A stretch of DNA of 64,000 bases. Source: an uncultured Flavobacteriaceae bacterium. Lineage in GTDB: Bacteria; Bacteroidota; Bacteroidia; Flavobacteriales; Flavobacteriaceae. How positions within the stretch are numbered: the stretch's first letter is position 1; every line of letters begins with the position of its first letter. The notes under the pieces were generated by a model. It searched no databases and was not told the DNA's origin. It was given only the letters and a program-made list of their open reading frames with translations. The stretch is from NCBI GenBank assembly GCA_947502975.1, contig CANNBV010000004.1:62001-126000 (forward strand), given 5' to 3'. Of this stretch, positions 1 to 64,000 are shown piece after piece. Both the position numbers and the translations under genes were made by a program.

Positions 1-414
1 CACCTTTCCATCTATAGTTGTTTTGATAACTTGATGTCTTTCATAATCTGTAATAAATAAAAAATCTTCACCATTTTCTTTTGATAATGTTAACCCATGA
101 CCACCAGGATATTCTGTTCCCCAAGATTCGATGAACTTTCCAGATTTGTCATAAACAATCACGTTATTTTTAATATGATTGGTTAATAACACAATTCTTC
201 CTTTGGAATCCTGTACCATTTCATGGCAATCTTTAACAGGGGTTTTTAAGGGGTCTAGATCTCCCCAAGACATATCCACTTTATAACGATGTGAATTATG
301 TCCAACTATAACATCTTTAGTATTAGTGAATGAAAACGCACTACTATACATAGGATGCATGAGTAAACCCAATGATGCTATTGATGACTGTTTTAAAAAT
401 TTCCTACGACTCAT
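1..414 (-). CDS. Twin-arginine-signal NHL/6-bladed beta-propeller protein, N-terminal fragment
   Basis: 138 codons are open from an ATG at 414 to the window edge, so the C-terminus is missing. The protein begins MSRRKFLKQSS and continues into a short hydrophobic stretch, a Tat-like signal. The mature part shows propeller-type repeats, for example the stretches around VKDCHEMVQDSKGRIVLLTN and WGTEYPGGHGLTLSKENG, as in NHL-repeat proteins related to the lyase half of peptide-amidating enzymes. It starts 4 bases after the stop of the DUF1501 gene and is the last visible member of the operon. An exported propeller is well supported. Enzymatic activity is not, because the conserved C-terminal blades are outside the window. 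Confidence 0.7.
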   Translation of the reverse strand, partial: MSRRKFLKQSSIASLGLLMHPMYSSAFSFTNTKDVIVGHNSHRYKVDMSWGDLDPLKTPVKDCHEMVQDSKGRIVLLTNHIKNNVIVYDKSGKFIESWGTEYPGGHGLTLSKENGEDFLFITDYERHQVIKTTIDGKV

Positions 415-418
415 AGTT

Positions 419-1876
419 TTAGGTTAAAATGTCTTTAACTACATGACCAGAAACATCTGTTAATCTAAATCGTCTTCCTTGGTGTTTGTATGTGAATTTT
501 GTGTGATCTATTCCCATAAGATGCATAATAGTAGCTTGCAAATCGTGTACATGTACAGGATCTTTAGCAATATTATACCCAAAATCATCTGTTTCACCAT
601 AAGTAAATCCAGGTTTTACACCACCACCGGCCATAAACATTGTGAAACATTTTGGATGGTGATCTCTACCATAATTGGTATCGGTTAAAAGCCCTTGACT
701 GTAATTTGTTCTTCCAAATTCTCCTCCCCAAACTACCAAAGTATCTTCTAATAAACCTCGCTGTTTTAAATCCATAATTAAAGCAGCTGTAGCTTGATCT
801 ATATCTTTAGCCTGTTTCTCTATTTGTTTTGGTAAATTTTCATGCTGATCCCATCCCATGTGGTATAGTTGTACAAACCTGACATCTTTTTCAATTAAGC
901 GTCTTGCCAGTAAACAGTTAGCAGCATAGGTTCCGGGAGTTAAAGCGTCTGCCCCATACATTTGAATAATATGTTCTGGCTCTTTATCTATATCCATCGT
1001 TTCTGGAACAGAAGTTTGCATGCGGTACGCCATTTCATACTGTGCAATTCTACTGTTTATCTCTGGATCACCAAATTCTTCTTCTTGTTTTCTATTGAGT
1101 TCACTGATATGATCCAGCATATTTCTACGCTCACTTCTGCTCATACCGTCTGGATCTTTTAAATATAAAACAGGGTCTTTTCCAGATCTAAATTGCACAC
1201 CCTGATGCAACGAACTTAAAAAACCGTTACCCCATAACCTAGAATATAGTGGTTGAGAGAAAGGACGCCCAGTTCCACGAGATAATAACACAGTAAAGGT
1301 TGGCAAATTTTTATTTAAACTTCCTAAACCATAACTCATCCAAGAACCTATACTTGGTCGTCCTGCCTGTTGCGATCCGGTTTGAAAGAATGTTATTGCT
1401 GGATCGTGATTTATAGCTTCGGTATGCATAGATTTAATGAAGCACAATTCATCAACTACTTTAGCTGTATATGGCATTAAGCTACTTACCCATGCTCTAG
1501 ATTCTCCATATTGGTCAAACTTATAACTACTACCCACTAATGGGAAGCTAGCTTGTCCAGAGGTCATACCTGTTAAACGTTGTCCTTGTCTTACGGAATC
1601 TGGTAAATCTTGACCTCGCATTTTCTGTAAAAGTGGCTTATAATCAAAAAGTTCTAATTGTGAAGGGCCTCCACTTTGAAATAGGTAAATAACACGTTTT
1701 GCTTTCGGTGCAAAATGCGGTAAATTTAATCCTGTTAGATTTGGTGCTTCATTACCTGCAAAACTTGAAAAAGGATCTAAAAGTGATGCTGCTGCAAGTC
1801 CGCCAATACCAAGTCCCATTTTTTTCAAAAAATGCCTCCGGTTATTATTTATAAAGTGTTTTGTGATCTCTTCCAT
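419..1876 (-). CDS. DUF1501 family protein (sulfatase-like fold), Tat-exported
   Basis: 485 residues. The N-terminus carries NNRRHFLKKMG followed by a Gly/Ala-rich hydrophobic run ending near FAG, a twin-arginine signal. The body matches the DUF1501 family, with HTEAINHDPA, GWDQHENLPK and a VVWGGEFGRT motif towards the C-terminus; these resemble the metal-binding segments of the alkaline phosphatase/sulfatase superfamily. DUF1501 genes are nearly always paired with PSD1/PSCyt genes, as here, with the partner ending 4 bases upstream. The pair is common in Planctomycetes and occurs in marine Bacteroidota polysaccharide loci, but the reaction is unknown. The family is secure and the function open. 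Confidence 0.88.
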   Translation of the reverse strand: MEEITKHFINNNRRHFLKKMGLGIGGLAAASLLDPFSSFAGNEAPNLTGLNLPHFAPKAKRVIYLFQSGGPSQLELFDYKPLLQKMRGQDLPDSVRQGQRLTGMTSGQASFPLVGSSYKFDQYGESRAWVSSLMPYTAKVVDELCFIKSMHTEAINHDPAITFFQTGSQQAGRPSIGSWMSYGLGSLNKNLPTFTVLLSRGTGRPFSQPLYSRLWGNGFLSSLHQGVQFRSGKDPVLYLKDPDGMSRSERRNMLDHISELNRKQEEEFGDPEINSRIAQYEMAYRMQTSVPETMDIDKEPEHIIQMYGADALTPGTYAANCLLARRLIEKDVRFVQLYHMGWDQHENLPKQIEKQAKDIDQATAALIMDLKQRGLLEDTLVVWGGEFGRTNYSQGLLTDTNYGRDHHPKCFTMFMAGGGVKPGFTYGETDDFGYNIAKDPVHVHDLQATIMHLMGIDHTKFTYKHQGRRFRLTDVSGHVVKDILT

Positions 1877-1880
1877 AATC

Positions 1881-4229
1881 TTATCCTTTTATAATTGTTT
1901 CATCTAAATTGAAAATTAAACTCGTTAATACCGTGTAAGCGTGAGTTTCTTTATTTGGTATTTCTTTATTTTCTATATCGTCTTCAATAGGCTTATAACT
2001 ATCTTTTGCCGATTTTAGATATGCCAATAATTTGTTTGTTTCTTCTTCAGCTGGTAAACGCGTTGTTATTTTTCTAAAAATTGTTTCTACTCTATCCTTA
2101 TCTGATAAATTATCTTGATTTAAGATACGTTGTGCTAAATATTCTGCAGCTTCAATTAACTGCGGATCATTTAACATAGCTAGTGCTTGTAATGGCGTAC
2201 TGGTTTTTTGGCGTTTTACTTCGCAAAAATCTCTTGTTGGTGCATCAAATGTCATTAATGAAGGCGGTGGTACTGTACGTTTCCAAAACGTGTAAAGACT
2301 TCTTCTGTATTGTCCTTCTCCTACATCTGGAATGTATTTGGTTAAACCTTGTCCTGATGTAGTTTCAGCCCATAGCCCTGGTGGTTGATATGGTTTTACA
2401 CTTGGCCCACCAACTTTTTTAACTAGTAATCCGCTAACAGCAAGTGCATTATCTCTAATCATTTCAGCAGACAACTTACTTCGAGAGCTTCGTGCTAAAA
2501 GTTTATTATCTGGATCTAATTCTAATAATTCTGGTGTTACTTTAGACGTTTGTTGATAGGCACTGGACATCACCATACGCTTATACATTTTTTTCATATC
2601 CCATCCTTCTTCTCTAAAAGTAACTGCTAAATAATCTAATAAATTTGGATGACTTGGTAAATCACCTTGGTTTCCAAAATCGTCTGATGTTGCAACTATA
2701 CCAACTCCAAATATTTGTTGCCACATTCTATTAACTGCAACTCTAGAAACAAGCGGATTATCTTCATCAAAAAGCCATTTAGATAGCCCTAATCTGTTTT
2801 TAGGAAATGATTTTTTATAATCTAGAATAACTTCTGGTGTACCTGCTTCTACCTCATCTGTTGGGGCATCATATACACCTCTATTTAAAACATATGTTTT
2901 TCTATTTGCTGCACCATCTTTCATCACCATCGGGTAAACCTCTGAAATTGAATCAGGGAGGTTTATGAAAGACAACATTTCTTTTACCTCTTTGGGTGTT
3001 ATCTTAATATTTGGTTTTGGTATTTCATCATAATCTATACGACCTTTTTCATCTACCTTATTAAAAAACGAATAAAAGCTGTAGAATTCCTTCTGAGAAA
3101 TAGGATCGTATTTATGGTCGTGACAACGAGCACACTCCATGGTGAGACCCATAAGTGCTTTTGAGGTAGTATTTGCTCTATCCATTACATATTCAACACG
3201 GTATTCTTCATCTATTACGCCTCCTTCTTGTGTTATTTTATGATTCCTGTTAAAACCAGTTGCTAGAATTTGTTCTAAAGTAGCATTAGGCAATAAATCG
3301 CCTGCTAATTGCCATTCTACAAAATCATTGTATGGTAAGTTTCTATTAAAAGCACTTATCACCCAATCTCTCCAAGGCCACATTACACGTTCTAAATCGT
3401 CTTGATACCCATGTGTGTCTGCATATCTAGAAAGATCTAACCAACTAGATGCCATATGCTCACCATAGGCGGTAGATGCTAATAATTTATCCACTATCTT
3501 TTCGTAAGCATCTTTAGAATCATCATTCATAAAAGCATCTATCTGTGATAATGATGGGGGCAATCCTGTTAAATCAAAATATAATTTTCTAAGTAATTTC
3601 TCTTTACTTGCTTTTTCTGATGGTTGTAACCCTTCCTGTTCTAATCGTTTTAAAATAAAATGATCTACATCATTGCTAATCCATTCTATATTTGCAACTT
3701 TTGGCACTTGCTTTTTCTCTGGAGGTAAAAAAGCCCAATGTTCTTTCCAAACTGCTCCTTGCTCAATCCATTTGGTTAAAATTTGTTTTTCATAATCTGT
3801 TAAGCTTAAGTTTGATTCTAAAGGAGGCATCGTCTTTTCGGGTTCAGCTGCATTAATTCTGTGTACCATCTGACTCTTATTGACATCTCCAGGAACAATA
3901 GCGTACCTATCTAGATTTTCTCCAATAGCAGCAAAAGCACCTTCTTCAGTATCCAATCTTAAGCCTGCTTCCCTAGTACCTTCATCTGGTCCGTGACATA
4001 AAAAACAACGGTCAGACAAAATAGGTTTCACATGAAAAATAAAATCTACAGTGTCTGGTAACATCATTTTTCCTTCAACTGAAGCCAATTCTTTGGTTGT
4101 TTCATTATTTTTTTTATCAACTGAAACATAGTCATCATTTGAAGTTCTCAAACTATATTTTACTAATAACACTGCTATGAATGGTATGAGAAAATATAAG
4201 ATTAATGTTAATTTCTTTTTAGTTTTCAT
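1881..4229 (-). CDS. PSD1 and planctomycete cytochrome C domain protein (DUF1549/DUF1553)
   Basis: 782 residues with an N-terminal membrane anchor (about 8-25). A PSCyt1 domain follows with a CFLCH heme-binding motif near residue 75. A PSCyt2/DUF1549 domain (about 180-390) contains DRWLDLARY-type sequence (here WLDLSRYADTHGYQDD) and a second CxxCH in CARCHDHKYDP. The PSD1/DUF1553 domain (about 480-760) includes NRMWQQIFGVGIV. Planctomycete homologues are usually longer, often with a carbohydrate-binding insert between DUF1549 and DUF1553; here that linker is short. The protein is probably periplasmic or outer-leaflet anchored and carries c-type heme, which suggests an electron-transfer step in glycan processing. 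No reaction is established for the family. Confidence 0.88.
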   Translation of the reverse strand: MKTKKKLTLILYFLIPFIAVLLVKYSLRTSNDDYVSVDKKNNETTKELASVEGKMMLPDTVDFIFHVKPILSDRCFLCHGPDEGTREAGLRLDTEEGAFAAIGENLDRYAIVPGDVNKSQMVHRINAAEPEKTMPPLESNLSLTDYEKQILTKWIEQGAVWKEHWAFLPPEKKQVPKVANIEWISNDVDHFILKRLEQEGLQPSEKASKEKLLRKLYFDLTGLPPSLSQIDAFMNDDSKDAYEKIVDKLLASTAYGEHMASSWLDLSRYADTHGYQDDLERVMWPWRDWVISAFNRNLPYNDFVEWQLAGDLLPNATLEQILATGFNRNHKITQEGGVIDEEYRVEYVMDRANTTSKALMGLTMECARCHDHKYDPISQKEFYSFYSFFNKVDEKGRIDYDEIPKPNIKITPKEVKEMLSFINLPDSISEVYPMVMKDGAANRKTYVLNRGVYDAPTDEVEAGTPEVILDYKKSFPKNRLGLSKWLFDEDNPLVSRVAVNRMWQQIFGVGIVATSDDFGNQGDLPSHPNLLDYLAVTFREEGWDMKKMYKRMVMSSAYQQTSKVTPELLELDPDNKLLARSSRSKLSAEMIRDNALAVSGLLVKKVGGPSVKPYQPPGLWAETTSGQGLTKYIPDVGEGQYRRSLYTFWKRTVPPPSLMTFDAPTRDFCEVKRQKTSTPLQALAMLNDPQLIEAAEYLAQRILNQDNLSDKDRVETIFRKITTRLPAEEETNKLLAYLKSAKDSYKPIEDDIENKEIPNKETHAYTVLTSLIFNLDETIIKG

Positions 4230-4239
4230 AATAGCATAT

Positions 4240-5220
4240 TTAAAATATTACATGTACTGCTTCTAAGAGCTTGTTATCTTGATTTAAAGATTGTACGGCA
4301 TAATTAAAACCTGGTCGTAAACAATATGAGCCGTATTCTCCTTTTTTATTCAATGCAATAAAACCTACTTGTAGCCATTCTAAATCTGGCGTATTTTGGT
4401 AAACTTTATAAATTCGTTCTACAACTTCTTTACAAGCTTCAGATGGCGATTTCCCATAACGCATTAATTCTACCACCATGGCACTTCCTGCCGTTTTTAT
4501 TATAGCTTCTCCAAGGCCTGTTGCAGCAGCGGCTCCAACTTCATTATCCAAAAACAAACCTGCTCCTATAATTGGTGAGTCTCCAACACGACCATGCATT
4601 TTCCAAGCAGCACCACTAGTTGTACAAGCACCAGATAAATTTCCTTCTTCATCTAAAGCCAACATACTTATGGTATCATGGTTTTCTATATTTATTATTG
4701 GTTTGTATTCTGACTTTATTAACCAATCTTCATAAGCCTTCTTAGTTTTCTCAGTTAATAAGTTTTCTTTTTTAAAACCTTTCTCTAAAGCAAATTGTAG
4801 TGCTCCTTCACCAACTAACATGACATGCGGTGTTTCTTCCATAACTTTTCTTGCCACAGAAATAGGGTGTTTTATGTGCTGTAAAAATGCTACTGAGCCA
4901 CAATCGCTATTCTGATTCATGATACAAGCATCTAAGCTTACCTTTCCATCTCTGTCTGGAAAACCCCCTATACCCACTGTTTGTATATCTGGATTAGCTT
5001 CGGCTGTTCTCACACCTTGCTCCACGGCATCAAGAGCCTTCCCTCCATTACTTAAAATTTTCCAGGCTATTTTGTTAGCCTGCAAACCATGATTCCATGT
5101 AGAAATAACAACGGGTTTAATTGATTTTTCATCATAGTTTTCTTTTCTCTTTTTCTCGCAATTAAAGAGACATAAAAATATTAAAAAAAAGACTATCTTA
5201 TGTAAACATATCTTCTTCAT
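4240..5220 (-). CDS. N4-(beta-N-acetylglucosaminyl)-L-asparaginase (glycosylasparaginase, Ntn hydrolase), lipoprotein
   Basis: This enzyme hydrolyses the GlcNAc-Asn bond of N-linked glycans. The chosen start is the ATG at 5220, one base past the previous gene's stop, giving MKKICLHKIVFFLIFLCLFNC, a lipoprotein signal with its lipobox Cys. A longer reading to 5310 would overlap the GH92 gene. The motif HDTISMLALDE contains the Thr that becomes the N-terminal nucleophile after autocleavage, as in the Flavobacterium (Elizabethkingia) enzyme. The GRVGDSPIIGAGLFLD and GLGEAIIKTAGS segments form the substrate pocket. At 326 residues the length is normal. Isoaspartyl peptidase activity is the alternative, but the glycosidase neighbours favour glycosylasparaginase. 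Confidence 0.9.
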   Translation of the reverse strand: MKKICLHKIVFFLIFLCLFNCEKKRKENYDEKSIKPVVISTWNHGLQANKIAWKILSNGGKALDAVEQGVRTAEANPDIQTVGIGGFPDRDGKVSLDACIMNQNSDCGSVAFLQHIKHPISVARKVMEETPHVMLVGEGALQFALEKGFKKENLLTEKTKKAYEDWLIKSEYKPIINIENHDTISMLALDEEGNLSGACTTSGAAWKMHGRVGDSPIIGAGLFLDNEVGAAAATGLGEAIIKTAGSAMVVELMRYGKSPSEACKEVVERIYKVYQNTPDLEWLQVGFIALNKKGEYGSYCLRPGFNYAVQSLNQDNKLLEAVHVIF

Positions 5221-5221
5221 C

Positions 5222-7507
5222 TTATTGATTATCATTGAAATACACTTTATTAGGCTCTGGCAAAACTGCTTTGCCAAAAACTGAGTCATTAGGCTTTTTT
5301 GCCATAGCAAACTCTAAAACACCACCTTGAATTACTTCCTCATGGGTAATAAAAATTCTATTTAAAGGTTTACCGTTCAACATTATTTTTTCTACGTACT
5401 TATTTTCTTTTGAATGATTAGAAGCTAATATTTTAAAACTTTTATTGTCTGATAAAGCAATACTCGCTTCTTCAAATAATGGTGCTCCAAGGTGATAAAC
5501 GCCTTGTGCTGGGTTTACTGGATAAAATCCCATGGCACTGAGTACATACCATGACGACATTTGTCCGCAATCTTCATTTCCACAATGCCCGTTGGGTTCA
5601 TTTTTATATTGCTTTTCTAAAATTTGTCTTACTAATTTTTGTGTTTTGGATGGTTTATCAATATGGTTATATAAGTAAGCTACATGATGACTTGGTTCGT
5701 TACCGTGTGCATATTGCCCAATCATTCCCGTGCTAAACAGTGGCAACTTGTCTATAGGTTCTGGATAATAAGAAAACATAGAATCTAACTTTTGCTCAAA
5801 CCGTTCTTTTCCTCCTGTTTTATTAATCAGTTCATCTATATTCTGTGGTACAAACCAGTAATAATGCCATGCATTGCTTTCGCAGAAATAAGGTGAATAG
5901 GCTTTAGCTTCAAAATTTGGTAAAAAGCTATTTGTGCTATCTTTTGGTTGTATCCAAGATGATGTCTCGTTATACAAATTTTTCCAACTATTAGATCTTT
6001 CTATAAAATACTCAAAATCCTTTTCTCTCCCTAAATCTTTTGCGAACATGGCAATGCACCAATCATCGTATGCATATTCTAATGTTTTAGAAACTGACCA
6101 ATTCTCATGTCCTTCATGAACAGGCACATACCCTAATACTTTGTATGTATCAATATCTCTGTCATCAATCATAGCACTATTTTTACATGCTTCATAAGCT
6201 AAAAGTGCATCAAAATCTACCCCTTTAAAATAGGCATCTACAATAACTGGTACTGCATGGTAACCAATCATCATATTGGTTTCACTTCCTTGCATTGACC
6301 AAACTGGCAAAACACCTGTTTCTTTGTAATGTGCTAGTAGTGATTTTACCATATCAGAAGTTCGTTCTGGATGTATAATAGTAAACAGTGGATGCGCTGC
6401 TCTAAACGTATCCCATAATGAAAAGGTATCATATCTATCAAAACCTATTGCAGTTGCAATAGTGTCTTGTTCTTCTTTATAATTACCAGTTGCATCGTTT
6501 GCAGCTTTATAACTTCCATCTACATCACTTAATAATGTTGGTGCTAACATAGATTGATATAGCATAGTATAAAAGACTGTTTTTTCATCTTCATTGTTAG
6601 TTTTTATTTTTATTTTTTGAAGTTCTTTTTCCCAAACCAATGTTGCCTTTGCTTTATAGACATCAAAATTGAAATGATTTGCTTCTTTTCTTATAGCTTC
6701 ATTTGCCGCTTTACAACTAGTTGTTGACAAGCCTGTTTTTACAATTATTTTTTCGTCATCTTCAGTGCTATAATTCAATATCATTTTATGACTAATACCT
6801 CCAAAGGGTTTTGTGTCTTGGGTTTTATCATCTATAATTTTATAAGATTTGAAAGGTTTTGAAAAATGCATTTCAAAATACAATCGCTGGTTTCTTGCCC
6901 AACCAGTAGACATGCGGTGTCCTCTAATTACAGAATCGTTTACTTTTTCAATATGGGTATCAATTGGTTTATCCCAGTTTAAGGCATAGCCTAAATCAAT
7001 GTGTATTTTAGTGCTATCATCTTTAGGAAAGGTATATTGATGAATCCCTACACGCTTAGTTGCCGTTACTTCTGATTTAATACCATAGTCTAATAAATCT
7101 ACAGTATAATATCCTGGAGACGCCATTTCTTTATCATGAGAAAATGATGAAAACGGTTTAAAATTATTGTCTTTTATTTTTTTTGAAAACCTGTTGTTAG
7201 TTGGCATCACCAAAATATCGTACAAATCCCCAGCACCTGTACCTGAAAGATGTGTATGCGAAAAACCTGTAATAATAGAGTCTTGGTAATAATAACCAGC
7301 AATTCTATCCCATCCAGGAATACCTATATCTGGGCTTAACTGCACCATACCAAAAGGTACTGTAGCGCCTGGATATGTGTTTCCTGGGCCATCTGTACCA
7401 ATAAACGGATTTACAAATGCTGTTAAACTTGCATGTTCTTGCTCTTTTTTAGCACAACTTATGCTTAGCAATACGACAATAACATATATAAGTTTAAACC
7501 TCCCCAA
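5222..7507 (-). CDS. GH92 family exo-alpha-mannosidase, lipoprotein (first copy)
   Basis: 761 residues. The frame opens just after an in-frame TAG and has no nearby ATG, so the start is probably the TTG at 7507. This gives MGRFKLIYVIVVLLSISC, a complete lipoprotein signal. GH92 landmarks run the full length: VNPFIGTDGPGNTYPGATVP at the N-terminus, DRYDTFSLWDTFRAAHPL in the middle, AHGNEPSHHVAYLYNH, and GNEDCGQMSSWYVLSAMG. GH92 enzymes are calcium-dependent alpha-mannosidases that trim terminal alpha-1,2/1,3/1,6 mannose; linkage cannot be read from the sequence. It shares architecture with the copy at 12622-14835 but the two are clearly diverged, suggesting different linkages rather than a recent duplication. 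Confidence 0.95.
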   Translation of the reverse strand: MGRFKLIYVIVVLLSISCAKKEQEHASLTAFVNPFIGTDGPGNTYPGATVPFGMVQLSPDIGIPGWDRIAGYYYQDSIITGFSHTHLSGTGAGDLYDILVMPTNNRFSKKIKDNNFKPFSSFSHDKEMASPGYYTVDLLDYGIKSEVTATKRVGIHQYTFPKDDSTKIHIDLGYALNWDKPIDTHIEKVNDSVIRGHRMSTGWARNQRLYFEMHFSKPFKSYKIIDDKTQDTKPFGGISHKMILNYSTEDDEKIIVKTGLSTTSCKAANEAIRKEANHFNFDVYKAKATLVWEKELQKIKIKTNNEDEKTVFYTMLYQSMLAPTLLSDVDGSYKAANDATGNYKEEQDTIATAIGFDRYDTFSLWDTFRAAHPLFTIIHPERTSDMVKSLLAHYKETGVLPVWSMQGSETNMMIGYHAVPVIVDAYFKGVDFDALLAYEACKNSAMIDDRDIDTYKVLGYVPVHEGHENWSVSKTLEYAYDDWCIAMFAKDLGREKDFEYFIERSNSWKNLYNETSSWIQPKDSTNSFLPNFEAKAYSPYFCESNAWHYYWFVPQNIDELINKTGGKERFEQKLDSMFSYYPEPIDKLPLFSTGMIGQYAHGNEPSHHVAYLYNHIDKPSKTQKLVRQILEKQYKNEPNGHCGNEDCGQMSSWYVLSAMGFYPVNPAQGVYHLGAPLFEEASIALSDNKSFKILASNHSKENKYVEKIMLNGKPLNRIFITHEEVIQGGVLEFAMAKKPNDSVFGKAVLPEPNKVYFNDNQ

Positions 7508-7513
7508 AGTTTT

Positions 7514-8632
7514 CTATTTTAACTCTTCTTTTGTTTTTTTAATTACCTCTAAAAATTTATCTGTTAGTGCTCCACCGTCATAAAACGCCAACCCTTTTGC
7601 GCCATTATTCTTTGCTAGCAATATTGCTTCCCTAAGTACTTTTGGGCTTTCAAAATCTGGTATAAACACTCCAGTATTAATCTGTATGTTAGTGCTAGAC
7701 ACATCTTCTACGCCTTGTTTTGTAGCATAACCAATCCAATCTAGTTCTTCATTATAAAACCCATGATAAATCATAGGATACACTTCATCTATTGTCCATT
7801 TATCCCAACGCTGACGTACCATATGATCTGCCATTTCAGGATAAGGAAATACAGCCGCTGTTAACTTTTTATCATGCTTTTTAGCGATTTGATAAGCATC
7901 ATCAACTATTGCCTTTACTTTATTCAATCTGAAGTTTTTCCACTCCATATCTATTGCTGTATTTTTAATTTTTAGAGGGTTTTTATGATGTATTTTTTCA
8001 AAAGCAGTTATACAAGCATCACAATAACAGAAATCAAATTCGGGCAACTCTTCATCTTGAACTAAATTGTATTTTGGTAGTAAACCAATAGGCAAGAAAA
8101 CATCTGAAAACCTAATATAATCTAAGTGTACACTCTCTATTCCATCTACTTTTGCTAATCCTTCAACTAAATCCAAAATATGGTTTCTAGAAGCTTCTCT
8201 TGTTGGACACAACCATTGATAATACTCTACATATGGTCTGTTATCGTAACACGATTTTCCTTCTTTATTCACAGCATACCATTCAGGGTGTTGTAATGCT
8301 ACAGAATCTCCTGGGCGATTCATAGCCATAATCCACGCATGTACTTTAAGCTTGTTAGCTCTTGCTATAGGTACAATTCTATTTAGAAGAGCAGGTTCTG
8401 TGTTGGTATTTATTAAAACCTCATCTATTCCACCATTTTTATATTTTTTAAATTCTGCATCATAATCTTCATTAGATTTGTTTTTATCGGCAGTAATCCA
8501 AGTACCGAACTTAAAAACTGATGACAATTCTTTGTTTGAATTCTCTACTTGAACTCCATTAGCCTTGTCTTTTTCAATACAACCAACCAGAATAAAACAA
8601 ATAATACATGTAAAAATATTTTTCATCTTCAT
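7514..8632 (-). CDS. GHL10-type (family 10 glycosyl hydrolase-like) TIM-barrel lipoprotein
   Basis: The start is taken at the ATG at 8632 (or 8626), because an earlier in-frame codon at 8662 would run into the preceding gene. The N-terminus, MKMKNIFTCIICFILVGC, is a lipoprotein signal. The body resembles GHL10/DUF187-like barrels: KVHAWIMAMNRPGD, the Cys-containing WLCPTREASRN, and VHLDYIRFSDVF, where the Asp of LDYIRF sits on a barrel strand as in retaining glycosidase relatives. A CYCDAC cluster in the middle could be structural. In this operon it is likely to act on an N-glycan or mannan fragment at the cell surface, but the substrate is not established for the family. Confidence 0.78.
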   Translation of the reverse strand: MKMKNIFTCIICFILVGCIEKDKANGVQVENSNKELSSVFKFGTWITADKNKSNEDYDAEFKKYKNGGIDEVLINTNTEPALLNRIVPIARANKLKVHAWIMAMNRPGDSVALQHPEWYAVNKEGKSCYDNRPYVEYYQWLCPTREASRNHILDLVEGLAKVDGIESVHLDYIRFSDVFLPIGLLPKYNLVQDEELPEFDFCYCDACITAFEKIHHKNPLKIKNTAIDMEWKNFRLNKVKAIVDDAYQIAKKHDKKLTAAVFPYPEMADHMVRQRWDKWTIDEVYPMIYHGFYNEELDWIGYATKQGVEDVSSTNIQINTGVFIPDFESPKVLREAILLAKNNGAKGLAFYDGGALTDKFLEVIKKTKEELK

Positions 8633-8639
8633 TATTAAA

Positions 8640-9740
8640 TTACTTAGAAATGAGTTCTCCATCTTCCCTAATGGTTAATATTTTATTTGAAAAAGGGCTT
8701 TTAATTGAAATGTTCCAACCTGTACTATGATTTTCAAGTAATGGGTTAAGTTCCATGTTGTTCACCAATACTTTAACGTTTAAGTCTTTAATTGATTCAC
8801 TCCACTTATTATTTTTCTTGTAATATGCTTTTTGAGCATTATAAAGTTTAAATAAATTCCATTTGATTTTTTCATCTTTTGGAACTACAAAATCAGTTTT
8901 ATTTCCGTTTTTCGGAGAGAAATATACATAGCCCCAAGTTTCTGGTCGGTGCATATTAATTACGCCTTGAGGTGACCATACCCAATTGTATTCTCTGGCA
9001 ACTTTTCCATCCTGATCCTTCTTGCGTACATATCTTCCATCATCTAATTGAAAGTCCCACTGGACTCTTGAAAAATTAACACGCCAAAAACTGGTTGCTA
9101 AATTTGATTTTTCAAAATAGGATATCTTGAATACCTTTATTGGAATAGCTACTTCTATACTCCAGTTATTATCCTTGTCATTAGGATTGTTTAATGTGCC
9201 ATCTATATGAACTGCAGATTTTAATCCGTTGGCATCCCAATCATTTAAAACCGTAGTTTCTTCTCTGTAAGGCTTTGTGAGAAACAAGTCCCATAGCGTA
9301 TTTAAGGCATTAATTTCAAATTCATAATAATTATGGCCATCACCATCTGGGTCTATAAAAATTTCAAAATCGTTATTATGATATACAATGGTATCTTTTT
9401 GTTTAAGTGTTCCCCAAACATGCGGTTCTTGTAACTCAGCAAAGAAATAAACATATTGTTCATCCCATAGCATTTTAAATCTTGTATTGTATTTAGGCTT
9501 TTTGATGCCTTCTATATCTATAAATTCATCTGAATAGTCTGCTTTATGCCATACGTCTTCATTGGCCAAACCATCAATAGTAATAGTACCTTCAGCGTAA
9601 TGCGCTATGTATGCTTTGAGGGTAATTTCTACATTGGTATCTTGGGCAATAATAGTATCACAAGAAAAGATTGAAATAAAAACAATAAATAATGTATTTA
9701 TTATTTTAACCCAAATATATATGGTTTGAGAATATTTCAT
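8640..9740 (-). CDS. CBM9-like carbohydrate-binding protein, secreted
   Basis: The start is chosen at the ATG at 9740, which lies one base beyond the previous stop (9742). It gives a type I signal peptide ending around DTIIAQD. The N-terminal half of the mature protein is a CBM9-type beta-sandwich: ITIDGLANEDVWHKADYSDE, then MLWDEQYVYFFAELQEPHVW, and EIFIDPDGDGHNYYEFEINA with acidic residues typical of calcium binding. The C-terminal third has no domain I recognise. No catalytic motif was seen. It probably binds the glycan or glycopeptide handled by the neighbouring enzymes at the surface. About 366 residues is typical for Bacteroidota CBM9-only proteins. Confidence 0.85.
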   Translation of the reverse strand: MKYSQTIYIWVKIINTLFIVFISIFSCDTIIAQDTNVEITLKAYIAHYAEGTITIDGLANEDVWHKADYSDEFIDIEGIKKPKYNTRFKMLWDEQYVYFFAELQEPHVWGTLKQKDTIVYHNNDFEIFIDPDGDGHNYYEFEINALNTLWDLFLTKPYREETTVLNDWDANGLKSAVHIDGTLNNPNDKDNNWSIEVAIPIKVFKISYFEKSNLATSFWRVNFSRVQWDFQLDDGRYVRKKDQDGKVAREYNWVWSPQGVINMHRPETWGYVYFSPKNGNKTDFVVPKDEKIKWNLFKLYNAQKAYYKKNNKWSESIKDLNVKVLVNNMELNPLLENHSTGWNISIKSPFSNKILTIREDGELISK

Positions 9741-9741
9741 T

Positions 9742-10707
9742 CTATAACGAATTGTTCTTTGTAAATGCAATAACCTCACTTATTCTACTAAATGCTAAGG
9801 CTACAACAGTATCTGCTGCTCCGTAATACACAGCTAATTTATCTTCTTCTATATCGTGTAATGCAGCACAAGGAAACACTACATTAGACACATCTCCTAT
9901 TTGCTCATAATTTACTTGCGGGGTTAACAAATATGATTGAGTTCTGTATTTTACCTTATCCGGTTGATTTTTATCTAAAATAGCTGCACCCATAGCATAT
10001 CTAAAACCGTTGCAAGTATTAATTACACCATGGTATATCATAAGCCAACCTTCATCAGTAAGGATCGGTATTGGTCCTGCTCCTATTTTTGTGCATTGCC
10101 ACGCACTATCTTCAAAAGCTGTGGCTTTCATCACACAACGGTGTTCTCCCCAATATTTCATATCTGGACTATAGCTTATATAAATATCACCAAACGGCGT
10201 ATGTCCATTATCACTCGGTCGACTTAACATAGCGTATTTACCATTAATCTTTTTTGGAAATAATACACCATTTCTATTGAATGGTAGAAATGCATTTTCA
10301 CACTGAAAAAATTCCTTAAAATCATAGGTATAAGCTATTCCTATAGTTGGCCCATGATAGCCGTTGCACCAAGTCACCCAATAGCGGTCTTCTATAAATA
10401 CAACTCTGGGATCGTATTTATAATCAGAATCAATCATATCAGTATTTCCAGTCTTCATTACAATAGGGCTATCTTCGATATTCCAGTCTATAGCATTTTC
10501 GCTAAAACCCACATGAATATTCATTTGTACCGCTTTATTATCGCACCTAAAAACGCCAGCATACCCATTTTTATAAGGTACTACTGCACTATTAAAAATA
10601 CTATTAGATGAAGGTATTTGATTTCTACCTATAATAGGGTTTTCAGAATATCTCCACATGATATCTTTACAATCAGCTGGTTTATTTTGCCAAGGAATTT
10701 GTTTCAC
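9742..10707 (-). CDS. GH130 beta-1,4-mannosyl-N-acetylglucosamine phosphorylase
   Basis: 321 residues with no signal peptide, so cytoplasmic. The start codon is a GTG at 10707. The sequence follows the GH130 subfamily that includes the gut Bacteroidetes enzymes acting on the Man-beta-1,4-GlcNAc core of N-glycans: [60 protein letters not shown] and [13 protein letters not shown]. The expected reaction is phosphorolysis of Man-beta-1,4-GlcNAc to mannose 1-phosphate and GlcNAc. It lies between the symporter gene (32 bases upstream) and the CBM9 gene, matching import followed by intracellular cleavage. Other GH130 enzymes cleave mannobiose or mannosyl-glucose, but the operon context favours the N-glycan substrate. 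Confidence 0.9.
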
Positions 10708-10739
10708 GCGTTACTAATTTATTTCGATTAATTTAAAAT

Positions 10740-12617
10740 CTAATTTGGAAGTTTTTTAACTTTATCTAACCAAGTATATTTCAAAATTATTGATGTTATT
10801 AAAAATACAACTAAAGCTATCAATGCTTTAGGATAATCTCTAATCACAAAATATATGGATAAAACAATCATACTAGATTGCCATATAATACCAATAACAC
10901 AGTTTAACATGTCTTTCCAGAAATCGGTGTTTTTTGTTATGGTTACATCCTCTTCTTGCAATTTCCTGTATACTGGTTTCCACCAACCCCAAGGCCTTAC
11001 ATCTTTATAAAAGGATTTTAACACATCTATATGAGTTGGTTTGGTCAAGCATGTTCCTAAGAAAGACCCTAAAAGCGAGAATAAAAATATAATTGGAAAT
11101 AAGTATATGGCATGTAAATTTGCTAATTCACAAAGTATTGTCCCTTCTGAAAAAGTACCTTTATTTTGATCTAAAACAAATTGTAGAGATGCAATGATTA
11201 AGCCAGCTAACATGCCCCAAAAGTAACCCCAACCATTAAAGCGCCACCAAATCCATTTTAAAAAATTAGCAGCCACATAACCCCCAAACAGGGCACTGGT
11301 AATCCACAATGTTAATGAATTTATAGAGTTTGTAAAAAATCCCATAGTGACACCTAAACCTACTAATAAGAATGATGAAATATGACTGGCTTTTATATAA
11401 TGCTTGGGTGTTGCCTCTGGTTTAAAATACTTTTTGTAGATATCATTAACAATATATGCTGGTCCTGCATTTACAAATGCTGAAAATGTAGACATAAAAG
11501 CAGCTAATAAACCTGCTAACAATAAGCCTTTAATACCTACAGGTATCTGAAAATTAATAACTTTTGGAAGGAGCACTTCCAAATCGCCTCCATTTAACAG
11601 AGGGTTACCATTCATTTCTGGACTTAATGTTATCAAAGCTATTACTACAATTGCCGTAATTAACAGGTATCTGGGTATAAATAAAATAAGGTTGGTAAAC
11701 CCACTCATGTACGCTGCTTCTTTAACTGTTTTTGTAGAAAGAATACGTTGCATATCAAATCCTGGTGTAGGGCCAGCTATACTTGCAAAGAACCCTTTAA
11801 AGAGTGTCATTCCTATAAAAGCACCAAACATTTTATAACCCTCAGAATCTACTAAATTGTTAAAAGCCTGATACTTTTCTCCCCAATGTGTTTCTAATTC
11901 CCAACCAAAAAACACATTCTTCCATTCTTCTGTAATTACGCTAGCTATTTCAACATCACTTATAGAGAAAAACACATAAGCCACAACTAAAACACCAGCA
12001 ATTACCATAATAATATATTGCAAAACTTCAGTTGCTACTACAGAGAACATTCCTCCTTTTATAGTATAAATAGTTGTTAATATTATAATTATTAAAGCAT
12101 ACGATTGTTCAGAAGTAAGTAGTATGTGACTCCCTAGAACACATTCTAAATCCCAGGGTAAAATAACCGTTAAAAATTTACCAACGCCTTCAAAAAAATA
12201 AGCAATAAAACCTATTGAAGATACGATGGCGAAAATAGCAACGATTATATGAGATGCCCTTCCTGATTTATCGTTGCCAAAACGGGTTAAAATCCACTCA
12301 GAACCTGTCATAATATTAGAGCGTCTTATCCAAACAGCTAAAAACATCATTACAAAAACCTGATTCCAAACAGGCCACAACCACATGAACATAAAGCTTT
12401 TAACTCCATAAAGAAAAAGTATGCCAACCATCCATGCAGTTCCAGAAATATCAAACATTCCTGAACCATTGCTAAGCCCTAAGAAATACCATTTAATATT
12501 ATTACCACCTAAGAAATATGACTTTAACCCTTTTGAGGCTTTTTTTGAGACTACTATCCCAACTGCCAAGGTTAATACGATATAAATGGCGATAATTGAT
12601 ACATCAATAACATCCAT
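10740..12617 (-). CDS. Sodium/solute symporter (SSS family)
   Basis: 625 residues, about 14 membrane spans and no cleavable signal. Recognisable SSS features are the N-terminal YFLGGNNIKWYFLGLSNGSG (gate region after the first span), the TIKGGMFSVVATEVLQYIIM span, and GLLLAGLLAAFMSTFSAFVN, a strongly conserved SSS helix that carries sodium-site residues. It is placed directly after the second GH92 gene (4-base gap) and before the GH130 phosphorylase, so the imported solute is probably mannose or a Man-GlcNAc-type disaccharide. The C-terminal 150 residues extend beyond the core fold, as in SGLT-like members. The family is certain and the substrate inferred. Confidence 0.92.
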   Translation of the reverse strand: MDVIDVSIIAIYIVLTLAVGIVVSKKASKGLKSYFLGGNNIKWYFLGLSNGSGMFDISGTAWMVGILFLYGVKSFMFMWLWPVWNQVFVMMFLAVWIRRSNIMTGSEWILTRFGNDKSGRASHIIVAIFAIVSSIGFIAYFFEGVGKFLTVILPWDLECVLGSHILLTSEQSYALIIIILTTIYTIKGGMFSVVATEVLQYIIMVIAGVLVVAYVFFSISDVEIASVITEEWKNVFFGWELETHWGEKYQAFNNLVDSEGYKMFGAFIGMTLFKGFFASIAGPTPGFDMQRILSTKTVKEAAYMSGFTNLILFIPRYLLITAIVVIALITLSPEMNGNPLLNGGDLEVLLPKVINFQIPVGIKGLLLAGLLAAFMSTFSAFVNAGPAYIVNDIYKKYFKPEATPKHYIKASHISSFLLVGLGVTMGFFTNSINSLTLWITSALFGGYVAANFLKWIWWRFNGWGYFWGMLAGLIIASLQFVLDQNKGTFSEGTILCELANLHAIYLFPIIFLFSLLGSFLGTCLTKPTHIDVLKSFYKDVRPWGWWKPVYRKLQEEDVTITKNTDFWKDMLNCVIGIIWQSSMIVLSIYFVIRDYPKALIALVVFLITSIILKYTWLDKVKKLPN

Positions 12618-12621
12618 ATGC

Positions 12622-14835
12622 TTACTGCTTTATTTTATTTAAACCCCAATTTTTGTTTGGCTCTGCACCCATGATAAAATGCAATTCACCTCCTTCAAGT
12701 ATTGTGTTATGAGAAATTGATGTTTGATTAAATTCGCTGTTATTTAATGTTGCAGATTGTATATAAATGTTATCTTTTGAAACATTTTCTGCAGTAATTG
12801 AAAAATACTTATCCTCACTGTTAGGTACTTTTATGGTCACTCTTTCAAATAGTGGAGAACCTATCTCATAATCTGTAGAGGCAGGGTTTAAAGGATATAA
12901 GCCCATAGAGCTTAAGACATACCAAGCAGACATTTGTCCACAATCTTCATTTCCACTTAAGCCATTTGGCGTTGTATTGTATTGCGTATCCATTATGTAC
13001 CTAGACCAGTATTGTGTGCGCCATGGTTTATTTGCATGGTTAAACATATATGCAATGTGATGACTAGGCTCATTACCATGCGCATATTGACCGATTAAGC
13101 CAGATATATCTACGGATACATTGTCTCCAGTAATTTCAGAACTTTCGGTAAATAACTGTTCTAAACGACTGGTAAAAACCGCATCACCACCATGAAGTTC
13201 TACTAATCTATTTACGTCATGAGGCACATACCAGCTATGCTGCCAGGCATTTCCTTCAGTATAATCGGTTTGTTCTCTATGGTTGGAATGTTTAGGGTCA
13301 AAAGGTTCATTCCATGATGCATTATCTTGAGAACGCCCTCTCATGAATCCTGATCCTTTATCGAATAGATGTTGATAGGCTTTAGATCGTTTCAAAAAGA
13401 AATTATAATCATCTTCTTTACCTAAAGCTTGTGCCATTTGCGCTACACACCAATCGTCGTAAGCATATTCTAAAGTAATAGTAACAGATTCGTCTAAAAG
13501 ATTATAAGGAATGTATCCATTTGTTTTGTAGAAATTTAACCCCCTATCATCATTCATCATAGTGGTTTTCATTGCCTCATACATACCTTCAGCATCAAAA
13601 TTTGTAATACCTTTTAAATAGGCTTCAACTATGACAGGAATAGAATGATAACCTGTCATAGTATTAGTTTCATTAGCATATAAGGTCCAAACTGGCAGTA
13701 CATTTTTACCTTTATAATATTCGTGCATAGAATTTATGATGTCTGAAACCTTATCTGGAGCTATTAAAGTGAGTAGCGGATGTTCTGCCCTAAATGTGTC
13801 CCAAAGCGATAGTGTAGAGTATGCCGTGTAATTTTCAGCAGTAACTATGCTATCATTTTCTTTTCTAAATTGTCCATTCTTATCGCTAAACGTAACTGGA
13901 GCCAATTGCGAATGATATAATGCTGTATAAAATATGGTTTTTAGAGAATCTTCAGAAGTTTCAATTTCTATTTTAGATAGTTTTTCATTCCATGTGTTTT
14001 CTGCTTCGGTTTTTACCACATCAAACTCTTTTTCTAATTCCAAGTTTTCTTTTGCATTTTCAACACTAACAGAAGATAATGCTACTTTAACAAACAATGG
14101 TTTATCACTATTATCAATAAAAAAGATTTGGCAAGCGCTTTTATTAGTATTTAATTGATGCTCTGATATTGGTTCAGAAAATTTAGCAACAAAAAATACT
14201 TTCTGGTTTTTTGCCCAACCTGTTGAATGGCGATATCCACTTATAGTATTAGGGCTTTCAAGTTTTAAATGTGTCTCTAAAGGTTTATCCCAATTAATGG
14301 CAAAACCTAAATCTATCACAACAGATTTATCATCATTCTCTTTGAATGTATATTTATGAAATGCTGTCCTTTTTGTAGTTGTGAGTTCTACATTGATATT
14401 GTAATCCTGAAGAAATAATTGATAATATCCGGGTGAAGCTTGTTCGTTTTCGTGTGAATATGAGGATTTGTAAGGTAAACTATCTCTAGATTTTGGTGTT
14501 TTACTTAAATCCACCTTTTTATTTACAGGCATCATGATAATATCTGCTAAATCGCCAATACCTGTACCACTTAAACTTAAATGAGAAAACCCTATTACTA
14601 TAGAATCTGAATAATGATACCCAGAACACCAATCCCATTTAGATATGCCATTTATTGGGCTTACTTGCAACATTCCAAAAGGAACCGTAGCTCCAGGATA
14701 TGTATGTCCGTGGCCTCCTGTTCCAATAAAAGGATCAACATATTCAGTTAAAAGTTTCTTTTCAGAATTTGACTGCTTTGGTTCACAACCAATAATTATA
14801 ACACCACATAATAAAAAAAAGTAAAAGTTCTTCAT
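12622..14835 (-). CDS. GH92 family exo-alpha-mannosidase, lipoprotein (second copy, operon head)
   Basis: The start is taken at the ATG at 14835, giving MKNFYFFLLCGVIIIGC with a lipobox; an in-frame ATG seven codons earlier exists but dilutes the signal. GH92 motifs are complete: VDPFIGTGGHGHTYPGATVP, YSTLSLWDTFRAEHPL, AHGNEPSHHIAYMFNH and GNEDCGQMSAWYVLSSMG. It is the first gene of the ten-gene operon and faces the lytS-type kinase gene across a 119-base divergent region that holds the motif at 14898-14911 and a TAAATTTA box. It probably trims alpha-mannose from high-mannose N-glycans at the surface or in the periplasm. Linkage is not predictable here. Confidence 0.95.
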   Translation of the reverse strand: MKNFYFFLLCGVIIIGCEPKQSNSEKKLLTEYVDPFIGTGGHGHTYPGATVPFGMLQVSPINGISKWDWCSGYHYSDSIVIGFSHLSLSGTGIGDLADIIMMPVNKKVDLSKTPKSRDSLPYKSSYSHENEQASPGYYQLFLQDYNINVELTTTKRTAFHKYTFKENDDKSVVIDLGFAINWDKPLETHLKLESPNTISGYRHSTGWAKNQKVFFVAKFSEPISEHQLNTNKSACQIFFIDNSDKPLFVKVALSSVSVENAKENLELEKEFDVVKTEAENTWNEKLSKIEIETSEDSLKTIFYTALYHSQLAPVTFSDKNGQFRKENDSIVTAENYTAYSTLSLWDTFRAEHPLLTLIAPDKVSDIINSMHEYYKGKNVLPVWTLYANETNTMTGYHSIPVIVEAYLKGITNFDAEGMYEAMKTTMMNDDRGLNFYKTNGYIPYNLLDESVTITLEYAYDDWCVAQMAQALGKEDDYNFFLKRSKAYQHLFDKGSGFMRGRSQDNASWNEPFDPKHSNHREQTDYTEGNAWQHSWYVPHDVNRLVELHGGDAVFTSRLEQLFTESSEITGDNVSVDISGLIGQYAHGNEPSHHIAYMFNHANKPWRTQYWSRYIMDTQYNTTPNGLSGNEDCGQMSAWYVLSSMGLYPLNPASTDYEIGSPLFERVTIKVPNSEDKYFSITAENVSKDNIYIQSATLNNSEFNQTSISHNTILEGGELHFIMGAEPNKNWGLNKIKQ

Positions 14836-14868
14836 AAACAGCAAATTAAGCATCAATATAAAAATTCA

Positions 14869-14876
14869 TAAATTTA
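14869..14876 (-). promoter_or_regulatory. Candidate -7 box of the GH92 operon promoter
   Basis: TAAATTTA, one base off the Bacteroidota -7 consensus TAnnTTTG, lies 33 bases before the GH92 start codon. No well-placed TTG -33 element is present, as expected of an activator-dependent promoter. The same box occurs 29 bases before nagB. AT-rich sequence makes chance matches easy. Confidence 0.35.
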
Positions 14877-14897
14877 GTCGGTTAAAAAAGAAATTTA

Positions 14898-14911
14898 GAC
14901 AGACAACATCT
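14898..14911. promoter_or_regulatory. Candidate operator GACAGACAACATCT between GH92 operon and lytS-type gene
   Basis: The 14-base word differs at a single position from GACAGACGACATCT at 18718-18731 upstream of nagB. Both copies are upstream of minus-strand genes in the same orientation. This one is 62 bases before the GH92 start codon and 43 bases before the kinase ATG, so it could serve both divergent genes. It is the only strong non-coding match I found between the two loci. Binding by the adjacent LytTR regulator is inferred. Confidence 0.5.
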
Positions 14912-14954
14912 ATTGCAAGCTAAACGCCAAAAAAAATGTAACTATTTAATCCAA

Positions 14955-16034
14955 ATGAAATTTTATCCAAAGAACTTTCATAGCATATCTATAAAATACC
15001 ACATAATATTTTGGGTGGTCTATTTTTTACTAAATGTTTTTAGATGGGGAAGTTATTTTACCGGAATATTAGAGCAACCCTATGTATATTCCTTTAAAAC
15101 AAATTTATTGGGATTCCCCATTCATATGATATTATGCTACCTAAATATTTATATTTTAATGCCAAAGTTGGCTTTTAAGAAAAAGTATATTTTTTATGTT
15201 CTTTTAATGATATCGTCTATTTTTTTGATGGTTCTCATTAAGTTTAACCTTACATATTTATTAGTTAGCACAAATGTATGGCCTGAAGGTCCAGAAATAA
15301 TAAATAGTTTAACGCTTAACTATACTATTGATATGATGATAGGCGAGCTTTATGTTATAACTTTTGTTACTGCTATTAAAACCACACTAGATTTTTTGAA
15401 AGAGCATAAACGTGTAACAGACCTTGAAAAAGCGCAATTAGAGACAGAATTATTGTTTTTAAAAACTCAAGTTTCGCCACATTTCTTTTTTAATACATTA
15501 AATAATATTTATTCTCTAGCCGTTGAAAAATCTAATAAAACTCCTAAAATAATTTTAAAACTTTCTGAGTTGATGAGATATCTTCTCTATGACACGAAGC
15601 ATAAACGGCAAACTTTAGAAAACGAAATACTGTGCATACAGAACTACCTCGACTTAGAAAAAGTAAGACATGGTGAATCTTTAGAAATAAACATGTCCAT
15701 TACTGGAGATATTCACGATAAAAAAATAGCTCCAATATTATTGCTATCATTCGTAGAAAATGCATTTAAGCATGGTGCTAAAAAAAATATTGGAAACGTT
15801 AAAATTGATATTAGTTTTACTATTGAAAACGATTTTCTTTACTTTACAATCTCTAACCCTATGCCGGCAGAAACTTACTACAGAGAGACCATTAAGACGT
15901 CTAAAGGTATAGGTATAGAAAATGTAAAAAAACGATTATCATTAGGCTACGATGAAAATGATTATGAATTAAATATTAAAAATGATAATAATTTATTCAT
16001 AGTAGATCTAAAAATTAAAGTGTCATGGAAGTAA
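14955..16034 (+). CDS. LytS/YehU-type sensor histidine kinase (His_kinase family), four-span membrane sensor
   Basis: The start is the ATG at 14955 (MKFYPKNFHS); a TTG 42 bases earlier would add a charged leader of no obvious value. Four hydrophobic spans fill roughly residues 15-140, a short coiled-coil linker follows (KRVTDLEKAQLETELLFLK), then the His_kinase motif QVSPHFFFNTLNNIYSLA with the phospho-accepting His. The C-terminal HATPase has SFVENAFKHGAKK (N box) and SKGIGIENVKKRL (G box). No extracellular domain is present, so sensing would be through the membrane spans. It overlaps the regulator gene by 10 bases and diverges from the glycan operon, which it most likely controls. Confidence 0.92.
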   Translation: MKFYPKNFHSISIKYHIIFWVVYFLLNVFRWGSYFTGILEQPYVYSFKTNLLGFPIHMILCYLNIYILMPKLAFKKKYIFYVLLMISSIFLMVLIKFNLTYLLVSTNVWPEGPEIINSLTLNYTIDMMIGELYVITFVTAIKTTLDFLKEHKRVTDLEKAQLETELLFLKTQVSPHFFFNTLNNIYSLAVEKSNKTPKIILKLSELMRYLLYDTKHKRQTLENEILCIQNYLDLEKVRHGESLEINMSITGDIHDKKIAPILLLSFVENAFKHGAKKNIGNVKIDISFTIENDFLYFTISNPMPAETYYRETIKTSKGIGIENVKKRLSLGYDENDYELNIKNDNNLFIVDLKIKVSWK

Positions 16035-16732
16035 AGTGCTTAATAATAGATGATGAACCTCTAGCTATTAATGTTATTAGCAACTATTTACAAAAAATTG
16101 AAGATTACCAACTAGTTGATACATTTAATAATGCTATCGATGCGCTTAATTTTTTAAAGAATAATGCGGTTGATGTCATTTTTCTTGATATAAATATGCC
16201 AATACTAGATGGTATAAGTTTTATAAAAAGTTTAGAGAAACCTCCGTTGCTAATTATCACTAGTGCTTACCACGAATATGCAGTTGAAACTTATGAATTA
16301 GATGTTTTAGATTATTTAGTAAAACCTATTGAATTTCCTAGATTTATGAAAGCTTTGGGTAAAGTAAATAGAAGAATGAACATCAATAAATCTTCTGAAA
16401 CTATCAATAAAGAGCGGCCTTATCTTTTTATTAAAATTGATAAAAAGAAGATGAAAAAAATCTTTTTAGATGAAATTCTCGTTGTAGAGTCTTTAAAAGA
16501 TTATTTAAGAATAAATACCACGACAGGTAAATATATTATACATAGTACCCTCACAGATTTTACTGAATTATTGCCATCTAGAAATTTTATTCGTATCCAC
16601 AGATCATATACCATTGCTATAGACAAAATTGATGCTGTAGAAGGCAACAGCGTTGAAATAGAAGGCCTTAGGTATGTTATTGGAAGATCCTATGTAGAAG
16701 AGGTAAAGAAGAAGATATTAAATACGGCTTAA
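16025..16732 (+). CDS. LytTR-family response regulator
   Basis: 235 residues. The receiver domain (about 1-120) has the acidic pair in LIIDDEP, the phospho-accepting Asp55 in VIFLDINMP and the conserved Lys in YLVKPIEFP. The LytTR DNA-binding domain (about 135-235) has FIRIHRSYTIAIDKIDAVEG. It is translationally coupled to the kinase and converges on nagB with a 6-base gap. LytTR regulators bind direct repeats upstream of their targets. The shared 14-base word at 14898 and 18718 is the obvious candidate, making this the probable local regulator of the mannosidase operon and nagB. Confidence 0.93.
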   Translation: MEVKCLIIDDEPLAINVISNYLQKIEDYQLVDTFNNAIDALNFLKNNAVDVIFLDINMPILDGISFIKSLEKPPLLIITSAYHEYAVETYELDVLDYLVKPIEFPRFMKALGKVNRRMNINKSSETINKERPYLFIKIDKKKMKKIFLDEILVVESLKDYLRINTTTGKYIIHSTLTDFTELLPSRNFIRIHRSYTIAIDKIDAVEGNSVEIEGLRYVIGRSYVEEVKKKILNTA

Positions 16733-16738
16733 GTCTGG

Positions 16739-18649
16739 CTAAAATATATACTTTTTAAAAGCTTCAATAGCTTCATATTCAGCCAAACCTAAATTGTTAT
16801 ATTTTTTTGCTGTATATCTATTTCTATCCTCAGCTCTTACCCAAAACTCTCTATTATCGTTACCCTGAAACATAACATCATCTTTTTGAGATTGGTGATA
16901 AAAAATAGCATGGCGTTTTTTCATCACCTGACTCGGGCTTAAGGGTATAGCCATATCTATTTCATAAGTTTCCCATTCATGCCATGCCCCTCTATACAAC
17001 CAAACCCAGCAATCATCCATATAATCTTTAGTTTTTAGCATTTCTAAAGCTTCAAACAAAACATCTAAGCAAACTTTATGTGTACCATGAGGATCAGCCA
17101 AATCTCCTGCAGCATATATTTGATGTGGTTTTACAGCTTCAATTATACTACACATTATATCTAAATCATCTTTACTTAGCTTATTTTTTTTAATGGTACC
17201 TGTTTCATAAAATGGTAAATCTAAAAAGTGAATATTACAGTCTCTAACTCCTAAATATCTTGTTGCAGCATAAGATTCACTCCTACGTATCAAGCCTTTT
17301 AATTTTCTCACTTCACTTGAATCTCTTTCACTTTCAGTTTTTTGTTTAATGTAATTTATAATACTATCAGATTCATGATTCGGATTAATGGCTTTTGACA
17401 CTTCTGCAAACTTTAAAACCTCTGCATCAGAAACCGCAATATTCCCTGAGGTTTGGTAGGCAATATGTACTTCATTACCTTGCTCTACTAACCTATCTAC
17501 CGTACCTCCCATAGAAATAACATCATCATCAGGATGTGGACTAAATATAAGTACTCTCTTTATTTGGGGAAGAGAACGTTCAGGACGGTTGGCATCATCT
17601 GCATTTGGTTTTCCTCCTGGCCATCCAGTAATGGTATGTTGCAACTTATTAAACATTTTAATATTCAAATCGTATGCCGAGCCTTCATTAGCTAATAAGC
17701 CAGACATTCCATTATCATTATAATCTTTATCTATTAATTTTAAAATGGGTTTATTAGTTTTTTCAGATAGCCAAACTACTGCCTTGAGTTTTAGTTTCTC
17801 TCTCCAATGACAAGCTTTTACTAACCAAGGTGTTTTTACTCTTGTTAATTCTAAAGCAGCACTATTATCTATAACAAAAGTTGTGTTATTATGGTTTTGC
17901 AAATACGTAGCCGGTACTTCTGGGGTTATCTCTCCCTCTATCGTATTTTTTATGATTTCTGCTTTGTTATTTCCCCATGCTAAAAGCACAATTCGTTTTG
18001 CGCTCATAACAGTACCTATACCCATAGTAATGGCCTTTCTTGGTACGTTTTCAATACCTAAAAATGCTGGTGCAGCATCTACTCTTGTAATATGGTCTAG
18101 CGTTATACTTCTGGTGCCAGAGTTGTGATGAGATCCTGGTTCATTAAAACCAATATGTCCCGTTCTACCTATACCTAGTAACTGAAAGTCCAAGCCCCCA
18201 AATTCCTTTATTTTCATTTCATAGTCTACACAATATTGATGCAAATCTTTAACATCTATTTTTCCATCTGGTATGTGTATATTTTCAGGTAAGATATCAA
18301 TATGATTAAACAAATGGTCATGCATAAAATGATGATAACTTTGAATATTACTTTTATCCATTGGATAATACTCGTCCAAATTAAACGTAATCACATTATT
18401 AAAACTTAACCCTTCTTCTTTATGAATTCGAACTAATTCTTCATAAACCCTTATTGGTGAGGAACCTGTAGCAAGTCCCAAAACACACAATTCATCTTCA
18501 ATATCCTTTTTTATTATTAAATCTGCTATTTCGCGTGCTACCAAAATAGAGGCTTCATCAGAAGAGTTAAAAATTACGTTATGAATTTTTTCAAAACGGG
18601 TTTCTTCAAATTTACCAGCTTTGTTGTAAGATATGGTTTCTGTATACAT
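16739..18649 (-). CDS. nagB: Glucosamine-6-phosphate deaminase fused to a PIG-L/LmbE deacetylase-like domain
   Basis: 636 residues. Residues 20-270 are NagB: LGLATGSSP (58-65), NLDEYYPMD (90-98) with the enolisation Asp, and GIGRTGHIGFNEPGS (159-173) with His165 and Glu170. The position equivalent to Asp141 of the E. coli enzyme is Thr163. Residues 360-600 are a PIG-L/LmbE domain with the zinc motif HPDDD (372-376) and DPHGTH (519-524). NagB converts glucosamine 6-phosphate to fructose 6-phosphate and ammonia. The second domain suggests deacetylation of a GlcNAc derivative, which would supply the first domain. The fusion is common in Bacteroidota, but coupled activity is an inference. The upstream motif ties it to the N-glycan operon. 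Confidence 0.92.
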   Translation of the reverse strand: MYTETISYNKAGKFEETRFEKIHNVIFNSSDEASILVAREIADLIIKKDIEDELCVLGLATGSSPIRVYEELVRIHKEEGLSFNNVITFNLDEYYPMDKSNIQSYHHFMHDHLFNHIDILPENIHIPDGKIDVKDLHQYCVDYEMKIKEFGGLDFQLLGIGRTGHIGFNEPGSHHNSGTRSITLDHITRVDAAPAFLGIENVPRKAITMGIGTVMSAKRIVLLAWGNNKAEIIKNTIEGEITPEVPATYLQNHNNTTFVIDNSAALELTRVKTPWLVKACHWREKLKLKAVVWLSEKTNKPILKLIDKDYNDNGMSGLLANEGSAYDLNIKMFNKLQHTITGWPGGKPNADDANRPERSLPQIKRVLIFSPHPDDDVISMGGTVDRLVEQGNEVHIAYQTSGNIAVSDAEVLKFAEVSKAINPNHESDSIINYIKQKTESERDSSEVRKLKGLIRRSESYAATRYLGVRDCNIHFLDLPFYETGTIKKNKLSKDDLDIMCSIIEAVKPHQIYAAGDLADPHGTHKVCLDVLFEALEMLKTKDYMDDCWVWLYRGAWHEWETYEIDMAIPLSPSQVMKKRHAIFYHQSQKDDVMFQGNDNREFWVRAEDRNRYTAKKYNNLGLAEYEAIEAFKKYIF

Positions 18650-18678
18650 AACAATGATTTGTTAATTTTGAATGATAA

Positions 18679-18686
18679 TAAATTTA
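18679..18686 (-). promoter_or_regulatory. Candidate -7 box of nagB
   Basis: TAAATTTA, 29 bases before the nagB start codon and 31 bases from the motif at 18718. It is the same word found at 14869-14876 before the GH92 operon, where the spacing to the motif is 21 bases. Confidence 0.3.
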
Positions 18687-18717
18687 AAACTCAGAATATT
18701 TTTATAAATATTATTTC

Positions 18718-18731
18718 GACAGACGACATCT
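18718..18731. promoter_or_regulatory. Candidate operator GACAGACGACATCT upstream of nagB
   Basis: Second copy of the word seen at 14898-14911, with one mismatch (G for A at position 8), 68 bases before the nagB start codon and in the same orientation relative to the regulated gene. The rest of the 226-base gap 18650-18875 holds only the candidate -7 box, AT-rich sequence and the tRNA terminator. Confidence 0.5.
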
Positions 18732-18845
18732 CTTATCCTCTGAAAACTTCTAAATTATGTTTTTATGAATTATATAATGATAATCTTAGTAAGTTGTGAT
18801 TTACAAATCAACTGATCAAACAGGTATAACAAAGGAATAAAAAAA

Positions 18846-18871
18846 GCCTTTACAAGAAATCTTGCAAAGGC
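18846..18871 (-). terminator. Rho-independent terminator of the tRNA-Gly/tRNA-Leu transcript
   Basis: Stem GCCTTTACAAGA / TCTTGCAAAGGC (12 pairs, one A-C mismatch on +, which becomes a G-U pair in the minus-strand RNA) with a 2-base loop. It is followed on the minus strand by a run of T's (AAAAAAA on +). It lies 5 bases past the end of tRNA-Leu. Confidence 0.85.
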
Positions 18872-18875
18872 TTTG

Positions 18876-18959
18876 TACTGAAGACGGGACTTGAACCCGT
18901 ACGGACTAATGTCCATTGGATTTTAAGTCCAACGTGTCTACCAATTCCACCACTTCAGC
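18876..18959 (-). tRNA. tRNA-Leu (anticodon UAA)
   Basis: An 84-base cloverleaf. The acceptor stem GCTGAAG pairs with CTTCAGT and the discriminator is A. The D arm is GGTGGAATTGGTAGACAC, the anticodon stem-loop is TTGGACTTAAAATCCAA with UAA in the loop, a long variable arm follows as expected of Leu, and the T arm is CGGGTTCAAGTCCCG. CCA is not encoded. It is the second gene of a two-tRNA transcript. Confidence 0.95.
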
Positions 18960-19013
18960 ATAATTCGACAGTGCTATTGCACTTTGAATTGGTATATTAT
19001 AAGAAAGTTTCAG

Positions 19014-19085
19014 AGCGAAAGACGGGATTTGAACCCGCGACCCTCACCTTGGCAAGGTGATGCTCTACCCCTGAGCTACTTTCGC
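19014..19085 (-). tRNA. tRNA-Gly (anticodon GCC)
   Basis: A 72-base cloverleaf. The acceptor stem GCGAAAG pairs with CTTTCGC and the discriminator is T (U). The anticodon stem-loop CACCTTGCCAAGGTG has GCC in the loop, and the T arm is GCGGGTTCAAATCCCGT. CCA is not encoded. It is the first gene of the pair, 54 bases upstream of tRNA-Leu, with the promoter at 19124-19152. Confidence 0.95.
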
Positions 19086-19123
19086 AGTTTATTAATGAAC
19101 GTACAACCTCTCGATTGCGGATG

Positions 19124-19152
19124 CAAATTTAAAATATTTCTAGGAAATGCAA
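19124..19152 (-). promoter_or_regulatory. Housekeeping promoter of the tRNA pair (TTG-N18-TAAATTTG)
   Basis: On the minus strand, TTG (19152-19150) is followed by 18 bases and TAAATTTG (19131-19124). This exactly fits the Bacteroidota consensus TTG-N17-23-TAnnTTTG. Transcription would start near 19117, about 30 bases before tRNA-Gly. The mutS stop codon is only about 30 bases upstream of the -33 element. Confidence 0.8.
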
Positions 19153-19182
19153 AGCCTTTTGCTAAAATAAATGAAAATATTT

Positions 19183-21795
19183 TTAAGCCTGTTTTTTCTT
19201 TACCAACATGCGCTTAATCTCGTTGAGTTTCATAAGTGCTTCTACAGGTGTAAGTGTATCGATATCTGTATGTAGAATTTCATCTTTGATGTTTTCTAGG
19301 AGTGGATCATCAAGATTGAAAAAACTCAATTGTAAATCATCATTTAAGGTTTTTACCTTATCTGTCAGTTCTTCACTGGAATGCGATTTTTCTAATTTTT
19401 CTAGTACTTTATTCGCTCGTCGTAATACTTGTTGTGGCATTCCAGCCATTTTAGCTACATGAATACCAAAACTATGCGCACTGCCGCCTTCTACTAGTTT
19501 TCTCAGAAATAACACATTGTCTTTCAATTCTTTTACAGAAACATTGAAGTTTTTTATACGACCAAATGTTTCACTCATTTCATTGAGTTCGTGGTAATGT
19601 GTAGCAAATAACGTTTTTGGTTTTGAGGGGTGTTCGTGTAGATACTCACTAATCGCCCATGCAATAGAAATACCATCGTATGTACTTGTGCCGCGTCCAA
19701 TCTCATCCAATAACACTAAACTTCTATCCGAAATATTATTTAAAATAGACGCCGTTTCATTCATTTCTACCATAAAAGTAGATTCTCCCATGGATATATT
19801 ATCGCTAGCACCTACCCTAGTAAAAATCTTATCTACTAAACCTATTCTAGCTTCTTTTGCTGGTACAAAACTTCCTATTTGAGCTAGTAATACAATTAAA
19901 GCTGTTTGACGTAAAATTGCCGATTTACCAGACATATTAGGCCCAGTAATCATAATAATTTGTTGTGACGTTCTATCCAAAAATACATCGTTAGCAATGT
20001 AGGCTTCACCTATTGGCAATTGTTTTTCAATAACTGGATGACGCCCATCTTTTATCTCTAAATCGAAAGTATCATCAATTTTTGGATATACATAATTATT
20101 GTCTTTAGCCAATTGTGCAAAACCACATAAACAATCTAACTGGCCAATTAAATATGCATTTTGTTGTACCGCCTTGATGTATTGATTCATCCAACTCACC
20201 AATTCCGAAAATAACTGCTGTTCTATCGATAAAATACGTTCTTCTGCTCCTAAAATTTTGGCTTCATACTCTTTAAGTTCCTCAGTAATGTAGCGTTCTG
20301 CATTTACTAGAGTTTGTTTTCTAATCCATTCCTCAGGCACTTTATCTTTATGTGTATTTCTAACTTCAATATAATACCCAAATACGTTATTTGAAGCTAT
20401 TTTAAGTGATGTAATTCCCGTACGTTCACTTTCACGCTCTAGCATATTATCCAGATAATCTTTTCCTGATTTTGATAAGCCTCTTAGTTCATCTAATTCT
20501 GGAGAAAAACCGGTTGCAATTGTATTACCTTTTAAAACATTTACAGGTGCATCTTCGTTTATGGTTTGCTTAATTTTTTCTCGAAGCACTTCACAACTTT
20601 GTAAATTATCTCCAATAATTCTTAGTGATTCATTTTCAGAAGTGGAAGCTAAACGCTTTATAGGCACGATTGCTTCCAATGAATTTTTAAGTTGAATCAC
20701 CTCTCGCGGATTCACCTTTCCTGTGGCTGTTTTAGAAATTAAACGTTCTAAATCGCCAATGTGTTTGATGTGATTCTGAATCTTTTGAAGTACATCATTT
20801 TGTTCTACTAAAAAATCTACAACTTCATGACGCTGTTTAATTTTTTCAACATTTTTAAGTGGTAATGCCAACCATCGCTTTAATAACCTTCCACCCATTG
20901 GCGAAATAGTTTTGTCTATCACATTTAAAAGTGTAACTGCGTTGTTATTTGTGGAAGTATATAACTCTAAATTTCTAATGGTGAATTTGTCCATCCACAC
21001 ATAATCGTCTTCAGCTATTCGAGCAATGGATGTAATATGCTGCAATTTATGATGCTGAGTCTCACCCAAATAATGCAAAATAGAACCCGATGCTATAATA
21101 CCTTCATATAAATCTTCAACACCAAATCCCTTTAATGTTTTTGTATCAAAATGCTTCGTTAAGGTTTCGTAGGCATAATCGGTTTGATAGACCCAGTCTT
21201 CAATATAAAACGTATGAAAATCGTCACCGAAAGTTTCATTAAACAATGTGCGCTTTTGTTTTGACACCAATACCTCACTTGGGCTAAAGTTTTGAAGCAA
21301 CTTATCAATATATTCTGCATTTCCTTGAGACATTAAAAACTCGCCTGTAGAAATATCTAAAAATGAGATACCAATGTATTTCTTATCAAAATATACCGAA
21401 CATAAAAAGTTATTTGATTTGGAAACCAACACCTCATCATTTAATGCCACACCAGGTGTTACAAGCTCCGTAACTCCCCGTTTTACTATCGTTTTAGTTA
21501 GTTTTGGGTCTTCTAATTGGTCACAAATTGCAACACGTTCACCAGCCTTTACCAATTTAGGCAAATAGGTATTTAACGAATGATGTGGAAAACCAGCTAA
21601 TTCCGTCTCGCTTTCACTTCCTGCGCCACGTTTGGTTAAAATAATTCCTAAAATTCCTGCAGCTTTAACAGCATCGCTTCCAAAAGTTTCATAAAAATCG
21701 CCCACACGAAATAACAACAAAGCATCAGGGTACTTCGCTTTAATAGCATTATATTGCTTCATTAACGGGGTTTCTTTTTTTGCTTTTTTAGCCAA
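19183..21795 (-). CDS. mutS: DNA mismatch repair protein MutS
   Basis: 870 residues, full length for MutS. The mismatch-recognition motif is in [10 protein letters not shown] (Phe-x-Glu), which separates it from MutS2. The lever/clamp segment includes [15 protein letters not shown]. The C-terminal ATPase has the P-loop [29 protein letters not shown] (Walker B and signature) and [10 protein letters not shown]. The start is a TTG at 21795 ([16 protein letters not shown]); the ATG eleven codons later would remove the lysine-rich leader that related proteins keep. It is a single gene with the tRNA pair immediately downstream on the same strand. Confidence 0.97.
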
Positions 21796-21825
21796 CGGAA
21801 AGTGGTTTTTAAATGTTATTTTTAC

Positions 21826-21843
21826 TCCCGAAAGCTTTCAGGA
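21826..21843. repeat. Short palindrome upstream of mutS
   Basis: TCCCGAAAGCTTTCAGGA is an 18-base near-perfect palindrome (one mismatch pair), 30 bases upstream of the mutS start codon. It could be an operator or the trace of a terminator. I cannot assign a function. Confidence 0.35.
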
Positions 21844-21934
21844 TAGCATGCAATGTACTATTAATTTCATGTTTATTAAAGTTGATATTTTAGAAGTTAT
21901 CTACAATACACCAAAGATTTCAACAAAAAACACT

Positions 21935-21999
21935 TTGTCATTCTGAACGAAGTGAAGCATCTTAAATTTTAAAAATGCTTCGACTGCGCTCAGCATAAC
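21935..21999. repeat. Long inverted repeat (Bacteroidota intergenic palindromic repeat)
   Basis: Left arm 21935-21960 (TTGTCATTCTGAACGAAGTG continuing to AGCAT) pairs with right arm 21974-21999 (ATGCTTCGACTGCGCTCAGC followed by ATAACA) around a 13-base AT loop. About 20 of 25 positions are complementary. The words CATTCTGAACGAAGT and CTTCGACTGCGCTCAG are a familiar REP-like repeat of Flavobacteriia intergenic DNA. It ends 13 bases before the TrmH-type gene, so it would fold in that gene's leader. A diverged half-copy lies at 48201-48221. Confidence 0.75.
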
Positions 22000-22012
22000 A
22001 TAGAAAATTAAA

Positions 22013-22546
22013 ATGAGAAAATTAAAAAATAGCGAATTAGATAGATTAAGTGTTGCGGGTTTTAAAGATGCAAAAAAAACACCTATCATAATTATTTTAG
22101 ATAACATTAGAAGTCTAAACAATATAGGTTCTGTTTTTAGAACTAGTGATGCGTTTTTAGTAGAAAAAATTTATCTCTGCGGCATTACCGCAACACCTCC
22201 TCATAAAGACATCCATAAAACTGCATTAGGAAGTACAGATACCGTAGCTTGGGAATATGCTAAAAACACCCTTGATGTCATAAAAAAACTCAAGTCAGAA
22301 AACATAAAAATTTGCTCAATTGAGCAAGCTGAAAACGCAAAAATGCTCAACGATTTTAAAGTCGAATCAAACACAACATATGCTTTAATTTTTGGCAATG
22401 AAGTAAAAGGTGTAGCGCAAGATGTTGTAAACCAAAGTGATGTTGTGATTGAAATCCCTCAATTCGGCACAAAACACTCTTTAAATATCTCAGTAAGTTG
22501 TGGTGTCGTAACATGGGATATTTTTAATAAACTTAATACAATTTAG
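22013..22546 (+). CDS. TrmH/SpoU-family RNA 2'-O-methyltransferase
   Basis: 177 residues with the three SPOUT motifs: motif 1 LDNIRSLNNIGSVFRTSDAF, motif 2 ALIFGNEVKGV, and motif 3 IEIPQFGTKHSLNISVSCGV, which form the deep trefoil knot and the SAM site. No N-terminal RNA-binding extension is present, so it is a minimal SpoU enzyme. The substrate (tRNA or 23S rRNA ribose) cannot be told from the sequence. The ATG at 22013 lies just after a long palindromic repeat. It is followed by a methyltransferase gene 16 bases downstream on the same strand. Confidence 0.92.
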   Translation: MRKLKNSELDRLSVAGFKDAKKTPIIIILDNIRSLNNIGSVFRTSDAFLVEKIYLCGITATPPHKDIHKTALGSTDTVAWEYAKNTLDVIKKLKSENIKICSIEQAENAKMLNDFKVESNTTYALIFGNEVKGVAQDVVNQSDVVIEIPQFGTKHSLNISVSCGVVTWDIFNKLNTI

Positions 22547-22562
22547 TAGTTTCAATTATTTT

Positions 22563-23387
22563 ATGATATCAAAAAAAATAGCAAAGCATCAAATAATTAC
22601 CAGAAGGCGACTGCATCAAAAAGCAGAATTGAAAAAGATTTCTGCAATAGATAACGATACATTACGCTTAGTCTTAGAAGCTTTTCGTTCAGTTAAACAT
22701 CAGTCTTTTTCTGATGATGATATTCAAGTGTTTAAAAGATGTGAACAGTATAGACACGCTCTTCTTAAAGACAATCAAAAGGTAAGTTATGAGATATTCG
22801 GATTAGATACTTCAGCTACAGTTTCTGAAATATGTGCTAAGGCAGCCTCAAAACAGAAATGGTGTCAACTTTTATATGGCATTACCAAAAAATTGAATCA
22901 TCCATCTATTTTAGAAATAGGCACTAATTTAGGAATTTCTGGCTCCTATCTATTAGAAGCGGCCAAACATCAAAAGAGTTTTTTCTCTACCATGGAAGGT
23001 TTGCCTAAACTTTGTGAAATAGCTTCAGAGCAATTTAAAACTATTACATCATCAAATAATTTTGAAGTTATTCAAGGCTTGTATGATGACACCTTTCCTA
23101 AGGTAATTCAAAATACACAGGCCTACAATTTTTTATTTATTGATGGCAATCATAAAAAAAAGCCAACACTTCAATATTTTAATGACTTAAAATTAAAAAT
23201 GAAAACACCTGCAATTTTTGTATTTGATGATATTTATTGGAGTACAGAAATGAAAGAAGCTTGGAGCATTATTAAAAATGACAGTGCAGTTAATTTTACT
23301 ATTGATCTTTATGAACAAGGTATCGTAATAATTGATACTGAAGAGACTATAAAAAACAAACATTTCAATTTACATCTTGCGTATTAA
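22563..23387 (+). CDS. Class I SAM-dependent methyltransferase (O-methyltransferase-like)
   Basis: 274 residues. The SAM-binding motif is ILEIGTNLGISGSYLLEAAK near residue 120. FLFIDGNHKKKPTLQYF follows later, with the acidic/His motif seen in metal-dependent O-methyltransferases. The first 90 residues are basic and have no clear fold. The substrate is unknown. It is 16 bases after the TrmH-type gene and probably cotranscribed with it. Confidence 0.8.
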   Translation: MISKKIAKHQIITRRRLHQKAELKKISAIDNDTLRLVLEAFRSVKHQSFSDDDIQVFKRCEQYRHALLKDNQKVSYEIFGLDTSATVSEICAKAASKQKWCQLLYGITKKLNHPSILEIGTNLGISGSYLLEAAKHQKSFFSTMEGLPKLCEIASEQFKTITSSNNFEVIQGLYDDTFPKVIQNTQAYNFLFIDGNHKKKPTLQYFNDLKLKMKTPAIFVFDDIYWSTEMKEAWSIIKNDSAVNFTIDLYEQGIVIIDTEETIKNKHFNLHLAY

Positions 23388-23510
23388 AACAAAATTATTC
23401 ATGGTCTCACATGATATTATGAATCAAATTCACAATATAAACTTTGGATCGTTAGTAGATTGCTATTTAAAATGTATTCAGTAAATTACAATACTAAACC
23501 TAGCCTAAAT

Positions 23511-24338
23511 ATGAAATTAAAGTTTATTTTTTCTCTTTTCACAGCTTTACTGCTTACTGCAGCCTGTACAAAAAAACAAGATATTCCAATTGAATTTCTT
23601 TCAATGGAACTACAATCCAACCAACAAGAACGAAATCTAAATATTTTAGAAAATGAAATTGATGGTGTAACTACCAAACACTTAACACTCTCAAATATAA
23701 CCAACAAAAAAGTAGAACTTGAAAAAGGCTATAAAACCATTTATTTATTTATAAGTGGTTATGGAAAATTGACTTTAGGCGACTCAATTTATGATATAGT
23801 ACCCGAAACCATTATGTTGCCTAATAATGTTAAGAATATTTCTTTTCAGCCTCTTGAAAACGAAACACTCCATTACCTCAAGGTGTCTGTTTTTCAAACT
23901 GAACTTGACATTGAAGATATAAAAACCTTCCCAAAGGAAAATGTGAATACTATGTATTTTAAGAAATTTACAGATTGTGAATCTTATACAGAACCTATTA
24001 AAAGCCCGCAAACCACAAGCAGGACAATTTTGCCTAACAAAATCATTCCAAGAGTGGCTATGGGAACCGTTAAAACGATCGGACCAGATAAAGTAGGTGC
24101 ACATGAACATGGCATGCTAGAACAATTATTTTTGGGACTTAAAGGGAACCAAACTATTGTTTATGCAGATGAGGCACAAATTGATTTTCCTGAATACTCC
24201 CTACTTCATATCCCTCGTGGCTCAAGTCATTCGGTTAGTGTAAACAAAAACAACGAAATGTACTATGTATGGATGGATTTCTTTGTTGATAAGGATGGCG
24301 AAGAATGGCTTAAAACACATAATACAAAAGACGACTAA
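23511..24338 (+). CDS. Cupin-domain lipoprotein
   Basis: The start is chosen at 23511, giving MKLKFIFSLFTALLLTAAC, a lipoprotein signal; an upstream in-frame start at 23460 would bury it. Two beta-barrel halves are visible. The second, from about residue 185, has cupin features: GAHEHGMLEQLFLGLKGNQT (metal-binding His/Glu) and LLHIPRGSSHSVSVN. The first half is degenerate, so this is a bicupin with one likely active site. The function is unknown. It lies between two methyltransferase genes on the same strand. Confidence 0.75.
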   Translation: MKLKFIFSLFTALLLTAACTKKQDIPIEFLSMELQSNQQERNLNILENEIDGVTTKHLTLSNITNKKVELEKGYKTIYLFISGYGKLTLGDSIYDIVPETIMLPNNVKNISFQPLENETLHYLKVSVFQTELDIEDIKTFPKENVNTMYFKKFTDCESYTEPIKSPQTTSRTILPNKIIPRVAMGTVKTIGPDKVGAHEHGMLEQLFLGLKGNQTIVYADEAQIDFPEYSLLHIPRGSSHSVSVNKNNEMYYVWMDFFVDKDGEEWLKTHNTKDD

Positions 24339-24388
24339 CACCAGTAATTATTAAAAATATTAAGAAACCTTGGCCTACCAAAGCTGTC

Positions 24389-25006
24389 ATGAATCAAGTT
24401 TATGAGAAGCATCTTTGGGGAGGTAATGCGTTTGATTTTTATTCAGGTGAAGGGTCGCATCTTCCAGAAATTATAATGCCCTATTTAGAAGCTGTAAGTG
24501 ATTTTTTAAAGTCTCTTGATGGACCTTTGACAATTTTGGATTTAGGTTGTGGTGATTTTAATGTTGGAAAACATTTAGTTAAATACACAAAACAATATAT
24601 AGCTATTGATATTGTTGAGAGCTTGATTGAAAGAAACAAAAAGCTGTTTAACGCAGAAAACTTAGAGTTTCACTGTCTAGATATTTCAAAAGATGAATTG
24701 CCTGCCGCAGATTGTATCATTTTACGACAAGTATTACAACATTTATCGAATACTGAGATCAAATCTATTGTCCAAAAACTGTCAAATTACAAATATGTAA
24801 TTCTAACAGAACACATCCCTTTAGGAGATTTTCAGCCCAATAAAGATATTATTTCTGGACAAGGTATTCGCATAAAACATGATAGCGGTGTTGATATTTT
24901 GGAAGTGCCTTTTAACTTAAAAACTGAAGATAGTCAATACTTTAGTGAGTATATTTTGGAAAATAATAAAGGGCGTATTATGACTAGTTTGTATAAATTA
25001 TTTTGA
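24389..25006 (+). CDS. Class I SAM-dependent methyltransferase
   Basis: 205 residues. The SAM motif is LTILDLGCGDFNVGKHLVKY near residue 50, followed by the acidic YIAIDIVESLIERN and by LRQVLQHLSNTEI, a post-motif region common to methyltransferase type 11/12 proteins. No substrate domain is added. It lies 50 bases downstream of the cupin lipoprotein gene. The substrate is unknown. Confidence 0.78.
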   Translation: MNQVYEKHLWGGNAFDFYSGEGSHLPEIIMPYLEAVSDFLKSLDGPLTILDLGCGDFNVGKHLVKYTKQYIAIDIVESLIERNKKLFNAENLEFHCLDISKDELPAADCIILRQVLQHLSNTEIKSIVQKLSNYKYVILTEHIPLGDFQPNKDIISGQGIRIKHDSGVDILEVPFNLKTEDSQYFSEYILENNKGRIMTSLYKLF

Positions 25007-25124
25007 AAGTTTAATCTATAATTTAACTTGATTCTAAGTATTTTAAAATCTAACTTCGTTTATCAAAGGGTTTAGTACATCAAAATACGAAGTCATATCT
25101 ATCGGTTAAATTACATTTTCAATA

Positions 25125-25505
25125 ATGAATGAGATTTTTGATATAATTTACAAATTTCTAAAATGGATTTCAGAATTTACAGGTCTTACATATCGTGAGG
25201 TAAATATCATTGTCTATTTTATAATAATTCCTTCATTTTTTATTTTCCTGATAAGCAAAATTCTCAAAAAAAAATATCTAAATATTAGCTTTTTAGTCAT
25301 AGTTCTGATATCTCTTCTAATTATACCAGATTTTAAAATTTTTTCGGATAAATTATTTAACCGATCAGTTGACTTTTTAAACTGGTTTCAATATATCGGA
25401 TTGAATTATGTACAAGCATCTGTTGTTATTTGTGTGATAATACCAATTTTAGTTATAATACTATTACTTTATTTGAATAAAAAGCAGAACGCAATTAGAA
25501 ATTGA
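25125..25505 (+). CDS. Small membrane protein of unknown function, three to four spans
   Basis: 126 residues, strongly hydrophobic: spans at about 25-42, 50-68 and 95-118, with a lysine-rich loop after the first and a basic C-terminus. The N-terminal segment EIIYKFLKWISEFTGL-like amphipathic stretch (seen as IYKFLKWISEFTGL) and the later FLNWFQYIGLNYVQASVVIC segment repeat the same pattern, hinting at an internal duplication. I recognise no family. Confidence 0.6.
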   Translation: MNEIFDIIYKFLKWISEFTGLTYREVNIIVYFIIIPSFFIFLISKILKKKYLNISFLVIVLISLLIIPDFKIFSDKLFNRSVDFLNWFQYIGLNYVQASVVICVIIPILVIILLLYLNKKQNAIRN

Positions 25506-25584
25506 CCCCCTAATAGTTCTAAATGAATCGGTAAAATTCATAGCTATGACATATCTCATAATGATAAGAATAGCCCTCTCAAAA

Positions 25585-26715
25585 TCAAACCCCACAAATC
25601 TCCCTCAATACCCATAAATAATCAGCTCTGTTTTCCACAAAATCTCTATCAGAAACATCAATAATTTTCACATTAAAGTCTTTCTGGGTTTTTAAAAATT
25701 CAAGATATCCTGCGTTGATTTTTTCAAGATAGTCATCAGCTATATTTTGCTCATAATCGCGTCCGCGCTTTTTAATGTTTTGTTGTAAGCGTGTTGTATT
25801 TTGGTAGAGATAAATGTATAATTCTGGCTTTGCAATATCCTTGTACATTAAATAAAAAAGCTTTCTATACAAATTAAACTCATCTTCATTCAACGTGATT
25901 TTTGAGAAAATCAATGATTTAAAAATATCATAATCGCTCACGATAAAATCCTTAAATAAATCAAGCTGAGATAAATCATCAGAAATTTGTTGATAGCGAT
26001 CTGCTAAAAAAGACATTTCTAAAGTAAAAGCATATCTATTAGCATCCTCATAAAATTTTGGTAAAAACGGATTATCAGCAAAACGTTCTAGAATTAATTT
26101 CGCATTAAAATCGTAAGACATTTTAGTAGCCAAACTTGTTTTACCCGCACCAATATTACCTTCTATAGCTATGTAATTAAACTTAGAAAAATCATATTTT
26201 TTACTTGGATTTTTAAGCCAAATTTTAATTGGTTCTAAAGCAGAATTATCTTCACATTCATCCAATAAAACAGAAACTACTTTATCTAATTTTGGATGTT
26301 CTACTTTTGAAGCGATGTCATTTAAAGGCAGTAATACAAATTTACGTTTTTGCATTTCAGGATGCGGAACTTGTAAACTTTTGGTATTGATGATTGCGTC
26401 TTCAGCAAAAATGATATCCAGATCTATCGTTCTAGCTTCATAACCATTCTTTAGGCTTCTTGTTCGGCCTAAATCTTTTTCTATCTGTAATAACGTTTCT
26501 AAAACATTTTGAGGCTTCAAATAACTATCTAATACCAGACAGCAATTCAAAAAATCATCGCCTTCAAATCCTAAGGCAGGTGATTTATAAACTTTAGAAA
26601 TAAGCTTGATATTTCCAATACGTACGTAGATTGCGTCAACTGCAGCTTGTAAGTTCTTAAACTTATCTCCTTTGTTGCTTCCTAGTGCAATATGGAACGT
26701 AATGGGTTTCTGCAT
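25585..26715 (-). CDS. folK: Fusion of dihydropteridine pyrophosphokinase (FolK) and deoxynucleoside kinase
   Basis: 376 residues. Residues 5-165 are FolK (6-hydroxymethyl-dihydropterin pyrophosphokinase, folate synthesis), with ALGSNKGDKFKNLQAAV, the RTRSLKNGYEARTIDLDIIF catalytic region and the VPHPEMQKRKFVL signature. Residues 175-376 are a deoxynucleoside kinase with P-loop GNIGAGKTSLA and the ERFADNPFLPKFYED and DRYQQISDD stretches. The fusion is typical of Bacteroidota. Both halves have intact motifs, so a bifunctional cytoplasmic enzyme is likely. Confidence 0.93.
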   Translation of the reverse strand: MQKPITFHIALGSNKGDKFKNLQAAVDAIYVRIGNIKLISKVYKSPALGFEGDDFLNCCLVLDSYLKPQNVLETLLQIEKDLGRTRSLKNGYEARTIDLDIIFAEDAIINTKSLQVPHPEMQKRKFVLLPLNDIASKVEHPKLDKVVSVLLDECEDNSALEPIKIWLKNPSKKYDFSKFNYIAIEGNIGAGKTSLATKMSYDFNAKLILERFADNPFLPKFYEDANRYAFTLEMSFLADRYQQISDDLSQLDLFKDFIVSDYDIFKSLIFSKITLNEDEFNLYRKLFYLMYKDIAKPELYIYLYQNTTRLQQNIKKRGRDYEQNIADDYLEKINAGYLEFLKTQKDFNVKIIDVSDRDFVENRADYLWVLREICGV

Positions 26716-26770
26716 TGGGGAAGCAAAATACTAAAAAGTAGTTGAAATGTAAGTAGCTTTTCTCGATAAA

Positions 26771-27286
26771 CTATTCTTTAAACCAGCTTGAATATTTAAT
26801 ATAAGCATCGGCAATACGATTGATTTCACCTGATATAAGTTCCTTACTGATATCTTTTATTTTTTTTGCCGGAACGCCTGCATAAATAGAACCAGATGTA
26901 ACGATCGTGTTTTTGGGAATAACTGCTCCTGCAGCAATAATACAATTGGATTCTACTACACATCCATCCATAATAATACTTCCCATACCAACCAACACAT
27001 TATCTTGAATGGTACAACCGTGTACAAGCGCATTGTGGCCAATAGATACATTATTACCAATAGTGGTTGGAGTTGTTTTATAGGTACCATGTATTACTGC
27101 TCCATCTTGAACATTTACTTTATTGCCCATTTTTATAAAGTTTACATCACCTCGAACCACTGCGCTAAACCAAATACTACATTGGCTTCCCATGGTAACG
27201 TCGCCCACTATGGTAGCATTTTCGGCGATAAAACAATCGTTAGGTATTTCTGGAGTTTTCCCTCTTACTTCTAGTATTACTGGCAT
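26771..27286 (-). CDS. Gamma-class carbonic anhydrase-like hexapeptide-repeat protein
   Basis: 171 residues forming a left-handed beta-helix of hexapeptide repeats from residue 20 to about 145, closed by a C-terminal helix. Three zinc-ligand histidines are visible: in AVIHGTY, and in SIGHNALVHGC. This is the Cam/YrdA-like family: trimeric cytoplasmic proteins, some active carbonic anhydrases and others of unknown substrate. The upstream neighbour folK-dNK is on the same strand but separated by its own end, and the downstream hypothetical gene starts after 4 bases. Confidence 0.9.
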   Translation of the reverse strand: MPVILEVRGKTPEIPNDCFIAENATIVGDVTMGSQCSIWFSAVVRGDVNFIKMGNKVNVQDGAVIHGTYKTTPTTIGNNVSIGHNALVHGCTIQDNVLVGMGSIIMDGCVVESNCIIAAGAVIPKNTIVTSGSIYAGVPAKKIKDISKELISGEINRIADAYIKYSSWFKE

Positions 27287-27290
27287 TATT

Positions 27291-27941
27291 CTAATTATTT
27301 ATTTTACTATGAATTAATCCTCTCCAACTTATTGGAGAACTTTCGTCAATTGTATTAAAAAAAGTTAGATCAAATTCGGCTTTTATAATTCCTCCCTTAA
27401 AGGACTTTTTATCAATTTTAATATACCCTTTTTTTAAAGGAAATTGATGTGTTCCTAGATTTCTAATACTTTTGAAGTCAACCCAAGTAAGTATTGAATC
27501 GTTTTTAATTTGAATATTTAAACTACTATGTGTTGCAGCACTACATGAAGATTCTCCTGTAATAGAATTATCATTAGACCTTTTGAAGGTAATAAATTTG
27601 GAATCTAACCATTCATAAACTCTAGCTGTTGATTTGAGGGTATGTTTTAAATGCGTAGTGTCTACTATTTTATAAAAAGCTTCTAGTGAATCTTTTAGTA
27701 TTCTTCCATTCGCATCTTTCATCGTTTTAGTTCCATGACACATACCAGAATCACAACTTAACTGACCATACTTATTTCTAAAAACTTCTTCTGGGTAACT
27801 CCATTCGTCTTTAAAAGAAAAGTCTTTACCGATAAAACTATCTACCCAAATTACAGGAATCTTTTTATTCAACGGTTTCTCTATTCTTTTATTAGACAAA
27901 CTGATGAAGCACAATAACATTATTATAATTTTGCTTTTCAA
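27291..27941 (-). CDS. Exported protein of unknown function
   Basis: About 216 residues. The start is a TTG at 27941 giving MKSKIIIMLLCFISLSNK, a plausible signal sequence; an ATG at 27920 would leave too little of it. The mature region has a Cys pair in LSCDSGMCHGT and another Cys in GESSCSAATHS, which could form disulfides or bind metal. The rest is beta-rich. I do not recognise the family. It is followed by the gamma carbonic anhydrase gene after 4 bases and preceded by the LytTR regulator gene. Confidence 0.6.
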   Translation of the reverse strand: MKSKIIIMLLCFISLSNKRIEKPLNKKIPVIWVDSFIGKDFSFKDEWSYPEEVFRNKYGQLSCDSGMCHGTKTMKDANGRILKDSLEAFYKIVDTTHLKHTLKSTARVYEWLDSKFITFKRSNDNSITGESSCSAATHSSLNIQIKNDSILTWVDFKSIRNLGTHQFPLKKGYIKIDKKSFKGGIIKAEFDLTFFNTIDESSPISWRGLIHSKINN

Positions 27942-27964
27942 TGCTTTTGAGATAGAATCAATTA

Positions 27965-28699
27965 TTATTTAAAATAAGACAACAAATCTGATTTCTTAGA
28001 CGCTGAAACCATAATTTCTTTTCCATTGCTTAATACTACGCTTCCCCCTTTTCCTTTTTGATACTTTACCACTTCATTTACATTAACTAAATAAGATTTA
28101 TGCACACGCGCAAAACTAGAAGCACTCAATGCTTCTTCAAAATACTTTAGGGTTTTGCTTACTATTTTTCTTTTATTGTTGTTAAGGTAAATTTCAGTGT
28201 AATTATCATCGGCTTTACAGTACAAAATGTCTGAGGTATTTAACACTTCAAACCCGCTTTGTTGCGGAATGGTGATTTTTCCGCTAATATTTGATGTTTT
28301 TGGCACCAATACTTCGTCTTGTAATGCGTTTTCTTTTGTCTTTATATCGGTAACATAATCTACCGCTTTTATCAATTCATCAATAGAAATTGGTTTCATA
28401 AGATAATAAGAGGCATGTGCATTTAAAGCATCTATTGCATAATGGTCGTAGGCAGTTACAAATATGGTTTCAAAATTAATATCACCTACTTTTTCGAGTA
28501 AATCGAAGGCGTTACCATAAGGCATTTCTACATCTAGAAATACTAAATCTAAGTCGTTGTTTCTTATTAAAACTAAAGCATCATCTATATTAGCAGCTTC
28601 ACCCAAAATGGTTACATTAGGGCAATATTTTTGCAAATAATTTTTTAAAATTTGCCTGCTTGTTTCTTCGTCTTCTACTATGATTGAATTTAGTTTCAT
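27965..28699 (-). CDS. LytTR-family response regulator (second system)
   Basis: 244 residues. The receiver has IIVEDEE, Asp56 in LVFLDVEMP and the Lys of YLMKPISID. The LytTR domain (about 140-244) has ILYCKADDNYTEIYLNNNK and FARVHKSYLVNVNEVVKYQK. Its start codon overlaps the stop of the lipoprotein gene (4-base overlap), and the kinase is one gene further upstream. Targets are unknown; no copy of the 14898/18718 motif was seen nearby. Confidence 0.93.
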   Translation of the reverse strand: MKLNSIIVEDEETSRQILKNYLQKYCPNVTILGEAANIDDALVLIRNNDLDLVFLDVEMPYGNAFDLLEKVGDINFETIFVTAYDHYAIDALNAHASYYLMKPISIDELIKAVDYVTDIKTKENALQDEVLVPKTSNISGKITIPQQSGFEVLNTSDILYCKADDNYTEIYLNNNKRKIVSKTLKYFEEALSASSFARVHKSYLVNVNEVVKYQKGKGGSVVLSNGKEIMVSASKKSDLLSYFK

Positions 28700-29193
28700 T
28701 TTTTATTTCTTAAATAATTTAAAAGTCTTTTATCATACCTTGGATCTTCTCCAAATACATTATCATCAGGAAGACCAAATTCTATTGAGAAATCAAAATT
28801 CGGATGAGTATAAACCCTATCACACCCAAATGATGAAAATACATTCCAAAACCAGAACCCATAAATTATTTCTCCATCTAACACCATTGCAACTGGCATA
28901 CCCTGTAATGGTATTTTTAAATCTTTAACTATTTTTTTACCTTTCTCATTTAAAATAACTTTTTGATTTTCCCAATCAAAACTTTCAATTTCATTCTCAG
29001 TTAATAAAGCGTTATTAAATAAATCATTCTGCTTTAGCTCTAAACAATAATAACAATCTGGAATTTCAGGTGTTGTGAAATCTGGAAAATCTTTTTTCAC
29101 CATATAAATTTCTATACCAGAGAAATTATTAGTCTTTTTATCTTTACATGTTAACAATGATAATGATAGAATAAAACAAATAAGATTTTTCAT
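28696..29193 (-). CDS. Lipoprotein of unknown function inserted between kinase and regulator genes
   Basis: 165 residues. MKNLICFILSLSLLTC is a lipoprotein signal with the lipobox Cys. The mature part has DCYYCLELK and a conserved-looking VAMVLDGEIIYGFWFWNVFS followed by SFGCDRVYTHP. No domain is recognised. It starts 1 base after the kinase gene and overlaps the regulator gene by 4 bases, so the three genes are translationally coupled. An accessory role, such as surface sensing for the kinase, is possible but not shown. Confidence 0.72.
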   Translation of the reverse strand: MKNLICFILSLSLLTCKDKKTNNFSGIEIYMVKKDFPDFTTPEIPDCYYCLELKQNDLFNNALLTENEIESFDWENQKVILNEKGKKIVKDLKIPLQGMPVAMVLDGEIIYGFWFWNVFSSFGCDRVYTHPNFDFSIEFGLPDDNVFGEDPRYDKRLLNYLRNKK

Positions 29194-29194
29194 T

Positions 29195-31363
29195 TTAATC
29201 CTTTTTAAGTGTTACAACCACTTTTGTCCCTGTATCTTCAGCATCCAGAAAATCGTCTACAAACACATCTACTTTGTCTTTATACATATCGTTTAAAATA
29301 GCAACACGTTTTTTAATATTCCCCATACCTTTAGAATTTTGCTTCTTCTGATTTTTGGTCTTCAAGGCTTTTGATTTTTTTCGACCAATACCATCATCAG
29401 TAATGGTGATTTTTATTTCATCTTTTTGGTCTTGAGAAATATTAATATGTAATTGTCCTTTTTCTTTTTTGTAGCGCAACCCATGCCACACTGCATTTTC
29501 AATATAAGGTTGTAAAAGCATTGGCGGTATTACAAAATCTTCTACATGTATCTTTTCATCTACATTGATCGCATAATCAAATTTATCTTGAAATCTGAAG
29601 TGTTCGAGTTGCGTATACAATTGCAACAATTCAATCTCTTTTTCTAATGGAATAAAATCTTCCTCACTATTCTCTAAAACGGCACGCATTAGTTTTGAGA
29701 AGTCTGTTAAATATCTATTTGCAGTACGTTCGTCATTTGAAGCAATAAAGCTGTTTACCGAGTTTAACGCGTTGAAAATGAAATGCGGATTCATTTGGCT
29801 ACGTAATGATTTTAACGCCAATAAATTATTTGCCAAACGTTGCTGACGTATATATTTAAACATTAAAAAAGCGGTAAGTAATAATAAAAACAATCCTCCA
29901 ATTAGCGAATAGATCACTATTTTTTGACGCTTAGATTGTTCAATAGTTAATTGATATTGACTCTCAGAAAGTTCTCGATCACTCTCTAAACTTGTGATTC
30001 TGTTTTGCTTCGTTGATAAGTCTTTTCGAAAACGGGTGGCTTGCGATATTTCCTGCTCCTTTTTACGATATAATTTATCTACTACATCCACATATTCTTG
30101 ATACGCCTCTAAAGCTTTAGTAAAATCTCCCGTGGTTCTGTAAACTTCAGAAAGTTTTCTAGTAGCATCTTTTTGAACGATTAAATCGGATTTATTTTCA
30201 GCTTCTTCTATACTCTCTTCTAAATATTCTATAGCATTATCAAAATCGTTTTGTTGCGCATAAGCTTTACCAATCTTATACTTTTGTTTTTGAGACGTTA
30301 GAGGGCTTTCATTATCTAGAATAGTATCTGTTTCAATATCACTAATATCTTCTAATGCTTGTTGACGAAGTTCTATTTCACTTTGGTATAAATTATTACT
30401 ACTTTTAAAATCAGCAACCTTCACTTTTTCTTCAACTGCTCTTTTTTTATTTTGTGTATTAGCCAATTCAAGAGACTTGTTGAAATACCCTTCCGCCTCT
30501 TCTACTTCTCCCTTACTATTGTATCCTTCAGCAATTTTAGAGTTTAAATCAGTTATTTTTGGAGTTATCAGACGTTTTTTTGCAACCTTTAACCCTTCGT
30601 TATATGCTTCTATAGATTTATCTGACTCACCTGTATTCTTATATACATCACCTAAACCTTCATAAAGCGATACAAGCTGATAATTTGATAATGCTCTTTT
30701 ATTGATATCATTATATTCTTGAATGCTTTCTTGATAATTTTCATTAAACCTATATGCCTTGGCCAGTTTTAATCTGGTCTCATTGGTGTCCTTATTTTGA
30801 AGACTAATACGGTAGTTAGACACTGCTAAATCATACTGTTTCCAATGCATATAAATATCACCTAAAACTTCATAAGCTTCTCCATTTTCTTTTTTCGAGT
30901 TACTAGCTTCTAATGCATCTCCTATAAATTGAATACTTTTTTGGGCGTCAGTTTTAAGATATGTTTCCGCAGAATCTATATACCAATTAAACTGGGGTTC
31001 ATTAGCTCGTTTTGAGCGCTTATCAAATTTCTTTTTATCCTGATTATTTGGTTCTACTTCAACGATAATACGCTCGTTACTTTGAATAACATAATAGATA
31101 GTTTCAAAATCTTTATGCCTTATGGTGAGCTCGTCTCCTTTTCTTGCCTCAATTCTGAAGTCACCAAACATATCTGTAGTGGTATATAAACCACCATTTA
31201 TTTGAATGTTTACATTTGGTATAGGATTCCTTGTATCTTGTTCTACTACAGAACCTCGTACTGTAAACCTTGGAGTATTACCAATAAGATCATCTTGAGC
31301 TTTAAGGCTTATCACGTTAAAAACGAGTGTTAGTAATAATATGTATTTTATATATACTTGCAT
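29195..31363 (-). CDS. TPR-containing sensor histidine kinase (LytS-type) with N-terminal carboxypeptidase-regulatory-like domain
   Basis: 722 residues. After a signal peptide ending near SLKAQD, residues 30-105 form a CarboxypepD_reg-like beta-sandwich (FTVRGSVVEQDTRNPIPNVN). About eight TPR units fill 125-440, then a coiled coil, one transmembrane helix near 485 and the His_kinase motif QMNPHFIFNALNSVNSFIA. The HATPase follows with PYIENAVWHGL and the glycine loops ITDDGIGRKKS and GMGNIKKRVAIL. The sensor part would be periplasmic. It heads the kinase-lipoprotein-regulator operon. Confidence 0.92.
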   Translation of the reverse strand: MQVYIKYILLLTLVFNVISLKAQDDLIGNTPRFTVRGSVVEQDTRNPIPNVNIQINGGLYTTTDMFGDFRIEARKGDELTIRHKDFETIYYVIQSNERIIVEVEPNNQDKKKFDKRSKRANEPQFNWYIDSAETYLKTDAQKSIQFIGDALEASNSKKENGEAYEVLGDIYMHWKQYDLAVSNYRISLQNKDTNETRLKLAKAYRFNENYQESIQEYNDINKRALSNYQLVSLYEGLGDVYKNTGESDKSIEAYNEGLKVAKKRLITPKITDLNSKIAEGYNSKGEVEEAEGYFNKSLELANTQNKKRAVEEKVKVADFKSSNNLYQSEIELRQQALEDISDIETDTILDNESPLTSQKQKYKIGKAYAQQNDFDNAIEYLEESIEEAENKSDLIVQKDATRKLSEVYRTTGDFTKALEAYQEYVDVVDKLYRKKEQEISQATRFRKDLSTKQNRITSLESDRELSESQYQLTIEQSKRQKIVIYSLIGGLFLLLLTAFLMFKYIRQQRLANNLLALKSLRSQMNPHFIFNALNSVNSFIASNDERTANRYLTDFSKLMRAVLENSEEDFIPLEKEIELLQLYTQLEHFRFQDKFDYAINVDEKIHVEDFVIPPMLLQPYIENAVWHGLRYKKEKGQLHINISQDQKDEIKITITDDGIGRKKSKALKTKNQKKQNSKGMGNIKKRVAILNDMYKDKVDVFVDDFLDAEDTGTKVVVTLKKD

Positions 31364-31573
31364 GAATTGATTTAGAAAAGCTAAACTTACATACTTTCCA
31401 TCGTATAATAAAATGGCTAAACCTTAAAATTGGGGATTTTACTCTCGAAATTCACTACTTCACATACTTAACACATTGCTTTACGCATTGAAAAGTACCA
31501 CACACTCATTCTCGTTTTTTTGAGAAATACTTTCAAAATAGCTTTACGGCACAAATCAAAAAACAATATCGTA

Positions 31574-32275
31574 ATGCAAAACACAATGAAACTATTTATG
31601 TTCATTATCCTTTCTTCTATTATTGGACATGCACAGAATAGTCAAAAAAATTTTATAGACCAACCTTATATTGAAGTTACTGGAACGGTAGAAACCGAAA
31701 TCATTCCTAATGAAATATTCTTAAAAATCATTTTAGATGAAAATGATAAAAGAGGAAAGCTAAGCATTGAACAACAGGAAAACCAAATGATTTCTGCCTT
31801 AAAAACTCTAGAGATTGATATCGACAAAAAGCTATCTGTGCTAGATTTTAATGGATACTTCCAAAGAAAGTTTTTAGGAGATAATGAAGTTATAAAAAAT
31901 AAACACTATCAATTAATAGTGAATGATGGTAAAACTTTAGGAGAAGTTTATGAAGCTCTAGACGCTTGCGATATTTCCAATATCTCGATAACGAAAACTA
32001 GCCATACAGAACTTGAAAAGTTTAGAAGAGAAACGAAACTAAAAGCTCTAAAAATTGCCAAAAAGAAAGCCATTGATTATGCTGAAGCTATCGGTCAAAC
32101 TACAGGAAACGCTTTGTTTATTCAGGAAACCAGTGGTAATCTAATACTTTCAAATAATGCTGTTGGTGTAAACTACAATACAAGATATCATTTTGAAAAA
32201 CAAAAAATAGAAAATCTAAATCTACAGCCGATTATTTTAAAAGAATCGGTTATGGCAAAATTCATCTTAAATTAA
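31574..32275 (+). CDS. SIMPL domain (DUF541) exported protein
   Basis: The start is placed at 31574 (MQNTMKLFMFIILSS), or 31586, because the preceding in-frame residues are charged and would precede the signal peptide. The signal ends near GHAQ. The mature 215 residues are a SIMPL/DUF541 domain: IEVTGTVETEIIPNEIFLKI at its start and KALKIAKKKAIDYAEAIGQT towards the end. SIMPL proteins are periplasmic and of uncertain role. It is followed 14 bases later by the vWA lipoprotein gene, probably in one transcript ending at the terminator at 33456. Confidence 0.82.
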   Translation: MQNTMKLFMFIILSSIIGHAQNSQKNFIDQPYIEVTGTVETEIIPNEIFLKIILDENDKRGKLSIEQQENQMISALKTLEIDIDKKLSVLDFNGYFQRKFLGDNEVIKNKHYQLIVNDGKTLGEVYEALDACDISNISITKTSHTELEKFRRETKLKALKIAKKKAIDYAEAIGQTTGNALFIQETSGNLILSNNAVGVNYNTRYHFEKQKIENLNLQPIILKESVMAKFILN

Positions 32276-32289
32276 AAAAACGAAATATC

Positions 32290-33444
32290 ATGAAAACAGT
32301 ATTAAAAACTTTAATGTTATGTGTCGCTATTTTTAGCTTTACAGCATGCAATGCAAACAACAAAAAACAAAAATTAGTAGCAAATACGGATACCGTTGAG
32401 CATACTGAACCTAATAAACAATTCATAAAAGTGGCACTATTATTAGACACCAGTAATAGTATGGATGGTTTAATTGATCAAGCCAAAGCGCAACTTTGGG
32501 AAATTGTAAACGAACTATCTTATGCAAAATGCGGTAACGATAAACCTAATTTACAAATTGCTTTATACGAATATGGTAACGACAGATTACCAGGAGAAGA
32601 AGGCCATATTAGACAGGTTTTAGCATTTAGTGATGATTTAGATGAAATTTCTAAAGAACTTTTTTCGCTTACAACAAATGGAGGAAACGAATATTGCGGA
32701 CAAGTCATCCAAACCTCTTTAAATCAATTAAATTGGGGTAAAAATCCCGATGATCTGAAATTGATATTCATTGCAGGAAATGAACCCTTTACGCAAGGCA
32801 GAATAAACTATAAGGATGCTACTACCAATGCCAAAGAAAAGGATGTTACTGTAAACACTATTTTTTGTGGCGACTACAATCAAGGCATTTCTACATATTG
32901 GAAAGAAGGTGCAGATTTAACACAAGGCGATTACATGGCTATTAATCATAACAAGGCTACTGTACATATTGCGTCTCCATATGATGACCAGATTCTTCAG
33001 CTAAATATAAAATTGAACGGAACCTATATAGCCTATGGAAAACATGGTAGAGACAAAAGGGCAATGCAAGCAGAACAAGATATGAATGCAAGTGGTTACA
33101 GCAAAGCTAATGCTGTAAGCAGAACCGTGAGTAAAAGTTCTCACTTGTATAAAAACTCAACTTGGGATTTGGTAGACGCAGTTGAAGATGAAAAAGTTTC
33201 AGTTGAAGATCTAGAAAAAGATGCTTTGCCTGATGCTCTAAAAAACAAATCTGCTGCAGAAATAAAAGCTTATATAGCCAAAAAGCAAAAAGAGCGAGAT
33301 GCTATACAAGAACAAATTCAGGAATTGAATAAAAAGCGTAAAGCCTACATCTCAGAGCAACAAGCTGAAACATCAAATGGTTTAGAAAATGCGATGACTA
33401 AAGCTATAAAAACTCAAGCTAAAAAGAAAAAGTATACTTGGTAA
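32290..33444 (+). CDS. von Willebrand factor A domain lipoprotein
   Basis: 384 residues. MKTVLKTLMLCVAIFSFTAC is a lipoprotein signal. The vWA domain (about 45-230) has the MIDAS motif DTSNS in ALLLDTSNSMDGLIDQAK and the later conserved FIAGNEPFTQG. A C-terminal lysine/glutamate-rich coiled coil covers about 300-384. It is a probable periplasmic metal-dependent protein-interaction module; the partner is unknown. Confidence 0.85.
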   Translation: MKTVLKTLMLCVAIFSFTACNANNKKQKLVANTDTVEHTEPNKQFIKVALLLDTSNSMDGLIDQAKAQLWEIVNELSYAKCGNDKPNLQIALYEYGNDRLPGEEGHIRQVLAFSDDLDEISKELFSLTTNGGNEYCGQVIQTSLNQLNWGKNPDDLKLIFIAGNEPFTQGRINYKDATTNAKEKDVTVNTIFCGDYNQGISTYWKEGADLTQGDYMAINHNKATVHIASPYDDQILQLNIKLNGTYIAYGKHGRDKRAMQAEQDMNASGYSKANAVSRTVSKSSHLYKNSTWDLVDAVEDEKVSVEDLEKDALPDALKNKSAAEIKAYIAKKQKERDAIQEQIQELNKKRKAYISEQQAETSNGLENAMTKAIKTQAKKKKYTW

Positions 33445-33455
33445 TGGAAAAGTTT

Positions 33456-33490
33456 AAGAAGTCTGAATATTTTATTCAGGCTTCTTTTTT
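33456..33490 (+). terminator. Rho-independent terminator after the vWA gene
   Basis: Stem AAGAAGTCTGAAT / ATTCAGGCTTCTT (13 pairs, one G-U) with a 5-base loop, followed by TTTT. It lies 12 bases past the vWA stop codon and touches the stop of the convergent PorP/SprF gene (33489). Confidence 0.85.
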
Positions 33491-34493
33491 AGTTTACCGC
33501 TGGACAATTACACTCATAACGCTTGCTTCTACAACTAAAGTTATAACCTAATGTAAGCTGATGAAAACCGCCATTTGTAAATACAACCGAATTAGACTGA
33601 TATGTATAGGTATAAGCAAACATAAATTGATTATAATTCACTCCTAAAATGGGCGTAATTTGTTGTAGCTTTTGACTTTGCACAGCGCCTGAGTTATTCA
33701 AAAACTCAGCACCATCTAAACTTTGACGGTAAGATAAACCACCCCATAGTGTTCCAAACTCCATTTGCTTGTAAGCTTTAGCGTTGAAATCAACCATAGA
33801 TTCTTGCGTACCATCTCTATATTGGAACATCACAGAAGGTTCAAAGCTCCATTCGCTTCCTAACTTTCCAAAAACACCACCTACGGATAGTAAATAGCGT
33901 CTTAAATTACTGGTGATTTGTATATCATTATTAATACCTGCATTATTAAGCACATTTTTTATTGTACCATGCGCATAAAAATCTAGATAGTGATAAGAAA
34001 ATCCAAAATCTATATTAAAGTTAGTAGCACTTTGTACTACACCTTGCACTATTGGATCAGAACCATCAAACGGAAATGTCGTTTCATCCAATTGGTATTG
34101 AATAAACCCAGCACTTAATCCAAACGACAGCATATTTAAATCCACTTCACTTCTAGAAAACATCAAATGATGCGCATAAGTTAAATAAGCACCTGTTTGA
34201 GAGTGAAACCCATTTTTATCAGCATACAAAATACCTCCTATACCTGAAGGCGAATCTCCTATACGTCCGTTAACGCTCACGGTCATTAAACGTGGCGCAT
34301 CATCATGTCCAAACCATTGCTGCCTTCCTGTTAATCGTATTTTAGCACAATTAGCTACTCCAGCCATAGATGGATGGATTAGGTAGTAATTATCCGTTAA
34401 ATAATCAGTATAAATTGGGAGTCCCTCTTGTGCATTAGTACTTGGAACACATAACATTCCAATCAATAATAAAAACGTATATTTCAATTTCAT
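33489..34493 (-). CDS. PorP/SprF-family outer-membrane protein (type IX secretion associated)
   Basis: 334 residues from the ATG at 34493 (MKLKYTFLLLIGMLCVPSTN, signal cut near AQEG). PorP/SprF features are TDYLTDNYYLIHPSMAGVAN near the mature N-terminus, RQQWFGHDDAPRLMTVSVNG and a beta-barrel pattern ending in QLTLGYNFSC. PorP/SprF proteins assist gliding adhesins or secreted surface proteins of the type IX system. Usually an adhesin gene sits directly upstream. Here the upstream neighbour is the divergent nfu gene, so this is an isolated copy. The C-terminal Cys cluster (CRSKRYECNCP) is unusual. Confidence 0.9.
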   Translation of the reverse strand: MKLKYTFLLLIGMLCVPSTNAQEGLPIYTDYLTDNYYLIHPSMAGVANCAKIRLTGRQQWFGHDDAPRLMTVSVNGRIGDSPSGIGGILYADKNGFHSQTGAYLTYAHHLMFSRSEVDLNMLSFGLSAGFIQYQLDETTFPFDGSDPIVQGVVQSATNFNIDFGFSYHYLDFYAHGTIKNVLNNAGINNDIQITSNLRRYLLSVGGVFGKLGSEWSFEPSVMFQYRDGTQESMVDFNAKAYKQMEFGTLWGGLSYRQSLDGAEFLNNSGAVQSQKLQQITPILGVNYNQFMFAYTYTYQSNSVVFTNGGFHQLTLGYNFSCRSKRYECNCPAVN

Positions 34494-34607
34494 AGGTTGT
34501 ATGATCAAGGTAAACTGGTTTTTAGTAAACGTTCACTTCAATAAAAAATTACATCACAAAAACATTTAACTAGACTCAAATATATACATAACTAGCTTTT
34601 CTTTTAG

Positions 34608-34615
34608 TATTTTTG
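34608..34615 (+). promoter_or_regulatory. Candidate -7 box of the nfu promoter
   Basis: TATTTTTG fits TAnnTTTG and lies 16 bases before the nfu ATG, leaving a very short leader. No clear TTG is at the right distance upstream. Confidence 0.35.
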
Positions 34616-34631
34616 CTAAAAAATAGGTAAA

Positions 34632-35537
34632 ATGAGCACTTTTAAGGTTTCTGTGCAAGAAACAGCCAATAATTCAATAGTAAAATTCGAACTCAATCAG
34701 TTTATTACAAAACACCAAAGTTTTGAATTTAATAATATAGATGAAGCAAAGTCTTCTCCATTAGCGCAACAATTATTCTATTTACCTTTTGTAAAAAAGG
34801 TTTACATCTCTGGAAATTTCGTAGCAGTTGAGCGCTACGATATTGTAGAGTGGAATGATGTGCAAGACGAAGTAGCACAGCAAATTGAAGCATATTTAAA
34901 TGATGGTGGTGTGGTTGTAACTGAAGATACTGCGCCTAAAAAGCAAACACCAGTTACTGTTTATGCTGAAGCTACTCCAAACCCAGCTGTGATGAAATTT
35001 GTTGCTAATAAAAAAATAGCAACTGCAGTATTTGAATTTACATCTATTGATGATGCAAAATTATCCCCATTAGCTTCAGAATTATTCCATTTCCCATTTG
35101 TTAAAAGTGTATTTATTGAAGAAAATTATGTATCGGTGACTAAATACGATATGGCGGAATGGCAAGATATCACTACTGAAGTTCGAGATTTTATTAGAAA
35201 TTTTATTGCAGATGGAAAAGAGATTGTTCTGCCTGAAGCTGTAGAAAAAATGGAGAAATCGGCTCCTCAACTAGACAGAAAGTTTGAAGGGTTAGATGAT
35301 ACATCAAAAGAAATTGTAAACATATTAGAAGAATATGTAAAACCTGCCGTAGCTAGCGACGGTGGTAATATTCAATTTATAGGATACGATGCTGATGTCA
35401 AAAATGTTAGTGTATTACTTCAAGGCGCCTGTAGTGGATGTCCTTCTTCAACATTCACATTAAAAAATGGCATAGAAAATATGCTAAAACAAATGCTTCC
35501 TGGTAAAGTAGAAACTGTAGAAGCAGTTAATGGGTGA
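34632..35537 (+). CDS. NifU/Nfu iron-sulfur scaffold protein with duplicated Nfu N-terminal domain
   Basis: 301 residues in three parts: an Nfu N-domain (about 1-95), a second Nfu N-domain (about 112-200) and a NifU C-domain (about 215-300) with the cluster-binding CxxC in GACSGCPSS. The two N-domains align with each other: SSPLAQQLFYLPFVKKVYIS against LSPLASELFHFPFVKSVFIE. The second retains the usual ATPNPAVMKF start, while the first has ANNSIVKFEL. It probably delivers [4Fe-4S] clusters to target proteins in the cytoplasm. The duplicated N-domain is usual in Flavobacteriia. Confidence 0.92.
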   Translation: MSTFKVSVQETANNSIVKFELNQFITKHQSFEFNNIDEAKSSPLAQQLFYLPFVKKVYISGNFVAVERYDIVEWNDVQDEVAQQIEAYLNDGGVVVTEDTAPKKQTPVTVYAEATPNPAVMKFVANKKIATAVFEFTSIDDAKLSPLASELFHFPFVKSVFIEENYVSVTKYDMAEWQDITTEVRDFIRNFIADGKEIVLPEAVEKMEKSAPQLDRKFEGLDDTSKEIVNILEEYVKPAVASDGGNIQFIGYDADVKNVSVLLQGACSGCPSSTFTLKNGIENMLKQMLPGKVETVEAVNG

Positions 35538-35609
35538 CCTATTTAAAAGTTTTGTGTCTTAATTAGTATCTTAGATAAAATTCAAATTTAATCACAAAAA
35601 CATACCATT

Positions 35610-35810
35610 ATGGCAGTATTAAAAGTTATCGAAATTTTAGCAAACTCAGAAAAAAGCTGGGAAGATGCTACAAGAAAAGCTGTAAAAGAAGCTTCTAAAA
35701 GCGTAAAAAACATACGTTCAGTTTATGTACAAGATCAAAGTGCAAGTGTAGATGGCGGTGAAATCTCTGATTTTAGAGTAAATGTAAAAATCACTTTTGA
35801 AGTAAAATAA
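35610..35810 (+). CDS. Dodecin family flavin-binding protein
   Basis: 66 residues, the normal dodecin length. The sequence has VIEILANSEKSWEDATRKAV and SVKNIRSVYVQDQSASVDGG, the conserved helix and the flavin-binding strand of dodecins, which form dodecameric flavin-storage shells. It is followed by a strong terminator. Confidence 0.93.
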   Translation: MAVLKVIEILANSEKSWEDATRKAVKEASKSVKNIRSVYVQDQSASVDGGEISDFRVNVKITFEVK

Positions 35811-35832
35811 ATTACTTCAAATATTAAAAGAT

Positions 35833-35860
35833 AAGCGTTCAATTGTTGAACGCTTTTTTT
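35833..35860 (+). terminator. Rho-independent terminator after dodecin
   Basis: Perfect 10-base stem AAGCGTTCAA / TTGAACGCTT with loop TTG, followed by TTTTT, 22 bases after the dodecin stop codon. Confidence 0.9.
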
Positions 35861-35888
35861 ATGCCCTTCTTTTACCTAAATTTGATGG

Positions 35889-37997
35889 ATGAAGTACATT
35901 GCAATACTATTTCTGATTATACTTATGAACTGTAGAGGTCAGAATCAAGAAACTGAAAGTCAGCATAAATACACAAATGCGCTGATAAATGAAACCAGTC
36001 CTTATTTATTACAACATGCCCACAACCCGGTTGATTGGCATGCTTGGAATGAGCAAACTTTAGAAAAAGCAAAGTCAGAAAACAAACTTATACTCATAAG
36101 TGTAGGGTATTCGGCTTGTCATTGGTGTCATGTAATGGAACATGAAAGTTTTGAAGATAGCTTAGTAGCTCAAGTGATGAATAAAAATTTCATCAACATC
36201 AAAGTAGATAGAGAAGAAAGGCCAGATATAGATCAAGTTTATATGAGCGCCGTTAATCTTATGACTAATGGTAGAGGAGGTTGGCCATTAAACGTTGTAA
36301 CCTTACCAGACGGAAAACCTATTTGGGGAGACACTTATTTAGAAAAAGACCGTTGGGTTAGTGTATTAAACCAAATTTCAAAACTTTATAAAGAATCCCC
36401 TAATAAACTGACACAACAGGCCGAAAATGTACAAAATGGTATAAACTCAATAGCTGTAGTTGAAGTAAATAGTAACGCTCCTGTTTTTGAAAAACCGTTT
36501 ATTGCAGATGCCGTTTCTAATTGGTCTAAAGATTTTGATAAAAAATTTGGTGGTACAAATCGTGAACCTAAGTTCATGATGCCTAACAATTACCACTTTT
36601 TGTTGCGTTATGCACATCAAAATAATGATAAAAATCTTCTTGATTTTGTAAACTTAACACTTAAAAAAATAGCTTTTGGTGGGGTGTATGATCATGTTGG
36701 CGGTGGGTTTTCAAGATATTCTACAGATGGAAAATGGCATGTCCCTCATTTTGAAAAAATGCTATATGATAACGGGCAATTAGTAAGCTTATACTCAGAC
36801 GCTTATTTATTAACCAAAAATAAATTATACAAAGATGTAGTTGAAGAAACACTTGGTTTTATAACTAATGAAATGACGACGAGTGAAGGTGCATTCTATT
36901 CTTCTTTTGATGCAGATAGTAAAACGCCTGAAGGAGAGTTAGAAGAAGGCACCTTTTATGTATGGCAAAAAGAAGCATTAAAGCCGCTCCTAAAAGATGA
37001 TTTTGATTTGTTTTCTGAATATTATAATGTCAATAATTTTGGCCTATGGGAGAACCAAAATTATGTCTTGATTAGAAAAGATGATGACAGTTCAATTATT
37101 GAAAAACATAATATCTCTTTAAAAGAGTTGCAAGAGAAAAAATCACAATGGAAATCCATGCTTAAGGAAGCCCGTAACAAAAGACCAAAACCTAGAATGG
37201 ATGATAAAGCACTCACTTCATGGAATGGTTTAATGTTGAAAGGTTATGTTGATGCTTACCGCGTATTTCAAAATAAAGAGTATCTTGATGCGGCTTTAGG
37301 TAATGCCAATTTCATAATTTCTAAAGTATTGCGGAAAGACGGAGGCCTCAATCATACCTATAAGGAAGGTGAAAGTAAAATTAATGGCTATTTAGAAGAT
37401 TATGCCACCGTAATTGATGCATTTATTGCTCTTTATGAAATTACTCTAAATGAAGATTGGTTGATTACTGCAAGAGATTTAGCAACGTATACTTTTGAGC
37501 ATTTTTATGATGAAAAAAGCAAACTGTTCTTTTATACTTCAGATGAAGATGCTTCTTTAGTTACAAGAAATATTGTGTATTATGATAATGTAATTCCTAG
37601 TAGCAACTCGATAATGGCTAAAAACCTGTTTAAATTATTCCATTACTTCGATAGCAAAACTTTTGAAGAAACAGCAATCACTATGTTAAACAATGTAAAA
37701 CCTGAAATGTCTGAGTATCCATCATCCTACTCTAATTGGTTAGATTTAATGTTGAATTATACGAATCCGTTTTATGAAGTTGCCATTGCTGGAAAGGAAG
37801 CCAAAGAAAAAATTTCAGAATTAAATCAAACTTATATACCAAATAAACTCATTGCTGGGAGTACAACTGAAAATAATTTACCACTTTTAGAAAATAGATA
37901 CAACCCAGACCAAACACTTATATATGTTTGTGTAAACAAAGCTTGTAAATTACCTGTTTCAAAAGTAGACGCAGCAATAAATCTTTTAGACAAATGA
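35889..37997 (+). CDS. Thioredoxin-domain protein of the YyaL/spermatogenesis-associated 20 family
   Basis: 702 residues; a hydrophobic start and Cys ([10 protein letters not shown]) make it a probable lipoprotein. The N-terminal thioredoxin-like domain (about 25-190) has the CxxC in [17 protein letters not shown]. The remainder is an (alpha/alpha)6 barrel related to GlcNAc 2-epimerases and mannosidases, with [18 protein letters not shown] and [20 protein letters not shown]. The family is widespread with no settled function. The DUF1304 gene overlaps its end by 4 bases. Confidence 0.9.
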
Positions 37998-38347
37998 GTA
38001 CAATAGCCATCATTTTAATTGCCTTTGTGGCACTTGAACATTTTTACTTTTTAATATTAGAAATGTTTCTTTGGACAACGCCCAAAGGCATAAAAGCTTT
38101 TGGCTTAAAATCGAAACAATTTGCAGAAGACACAAAGGTATTAGCCGCAAATCAAGGATTATACAATGGGTTCTTATCCGCTGGTTTAATTTATGCTATC
38201 GTTACTAATGATCTTGAAATAGCAATATTTTTTCTAATTTGTGTGACTGTAGCTGGTATTTATGGGTCTTATTCAACAAAGCAAATCAAACTTTTTGTAG
38301 TGCAAGCTGTTCCAGCAATTATTGCACTTATTTTTTGTTTGTTTTAA
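37994..38347 (+). CDS. DUF1304 family four-span membrane protein
   Basis: 117 residues with four hydrophobic spans. Conserved family features are [15 protein letters not shown] near the start and the [15 protein letters not shown] segment in the middle. It overlaps the YyaL-like gene by 4 bases, indicating cotranscription. The function is unknown. Confidence 0.88.
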
Positions 38348-38380
38348 AATTAATTAATCTATTAAAAAAAACTAAAATTT

Positions 38381-39196
38381 ATGGAAAATGTAGACAAATG
38401 GCTTGATATTGCTCAAGGATTCATCGTGGAATATGGTGTAAAAATTATTGGTGCAATTGTTATTTGGATTATCGGTTCTTGGATAATCAAAAAAATAAAT
38501 AAAGGTGTTGCTAAAGTAATGACTAAGAAAAATTATGATGAAAGCTTGCAAAAGTTCTTACTTAATCTGATTGGATGGATATTAAAAATCCTTTTATTCT
38601 TAGCAATTTTATCACAATTAGGTGTTGAAACTACCTCTTTTGCGGCAATATTAGCTGCTGCTGGTTTAGCCATTGGAATGGCTTTACAAGGGTCTTTAGG
38701 AAACTTTGCTGGTGGTGTCTTGATTATGATTTTTAAGCCTATTAAAATTGGTGATTTAATCGAAGCTCAAGGAGAATTAGGTGTTGTAAAAGAAATTGAA
38801 ATCTTTACTACAAAAATAGTTTCACCAACAAACAAAGAAATTATTATTCCAAATGGCGCACTGTCTAATGGAAATATTACTAATTATACTACTGAAGGTA
38901 AGCTAAGAGTAGATTTAACCATAGGTGTAAGTTACGATGCAGATATAAAACAAACCAAAGATGTACTAATGAAGGTACTGACTGATAATCCACAGGTTTT
39001 AAAAGATCCTGCTCCATCAGTAAATGTTTCTGAACTTGCAGATAGCTCGGTAAATTTTGCTGTAAGACCCTATGCTACGGTAGCAGACTATTGGGATGTA
39101 TATTTTGGCACTATCGAAAAATGTAAATTAGCTTTAGATGCTGCTGGTATAGAAATTCCTTACCCACACAGTGTGGAAATACATAAAGATGCTTAA
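38381..39196 (+). CDS. mscS: Small-conductance mechanosensitive channel (MscS family)
   Basis: 271 residues with three membrane helices. The pore helix TM3 is the Gly/Ala-rich AAILAAAGLAIGMALQGSLG, followed by NFAGGVLIMIFKPIKIGDLI, the MscS beta-domain start, and IIPNGALSNGNITNYT. The C-terminal alpha/beta domain completes the cytoplasmic cage. It would open under hypo-osmotic stress. Its stop codon overlaps that of the convergent tsaB, and its likely terminator lies inside tsaB at 39241-39273. Confidence 0.95.
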   Translation: MENVDKWLDIAQGFIVEYGVKIIGAIVIWIIGSWIIKKINKGVAKVMTKKNYDESLQKFLLNLIGWILKILLFLAILSQLGVETTSFAAILAAAGLAIGMALQGSLGNFAGGVLIMIFKPIKIGDLIEAQGELGVVKEIEIFTTKIVSPTNKEIIIPNGALSNGNITNYTTEGKLRVDLTIGVSYDADIKQTKDVLMKVLTDNPQVLKDPAPSVNVSELADSSVNFAVRPYATVADYWDVYFGTIEKCKLALDAAGIEIPYPHSVEIHKDA

Positions 39197-39864
39197 GACT
39201 TAGGTTTTAAAGCCACAAAATCTTTTAAATAATAAGGTTCAAAATAAGCGACATCTTCGGTGTCGCTTATTTTATACTTGTTAAACGCTAACAAACTCAT
39301 TTCGTTGGCAGAAGGTAATTTATCTTCTACAAAAACGGCGTTTGGGTGATTAATTAAAGTTTTTGTTTTTTCAACTCCATTTCCCACGAAGTAAACTTTT
39401 CCTTCAGCTAAATATTGGTCAAAAGAAGTATCATCTAATATCTGAGCTTGGGTTTCTCTTATTTGAGTGTGATTTGAATCAAAAATAGCGGAATAGACTT
39501 CCATACGACGCGCATCCAACATTGCAACAATAACACCACTTTCAATAGAAACCCGATGCGCTAAAACTGTTAAAGTTGGTAAAGAAATCAAAGGTTTATC
39601 CAATGCAAAACATAGTCCTTTTGCTGCCGAAACTCCAATGCGTAAGCCTGTATAAGAACCTGGACCTTTACTTACAGCTATTGCATTAACCTCTTGGCGC
39701 TTTACATTACCCTCATCTAAAACTTCATTAATAAATACATGAAGTTTTTCGGCGTGAGAAAACCCATTTCTGGCGTCTTCTTTTAATGCTATAGTCTCAC
39801 CATTCCTAGAAAGAGATACAGAACAGTTCGTGGTTGCAGTTTCTAAACAGATTATATAAGCCAA
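39193..39864 (-). CDS. tsaB: tRNA threonylcarbamoyladenosine biosynthesis protein TsaB
   Basis: 223 residues; the start is a TTG at 39864 (MAYIICLETATTNCSVSLSR), the typical TsaB N-terminus of the ASKHA fold. The central VSKGPGSYTGLRIGVSAAKG is the TsaB signature. TsaB partners TsaD and TsaE in making t6A37 of ANN-decoding tRNAs. The last 20 codons encode, on the opposite strand, a perfect hairpin. Confidence 0.95.
   Translation of the reverse strand: MAYIICLETATTNCSVSLSRNGETIALKEDARNGFSHAEKLHVFINEVLDEGNVKRQEVNAIAVSKGPGSYTGLRIGVSAAKGLCFALDKPLISLPTLTVLAHRVSIESGVIVAMLDARRMEVYSAIFDSNHTQIRETQAQILDDTSFDQYLAEGKVYFVGNGVEKTKTLINHPNAVFVEDKLPSANEMSLLAFNKYKISDTEDVAYFEPYYLKDFVALKPKS
39241..39273 (+). 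terminator. Hairpin terminator of mscS, embedded in tsaB coding sequence
   Basis: Perfect 13-base stem AAAATAAGCGACA / TGTCGCTTATTTT with loop TCTTCGG, ending in a T-rich run, 45 bases past the mscS stop codon. It lies wholly inside the tsaB reading frame, covering the residues KISDTEDVAYF. The A-tract/T-tract flanks are those of a bidirectional intrinsic terminator, but on the minus strand it lies before the tsaB stop. Confidence 0.7.
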
Positions 39865-39957
39865 AGTGATTTTTAAAAATTAATGCTGTAAAAGTCTTAA
39901 ACTTTTATCTGAAAACAAAACCTTTAACTAACATTGGCAGTGTGCTGATAAGAGTTT

Positions 39958-41412
39958 CTAATTCTGACTCAAATTAGTAATCGGAATTCCAAAATAAAAC
40001 TCCAATACCTTTAGCTTGAAAATATAGTCGTACTTAGTTCTAACAACTTCGCTTTGTGATTGTTCATAACGTGCTTGAGATTGACTAAAATCAAATGAGT
40101 TAGACAATCCAATATTGTAACGTTCTTTTGCATAATTAAATGCTTCATTACGAGCTTCTTCAGTTTTTAAGGCCGCCTCATAAGCCTTTAATGAACCTTT
40201 TGCATCATTCATGGCTTGATACACTTCTGTTTCTAAATCTAATTTTGCTTGCTCATATTGATTCTTAGAACGCTCTAAATTGATATTATTACGCTGTACA
40301 TTATTTTTAGCTGAAAAACCATTCAGAATCGGAATATTTAAACTTACACCAAAATTATGACCATCATTCAAGCTAAACTGATTAAATAATCCATCGGGCC
40401 CTCCAATAATTCTATTAGTCGTGAAATTTGGAGCTAAAACTGCCTCTCCCGTCCCTTCAACAAAACCAATTGGTGAAGTGGTGCCATCTGGTGTTGTTTC
40501 TACACCTAAAACTCTATCACTATAAGATGCTCTAGTATTATATCTATAAAACCCAGTTAAAGAAGGTAAAAGATTCCCTTTAGCCAATTTTAAATCGTAT
40601 TCTGCAAGTTTTACATTAGCGTCCGCTATTCTTAAATCATATCTATTCTCTTTTGCTTTTTCTACTATAGCCTCAGGAGATTCATCTAAAATATTTGTTA
40701 GAGGCACATCATATTCCACATCCATAGTATCAAAATTCTTATAATCGTCTATTCTCAAGGTTTGTGCTAAGTTAATTTTAGATAGTAGAAGCGCATTTTC
40801 AGTATTCACTATTTGTTGCTCTTGCGAAGCCAAAGTTGCTTTTAGTTCTAAAGCATCTCCTCGTGGAAGTACACCTTCATCAACCAGTTCTTGAGTTCGT
40901 TTTAAATCTTGATTTGTTATTTCGTATTGGGCTTGCTGAATTTTAAGTTGTTCCTTATTAAACAATATTTGCAGAAATGAATTTGCAACAAAAAGCGAAA
41001 TATCATCTTTCATATCAGATAATTGATACTGACTGGCCAAAATTGCTAAATTAGAGCGGTGCAATTGGTTCATATTTCTTAAGCCATTATATATAGTAAC
41101 GTTTGAAGAAAGCCCCAACGACGTAAATTGTGTAGTTTGGTTTTCAAGCAAACCCGTTGTAATATTCTGGTTTAAACCAATATTCCAAGAATGATTTCCA
41201 GAGCCATTTAAGGTAGGCAAAAAATTACCTATGGCATCCTTCTTATTCAATTCGTTCTGTTGCACATCTAGCTCACTTTGCTGAATGGATATGTTATTTT
41301 CCAAAGCATAGTTAACACACTCTAAAAGTGTCCATTTTTTTTGCTGAGAAAACCCTATAATTCCCATTAAACATAATCCTACTAGGATTGTATTTTTAAT
41401 TAACTTCTTCAT
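39958..41412 (-). CDS. TolC-family outer-membrane efflux protein
   Basis: 484 residues, signal peptide ending near GFSQQ. Two OEP repeats are visible (about 30-240 and 260-475): coiled-coil-rich stretches such as LKATLASQEQQIVNTENALL and NNVQRNNINLERSKNQYEQA, and beta-strand ends. It is the last gene of the five-gene export operon, two bases after the adaptor gene, and would provide the outer-membrane channel of the MacAB-like pump. Confidence 0.93.
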   Translation of the reverse strand: MKKLIKNTILVGLCLMGIIGFSQQKKWTLLECVNYALENNISIQQSELDVQQNELNKKDAIGNFLPTLNGSGNHSWNIGLNQNITTGLLENQTTQFTSLGLSSNVTIYNGLRNMNQLHRSNLAILASQYQLSDMKDDISLFVANSFLQILFNKEQLKIQQAQYEITNQDLKRTQELVDEGVLPRGDALELKATLASQEQQIVNTENALLLSKINLAQTLRIDDYKNFDTMDVEYDVPLTNILDESPEAIVEKAKENRYDLRIADANVKLAEYDLKLAKGNLLPSLTGFYRYNTRASYSDRVLGVETTPDGTTSPIGFVEGTGEAVLAPNFTTNRIIGGPDGLFNQFSLNDGHNFGVSLNIPILNGFSAKNNVQRNNINLERSKNQYEQAKLDLETEVYQAMNDAKGSLKAYEAALKTEEARNEAFNYAKERYNIGLSNSFDFSQSQARYEQSQSEVVRTKYDYIFKLKVLEFYFGIPITNLSQN

Positions 41413-41414
41413 GC

Positions 41415-42536
41415 TTAATCGTCGTTTTCTTCATCTTCTTTATCATCAGAAGCTTTGTTCCAAACTTTTATTTTATCGCCTTTTTCAACACCATCTAAAA
41501 TCTCAACATTTATCCCATCGGAAATACCAATTTTTACATTTTTCTTCTTAAACCTTCCTTCTTCATTTTGAATCTCCACAAAAGGTTTGTCATTTGATCT
41601 TTTATACTGCAGCAGAGCTTCTTTAATGGCCAATACACTATCCTTACCTTCTAAATCAATTTCAGCATTTGCACTATATCCTGCGCGAATATTAGTAGTG
41701 TTGTCTAGTGTTACATTAGCTTTAATTGTAAACTGCACGGCACCATTTTCTTCTATCCCTTTAGGTGCAACAAACGTTAATTTCGCTGGAAATTCTTCAT
41801 CATTTATTGCTCCCAAAACTACAGTGATATCTTTACCTTCTTTAAGTTTTCCCACTTCTGCCTCATCCACTTTTCCTTCAAAAATCATATGACTCATATC
41901 TGCTATTGTGGCAATTGTAGTACCTGCATTAAAGTTATTACTTTGAATTACTTGATCTCCCTCTCTCACTGGAATTTCAAGAATAGTACCAGAAATTTGA
42001 GCAATGATATTTGTATTTGCTGAACTACCACCAGAAATCGACCCGCGTTTAATTATTTGATAGTCGTTTTGTGCTTGTCTTAAAGTTTCTTTAGCCTGAT
42101 TAAAGCTTAGTTCACTGTTTTCAAAAGTTTGAATTGAAATCACACCTTTTTCAAATATTTTTTTATCACGCTGATATTGTGCAGTAGCATTATCGAAAGA
42201 TAATTTAGCTGTAGCTATTCTACTTTTTGCATTTGCTAAACTCTGCTCATTTGGTACCACTCTAATTTTTGCGATTAGATCACCTTTTTTTACGACATCA
42301 CCTTCCTCAACAATAATCTTGTCAACGATTCCTGAAATTTGAGGTTTTAATTCAATTTCTTCCTCAGGATTTAACTTGCCAGTCGCTACCGCTTGAGAGC
42401 TTATCGTTGTATAAAAAGGTTCTTCAACACTAAATTCTTCAATGTCTTTTGAGTTGGCGTCCATAAAATATTTCAACACAAAAACTAAAGCGATAACCGC
42501 TAATAGAACTAAAATAATTTTTACTGTTTTATTCAT
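41415..42536 (-). CDS. HlyD/MacA-type periplasmic adaptor (membrane fusion protein)
   Basis: 373 residues with an N-terminal anchor (about 5-24). The lipoyl/barrel-sandwich halves are PQISGIVDKIIVEEGDVVKK and AQISGTILEIPVREGDQVIQ, separated by an alpha-hairpin rich in Gln/Ala (about 110-165). Beta-barrel and membrane-proximal domains follow, and the C-terminus is very acidic (DDKEDEENDD). It connects the ABC permeases to the TolC protein. Confidence 0.93.
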   Translation of the reverse strand: MNKTVKIILVLLAVIALVFVLKYFMDANSKDIEEFSVEEPFYTTISSQAVATGKLNPEEEIELKPQISGIVDKIIVEEGDVVKKGDLIAKIRVVPNEQSLANAKSRIATAKLSFDNATAQYQRDKKIFEKGVISIQTFENSELSFNQAKETLRQAQNDYQIIKRGSISGGSSANTNIIAQISGTILEIPVREGDQVIQSNNFNAGTTIATIADMSHMIFEGKVDEAEVGKLKEGKDITVVLGAINDEEFPAKLTFVAPKGIEENGAVQFTIKANVTLDNTTNIRAGYSANAEIDLEGKDSVLAIKEALLQYKRSNDKPFVEIQNEEGRFKKKNVKIGISDGINVEILDGVEKGDKIKVWNKASDDKEDEENDD

Positions 42537-42548
42537 TTTTTTGATTGT

Positions 42549-43793
42549 TTATTCTTCTCTTAATGCCTCTATAGGCTTAATACTTGTGGCTTTAAATGCA
42601 GGTATTAAACCAATTAATGTACCTAGTACTACTAATATTAAAAGTGCTATAAAAACTACAGCTATTGACACTGATGCATTCACTATTGTGGCATCATCTC
42701 CTTGTCCAAATGCAGCATCAAGCCCTATTAAAATCCATCCTCCGGTTATAATTCCAAATAGTCCAGCTACTATAGTTAAAAACACTGCTTCAACAACAAT
42801 TTGTCGTTTAATTTCATATGGTGTAGCTCCTAAAGCTCTACGAACTCCTATTTCTTTGGTTCGCTCTTTTACTGTAATTAATAAAATATTACCTATGGCA
42901 AATACACCTGCTATGAGCGTAGCTATTCCAACAAACCATGTTAAAAACTGCATACCTGTTAAAAATCCAGTGACTTTTGCGAACTCATCACCTAGATTAA
43001 AACTTCCAAAAGCACGTTTATCATCAGGATGAATTTTATTTAAATTTTTAAGTAGAAGTTTTGCATCTGCTTCAATTTGCTTGATGCTGTATTCTGGTTG
43101 TCCAGTAATCATTATCCACCCAATTCTATCACCTTGATTGAAAATTTGCTGAAAGGTATCAAAAGGGATATGCACATCAGATCTTGGTCCCATTGATACA
43201 TTAGACGTTTTAAAAACTCCTATCACCTTAAAGTTTATACCATTTATTTGTATGTACTCATTAATTGCTTTTTCGTTTTTTTCGAATAATTGTTTATAAA
43301 TCTCATCTGAGATGACGGCTACTTTACGTTTATTAACAATATCAGCTTCATTAATAAAACGCCCATATTTTAGTTTTTTCTTTTGAACTTTATCCAACAA
43401 TGGCAAGTCTCCTGCTACACTAAAAGACCCAGAAAGAAATTTTCTAACCATATTGGCTTGTCTTTGATTTCTTGGGACGACAAACTCTATTCCTTCAACA
43501 TTATCCTCTACCTTTTTAGCATCAGTCAATGTTAAACGCACACGTTTGCCTTCTTGAAATCCTTTAAAAGGTTTGCTTGTATTTTGCCCCCAAACAAAGA
43601 CACTATTTGTAGCAAAATCACCAAATAATCTATTAAATGAATTCTCTAAACCTCTTGCAGAACCCAATAAACCTATAAGTAATAATACGCCCCACCAAAC
43701 ACCAACCATGGTTAAGATAGACCGCAATTTATTCTTGCTAAAGCTATCAAAAACCTCTTGCCACGTATCTCTATCGAATAAAAATCTTAACAT
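42549..43793 (-). CDS. MacB-type ABC transporter permease (second permease)
   Basis: 414 residues: one N-terminal span, a large periplasmic MacB-PCD domain (about 45-240) and three C-terminal spans with the FtsX signature including TVKERTKEIGVRRALGATPY. The C-terminus FKATSIKPIEALREE is typical. Its partner permease ends 2 bases upstream, so the transporter is probably a heterodimer with the shared ATPase. Confidence 0.93.
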   Translation of the reverse strand: MLRFLFDRDTWQEVFDSFSKNKLRSILTMVGVWWGVLLLIGLLGSARGLENSFNRLFGDFATNSVFVWGQNTSKPFKGFQEGKRVRLTLTDAKKVEDNVEGIEFVVPRNQRQANMVRKFLSGSFSVAGDLPLLDKVQKKKLKYGRFINEADIVNKRKVAVISDEIYKQLFEKNEKAINEYIQINGINFKVIGVFKTSNVSMGPRSDVHIPFDTFQQIFNQGDRIGWIMITGQPEYSIKQIEADAKLLLKNLNKIHPDDKRAFGSFNLGDEFAKVTGFLTGMQFLTWFVGIATLIAGVFAIGNILLITVKERTKEIGVRRALGATPYEIKRQIVVEAVFLTIVAGLFGIITGGWILIGLDAAFGQGDDATIVNASVSIAVVFIALLILVVLGTLIGLIPAFKATSIKPIEALREE

Positions 43794-43795
43794 AT

Positions 43796-45025
43796 CTAGT
43801 CGTTTCTTAAGGCAATTATTGGTTTAATTTTTGAAGCCTTTTTAGCAGGAATATAACCTGCTATTGCTCCTGCAACAATTAGTGTCATTGTAGCTCCAAT
43901 TACCAGTGTATTACTAACACCTGGGTCTTTTATGAAATAGGCTTCTAGGCTAGGGCCTACAAGTTCTAAAACACCAAACCCTATGAGTAAACCCATATAC
44001 CCTGCTATCGCAGTTATTAAAATAGCTTCTATTAAAATGATAGATACGATTGATTTAGGTGATGCTCCTAGTGCTTTTCTAATCCCTATTTCCTTAGTAC
44101 GTTCTTTTACAATAAATATCATAATATTACTGATACCTACTACGCCAGCGATTAATGTGCCAAAACCAATAACTAAAATTATTATACCAAGACCAACAGT
44201 CATCGCATTAACTGATTTTGTAGCCTCAGCCATATTCATAACTCTAATAGCGCGTTGATCATCTCTAGCAACATCAAATCTAGTTTTTAGCTTTCTGGTT
44301 AATAAATTACCAAAAGCTATAGCTTGATCGTAGTCTAACTCTGGATTATACCCTATTTTTATTTGGTCTATGTAATCATTATTACCGTAAATCATTTGAG
44401 CCGTGGTAACTGGCATATAAATTATACGCTCTTCATTATCACCACCATCATCCCTAAATACACCAACTACTTTATATTGTACTCCTCCCAAATTAATATA
44501 CTTACCTAAAGCTTCTGTTTTAATAAATAAATCTTCCTCAACTAATCTTCCGATTACTGCTACTTTAGTTTTATTCTTTAAATCGTTCTGATTGATATAA
44601 CGTCCGTCTATAATCAATGTTTTCTCTAAAAACTGATGATCAGGATGTACGGCTCTTAAATCGTATGTATTACTCTCGTTTTTGTAAGAAGCCAAAGTAT
44701 TCCTATAAATTCTGGCCGTTTGATATTGAATCTTACTATCAAATTCTTCTCCTACATAATCGTAATCTTCGTTCTTTAACCGAATGCGCCTACCAGCTTG
44801 AAGTCCATTATGCGCTTTGGTAGTTCTACCTGTAAATATGGTAATAGAATTTTTGGCATCATCAACAAAAGCTTGTTTAAATGTGTTTTGAAGCCCATTA
44901 GCAATACCAAAAAGTATAGTAAATAACAAAATAGCAAAGGCAATAGTAAACCCTGATAGTAAACTACGTGTTCTATTCTTATTTATACTTTGAAATATTT
45001 CCCGCCAAAGGTCTAAATCAAACAT
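43796..45025 (-). CDS. MacB-type ABC transporter permease (first permease)
   Basis: 409 residues with the same layout: one span (SLLSGFTIAFAILLFTILFG), a periplasmic MacB-PCD domain, three C-terminal spans and IVKERTKEIGIRKALGASPK. It overlaps the ATPase gene by 8 bases. It differs clearly from the second permease, so the pair is an old duplication. Confidence 0.93.
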   Translation of the reverse strand: MFDLDLWREIFQSINKNRTRSLLSGFTIAFAILLFTILFGIANGLQNTFKQAFVDDAKNSITIFTGRTTKAHNGLQAGRRIRLKNEDYDYVGEEFDSKIQYQTARIYRNTLASYKNESNTYDLRAVHPDHQFLEKTLIIDGRYINQNDLKNKTKVAVIGRLVEEDLFIKTEALGKYINLGGVQYKVVGVFRDDGGDNEERIIYMPVTTAQMIYGNNDYIDQIKIGYNPELDYDQAIAFGNLLTRKLKTRFDVARDDQRAIRVMNMAEATKSVNAMTVGLGIIILVIGFGTLIAGVVGISNIMIFIVKERTKEIGIRKALGASPKSIVSIILIEAILITAIAGYMGLLIGFGVLELVGPSLEAYFIKDPGVSNTLVIGATMTLIVAGAIAGYIPAKKASKIKPIIALRND

Positions 45026-45719
45026 ATTGACTTGCTCTTACTTGATTTACTTTTTTATCTTCCATTATAACACCATCACGTAAACGAACAATACGCTTAC
45101 ACATGTTGGCAATATCTTCTTCATGGGTTACCATTAAAATGGTTTTTCCTTCATCATTTAGTTGCTGAATGAATTCCATGATTTCATACGAAGTTTTAGT
45201 ATCTAAAGCTCCTGTTGGTTCATCAGCTAGAAGTAATTTAGGATTAGCTGCTAAAGCTCTTGCAATAGCTACACGCTGCTTTTGCCCACCAGATAATTCT
45301 TTCGGTAAGTGTTCGGCCCAATCCGCTAAACCAACTTTTCCTAAATGAAACATTCCTAACTCTTGGCGCTTCTTACGTTTAAGACCTTGATAATACAGCG
45401 GCAGTGCTACATTCTCTAGTGCATTTTTGTAATTGATGAGGTTAAAGGATTGAAAAATAAACCCTAAAAACTTATTTCGGTAAACTGCTGCTTTCTTTTC
45501 GGTAAGATTATCAATAGGTAATCCATCAAGTATATATTCACCTGAATCTGCTATATCTAACATCCCAATAATATTAAGTAATGTAGACTTACCAGAACCC
45601 GAAGACCCCATGATAGCTACCATCTCACCTTCTTCTACAGATAAATCTATTCCTTTTAATACGTGTAAACTAGAATCACCTATAGCATAGGATTTATGTA
45701 AATCGCTGATTTTAAGCAT
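45018..45719 (-). CDS. MacB/LolD-type ABC transporter ATP-binding protein
   Basis: 233 residues with Walker A GSSGSGKSTLLNIIG, Q loop FLGFIFQSFNLINY, signature LSGGQKQRVAIARAL, Walker B LLLADEPTGALDT and the switch His in MVTHEED. It is the first gene of the ATPase-permease-permease-adaptor-TolC operon. Such tripartite pumps export antibiotics, peptides or envelope components; the substrate is not predictable. Confidence 0.95.
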   Translation of the reverse strand: MLKISDLHKSYAIGDSSLHVLKGIDLSVEEGEMVAIMGSSGSGKSTLLNIIGMLDIADSGEYILDGLPIDNLTEKKAAVYRNKFLGFIFQSFNLINYKNALENVALPLYYQGLKRKKRQELGMFHLGKVGLADWAEHLPKELSGGQKQRVAIARALAANPKLLLADEPTGALDTKTSYEIMEFIQQLNDEGKTILMVTHEEDIANMCKRIVRLRDGVIMEDKKVNQVRASQYV

Positions 45720-45781
45720 TTTTTGATTGATTAGAACATTAATTAGCCACTACTGATGAAAGTTCTTTACCATTAGACTAT

Positions 45782-45811
45782 TGACACAAAGAAATGTTAC
45801 AATAAATGTCA
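45782..45811. promoter_or_regulatory. Spaced inverted repeat upstream of the export operon
   Basis: TGACA (45782-45786) and TGTCA (45807-45811) are 20 bases apart, about 63 bases before the ATPase start codon. Only five bases per arm pair strictly. It is a weak candidate regulator site. Confidence 0.2.
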
Positions 45812-45824
45812 AAAAAAACTTTTA

Positions 45825-46043
45825 TTACTTTTTTAACTTAAAAAACTTGCGATAAATGAAGTAACCCATTCCGGCTACTAAAATGTATGGAATAGCCATT
45901 AAGTATACAATACCATTGTTGATACCTTCGGCTGTGCTTTGTCCTTCTTCACTTTCTAAAACAGCGCGACACATCGCGCATTGCGCATTGGTCTCCAAAA
46001 AATAGAGAAGCGAAAATAGAAGAAAAATTAACTTACTTTTCAT
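45825..46043 (-). CDS. Small exported CxxC membrane protein
   Basis: 72 residues. The signal sequence MKSKLIFLLFSLLYFLETNA is followed directly by QCAMCRAVLESEEGQ, a CxxC at the mature N-terminus. One transmembrane helix (about 46-65) and a basic tail (RKFFKLKK) complete it. It lies downstream of DUF420 and the Sco genes, suggesting a role in oxidase assembly such as redox or copper handling. The family is familiar beside these genes in Flavobacteriia but has no named function. Confidence 0.75.
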   Translation of the reverse strand: MKSKLIFLLFSLLYFLETNAQCAMCRAVLESEEGQSTAEGINNGIVYLMAIPYILVAGMGYFIYRKFFKLKK

Positions 46044-46057
46044 TTAATATTTTGTTG

Positions 46058-46076
46058 ATCCCACCTTAGGCGGGAT
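46058..46076 (-). repeat. Hairpin in the leader of the small CxxC protein gene
   Basis: ATCCCACC / GGCGGGAT around TTA: eight pairs, one of them A-C on + and therefore G-U in minus-strand RNA, so the structure suits minus-strand transcripts. It lies between DUF420 (ends 46132) and the CxxC gene (starts 46043), 14 bases before the latter's ATG. No T-tract follows, so it is not a classical terminator. Confidence 0.45.
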
Positions 46077-46131
46077 TAATTCGATTTACTATATTTTGTG
46101 CGTTCAACGAACTTCTAAATATAGAATCTCA

Positions 46132-46662
46132 TTAATAGTATGGAGAAATCATAATATAAACTACTACTCCAGTAATAGCAACATAGAGCCATAATGGAAA
46201 TGTTATTTTGGCGATTTTTTTATGCTTTTCAATATTGTTAGTAATCGCTCTAACATAAGTAATTAACACAAATGGAATTACGGCAATTGATAATAATATA
46301 TGCGTTATTAATATAAAATAATACACATACGCAATAGCACCTTCACCTCCAAATTTCGTCGAATCACTTGTCATATGATACGCCACATACATCACTAAAA
46401 ATAATACAGAGAGTATAATCGCAAACTTCATTAAACGCTCGTGCAGTTTTATCTTTTTGTTTTGAATCGCTATAAATGCCAAAACCAGCACTAATGCAGT
46501 TATCGCATTTATAGAAGCATAAATGGGTGGCAAAAATATTGGCAACTCTGCCTCAATCTTAACTCCAAATAATACCGCTACAACCACAGGTATTACTATT
46601 GAAAGTACAACAATTAATTTATTGTACCTTTTATCATCAAGTAATTCGTTTGAATTATTCAT
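46132..46662 (-). CDS. DUF420 family membrane protein (cytochrome oxidase associated)
   Basis: 176 residues with five spans. The DUF420 landmarks are HERLMKFAIILSVLFLVMYV, VAYHMTSDSTKFGG and ITHILLSIAVIPFVLITY, with histidines positioned as in heme-copper oxidase-associated proteins (CtaM-like). It overlaps the Sco gene by 8 bases. It is probably required for assembly of the terminal oxidase encoded around it. Confidence 0.9.
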   Translation of the reverse strand: MNNSNELLDDKRYNKLIVVLSIVIPVVVAVLFGVKIEAELPIFLPPIYASINAITALVLVLAFIAIQNKKIKLHERLMKFAIILSVLFLVMYVAYHMTSDSTKFGGEGAIAYVYYFILITHILLSIAVIPFVLITYVRAITNNIEKHKKIAKITFPLWLYVAITGVVVYIMISPYY

Positions 46663-47407
46663 TTAACAACTTTTTAATATCCTCTTTTAAAATGCTTATT
46701 TGCTCAACTTCTCCATTATCGTCTGCACCTTCATCTTCAGATGTTATACCTCTGTAATAGATAATAGGATTCCCAAACGCATCTTTTCTTGAGCGTATAA
46801 ATCCATTTTTATCAACTAATGCAAAATTACCTGAATGCTCAAAACCGCCTTCTACATCAGTATTTTCAGCAGCATAAATATAAAAGCCTTCGTTTGCTAA
46901 TTTATAAATAGCATCTTTTTCACCTGTAAGTAAATGCCAATTAGGATTTACGATACCATAGGTCTCAGCATAAGTCTTCAAAACCTCTGGAGTATCATGC
47001 TTTGGATTTATAGTAAATGATGCCACTCCAAAATTTTCAAAATCTTTAAATGTATTTTGAATTTGCACTAAATTATTATTCATTCTAGGGCAAATGGTCG
47101 GACACGTCGTAAAAAAGAATTCTATCACATAAACCCTACCTTCATAGTCTTTATTAGTGATTTGCTTTCCGTCTTGATTCATAAAACTAAACTCAGGTAC
47201 TTTTCTATTTTCACCAGTATTACTGTTTTCAATAAAAACTAAATCTGAAAGTTTAGATTTTTCTTTTTCTCGCTTTTGATCACTTCTACTTTCTTTTCGA
47301 GAGATATCATCACTATTAATTCTGTCAACAATTCTTGGCACAAACCATATCCCAAAAACTAGAATGATAAATGCAATACCTATGTATGAATAATTAGTTT
47401 TTTTCAT
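46655..47407 (-). CDS. SCO1/SenC copper chaperone of cytochrome oxidase
   Basis: 250 residues: an anchor helix (about 8-25), a charged linker and a thioredoxin fold. The copper ligands are present: Cys102 and Cys106 in FTTCPTICPRM and His191 in FEHSGNFALVDK. Sco proteins load copper into the CuA site of subunit II. It overlaps the upstream cysteine-less paralogue by 14 bases. Confidence 0.95.
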   Translation of the reverse strand: MKKTNYSYIGIAFIILVFGIWFVPRIVDRINSDDISRKESRSDQKREKEKSKLSDLVFIENSNTGENRKVPEFSFMNQDGKQITNKDYEGRVYVIEFFFTTCPTICPRMNNNLVQIQNTFKDFENFGVASFTINPKHDTPEVLKTYAETYGIVNPNWHLLTGEKDAIYKLANEGFYIYAAENTDVEGGFEHSGNFALVDKNGFIRSRKDAFGNPIIYYRGITSEDEGADDNGEVEQISILKEDIKKLLNE

Positions 47408-48116
47408 CGTCGACTGTTATTTCTTCTACTCTTCGCGTATCTGAATTAAATTCTCCTTTACGCTTTTGCCTATATTCTGTAAATAAAATGCGTAAATCTT
47501 CACTCATCTTATTTTTTATAGTGGCTACCTCAATACAATCGTATGAGTTTAAACCATAAATTTTAGCATTTTTTTCAACTTCATTATCTGTTCTATCATC
47601 TATCCGTCCACGCTGGTTTAAATCTTTATCAATAATAAAAACATTATCAGAAGCCAGTGTGCTATCTAAAGATTCGCTGTGTTTCAAACTATTAAAAACT
47701 ACTTCAATTAATTCTGGTGAACCATACACAATATGTAAAAAGCGTAGGTCTTCGTATAGGCTAACCTCCTTTCGAAGTTTCTCTGCATCCGCTTCACTTC
47801 CTCTAGGTGCCACTAAAACTACTTGAAATTTTTTAAACCCCTTAAATTTATCGTAAACCAATTCCTTTAAGTTAGAAGCGGCAGTTAAGCGCTCCATAGG
47901 TGTTGTCCCTAAAAAACTTAAAACGGTTATATGGTCTTCTAATACAACAACTTCTTCATCTTTAGAAGAGAACCCTTTTAAATCTAAAATACTCTCGTTA
48001 ACAATATCTAAAGGCGTGTAATTATGAGTTGCAGGATATAGGAATAATAAAAACGTAACAGGCAGAAAAAAAAGAATTCCCAAAATTGCATATCTGCCTA
48101 CTTTCTTATAATTCAT
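47394..48116 (-). CDS. Sco-like thioredoxin-fold protein lacking the copper cysteines
   Basis: 240 residues from the ATG at 48116; a TTG three codons earlier is possible. A membrane anchor (about 10-28) precedes a region that parallels the adjacent Sco protein: ITVLSFLGTTPMERLTAASN stands where Sco has its VIEFFFTTCPTICP, and FIIDKDLNQRGRIDD parallels ALVDKNGFIRSRKD. Both copper Cys and the His are absent. It is a probable structural or regulatory partner of Sco or the oxidase, translationally coupled to the Sco gene. The homology call rests on pattern alignment by eye. Confidence 0.65.
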   Translation of the reverse strand: MNYKKVGRYAILGILFFLPVTFLLFLYPATHNYTPLDIVNESILDLKGFSSKDEEVVVLEDHITVLSFLGTTPMERLTAASNLKELVYDKFKGFKKFQVVLVAPRGSEADAEKLRKEVSLYEDLRFLHIVYGSPELIEVVFNSLKHSESLDSTLASDNVFIIDKDLNQRGRIDDRTDNEVEKNAKIYGLNSYDCIEVATIKNKMSEDLRILFTEYRQKRKGEFNSDTRRVEEITVDDEKN

Positions 48117-48160
48117 CTCTCTCAAATTTACTATATCTAAATACTTTTACAAAAATAAAA

Positions 48161-48184
48161 AAGGTGGTTCTTAAAAACCACCTT
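48161..48184 (-). terminator. Terminator of the cytochrome oxidase operon
   Basis: Perfect 9-base stem AAGGTGGTT / AACCACCTT with a 6-base loop, followed on the minus strand by a T-rich run (ACAAAAATAAAA on +). It lies about 50 bases beyond subunit IV and before the Sco-like gene, separating the oxidase genes from the assembly genes. Confidence 0.85.
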
Positions 48185-48200
48185 AATTGCATATTTTTAA

Positions 48201-48221
48201 CGTTTCGACTCCGCTCAACGC
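48201..48221. repeat. Half-copy of the intergenic palindromic repeat
   Basis: CGTTTCGACTCCGCTCAACG resembles the right arm of the repeat at 21935-21999 (CTTCGACTGCGCTCAG). No matching left arm is present. It is probably a decayed remnant. Confidence 0.5.
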
Positions 48222-48237
48222 AAGCACTAATTTGTGC

Positions 48238-48612
48238 TTAAAAATCTCTTTTTATATAACCGTCCTTGTATACATCAAACACGTAACCACCTTCTTGTAA
48301 CAAAATAAAAATTAAGTAAAGAATTAAGAATATAGCAGTCCATACAACCATACGTCTTAATGCCTTAGTTTCATCTCGCATATGCATAAAATCCCAAGTG
48401 ATATAATAGGCTTTTACAATAGTTAGGATGATGAAAATCCAGTTTAGAGCTTTCATACCTAAAAAACTACCCCAATCTGGTTTTATTATCCCTAAAAACA
48501 CTTCAACTGCTGTAACAAGTGTTAAAAAAGCTAAAACCCCCCAGATTTTCTGAGTATTAGATTTAAACTTTAATAAACCTCTAAATATTTCTAATTTATG
48601 TTCGTGTGCCAT
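48238..48612 (-). CDS. Cytochrome c oxidase subunit IV family protein (prokaryotic)
   Basis: 124 residues with three spans. The pattern VWGVLAFLTLVTAVEVFLGI (seen as the first span) and KAYYITWDFMHMRDETKALR is typical of the prokaryotic COX4 family. It follows the longer subunit III gene by 24 bases and ends the oxidase operon before the terminator at 48161-48184. Confidence 0.9.
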   Translation of the reverse strand: MAHEHKLEIFRGLLKFKSNTQKIWGVLAFLTLVTAVEVFLGIIKPDWGSFLGMKALNWIFIILTIVKAYYITWDFMHMRDETKALRRMVVWTAIFLILYLIFILLQEGGYVFDVYKDGYIKRDF

Positions 48613-48636
48613 TTTTATAAACTATTATAATATCAA

Positions 48637-49608
48637 TTAAACTAGGTAGAAGAATGTAAATACAAATACCCAAACTAAATCTACAAAGTGCCAATACAAT
48701 CCTACTTTCTCTACCATTTCGTAGCTCTTACGTCTTTCATAAGTTCCTAATACCACATTAAAGAAAATAATGATATTAATCACTACACCCGAGAATACGT
48801 GAAATCCGTGAAACCCTGTAATAAAGAAAAAGAAATCAGCAAATAAAGGTGATCCATACTCATTTACATGAAGATTAGCACCTTCTACCACAACCTTACC
48901 ATTTTTCATGATTTGATTGATAGATTCTTCTCTAGATAACACCGTTTTTTCTCCTGCTTCGTTTAGTATTTGCGTTCTTACTAAAACATCTTTATTTGCC
49001 TGTAAACCATGAATTACCTCATCCATAGTATAGCTTGGCAAGCTACCTTCGCTTACAAACCATAATCCATTTTTTCTTTCGTGTTGAGCTCTATCTTGAT
49101 GTGCCGCCGAAACCACAAAATCTCTTAAAGCCACGCGATGTCCTTCTCCATCAACAAACTGTAAAATATTACCACCTTTAGTTTGTACAGCGCCATAATC
49201 ACCTTTAATAAAAGTATTCCATTCCCAAGCCTGAGACCCAACGAATATTAAACCACCAATAATGGTTAAAAACATATACAAAGTAACTTTGCTTTTATTC
49301 AAATGGTGACCAGCATCAACAGCTAATACCATTGTTACAGACGACATAATAAGTACAAATGTCATAAATGCCACATAATACATCGGTGCATCTACGCCGT
49401 GCAAAAACGGAAAGTGAGTAAACACCTCATCTGCAATTGGCCATGAATCTATAAACTTAAATCTCGAAAACCCATAGGCTGCTAAAAACCCAGAGAAAGT
49501 TAATGCATCTGAAACGATGAAAAACCACATCATCATTTTACCATAACTTGCCTTAAGAGGTTGATTTCCTCCGCCCCAAGTTTTGCCTTCTGCTACTACT
49601 GTACTCAT
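48637..49608 (-). CDS. Cytochrome c oxidase subunit III with a large periplasmic insertion
   Basis: 323 residues. Membrane helices lie at about 25-45, 75-97, 108-128, 256-282 and 303-322. Conserved subunit III segments are GSQAWEWNTFI and FITGFHGFHVFSGVVINI. Between the third and fourth helices is a soluble insertion of about 110 residues (136-250) absent from ordinary subunit III. It is the second of two adjacent subunit III genes. Confidence 0.92.
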   Translation of the reverse strand: MSTVVAEGKTWGGGNQPLKASYGKMMMWFFIVSDALTFSGFLAAYGFSRFKFIDSWPIADEVFTHFPFLHGVDAPMYYVAFMTFVLIMSSVTMVLAVDAGHHLNKSKVTLYMFLTIIGGLIFVGSQAWEWNTFIKGDYGAVQTKGGNILQFVDGEGHRVALRDFVVSAAHQDRAQHERKNGLWFVSEGSLPSYTMDEVIHGLQANKDVLVRTQILNEAGEKTVLSREESINQIMKNGKVVVEGANLHVNEYGSPLFADFFFFITGFHGFHVFSGVVINIIIFFNVVLGTYERRKSYEMVEKVGLYWHFVDLVWVFVFTFFYLV

Positions 49609-49707
49609 ATATAATGGTTGTTATTTAAAAGTTGCACAAAAATAATCATTTTATTCATCTAACGAAATATAGCGCTCTAAAAATTAAACACATCATTTTT
49701 TCTATTT

Positions 49708-49804
49708 GGGCGTTACCCTCCTTAGGTCGGGTCGGGCTTTCCGTTTGTAGTTTTGGTTCGATGCACGCCTCACCAAAAGCTATCACTGCAATCCCTAACG
49801 CGGG
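49708..49804. repeat. GC-rich intergenic element with GCGTTA...TAACGC ends
   Basis: The stretch from GGGCGTTACCCTCC through GGTCGGGTCGGGCTTTCCG to ATCCCTAACGCGGG is conspicuously GC-rich against its surroundings. Its ends are inverted (GCGTTA at 49710-49715, TAACGC at 49796-49801). Sequences with GGGCGT...GTCGGGCTTTCCG...ATCCCTAACGC recur in Flavobacteriia intergenic regions, so it looks like a small mobile or structural repeat. It sits between the two subunit III genes. The 250-base gap 49609-49858 holds nothing else I can name. Confidence 0.6.
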
Positions 49805-49858
49805 CAAATCTGCCAACATCCTGTTTTTAAGGCAATTTCTTTACAATCAGCCAGTTTT

Positions 49859-50440
49859 CTATCCTACAAAATACAAGAACAAAAACAGATAAATCCAAAG
49901 TATATCTATAAAATGCCAAAACGTAGCTGCCAGCTCAAACCCCAGTAAATTCTCTGAATTATACTTCTGTTTAAAATGATTATAAATTACAACCAATAAA
50001 CAAATCAATCCAGCAACTACATGTAAAATATGAACAAACGCAATTAAATAGATATAGGACATTGTAACATTACTCGTTGGCCCAGTAAAATTATAGCCCA
50101 AATCAATAATCTGTTGAAATCCAGAAAACTGATTAAAAATAAACACAATACCTAAAGCCAATGTAGCTAACAATAATATAGTTGTAGCACTGCGGTTACC
50201 TTTCTTTAAAGCTTGTTTTGCCAAAATAAAAGTGATGCTACTTATTATTATAACAATTGTACTAATAATAAATGCATCAGGTAACTGAAAATCACTCACC
50301 CAATCTGGTCTAGATCTACTTACTAAAAATGCACTAGTCCAGCCACCAAAACTCATAATTAAAGATATAATACCAAACCAAAGCATCATTTTCTTTGCTC
50401 TATTATTCTTCTCTTGCGGTGTTCCCTGAGTTAAATCCAT
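49859..50440 (-). CDS. Cytochrome c oxidase subunit III
   Basis: 193 residues, five spans: SFGGWTSAFLVSRSRPDW after the first, then YIYLIAFVHILHVVAGLICL and ELAATFWHFIDILWIYLFLF, the signature final helices of subunit III. It ends before the GC-rich element and starts immediately after the heme O synthase stop. Confidence 0.93.
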   Translation of the reverse strand: MDLTQGTPQEKNNRAKKMMLWFGIISLIMSFGGWTSAFLVSRSRPDWVSDFQLPDAFIISTIVIIISSITFILAKQALKKGNRSATTILLLATLALGIVFIFNQFSGFQQIIDLGYNFTGPTSNVTMSYIYLIAFVHILHVVAGLICLLVVIYNHFKQKYNSENLLGFELAATFWHFIDILWIYLFLFLYFVG

Positions 50441-51361
50441 CTAACTTAAAAATTTATCAATTACATAAACAATTTGCACCAATGTAATGTAGGATACACT
50501 TACCAACATCAACTGTTTTGCAGCTTTCTCTGTCATTAATCTAAATAAACGTACAGCATAATATATCATCCAAAGCCCCAATCCAAAAACAATCACAGCC
50601 GCTATTATGGATAACTCCAATCGCCCAGTAAAACCAAATACAGGGATTATAGAAATTATAACAGTCCAGATACAATACATTATGGTTTGTACCGCAGTAC
50701 CTTTATCTTGTTTTCCTGTGGGTAACATAAAAAAGCCCCCCTTCTTATAATCATCAAACAAAAACCATCCTATAGCCCAAAAATGTGGGAATTGCCAAAA
50801 AAATTGTAGTGCAAATAAGGTTCCTGGTTCAATACCAAAATCATCAGTCGCTGCAACCCATCCCAACATAAACGGAATAGCACCTGGAATAGCACCCACA
50901 AAAACCGCTAAAGGTGTCTTTGTTTTTAAAGGTGTGTAAGCACATGTATATAAAAAAATAGAAATAGCACCAAACATGGCTGTTTGTTTATTAATGCTGT
51001 ATAGAATTATAATTCCTAGAAGTGTAAAAATAGACGAAATGATAAATGCAGTAGTTACACTCATGCGTCCTGCAGGGATAGGTCTATTTTTAGTCCTATG
51101 CATTAATGCATCTAAATCCTTCTCAATAATTTGATTAAATCCATTGGAAGCACCAACCATAAAATAACCGCCTAAAGCAAGTAAGGTCAAAACTTTAAAA
51201 TCGACTATGTCAACACCTAATAAATAGCCTGCTAGTGATGAAAAAACAACACTTATAGATAAACGCATTTTTGTAATTTCTTTAAAATCCGAAATTACCG
51301 AAGGTCCTGCTAATGAAGTTTTTGAGTTACCCAAAACTATATCTGTTATTTGCGAGTGCAA
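50441..51361 (-). CDS. ctaB: Protoheme IX farnesyltransferase (heme O synthase)
   Basis: 306 residues, start a TTG at 51361 (an in-frame ATG about 31 codons later would cut into the first helix region). The UbiA-type prenyltransferase motif NxxxDxxxD is in SNGFNQIIEKDLDALMHRTK, followed by RPIPAGRMS. A second Asp-rich loop is in GWFLFDDYKKGGFFMLP. It makes heme O from heme B and farnesyl diphosphate for the oxidase encoded just downstream. Confidence 0.95.
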   Translation of the reverse strand: MHSQITDIVLGNSKTSLAGPSVISDFKEITKMRLSISVVFSSLAGYLLGVDIVDFKVLTLLALGGYFMVGASNGFNQIIEKDLDALMHRTKNRPIPAGRMSVTTAFIISSIFTLLGIIILYSINKQTAMFGAISIFLYTCAYTPLKTKTPLAVFVGAIPGAIPFMLGWVAATDDFGIEPGTLFALQFFWQFPHFWAIGWFLFDDYKKGGFFMLPTGKQDKGTAVQTIMYCIWTVIISIIPVFGFTGRLELSIIAAVIVFGLGLWMIYYAVRLFRLMTEKAAKQLMLVSVSYITLVQIVYVIDKFLS

Positions 51362-51443
51362 AGATACTCTATAAAACTAATTTGAGCAATGCTATCTAAA
51401 CTTTTAATATCTTTAACACACCTAGTGACCTAATTCAAAATTT

Positions 51444-52313
51444 ATGAGATTTCTAAAATCAATTCCTGTTCTTCTTTTCCTCTTATTCAGTCTTTCAAAT
51501 TATGCACAAGGGCGCTTTGATAAAGTTTCAATTAAAACTATAAAACTTACAGATAACACTTATATGTTGGTTGGCGCTGGAGGAAACATTGGTGTTTCTG
51601 TAGGCGAAGACGGTGTTTTAATTATTGACAACCAATTTGCACCTTTAACACAAAAAATCGTAGATGCTATAAAAAAGTTAAGTGACAAACCCATAAAAAT
51701 AGTGATGAACACGCATCACCACGGAGACCATACTGGCGGGAATGAAAATTTTGGAAATCTAGGTGCTACCATTATGGCGCACGACAATGTGAAAAAACGA
51801 CTCAAGGAAAAAAGTCCAGCAATAGCTTTACCTGTGATTACTTATAATGATAAATTATCTGTACAAATGAATGGCGAAGAGGTTCTTGTAATTCATGTGG
51901 ATAACGCCCACACTGATGGTGATTCCCTATTATACTTTACAGAAAGTAATGTATTACACACTGGCGACACATATTTTAATGGTCGCTATCCATATATGGA
52001 TTTAAAATCTGGTGGAAGTGTTGATGGTTACATAAACGCAGTAAAAACAGGATTAATGCTAATTGATGAAAACACTAAAATCATTCCTGGTCATGGAGAA
52101 TTATCAAACAAGGCAGAATATGAAACATTCTTAAACATGTTAGAAACACTTAAAGCTAATGTTTTAGCCGAAATTAAAAATGGTAAAACGGAGAATGATA
52201 TCAAATCCAATGCGTCAATTACAAAAACCTATGATGATTTAGATTATGGGTGTTGCTATATTTCTTCTGAAAAAATAAGGCAAACATTTTACAATAGCTT
52301 AAAAGAAAATTAA
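51444..52313 (+). CDS. Metallo-beta-lactamase-fold hydrolase, exported
   Basis: 289 residues with a signal peptide cut near NYAQG. Zinc ligands are present: HHHGDHTGG (HxHxDH), the later His in VDNAHTDGDS, Asp in LHTGDTYFNG and the final His in IPGHGEL. The fold is a periplasmic MBL hydrolase. Relatives include both beta-lactamase-like and other hydrolases; the substrate is unknown. It is transcribed away from the heme O synthase gene. Confidence 0.88.
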   Translation: MRFLKSIPVLLFLLFSLSNYAQGRFDKVSIKTIKLTDNTYMLVGAGGNIGVSVGEDGVLIIDNQFAPLTQKIVDAIKKLSDKPIKIVMNTHHHGDHTGGNENFGNLGATIMAHDNVKKRLKEKSPAIALPVITYNDKLSVQMNGEEVLVIHVDNAHTDGDSLLYFTESNVLHTGDTYFNGRYPYMDLKSGGSVDGYINAVKTGLMLIDENTKIIPGHGELSNKAEYETFLNMLETLKANVLAEIKNGKTENDIKSNASITKTYDDLDYGCCYISSEKIRQTFYNSLKEN

Positions 52314-52446
52314 AATTTTAAGCTAATAATTCATCGTTACTTAAAATTATAGTAAGTTTTTATATTAATTGTCTTATCATTTAAATCAAACATAAAATTT
52401 CTGAATACTTTAGTCGTATCGTTACTCCTTTTTTAATTCATTAAAA

Positions 52447-54897
52447 ATGAAAACCATCTTCATAAAAGTATTACAATCCGCACTAGTATTAGTGTTGTGC
52501 CTACATCAAACTAACGCACAAAACCCATTTGTAACACACAAATTTACCGCCGACCCTACAGCTAGGGTTTTTAATGGAAAATTATACGTATATCCCTCAA
52601 CTGATAATGCAGAATGTAACGAAGTACAGGGATCAAACGGATTTTGTATGCCTGGATATAGCATGTTTTCTACAGATGATATGGTAAATTGGGAAGATCA
52701 TGGTGTTATTTTAGATCAAAATGATGTGCCTTGGGGTGCTAAAAACCGTTATGGTATGTGGGCTCCAGACTGTGTAAAAAAAGGAGATAAATACTATTTA
52801 TATTATCCAGGCATACCTGAAGATCGCTCTGCATTTAGGCGTGTTGGTGTTTGTATTTCAGACAGTCCAACTGGGCCTTTTATACCAGAACAAAACTATA
52901 TAAAAGGTGTTAAAGGTATAGATCCTAATGTATTAGTTGATGATGATGGACAATCGTATTTATATTACGGAGGTGGCACAGGCATTGGCGCACTTAAAGT
53001 TGCTAAACTTAAAGATAACATGACTGAGATTGATGGTGCACCTGTAAATATTAAAGGCATTCCTGCTGCTGGTTACAGAGAAGCATCATTTATGTTTAAA
53101 AAAGATGGTGTTTATTATTTTACATATGCTCGTGTGACCGATCATAACTACGAAATTGAATACGCAACAGCCGATAACCCAATGGGGCCATTTAAATTTA
53201 GAGGGTTAATTATGCCTAATATTGGTTTTGGTACTAATCACCATTCCGTAGTAGAATATAAAGGAGACTGGTATTTATTTTATCACTATTGGTCTTTAAG
53301 TAACGATGTACACTTACGTTCTATTCGTGCCGATAAAATTGAGTTTAAGCCAAACGGCGATATTATAACTAAAGTAGCAACGCTTAGAGGTATTGGAGCA
53401 CCAAAAGCTGGAGACATCATACAGGTTGATAGACACAACGGTATAGAAGGTGCCACAACTGCTTGGGTGCAAGGGAATCAACCAAGAGGTTTTCAAATAG
53501 AAAAAACCACTAACAATGGTTGGGTTAAATTTAATAATGTAGATTTTGGTAACGGAAAATTAAAAAAACTCTATGCCAGAGTAGCTTCCAATAAAGGCGG
53601 GAAATTACATCTGAGATCTGCCTCTAAAGATGGTACTATATTGGCAACAATAGATGTTCCAAATACTGGCGGTTGGGAATCATGGACAACCATAGATACC
53701 AATTTTAAAAACACAGTAAAAGGCATAAAAGATATCGTTTTAACGTTTGAAGGAGATGGAAACGATTTGTTTCATTTAAACTGGATTAAATTTTCATCAA
53801 AAGATGTAAAAAACAGTAAGAAAACAAGACCAGAAGAGCTTGCAGGAAGGGAGCCTAAAGATGTTGTAAATCCAGTAGACGAGGAAGATAAATTCCGAAT
53901 TCCTAAAAAGCGGGGTGATGATGTTCAAAACATTGGACAAATTTTTCAAATAGACCAAGTAAGCGATAAAAGGCTTTGTAACATTCGGTTACATAATGAT
54001 GCTAAAGATGAAGGCTTTTTTATTGGAGGCACCAATGATGAAGGTTATGTAAGATATAATCAAGTAGATTTTGGTAGTGGTAATTTATTAAATTTCAAAG
54101 CCAAAGTAGCCTCAAACAGAAAAGGCGGTGTTTTGGAATTAAGAGTAGATAGCATCGACGCCCCAATACTTGCCCAAGTTGAAATTTCTAATACTGGTGG
54201 ATGGAGAAATTGGGAACTGGTTTCCGGCAAATTTGAAAAGCAAACAACAGGAATTCATGATGCGTTTTTTACGTTTGAAGGTGATGGTAGTCAACTTTTT
54301 AATGTAGATTGGGTGAAGATATCTACAACTGAAATACCTAATAGTGACACCATAGCTCCTGAATATTTAAAAGGTGTTAAAGTTTTTAATCCAAACATCA
54401 CTACAAAACGAAGTAACAAAACATTAAAAGCAGGTGATATCTTAGAGTTAGAACGCAATAGCGACATTAAGAAAGCCAGAGTTGTACCTGTTGAAGGGAA
54501 TCAACCTGATGGTTTTGAAATTGGTTATATACAACCAAATGCATACTTAAAATTTGACAATATAGATTTTGGGAATGGCAACCTCAAAGATATATCTGCT
54601 ATGGTATCTAGTGGAAGTCAAGGCGGACAAATAGAAATTAGGTTAGACACCTTAGATGGTGAAATTTTAACCGTGATTAACGTACCTAATACAGGAGGTT
54701 GGACGAATTGGAAAGTACTAAAAGCTAATATTAAAAACCAAGCAACAGGCATTCACAATATTTATTGTGTTTTTAAAGGCTCAGGACAATATTTATTGAA
54801 TATTAATTGGTTACGATTTTCATCTCCAGATATTCCAAAAAGCTTAAAGCCTCATCCTTTAGAAACTGCTAAGAAGGGGTATTATTCAAAAAATTAG
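52447..54897 (+). CDS. GH43-family glycoside hydrolase with three CBM6-like repeats
   Basis: 816 residues. The signal peptide ends near TNAQNP. The five-bladed GH43 domain (about 25-315) has ADPTARVFNGKLYVYPSTDN with the catalytic Asp, MWAPDCVKKGDKYYLYYPG, GIDPNVLVDDDG and YREASFMFKKDGVYYFTYA with the probable acid Glu. Three CBM6-like beta-sandwiches follow (about 321-451, 496-638, 661-804), each ending in a FEGDG-type motif and an NW-(I/V/L)-(K/R) strand. GH43 enzymes cleave arabinose-, xylose- or galactose-containing polysaccharides. No type IX sorting domain is seen. Confidence 0.9.
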   Translation: MKTIFIKVLQSALVLVLCLHQTNAQNPFVTHKFTADPTARVFNGKLYVYPSTDNAECNEVQGSNGFCMPGYSMFSTDDMVNWEDHGVILDQNDVPWGAKNRYGMWAPDCVKKGDKYYLYYPGIPEDRSAFRRVGVCISDSPTGPFIPEQNYIKGVKGIDPNVLVDDDGQSYLYYGGGTGIGALKVAKLKDNMTEIDGAPVNIKGIPAAGYREASFMFKKDGVYYFTYARVTDHNYEIEYATADNPMGPFKFRGLIMPNIGFGTNHHSVVEYKGDWYLFYHYWSLSNDVHLRSIRADKIEFKPNGDIITKVATLRGIGAPKAGDIIQVDRHNGIEGATTAWVQGNQPRGFQIEKTTNNGWVKFNNVDFGNGKLKKLYARVASNKGGKLHLRSASKDGTILATIDVPNTGGWESWTTIDTNFKNTVKGIKDIVLTFEGDGNDLFHLNWIKFSSKDVKNSKKTRPEELAGREPKDVVNPVDEEDKFRIPKKRGDDVQNIGQIFQIDQVSDKRLCNIRLHNDAKDEGFFIGGTNDEGYVRYNQVDFGSGNLLNFKAKVASNRKGGVLELRVDSIDAPILAQVEISNTGGWRNWELVSGKFEKQTTGIHDAFFTFEGDGSQLFNVDWVKISTTEIPNSDTIAPEYLKGVKVFNPNITTKRSNKTLKAGDILELERNSDIKKARVVPVEGNQPDGFEIGYIQPNAYLKFDNIDFGNGNLKDISAMVSSGSQGGQIEIRLDTLDGEILTVINVPNTGGWTNWKVLKANIKNQATGIHNIYCVFKGSGQYLLNINWLRFSSPDIPKSLKPHPLETAKKGYYSKN

Positions 54898-54912
54898 TTT
54901 TTAAAAACACAT

Positions 54913-55224
54913 TTAAACCTCTGAAAACTTTGAAGAAAGCAAAGACTTAAATGTATTTAATTTGGCTTTATTACAACTGCTTATTTGAATATATGTTTGA
55001 TCTCTAGATGGAAAGGTATGAATAGCCAAATGACTTTCGGCCAATACCCAAACACAAGTATATCCTTTAACTGGAAAATAATACTCAACAAAGTTAACTG
55101 TAGTAAATCCTGATTTTAATAATAGATCTTCAAATTCGATCTTAAGAAATTTATTATCAGTGTTAGCAATCCATTTTTCAAAATGGAACATTTTTGCTTC
55201 TATATCTTTATAATTTTCAATCAT
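54913..55224 (-). CDS. speD: S-adenosylmethionine decarboxylase (short SpeD-type)
   Basis: 103 residues. The processing motif ESHLAIHTFP has Glu63-Ser64, where Ser64 would become the pyruvoyl group, and His69; Cys84 (ISSC) matches the proton-donor Cys. These positions correspond to Ser63/His68/Cys83 of the Thermotoga enzyme. It is about 20-25 residues shorter than typical SpeD, mainly at the C-terminus. It would supply decarboxylated AdoMet for the spermidine synthase 10 bases upstream. It converges on GH43 with a 15-base gap. Confidence 0.87.
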   Translation of the reverse strand: MIENYKDIEAKMFHFEKWIANTDNKFLKIEFEDLLLKSGFTTVNFVEYYFPVKGYTCVWVLAESHLAIHTFPSRDQTYIQISSCNKAKLNTFKSLLSSKFSEV

Positions 55225-55234
55225 TTTTAGAGTT

Positions 55235-56791
55235 CTAATATGTATCCCAATTCCCTTTTTCGTAATAATGATACAAGACTGGGTTACTTATTTGGTTTAT
55301 TTGAACAGAATCTATTATTTTTTTCTGATAGAAATCCTTACCAAAGGAAGTAATTAGATTTACACTTTCATTATTTAACCATTTCGTTTTTAAATCTTCA
55401 CCAGTAAAAGTATTTAGAATTTTTAGCATTTTATCTTTTTCTAGGTTTGATTTAGTGCCAAGTATCCAGCCCCATTCACCCATTGATAAAACTTGATTAT
55501 GTAAAGGCAAAGTACTAAAATTTGATGCATGCATTGTTTTATTTATACACTTAAATGCAAAAGGAGTATAATAAGGACTACCTGCTTGAGTTATTATACC
55601 TCCCTTAGGGGTTAATCTTAAATAACACATATCATAGAATTCCTTTGAATATAATCTAGATAACTCCACATTTCTGGGGTCGGGTAGGTCTACAATAATT
55701 AAATCGTATAACGTTTCACTTTCATTAATAAATTTAAACCCATCTTGATTAATAATCTCAACTTTTGAATTAGTCAATGCATTTTCATTAATATCTGCTA
55801 AAACTTTATTATCAATAAAAAGATCTGTTAGTTTTTTATCTAAATCTACTAATGTTATATTATTTACATTTTCATATTTTAAAAGTTCTCTAGCAGCACA
55901 ACCATCTCCACCCCCAAGGATTAATATATTTCTGGGCGTTTGAAGCAAATGCATCACAGGATGTACAAGAACCTCGTGGTACATTGGTTCATCAAAAGTT
56001 GAAAACTGTAAATTATCATTTAAATACAACCAATAATCATTATTCCACTTAGTAACAACAATTTTTTGGTATATCGATTGTTCTTGAAATATAATTTTAT
56101 CCTTATACTTTTTCTGCTCACCATGGAGAATAATTTCATTAGAAAATAAACTACCTAAAATCAAGACAAGTACTAGTAACATGCCAGAAAACGAAAGTAA
56201 CCTCTGTACTCTTACCTTTAATTTATTTTTAAAAAACAGCAAAAGCAAAATCGCCACTAACAGATTTATAAACCCAAGTACAAAAGGCGTATATGTTAAT
56301 CCTAAATATGGCAACCCTATAAATACAAAAAACAAACCTCCTACTAAACTACCGTAATAATCCTTTTCAAGGATATTGGCAACGTTAAGTTTCAAAGATT
56401 GAAATTCATCATTTAATCTCATTGCTAAAGGTAATTCCATACCTATTAGAATACCTGTACAAATAGCCATTGTGTATATATAAACGCCTATGTATTCAAT
56501 AAAAGAAGCTAGATAGTATGTACTTACTGCTGAAAAAGACACTATTAGAGATAAAAGAAATTCAGTAATAATGAAGAGCTTAAAAACATTACCATTAAAG
56601 TACTTGGTAATTCTACTTCCAACACCCATACTAAAAAGCATTAAGGATATAATGATAGCCCATTGTTTAACAGAGTCGCCAACAAAATAAGTAGATAAAG
56701 TTGCATAGCAGTATTCTGCAACAATACCAGAAAGTCCTGTGGCAAAAAGTCCTAAAAAAAGTAATAATCTTTTCTGTTTAGCGGAGGCCAT
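55235..56791 (-). CDS. Membrane-anchored spermidine synthase-like aminopropyltransferase
   Basis: 518 residues from the ATG at 56791, whose first base overlaps the DUF350 stop codon (TAATG). A TTG at 56800 is the alternative. The first 220 residues hold seven membrane helices. The rest is an aminopropyltransferase domain with YLNDNLQFSTFDEPMYHEVL, ILILGGGDGCAARELLKY (293-297 GGGDG), DLPDPRN and LYSKEFYDMCYLRLTPKGG. All catalytic motifs look intact, so it should use decarboxylated AdoMet, but the membrane fusion suggests a substrate at or across the inner membrane. Confidence 0.88.
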   Translation of the reverse strand: MASAKQKRLLLFLGLFATGLSGIVAEYCYATLSTYFVGDSVKQWAIIISLMLFSMGVGSRITKYFNGNVFKLFIITEFLLSLIVSFSAVSTYYLASFIEYIGVYIYTMAICTGILIGMELPLAMRLNDEFQSLKLNVANILEKDYYGSLVGGLFFVFIGLPYLGLTYTPFVLGFINLLVAILLLLFFKNKLKVRVQRLLSFSGMLLVLVLILGSLFSNEIILHGEQKKYKDKIIFQEQSIYQKIVVTKWNNDYWLYLNDNLQFSTFDEPMYHEVLVHPVMHLLQTPRNILILGGGDGCAARELLKYENVNNITLVDLDKKLTDLFIDNKVLADINENALTNSKVEIINQDGFKFINESETLYDLIIVDLPDPRNVELSRLYSKEFYDMCYLRLTPKGGIITQAGSPYYTPFAFKCINKTMHASNFSTLPLHNQVLSMGEWGWILGTKSNLEKDKMLKILNTFTGEDLKTKWLNNESVNLITSFGKDFYQKKIIDSVQINQISNPVLYHYYEKGNWDTY

Positions 56792-57690
56792 TAGATGCAA
56801 TAACTAATTAAGACAGCACTTCCTATATAAGCAAAGGCTTCAATTAGAGCTGCGCCTTGATTAGGGATTTCTTGGTTTGCAATTTCATCAGTCAGTTTAC
56901 TTTTGGGTAAAACTATTTTATCAACAAATAATCTAGAAATTGGCAATAAAATTAAGCCTAAACCAAGATAATAGAGGACATTTTCAATAACTAACCACCA
57001 AGATATAATGTCACCTTTTATAGCTTGAGCATACAAATAAGACACAGCGATAAAAATACTAGCGTATACAATTCCCACAGCATTATTGTCTTTCTCAATT
57101 TCCGTTAAAATATTGTATCTCGATATTTTTTTATAAACACTTAGAAAAATGAATAGAATAATTTGACCAACAAGCCAAAAACCAATCAAAGTAATAAAGC
57201 CAGAAATGTAATATCCTGTTTTTCCTAAATCTGAAAATAAGTTAGGTGCTTTCCCGTTAATTGCACCATAGATTATTAATCCTGAACCAATAAAATTTGC
57301 AGCTTCAATAAATCCTGTGCCATTATTTTCATCTTTTATAATCTCTTTGTAAAACTTAAATTTTTTAGCAAAAACAACTTTTTCATTAAAAATAGATGAT
57401 ATGATGAGTAACAAGTTTCCAACCAATCCATAAGAAATTACAAGTACAGCATCTTCAATATAGCCATAAGACTCCCCTTGAATAACACCAACAAAAATGA
57501 TAAGCACTGCAATAAAATAACCTGTAGTTAATATAGAAAAGGCTACATTATCTTTTTCAGTAAGTTCATCATCAATATTTATGGCCTTATGTCTTAATTT
57601 AAAAAGTGCCCTCGAAATAACAAAAAGTAAAAAGAACATCATGATATAAAACAATGTCTCCCCTATCCAAAGTAATGTGTGTTTTTCCAT
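56791..57690 (-). CDS. DUF350 membrane protein, tandem duplication
   Basis: 299 residues, about eight spans in two homologous halves: ELTEKDNVAFSILTTGYFIA against TEIEKDNNAVGIVYASIFIA, and GTGFIEAANFIGSGLIIYGA against QGAALIEAFAYIGSAVLISY. DUF350 (YjfL-like) proteins are small inner-membrane proteins of unknown role; E. coli yjfL lies beside a PspA-like gene and a glutathionylspermidine synthase-like gene. It is coupled to the spermidine synthase gene and 6 bases after DUF4178. Confidence 0.85.
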   Translation of the reverse strand: MEKHTLLWIGETLFYIMMFFLLFVISRALFKLRHKAINIDDELTEKDNVAFSILTTGYFIAVLIIFVGVIQGESYGYIEDAVLVISYGLVGNLLLIISSIFNEKVVFAKKFKFYKEIIKDENNGTGFIEAANFIGSGLIIYGAINGKAPNLFSDLGKTGYYISGFITLIGFWLVGQIILFIFLSVYKKISRYNILTEIEKDNNAVGIVYASIFIAVSYLYAQAIKGDIISWWLVIENVLYYLGLGLILLPISRLFVDKIVLPKSKLTDEIANQEIPNQGAALIEAFAYIGSAVLISYCI

Positions 57691-57696
57691 AATTAT

Positions 57697-58398
57697 CTAT
57701 TTACCAAATCCTCCTGAGTTTCTACTTCTATAATACCCATTTGAGCGATTAACTTTAGTAGAATCGTTCAAGGATTGAGAATCATTATTCCATGAGTTTC
57801 GATTAGAACATTGTGTTACCAAAAACATTACTAAGAAAAAAAGCCCAAAAATTATGTATTGAATATATTTCCATATAAAATCCAAAATGGGAGTTTCTAA
57901 AATTCCAACTCCTGGCTTTATTTGCGAAATATCACTTTTCTTAATCGGAATACCCGTAGATACCTCTATTTCATCATCCCAAAACTCAAGAGCCAAAAAC
58001 TTAGTATCATCAGCATTAGTATATTCCAAACAGTTTACGCGTTCGGTTTCAAAATCGTACTTACATTTACCGTCATTACGTTCGTCAAACTCATAATCTA
58101 CACCTTGATAGCTTATATTTTTAGGAAATTTGACTTTACCTATCGACACAAAATCTTTTGTAAGTCCTTGCGTTTTTTGAAGAAAACTATGCTTAGGTTC
58201 TATACTCCAAAAGGAATAGGTATCCTTTTTGCCTTTTGCAATTTCAATTTCTAAATATTGAACTATACCTTGTCTGGACTTTACCTGATACTCATTGGTT
58301 TTTGTTCCATCATCCCATTTTATAATATATGTTTTGGTTACTTTCCAAGTAGTATTATTATAGAAAAACGTATAACCTCTTTTCAACTCTTCTGCCAT
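57697..58398 (-). CDS. DUF4178 protein with C-terminal membrane anchor
   Basis: 233 residues without a signal peptide. A beta-rich DUF4178 domain covers about 5-165, with RGYTFFYNNTTWKVTKTYII and EIEIAKGKKDTYSFWSIEP-like strands. It is followed by one transmembrane helix (about 170-195) and a Ser/Asn/Arg/Gly-rich tail ending GGFGK. The soluble domain is predicted to face the cytoplasm. It starts the four-gene set, 17 bases after the RemB-like gene. Confidence 0.8.
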   Translation of the reverse strand: MAEELKRGYTFFYNNTTWKVTKTYIIKWDDGTKTNEYQVKSRQGIVQYLEIEIAKGKKDTYSFWSIEPKHSFLQKTQGLTKDFVSIGKVKFPKNISYQGVDYEFDERNDGKCKYDFETERVNCLEYTNADDTKFLALEFWDDEIEVSTGIPIKKSDISQIKPGVGILETPILDFIWKYIQYIIFGLFFLVMFLVTQCSNRNSWNNDSQSLNDSTKVNRSNGYYRSRNSGGFGK

Positions 58399-58415
58399 TA
58401 TAATATGCTCAAAAA

Positions 58416-60509
58416 TTAATTATCAAAATACCAATTAAATAAATCAGTTCTTAGTCCAAAATTAAACCAAACTGTATTACTTTTTGATAACGTTGTTGTT
58501 GTAATATCTGGATTAAAATTTCTAAAAGTAATATCTGCAAATACCTTAAGGTTAGATGCTGGATTTACCAAATAACCGCCTTGTAAATTTCCATAGAACG
58601 TTTTGGTTTTTATGCCTTGGCCTATTTCAACACCCGTATCAAAAGGTCTATCGCCTTCAACGCGATAAATATCACCACCATAATTAAAAGTATCTGTACC
58701 GTCATTAAAATCAAAGCCTCTTGTTCCAAAAATAAATCTGGCGTCTGCAAACCATCGATTGAGACGATAACGTCCAATTAAGACTGCTTCACTAAAATTA
58801 GCACCCCACAAATGCGCAACTGGCTGATTGTTGTGTCCATAATTCAACACAATAGTATTATGAGAATAGGTATAAGGTCTTACACGGTTTAACTCAAATT
58901 GCAAGAACAAATTATCTACGTTAAACGCATTATAATATTTAACCCCTAACTGAAATCCAAACTTATTTTTCCAACTTTTTTCTCCTGCCCTAACATCTCC
59001 TAAAGAGAATTCGTCTAAGATAAACTGTCCGTAAGCATTAACATTATCACTAAATTTATATTTTGCAGAAGCACCTAATAATGCATTACCCGCATCTTGC
59101 CCTGTCTCAAATTCTATAGCGCGATAAAATATAATAGGATTTAAATAATTTATATCAAAACCTCTGTTATTACTATCAGTCCATAAAACAGATTCAAAGA
59201 ACCCTAAATTTAGGCGTTTTGATACATTCCAACTTAAATAATGGTTTGCAATATACTTGGTTAAAAAAGCACCATCTTCTTTTACCTCAGGTCTTACATC
59301 TCGCATCCACATAAATGTATTGGTGTACTTAATTTTCCAAAAATTAGTATTTAATTTTAAAAAAGGATGCGGACTTGTAACATCACTTAATAATAAAGAA
59401 CGGTAGCCATCTCCTATAAAGTTTTTGCCATGACCAAATTGGATATTTAGAAACTTTGCAGGCGAATACGACAAATACGCTTCAGCTACAGGATAATCAT
59501 AACTATCTGTTTTAAAACGTTTAGAGACACCTCTTCCTGGAACGATGGGTTCTGAATTTGATGCTCTAATACTTTCAATATATTGATTTACATAATCGGC
59601 AAATCGTCCTTGGCTTTCAAAAATAGTTGTATAAAAATTAAACTTTTTACCCAAACCACCTTGCACTAATACGCCTCTTGTATTATTATAAGTTCCACCT
59701 CCTTCTGAATCTGAACCTACTTGCAAATCAAAAATGGGGTCTAAAGTAAACCAATAGTCTTTACTTTGTAATTGCACCAAATGCTCATTCCATAGTTTTT
59801 GTCCTGCCCAAGTTTGAGTGTCTTTTGTCAAAGACTCTCTTTCTGTTTCAAAGTTATGATACTTAGACACATCTTCGTATAAGAATGGTTTTTGGGCTGT
59901 ATGGCTATTTGTACCCACCAAATTCATCGCCCTGTCAAAACGCGCATAATCACTATGTGTAAATTGAATATTTAATTGACTAGACAATGCTTTATTAGTG
60001 TACTTCGTTAATGAATTCGTAACACTATCAAACTCTCTTTTGGCTACAATCTCTTGTTCTATAATGGCATTCTCTTTTGCTAAGTCTTTTGAAGATGCGA
60101 GCTTAAAATACTCTAAAGGAATTTTAATAGGAATAGAATACTGCTTGAATGTTTTTCTCCCGCTATAAGTTGCTGGAGTTACTTTTGGGAATAGTTTAAA
60201 CACACGATGTGTTTCTGTTTTAAGTTCATTATATATAGCATCAATATACATGACACGAAAGCTTCCAGTAGTATCTACTTCAAAAAGCACTACAACTTCA
60301 CCTTTGTAATCATCATTAATAACGGTTTCTGGAACTTTAAAATTCTCCTTAATAATCTTAAATACATTTTTATCAAAACAGGTTTGAAGTGAATCTATTT
60401 TAGTATTGTTACAATCTGGAAAAACAGGAGGTTTTTCATAAGTATTTGCATCTTGAGAGAATACAGAATATTGAATTAATAACAGAAGAAGGGCTACAAA
60501 TTGCTTCAT
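58416..60509 (-). CDS. RemB-like outer-membrane protein with N-terminal TonB-CTD-like domain
   Basis: About 697 residues from the ATG at 60509 (signal cut near VFSQD). Residues 20-130 resemble the TonB C-terminal domain of the neighbouring TonB proteins: PPVFPDCNNT, VVVLFEVDTTGSFRVMYID and the IPIKIPLEY end. The remainder is a large beta-barrel of the Wzi/capsule-assembly type (GHGKNFIGDGYRSLLLSDV). This layout matches the gliding motility protein RemB of Flavobacterium johnsoniae. A hairpin at 60588-60616 separates it from the TonB gene. Identity is by layout and memory, without a database search. Confidence 0.7.
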   Translation of the reverse strand: MKQFVALLLLLIQYSVFSQDANTYEKPPVFPDCNNTKIDSLQTCFDKNVFKIIKENFKVPETVINDDYKGEVVVLFEVDTTGSFRVMYIDAIYNELKTETHRVFKLFPKVTPATYSGRKTFKQYSIPIKIPLEYFKLASSKDLAKENAIIEQEIVAKREFDSVTNSLTKYTNKALSSQLNIQFTHSDYARFDRAMNLVGTNSHTAQKPFLYEDVSKYHNFETERESLTKDTQTWAGQKLWNEHLVQLQSKDYWFTLDPIFDLQVGSDSEGGGTYNNTRGVLVQGGLGKKFNFYTTIFESQGRFADYVNQYIESIRASNSEPIVPGRGVSKRFKTDSYDYPVAEAYLSYSPAKFLNIQFGHGKNFIGDGYRSLLLSDVTSPHPFLKLNTNFWKIKYTNTFMWMRDVRPEVKEDGAFLTKYIANHYLSWNVSKRLNLGFFESVLWTDSNNRGFDINYLNPIIFYRAIEFETGQDAGNALLGASAKYKFSDNVNAYGQFILDEFSLGDVRAGEKSWKNKFGFQLGVKYYNAFNVDNLFLQFELNRVRPYTYSHNTIVLNYGHNNQPVAHLWGANFSEAVLIGRYRLNRWFADARFIFGTRGFDFNDGTDTFNYGGDIYRVEGDRPFDTGVEIGQGIKTKTFYGNLQGGYLVNPASNLKVFADITFRNFNPDITTTTLSKSNTVWFNFGLRTDLFNWYFDN

Positions 60510-60587
60510 ACAATGGATATGATTACATTTTGGACTGAAAGATAGCATATTTTATTAAGATAGTTAAACGAATCTTTATCAATAAAA

Positions 60588-60616
60588 AAGCCATTATCTA
60601 TTTAGGATAACGGCTT
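60588..60616 (-). terminator. Terminator between the second tonB and the RemB-like gene
   Basis: Stem AAGCCATTATC / GATAACGGCTT with one mismatch on + that becomes G-U on minus, a 7-base loop, and AAAAAA on + before the stem (T-run on minus). It lies about 22 bases after the tonB stop codon. Confidence 0.75.
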
Positions 60617-60638
60617 ATTGCATGCTAAATTATGTTTA

Positions 60639-61430
60639 TTACTGTGCCTGAAATATAATTGGCAGTGTATAACGAACTCCAACTGGTTTATCGCGTTGAA
60701 TCCCAGGTTGCATTTCTGGTATTTTATTGACAACTCTTTTTGCTTCATCTCCAAGTTTAGGATGCGGTGCATAAGTTTGTATATCAGTAACTTTTCCTGT
60801 TTTATCTATTTGAAATTGCACAGTAATTCTTTGTTTTCCAGATAAACCATACTGAGATGCAATATCCCCACCATTAAATCGTCTTTGAACTAATCTTGTG
60901 ATTTTATCAGACATACATTTTTTTTTGGCGTTATTACCTTTCTTTTTTTCACAGCCAGGATATATTGGAACTTGCTCCACATTAATAAATTCAATTACGG
61001 GTGCTACATCAATAGTTGGAACATCTACCGAATTTGGATCAAAAGGTGCATTTGGTGTAGCGTTATTTGGTGTCTCAATATTTAAAGTTTCTTCAATTGT
61101 GGGTATATTTTCCACAATTATAGGCTCATCAATAAGCATCACCTTTTTTGTTTTTGGTTTTACTTCTTCTTTTGGTTCTTCGTAAACTTCAAAATTTGGA
61201 GCTTCCATTTCAAAAGTTTCATCAAGTTCAAGAGTGTCTTGAGCTAACTGCGGAATAGTAGTCTCAAACCGCATTTCTAAAAGACCTAATGCTGCTAAAA
61301 GACAAACAATTAGTCCTACCTGAAAATAAAGGGTAGAGTTTTTTTGTAAATTTGCATCATGCTTGTGTGATTTTTTCACGCTATCATCGTTTTGCCGAAC
61401 GATGTCGTGAGAGTGTTTTGAATTTTTCAT
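60639..61430 (-). CDS. TonB-family energy transducer
   Basis: 263 residues from the ATG at 61430 (MKNSKHSHDIV). One membrane helix (about 40-58), an acidic/proline-containing periplasmic linker, and a TonB C-terminal domain with QVPIYPGCEKKKGNNAKKKC, ISVQF-type RITVQFQIDKTGKVTDIQTY and a VRYTLPIIFQ end. It is a paralogue of the TonB at 61650-62369; the linker is much less proline-rich. Confidence 0.9.
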   Translation of the reverse strand: MKNSKHSHDIVRQNDDSVKKSHKHDANLQKNSTLYFQVGLIVCLLAALGLLEMRFETTIPQLAQDTLELDETFEMEAPNFEVYEEPKEEVKPKTKKVMLIDEPIIVENIPTIEETLNIETPNNATPNAPFDPNSVDVPTIDVAPVIEFINVEQVPIYPGCEKKKGNNAKKKCMSDKITRLVQRRFNGGDIASQYGLSGKQRITVQFQIDKTGKVTDIQTYAPHPKLGDEAKRVVNKIPEMQPGIQRDKPVGVRYTLPIIFQAQ

Positions 61431-61582
61431 TTGTTGTGATTTTTCTAAAACTACAATCAAATAAAATTCATAAGATTAAAGACTGTTTGCATGCAAGAAA
61501 CAGCTAATAGTTCTTACTCATTTCACTATCATAGTTGTGATGTTAATATTATGATAAAATCACAATAAGCATACCAAAAAAG

Positions 61583-61614
61583 AAATCCCGTTACATAAAT
61601 ATGTAACGGGATTT
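61583..61614 (-). terminator. Terminator after the first tonB gene
   Basis: Perfect 14-base stem AAATCCCGTTACAT / ATGTAACGGGATTT with loop AAAT, T-rich on both strands. It is 36 bases past the stop of the 61650-62369 gene. It separates the two tonB genes into different transcripts. Confidence 0.9.
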
Positions 61615-61649
61615 TATTTTTGTAAAACTCTGCTTAAGCAGATGTGGAA

Positions 61650-62369
61650 TTAATCTTGTACTTGGAAAATAATAGGTAATGAATAAGGTACAGTTACCGC
61701 TTTACCACGTTGTTTTCCTGGTTTCATTTTAGGCAATAAGCTAATAACGCGTTTTGCTTCTTTCTCTAAACCTGGATGTGGTGCTCTGGCTCTAACTCCT
61801 GTAATACTTCCTGATTTATCAATCTTAAATATTACGTTGATACGCTGTCTACCAGATAAACCTAAATCTGATGCTAATTCTGTATTAAACTTTCTGTTTA
61901 CAAACTTAGCAATCTTATCAGACATACATTTTTTCTTAGCTGCATTGTTACCTTTTTCACATCCTGGAAAAACTGGAACGTTTTCAATTACTGCAAATGG
62001 AACTTCAATGTCTTCATCTACTTCTTCAACTTCAATTTCTTCAACCTCAACAATTTCAGTTTCCTGATCTACTTCTGTAGACTCAATTACAGTTTCCTCT
62101 ACTTCTTCTTCATCTTCAACAACCTCAATAACTTCTGGCGCTGCTGGAGGTGGAGGTGGAGGTGGAGGTGTTATAATTTGTTGTGTTAATGGAATTTCCT
62201 CTTCTAATTCTTCTTCTAAATTTAATTGTCCTATATCAATATCAGACTTGTCATAAGTCTTATAATTGATGGCAGAATATGCTAAAAATAGCATAAGTGC
62301 TAAACCGACTGCAAAATACAGTGAACTGTTTCTGCCTACGTTAGCTTGTGGATTTTTTTTAGGTTCCAT
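61650..62369 (-). CDS. TonB-family energy transducer with polyproline and acidic linker
   Basis: 239 residues: a membrane helix (about 16-36), a run of eight Pro encoded by an imperfect trinucleotide repeat (near 62150-62170), a highly acidic Glu/Val-rich stretch (about 80-125) and the TonB C-terminal domain with NVPVFPGCEKGNNAAKKKC, INVIFKIDKSGSITGVRARA and VPYSLPIIFQ. It transduces proton-motive force to outer-membrane receptors. Confidence 0.93.
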   Translation of the reverse strand: MEPKKNPQANVGRNSSLYFAVGLALMLFLAYSAINYKTYDKSDIDIGQLNLEEELEEEIPLTQQIITPPPPPPPPAAPEVIEVVEDEEEVEETVIESTEVDQETEIVEVEEIEVEEVDEDIEVPFAVIENVPVFPGCEKGNNAAKKKCMSDKIAKFVNRKFNTELASDLGLSGRQRINVIFKIDKSGSITGVRARAPHPGLEKEAKRVISLLPKMKPGKQRGKAVTVPYSLPIIFQVQD

Positions 62370-62431
62370 AATTTTATCGTTTTTCCAGATTGCTAAAATA
62401 ACTACTTATTTAGGAAAAAAACAAGCAAATA

Positions 62432-62812
62432 CTAATTTTTAACTTGCTTTTTCCCCATACCCCACAAAACACTTCCTGTTAATAATGCGCCTAAGCTATT
62501 TGCTATAGCATCATATACATCTAGGGATCTATACGTGGTTAATGTTTCTTGTAATACCTCAAGAATTATACCAAATACAATAGCGAGAAATACGGCATTT
62601 AAAATCGCCTTTTTCTTAGGTTGTTCAATCTTAAAACGAAATACAGTATGCCATAACAAGGCAAGTAGACCGTAAGCTAAAAAATGAAAGATTTTATCAC
62701 CAAAGTCAATTTCTATATCTGGTAGTTTTCCGCTTAAATTGATTAAGCTCACCGTTGCTAATGCGATAGTGTAAGGAATTGCAAGGAACTGTGCTACCTT
62801 TTTAAGCACCAA
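62432..62812 (-). CDS. VanZ-like family membrane protein
   Basis: About 126 residues with four spans; the start is a TTG at 62812 or the next GTG codon, overlapping gcvH by 8-11 bases. The VanZ-like motifs are [20 protein letters not shown] and [20 protein letters not shown] followed by [13 protein letters not shown]. The function is not established. Confidence 0.87.
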
Positions 62813-63182
62813 TTAATTCTTTATATGCTTCGTCAGACAATAAGCCTTCTATTTGAGAGGCATCAGAATATTTTATTTTTATCATCCATCCGTCTCCGTA
62901 TGGGTCAGAATTTACGCTTTCAGGATCGTCCTCTAAACCTTCATTAAATTCAACAATTTCACCAGACAAAGGCAAAAATAAATCTGACACAGTTTTAACT
63001 GCTTCAACGGTTCCAAAAATTTCATCGGCATCTAAAGTTTCGTCTAAAGTTTCTACTTCAACATAAACAATGTCTCCTAATTCGCTTTGAGCAAAATCTG
63101 TAATTCCCACAACTGCTACATCACCTTCAATTCTTACCCACTCGTGGTCTTTCGTGTATTTTAATTCTGATGGAATATTCAT
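62802..63182 (-). CDS. gcvH: Glycine cleavage system H protein
   Basis: 126 residues. The lipoylation site Lys is in [19 protein letters not shown], preceded by [20 protein letters not shown], the standard GcvH start. It is followed by VanZ with an overlap, and lies 140 bases downstream of sprA, a conserved order in Flavobacteriia. Confidence 0.97.
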
Positions 63183-63322
63183 TATAAAAATTTAAAATAT
63201 TGATTTCACAAATGTATCTATTCAAAATTACATTTCAAATAGATATTTATATCATTAACAATTTAAGAAATAAGAGTATTCTTCTTGATGTTTCGGTCGT
63301 TCCTCTCTCTGAATAACAAAGG

Positions 63323-64000
63323 TTAATTCCCAAAATTATATCTCATGGTAAATCCTGAACGAATTGTTGTCTGAGGAAATGCCGTTGAAATAGCATAATC
63401 CGCAAAGGCATAATCAAAATAGAAAATTGCAGTTAGGTTTCGGCTGAAGGCATAATCTGCTGAATATTTAAGTCCCCAAATAGTTTGACCTGAAGTCACC
63501 TGATTATTCTCTAAATCCAAATATCTCACAATGGTTTTATTATCCCTTACTGAAATATCTGCTTTCATATTTAAATCACTTACAATACGCTTTTTAGGAC
63601 CAGCCATCTTAGATTTTATACGAACATCTTTAATACGATATCCCAAGCCCAAAGCATATTCATTTCCAAGAACCTCAGTTAACAAATTATTATCAAAACT
63701 CAATGAAAGTAATCTGTCTTTTCTAATTTCTGCTAATATTTTCATGGAGTTTTTCATTTCCATATCTATTCTTACTAGCGGACTAAACATTTCAGTAAGG
63801 TTGATATTACTGAATAAACGCTCGTTTTTATAGTTTCCTGATTGGTCTCTAGCACCTTCATTAAACGGTGAGTCATAACCTAAATTATAAAACGGTTGTT
63901 GATAGTCTAAATTAGTTTGAAACTGGTTGATATTGTAACTTGAACGGTACCCGTGCGTCACTGAAAAACGTCTAAAATTCTTTTTAAACCATTTAAATTT
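63323..64000 (-). CDS. sprA: SprA, C-terminal fragment (type IX secretion translocon)
   Basis: 226 codons are open to the window edge; the start is outside. The sequence is a beta-barrel end: VTHGYRSSYNINQFQTNLDY, then RIKDVRIKSKMAGPKKRIVS, and the terminal TIRSGFTMRYNFGN. The length and the neighbouring gcvH support SprA, the very large outer-membrane translocon of the type IX system. Only about the last tenth of the protein is visible. Confidence 0.85.
   Translation of the reverse strand, partial: KFKWFKKNFRRFSVTHGYRSSYNINQFQTNLDYQQPFYNLGYDSPFNEGARDQSGNYKNERLFSNINLTEMFSPLVRIDMEMKNSMKILAEIRKDRLLSLSFDNNLLTEVLGNEYALGLGYRIKDVRIKSKMAGPKKRIVSDLNMKADISVRDNKTIVRYLDLENNQVTSGQTIWGLKYSADYAFSRNLTAIFYFDYAFADYAISTAFPQTTIRSGFTMRYNFGN

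Follow-up and report, generated by a model that had tools for sequence, protein, structure and literature searches.

What is the function of a short sequence that recurs upstream of two minus-strand transcription units, one starting with a GH92 alpha-mannosidase gene and the other with nagB, on either side of a two-component system? The window analysed here, a stretch of 64,000 nucleotides from an uncultured Flavobacteriaceae bacterium, encodes a LytS-type histidine kinase (14955..16034, plus strand; PF06580, 83.6 bits; PF14501, 24.2 bits) and a LytTR response regulator (16025..16732, plus strand; PF00072, 74.7 bits; PF04397, 65.3 bits), whose genes overlap at 16025-16034. The receiver and LytTR domains of the regulator, together with the adjoining PF06580-type kinase, place the pair among LytS/LytTR systems; the regulator itself stays well under the NCBIfam cut-offs for BtsR (116.6 versus 246) and LytR (106.7 versus 375). 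On one side lies a minus-strand operon that begins with the GH92 gene (GH92a, 12622..14835; PF07971, 582 bits) and continues with a sodium:solute symporter (10740..12617; PF00474), a member of the GH130 mannoside phosphorylase family (9742..10707, start codon uncertain; PF04041, no NCBIfam model above its cut-off) and genes assigned by Pfam as CBM9-like, DUF4015-like, GH92b and glycosylasparaginase (Asparaginase_2) (4240..9779). On the other side, nagB (16739..18649, minus strand; PF01182, PF02585) encodes a glucosamine-6-phosphate deaminase fused to a PIG-L domain (NF002557, 1052 bits versus a cut-off of 384). We propose that the shared site is very probably the operator of the neighbouring LytS/LytTR system, through which N-glycan genes would be activated.

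An earlier note had pointed to two 14-base sequences in the same orientation, and both are exactly as described: GACAGACAACATCT at 14898-14911 and GACAGACGACATCT at 18718-18731 (plus strand, window positions). They lie 62 and 68 bases from the ATG codons of GH92a and nagB, and the first lies 43 bases from that of the kinase. The 4,545,432-base genome contains no further perfect copy, so that a scatter of perfect copies over unrelated genes, which the note had named as evidence against its reading, is not found. Allowing mismatches gives no excess, with six matches in the window at up to three mismatches (5.6 expected) and 28 in the genome at up to two (53 for the reversed control); the 14-mer alone is therefore a poor search pattern, and mismatch-tolerant genome searches with it were dropped. 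The shared motif is real, but it is only the core of what relatives conserve, a gapless site of about 35 bp, TTMGACNRRYRAC-N11-GCTAAACRYCA, in which the alignment of relatives' loci keeps TTAGAC to the left of the 14-mer and GCTAAACRYCA to its right. The predicted operator between GH92a and the kinase thus spans 14895..14929 (TTAGACAGACAACATCTATTGCAAGCTAAACGCCA), ending 25 bases from the kinase start, and was recovered by model R1, built without sequences of this genome, at E=1.5e-5. The one upstream of nagB spans 18715..18749 (TTCGACAGACGACATCTCTTATCCTCTGAAAACTT) and has a weaker right half; it reaches a matrix score of 20.3, but is absent among the own-genome matches of model R2 at E<=1, which counts against the operator reading.

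The earlier note had also named absence of the motif from orthologous loci as evidence against its reading; the site is present in them. A gapless alignment places the site upstream of the kinase in 36 of 40 relatives, and it occupies this place in 73 of 80 named loci. Flavobacterium johnsoniae strain CI04 (L226) has both the regulator ortholog and the site. When each locus's own and similar sites were removed from the matrix before scoring, the left-out matrices placed 38 of 41 loci above every one of 1,230 shuffles. Counting against the operator reading, three of the 40 relatives' loci (L051, L078 and L081) lack the site and in a fourth (L086) it is found no nearer than 487 bases.

Matches elsewhere in the genomes suggest a dispersed set of targets. 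Scans of this kind with listing of downstream genes had been suggested beforehand, and matches to the full-length model sit mostly upstream of glycan-use genes. Among the 30 strong matches (E<=0.06, kinase/GH92 sites excluded), 20 precede SusC-like, nagB, GH92, GH29, FucP, symporter or ROK genes and none falls inside an open reading frame of at least 150 amino acids; six have no sensible target, which counts against the reading. Models built without sequences of this genome found two further sites in it, upstream of a SusC/SusD pair and of a FucP-like permease. SusC-like, SusD-like and two GH92 genes lie together at C4:49025-58441, on the contig and strand of the window operon, and this clustering of SusC/SusD with glycan enzymes fits a putative N-glycan polysaccharide utilisation locus, the gene content suggesting N-glycan as the substrate.

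The distribution of the site follows that of the regulator, whose orthologs (67-80% identity) were found in 16 of the 299 family genomes searched. At E<=0.1, model R2 found matches in 16 of 18 regulator-bearing genomes outside its training set and in none of 21 genomes without a regulator ortholog; the two exceptions, G013 and G286, carry a regulator yet have no match and count against the operator reading. In an initial comparison of nagB promoters, six of the seven positive ones had also served to train the matrix; none of the 11 from regulator-lacking genomes carries the site (highest score 0.5 in the expected orientation and 5.3 in either). When the comparison was redone on named loci, at least one of which (L228) shares a contig with a training locus, 47 of 51 nagB promoters from regulator-bearing loci scored 14 or more. 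The absence of the site at nagB where the regulator is absent favours the earlier suggestion that it may serve as operator for the LytTR system next to it; the regulator-lacking genomes are often smaller and belong to other genera, and relatedness therefore confounds the co-occurrence.

Within the site, self-comparison gives an offset peak of 21 bp in all three site sets. Taken alone, this offset is matched by one of 400 column permutations; as the best over all offsets the repeat is faint, being reached by 17%, 2% and 6% of permutations in the three sets. Compared with the LytTR consensus, the distal repeat averages 5.8 of 8 positions and the proximal repeat 4.3 of 8, the latter not standing out from other offsets. 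Repeat spacings of 18 or 25 bp, picked out by eye from GTT/GTC elements, were rejected because the self-comparison peaks at 21. Our preferred reading is a predicted LytTR operator containing an imperfect direct repeat with a pitch of 21 bp.

The site also keeps a defined distance to -7-like boxes. The box proposed earlier for GH92 (TAAATTTA, 14869..14876, minus strand) lies 18 bp from the operator and 21 from the 14-mer, and that of nagB (TAAATTTA, 18679..18686, minus strand) 28 bp and 31, respectively. These spacings from the 14-mers are correct as first given, but their interpretation as a difference of one helical turn is doubtful, since most of the regulon has its box at 28-29 bp and GH92 has a conserved near-match there as well (AATTTTTA, 14859..14866, minus strand, 28 bp from the operator). 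Five-of-six matches to TAnnTTTR, mostly with A for the first T, occur 28 bp from TTAGAC in 30 of 37 kinase/GH92 sites, compared with 13 of 37 at 18 bp. Exact boxes at 28 or 29 bp accompany 41 of 73 non-redundant TTCGAC sites, and 108 non-redundant sites yield 25 boxes at 28 bp and 18 at 29 bp over a background of 0.33 per distance. The one-turn difference may be an accident of this genome, but it may also be real, since exact boxes at 34 non-redundant kinase/GH92 sites number four at 18 bp and two at 28 bp. Judged by these predicted boxes, the site stands just upstream of the distal promoter element, as in LytTR operators. Since it precedes the promoter box at both GH92 and nagB, a reading as an RNA leader was set aside.

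A purely accidental likeness of the two 14-mers, or a promoter duplicated without function, would agree with the lack of excess among mismatch-tolerant matches to the 14-mer, but either is hardly credible given the conservation across genera, the co-occurrence with the regulator, the coherent targets and the box spacing. A real operator might instead serve a different transcription factor whose gene lies elsewhere and which governs these glycan genes together with the kinase-regulator operon, as the occurrence of the site upstream of nagB and SusC genes away from the regulator would allow. We consider this quite unlikely, as no site is found where the regulator is missing and the kinase-regulator pair adjoins the site in all 40 loci examined, a synteny that by itself is no proof because the loci were picked by their regulator.

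The sign of control is a separate matter. The bound regulator might keep its targets silent until displaced by a signal, or it might activate the structural genes but repress the kinase-regulator operon; protein bound at the site, so close to the kinase start, could indeed block a putative kinase promoter. At nagB, SusC and FucP, however, about 28 bases separate the end of the site from the -7-like box downstream of it, which puts the site on the side reported for LytTR activators, and repression appears unlikely.

Under the preferred reading of an activating LytTR operator, the regulator, once phosphorylated, would occupy two imperfect repeats of about 9 bp in head-to-tail order, 21 bp apart (GTTTAGCT ... 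RTTNGTCT on the gene strand), upstream of the -33 region, and would activate the promoter whose -7 box usually lies 28-29 bp further downstream. With N-glycan breakdown products as the presumed signal, this would switch on the GH92/GH130/symporter operon, nagB, the SusC/SusD unit and the FucP-like permease, so that N-glycan sugars (mannose, GlcNAc and probably fucose) would be taken up and degraded. Given its position, the shared divergent site perhaps lets the kinase-regulator operon control itself.

Published accounts, consulted in excerpt, describe LytTR operators with repeats of 9-11 nt and spacers of 11-13 nt (PMC4847170), mostly 12 bp apart and directly upstream of -35 (PMC6193735), which fits the faint 21-bp pitch here. 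Similar to YpdAB and BtsSR of E. coli and the LytTR systems of S. mutans, the present system joins a kinase to a LytTR regulator, but its operator sequence and glycan targets differ. In the sections available, TCS07 of Streptococcus pneumoniae is likewise a two-component activator of N-glycan genes including GH92, GH29 and ROK, which cluster with it in other species; it differs in having an ABC transporter instead of SusC/SusD, and its authors found neither a consensus DNA motif nor any induction of the system's own kinase (PMC7075642). The Firmicutes locus Ros-7 of Roseburia intestinalis has a LytTR response regulator and kinase beside arabinoxylan genes, in another phylum, with another substrate and additional regulators, and the excerpt describes no operator (PMC5320581). 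In other partial texts, LytTR and GH92 genes are merely listed (PMC11278836), LytTR domains are tabulated as commoner in Flavobacteriaceae than in the Cyanobacteria and Proteobacteria used for comparison (PMC7440613), and F. johnsoniae mutations affect a LytTR gene and adjacent kinase that could not be matched to the present system (PMC10197871). Among the matches listed for literature on LytTR with polysaccharide use or Flavobacteriaceae, none describes a Bacteroidota LytTR glycan regulon; the type of switch is already known, and this particular circuit looks new. With its defined operator, promoter spacing and coherent targets, it opens N-glycan use by these bacteria to direct tests, and the targets of other LytTR pairs could be sought in the same way.

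The HTCS_Man regulons of Bacteroides thetaiotaomicron offer a further comparison: in the portion of the report seen, they control alpha-mannan/N-glycan genes, SusC/SusD and mannosidases included, and the motifs of HTCS are direct repeats lying on average 21 bp apart (PMC3878776). Unlike an HTCS, a single hybrid protein with a large periplasmic sensor, a kinase and an AraC-type output, the present system has separate kinase and regulator genes and a LytTR output. Tentatively, and with somewhat less than even confidence, we suggest an undescribed, family-wide class of Bacteroidota glycan regulators, in which a LytS/LytTR pair, its kinase lacking a large periplasmic sensor and carrying a short conserved VWPEGP stretch in the hydrophobic part, might sense N-glycan breakdown products and control a dispersed regulon (SusC/D, GH92, GH29, FucP, ROK and nagB) via one operator of about 35 bp with fixed promoter spacing, thereby filling the role that HTCS play in Bacteroides.

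The earlier note had described two copies of the 14-mer GACAGAC-A/G-ACATCT, at 14898-14911 and 18718-18731, and a recheck of the window sequence reproduced both together with all distances given for them; a whole-genome scan found no other perfect copy. With up to two mismatches allowed, the genome contained 28 matches versus 53 for the reversed control, so the 14-mer alone is little proof and proof was therefore needed from relatives.

A search for the LytTR regulator (16025-16732, plus strand) covered 299 family genomes, and its best matches supplied 40 loci of approximately 20 kb. All 40 encode both the regulator and the LytS-type kinase (14955-16034, plus strand), a count that follows from picking the loci by regulator match. 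The GH92 gene GH92a (12622-14835, minus strand) is divergent from the kinase and within approximately 0.5 kb of it in 28 loci, and a symporter gene takes its place in four (L074, L075, L083, and L087). Absence of the motif from orthologous loci, which the earlier note had listed as evidence against its proposal, was the exception: a gapless aligned 35-bp site, corresponding to 14895-14929 and 18715-18749 in the window, lies 5′ of the kinase in 36 of 40 relatives, and 73 of 80 named loci (Flavobacterium, Gelidibacter, Maribacter, Tenacibaculum, Sinomicrobium, and others), a set sharing at least nine contigs with the first, have a site within 2.6 kb upstream of the regulator. No site was found upstream of the kinase in L051, L078, and L081, and that of L086 is 487 bases away. 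A matrix that omitted each locus's own and similar sites was applied to 41 loci, the window and L086 among them, and 38 scored higher than any of 1,230 dinucleotide shuffles. The seven named loci with no site in these 2.6 kb are L220, L248, L291, and L296-L299, the last four having regulators among the most distant of the set (51-54% identity). Locus L058 (genome G173; regulator on the plus strand) contains identical 35-bp copies at 4386 and 7817; GH92a and the kinase are separated there by two genes that look sulfatase-like by eye (products of 471 and 475 aa), with one operator copy per side, as if both divergent units needed an operator each.

Two site models were built from relatives, R1 from 36 sites with the own-genome sequence excluded and R2 from 29 sites including the TTCGAC type. 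On the gene strand, the site approximates TGRYGTTTAGCTT-N7-ATGTTRTTGGTCTAA. TTAGAC is present in the kinase-side sites of all 36 relatives, and TTCGAC or ATCGAC in 13 of 14 other R2 sites. Self-comparison of the matrix peaked at offset 21 in kinase-side, other, and pooled sites, a value reached by 1/400 column permutations at that offset and by 17%, 2%, and 6% over all offsets. LytTR sites have a reported pitch of 21 bp (PMC6193735, PMC4847170), which does not single out LytTR because 21 bp is also the mean repeat distance reported for HTCS sites (PMC3878776). The N-terminal part of the kinase is hydrophobic, and 41 aligned kinases share a stretch (V108 in 39, W109 in 35, P110 in 41, E111 in 40, G112 in 35, and P113 in 34; exact WPEGPE in 21) for which a sensing role is a guess.

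In the own genome, R1 recovered the window site (E=1.5e-5) and contig position C4:53767 (E=0.026), and R2 recovered C4:53763 (E=1.2e-5), the window site (E=0.0026), and C4:42897 (E=0.017). Position C4:53763 precedes a SusC-like gene, behind which come SusD-like, LamG, and FG-GAP genes, and C4:42897 precedes a permease above the TIGR00885 fucP cut-off (509.5 vs 280.4 bits). Including that of nagB (16739-18649, minus strand), which is absent from R2 matches at E≤1 despite a matrix score of 20.3, four sites lie within approximately 38 kb in a single orientation. At C4:42897-46975 (19 kb to the left of the window), between the FucP gene and the genes on the SusD side of this cluster, is a gene for an FG-GAP/ASPIC protein of 1341 aa that carries a VCPO-like helical domain as well as a type IX secretion tail. 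The N-glycan genes are followed, on their own strand, by DUF1501 and PSCyt1/PSCyt2/PSD1 genes of the planctomycete-cytochrome type (419-4229 of the window), and a TTCGAC site precedes a PSD1-type gene in L067 and L087.

From the first set of R2 matches, 41 of 107 were examined, covering all 30 at E≤0.06 other than kinase/GH92 sites; weaker ones, picked mainly for position on the regulator's contig, were excluded from counts. Targets of the 30, six of which are training sites (five nagB, one GH29), comprise seven SusC-like genes (Pfam on one, the rest judged from N-terminal sequence), seven nagB, one GH92, two GH29-like (Pfam on one), three alpha/beta-hydrolases of approximately 857 aa (Pfam on one), and one each of FucP, symporter, ROK, and LamG protein; six (L149, L151, L157, L160, L164, and L166) have no sensible target. 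ORFs of ≥150 aa contain none of the 30, and one weaker match (L175) is within a gene. The ~857-aa hydrolases (L141 in G228, L150 in G269, and L162 in G162) have weak prolyl oligopeptidase/esterase matches. In a second set, from genomes with a 54-61% identical regulator, 30 of 60 matches were examined: 15 kinase-side, 12 SusC-like, one nagB, and two others.

Genomes whose regulator is ≥67% identical (own included) have R2 matches at E≤0.1 in 16 of 17 cases, and those with a 54-61% relative in 23 of 24; 23 of these 41 genomes supplied training sites, and outside training the count is 16 of 18 (all except G013 and G286). There are none in 21 genomes without an ortholog, a contrast confounded by the smaller size of many regulator-lacking genomes, most of which belong to other genera. 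Among twenty of them, of which 14 yielded no match to the regulator at 1e-40 and six contain only distant LytTR paralogs, the best E is 0.126; for the same-genus G132 it is 0.30. The nagB promoters are a sharper test of regulator dependence than these genome-wide counts. Seven of eight in the first regulator-bearing set score ≥20 (six being training sites), and 47 of 51 in named loci score ≥14, with misses in L251 and L275 (~58% paralogs), L297, and L298. A nagB match is present in 11 of 28 regulator-lacking genomes, and the 400 bp upstream contain no site (maximum score 0.5 in the expected orientation, 5.3 in either), nine of these 11 genes being only 58-65% identical to the window's nagB.

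The -7 box TAnnTTTG of F. psychrophilum is reported at -12 to -5 (PMC9723704). Exact TAnnTTTR lies 28 bp from the site in 81, 29 in 27, 18 in 21, and 2 in 26 of 214 distinct sites, many from close relatives; we read the boxes at 2 bp as the flank of the site itself. Among 108 non-redundant sites, 25 boxes are at 28, 18 at 29, and six at 18 (background 0.33 per distance). The TTCGAC class carries the 28-29 peak (41 of 73 non-redundant sites), and exact boxes are few in the TTAGAC (kinase/GH92) class (4/34 at 18, 2/34 at 28); with one mismatch allowed, 13 of 37 sites of this class have a box at 18 and 30 of 37 have one at 28, where A usually replaces the first T. All four own-genome promoters have [TA]AnnTTTA at exactly 28, and with the counts by class this makes a shared spacing of approximately 28 likely, though less certain at GH92.

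The conserved site and its co-occurrence with the regulator indicate that the earlier note was right in substance to propose a candidate operator of the neighboring LytTR system; comparative sequence evidence goes beyond that claim to a conserved regulon with a defined predicted operator. Judged from knowledge of the families, GH92, GH130, glycosylasparaginase, SusC/D, FucP, and nagB fit predicted N-glycan uptake and breakdown to mannose, GlcNAc, and fucose. In F. johnsoniae, FJOH_RS09515 (LytTR) or FJOH_RS09520 (kinase, the next locus tag) was mutated in all five tabulated evolved isolates of a coevolution study (PMC10197871). Neither this operator nor any Bacteroidota LytTR glycan regulon was among the matches listed by searches of mainly open-access literature. 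A LytTR regulator adjoining a glycan locus has already been published for Firmicutes (PMC5320581), HTCS_Man proteins perform a comparable task in Bacteroides (PMC3878776), and the closest counterpart in function is TCS07 of S. pneumoniae (PMC7075642).
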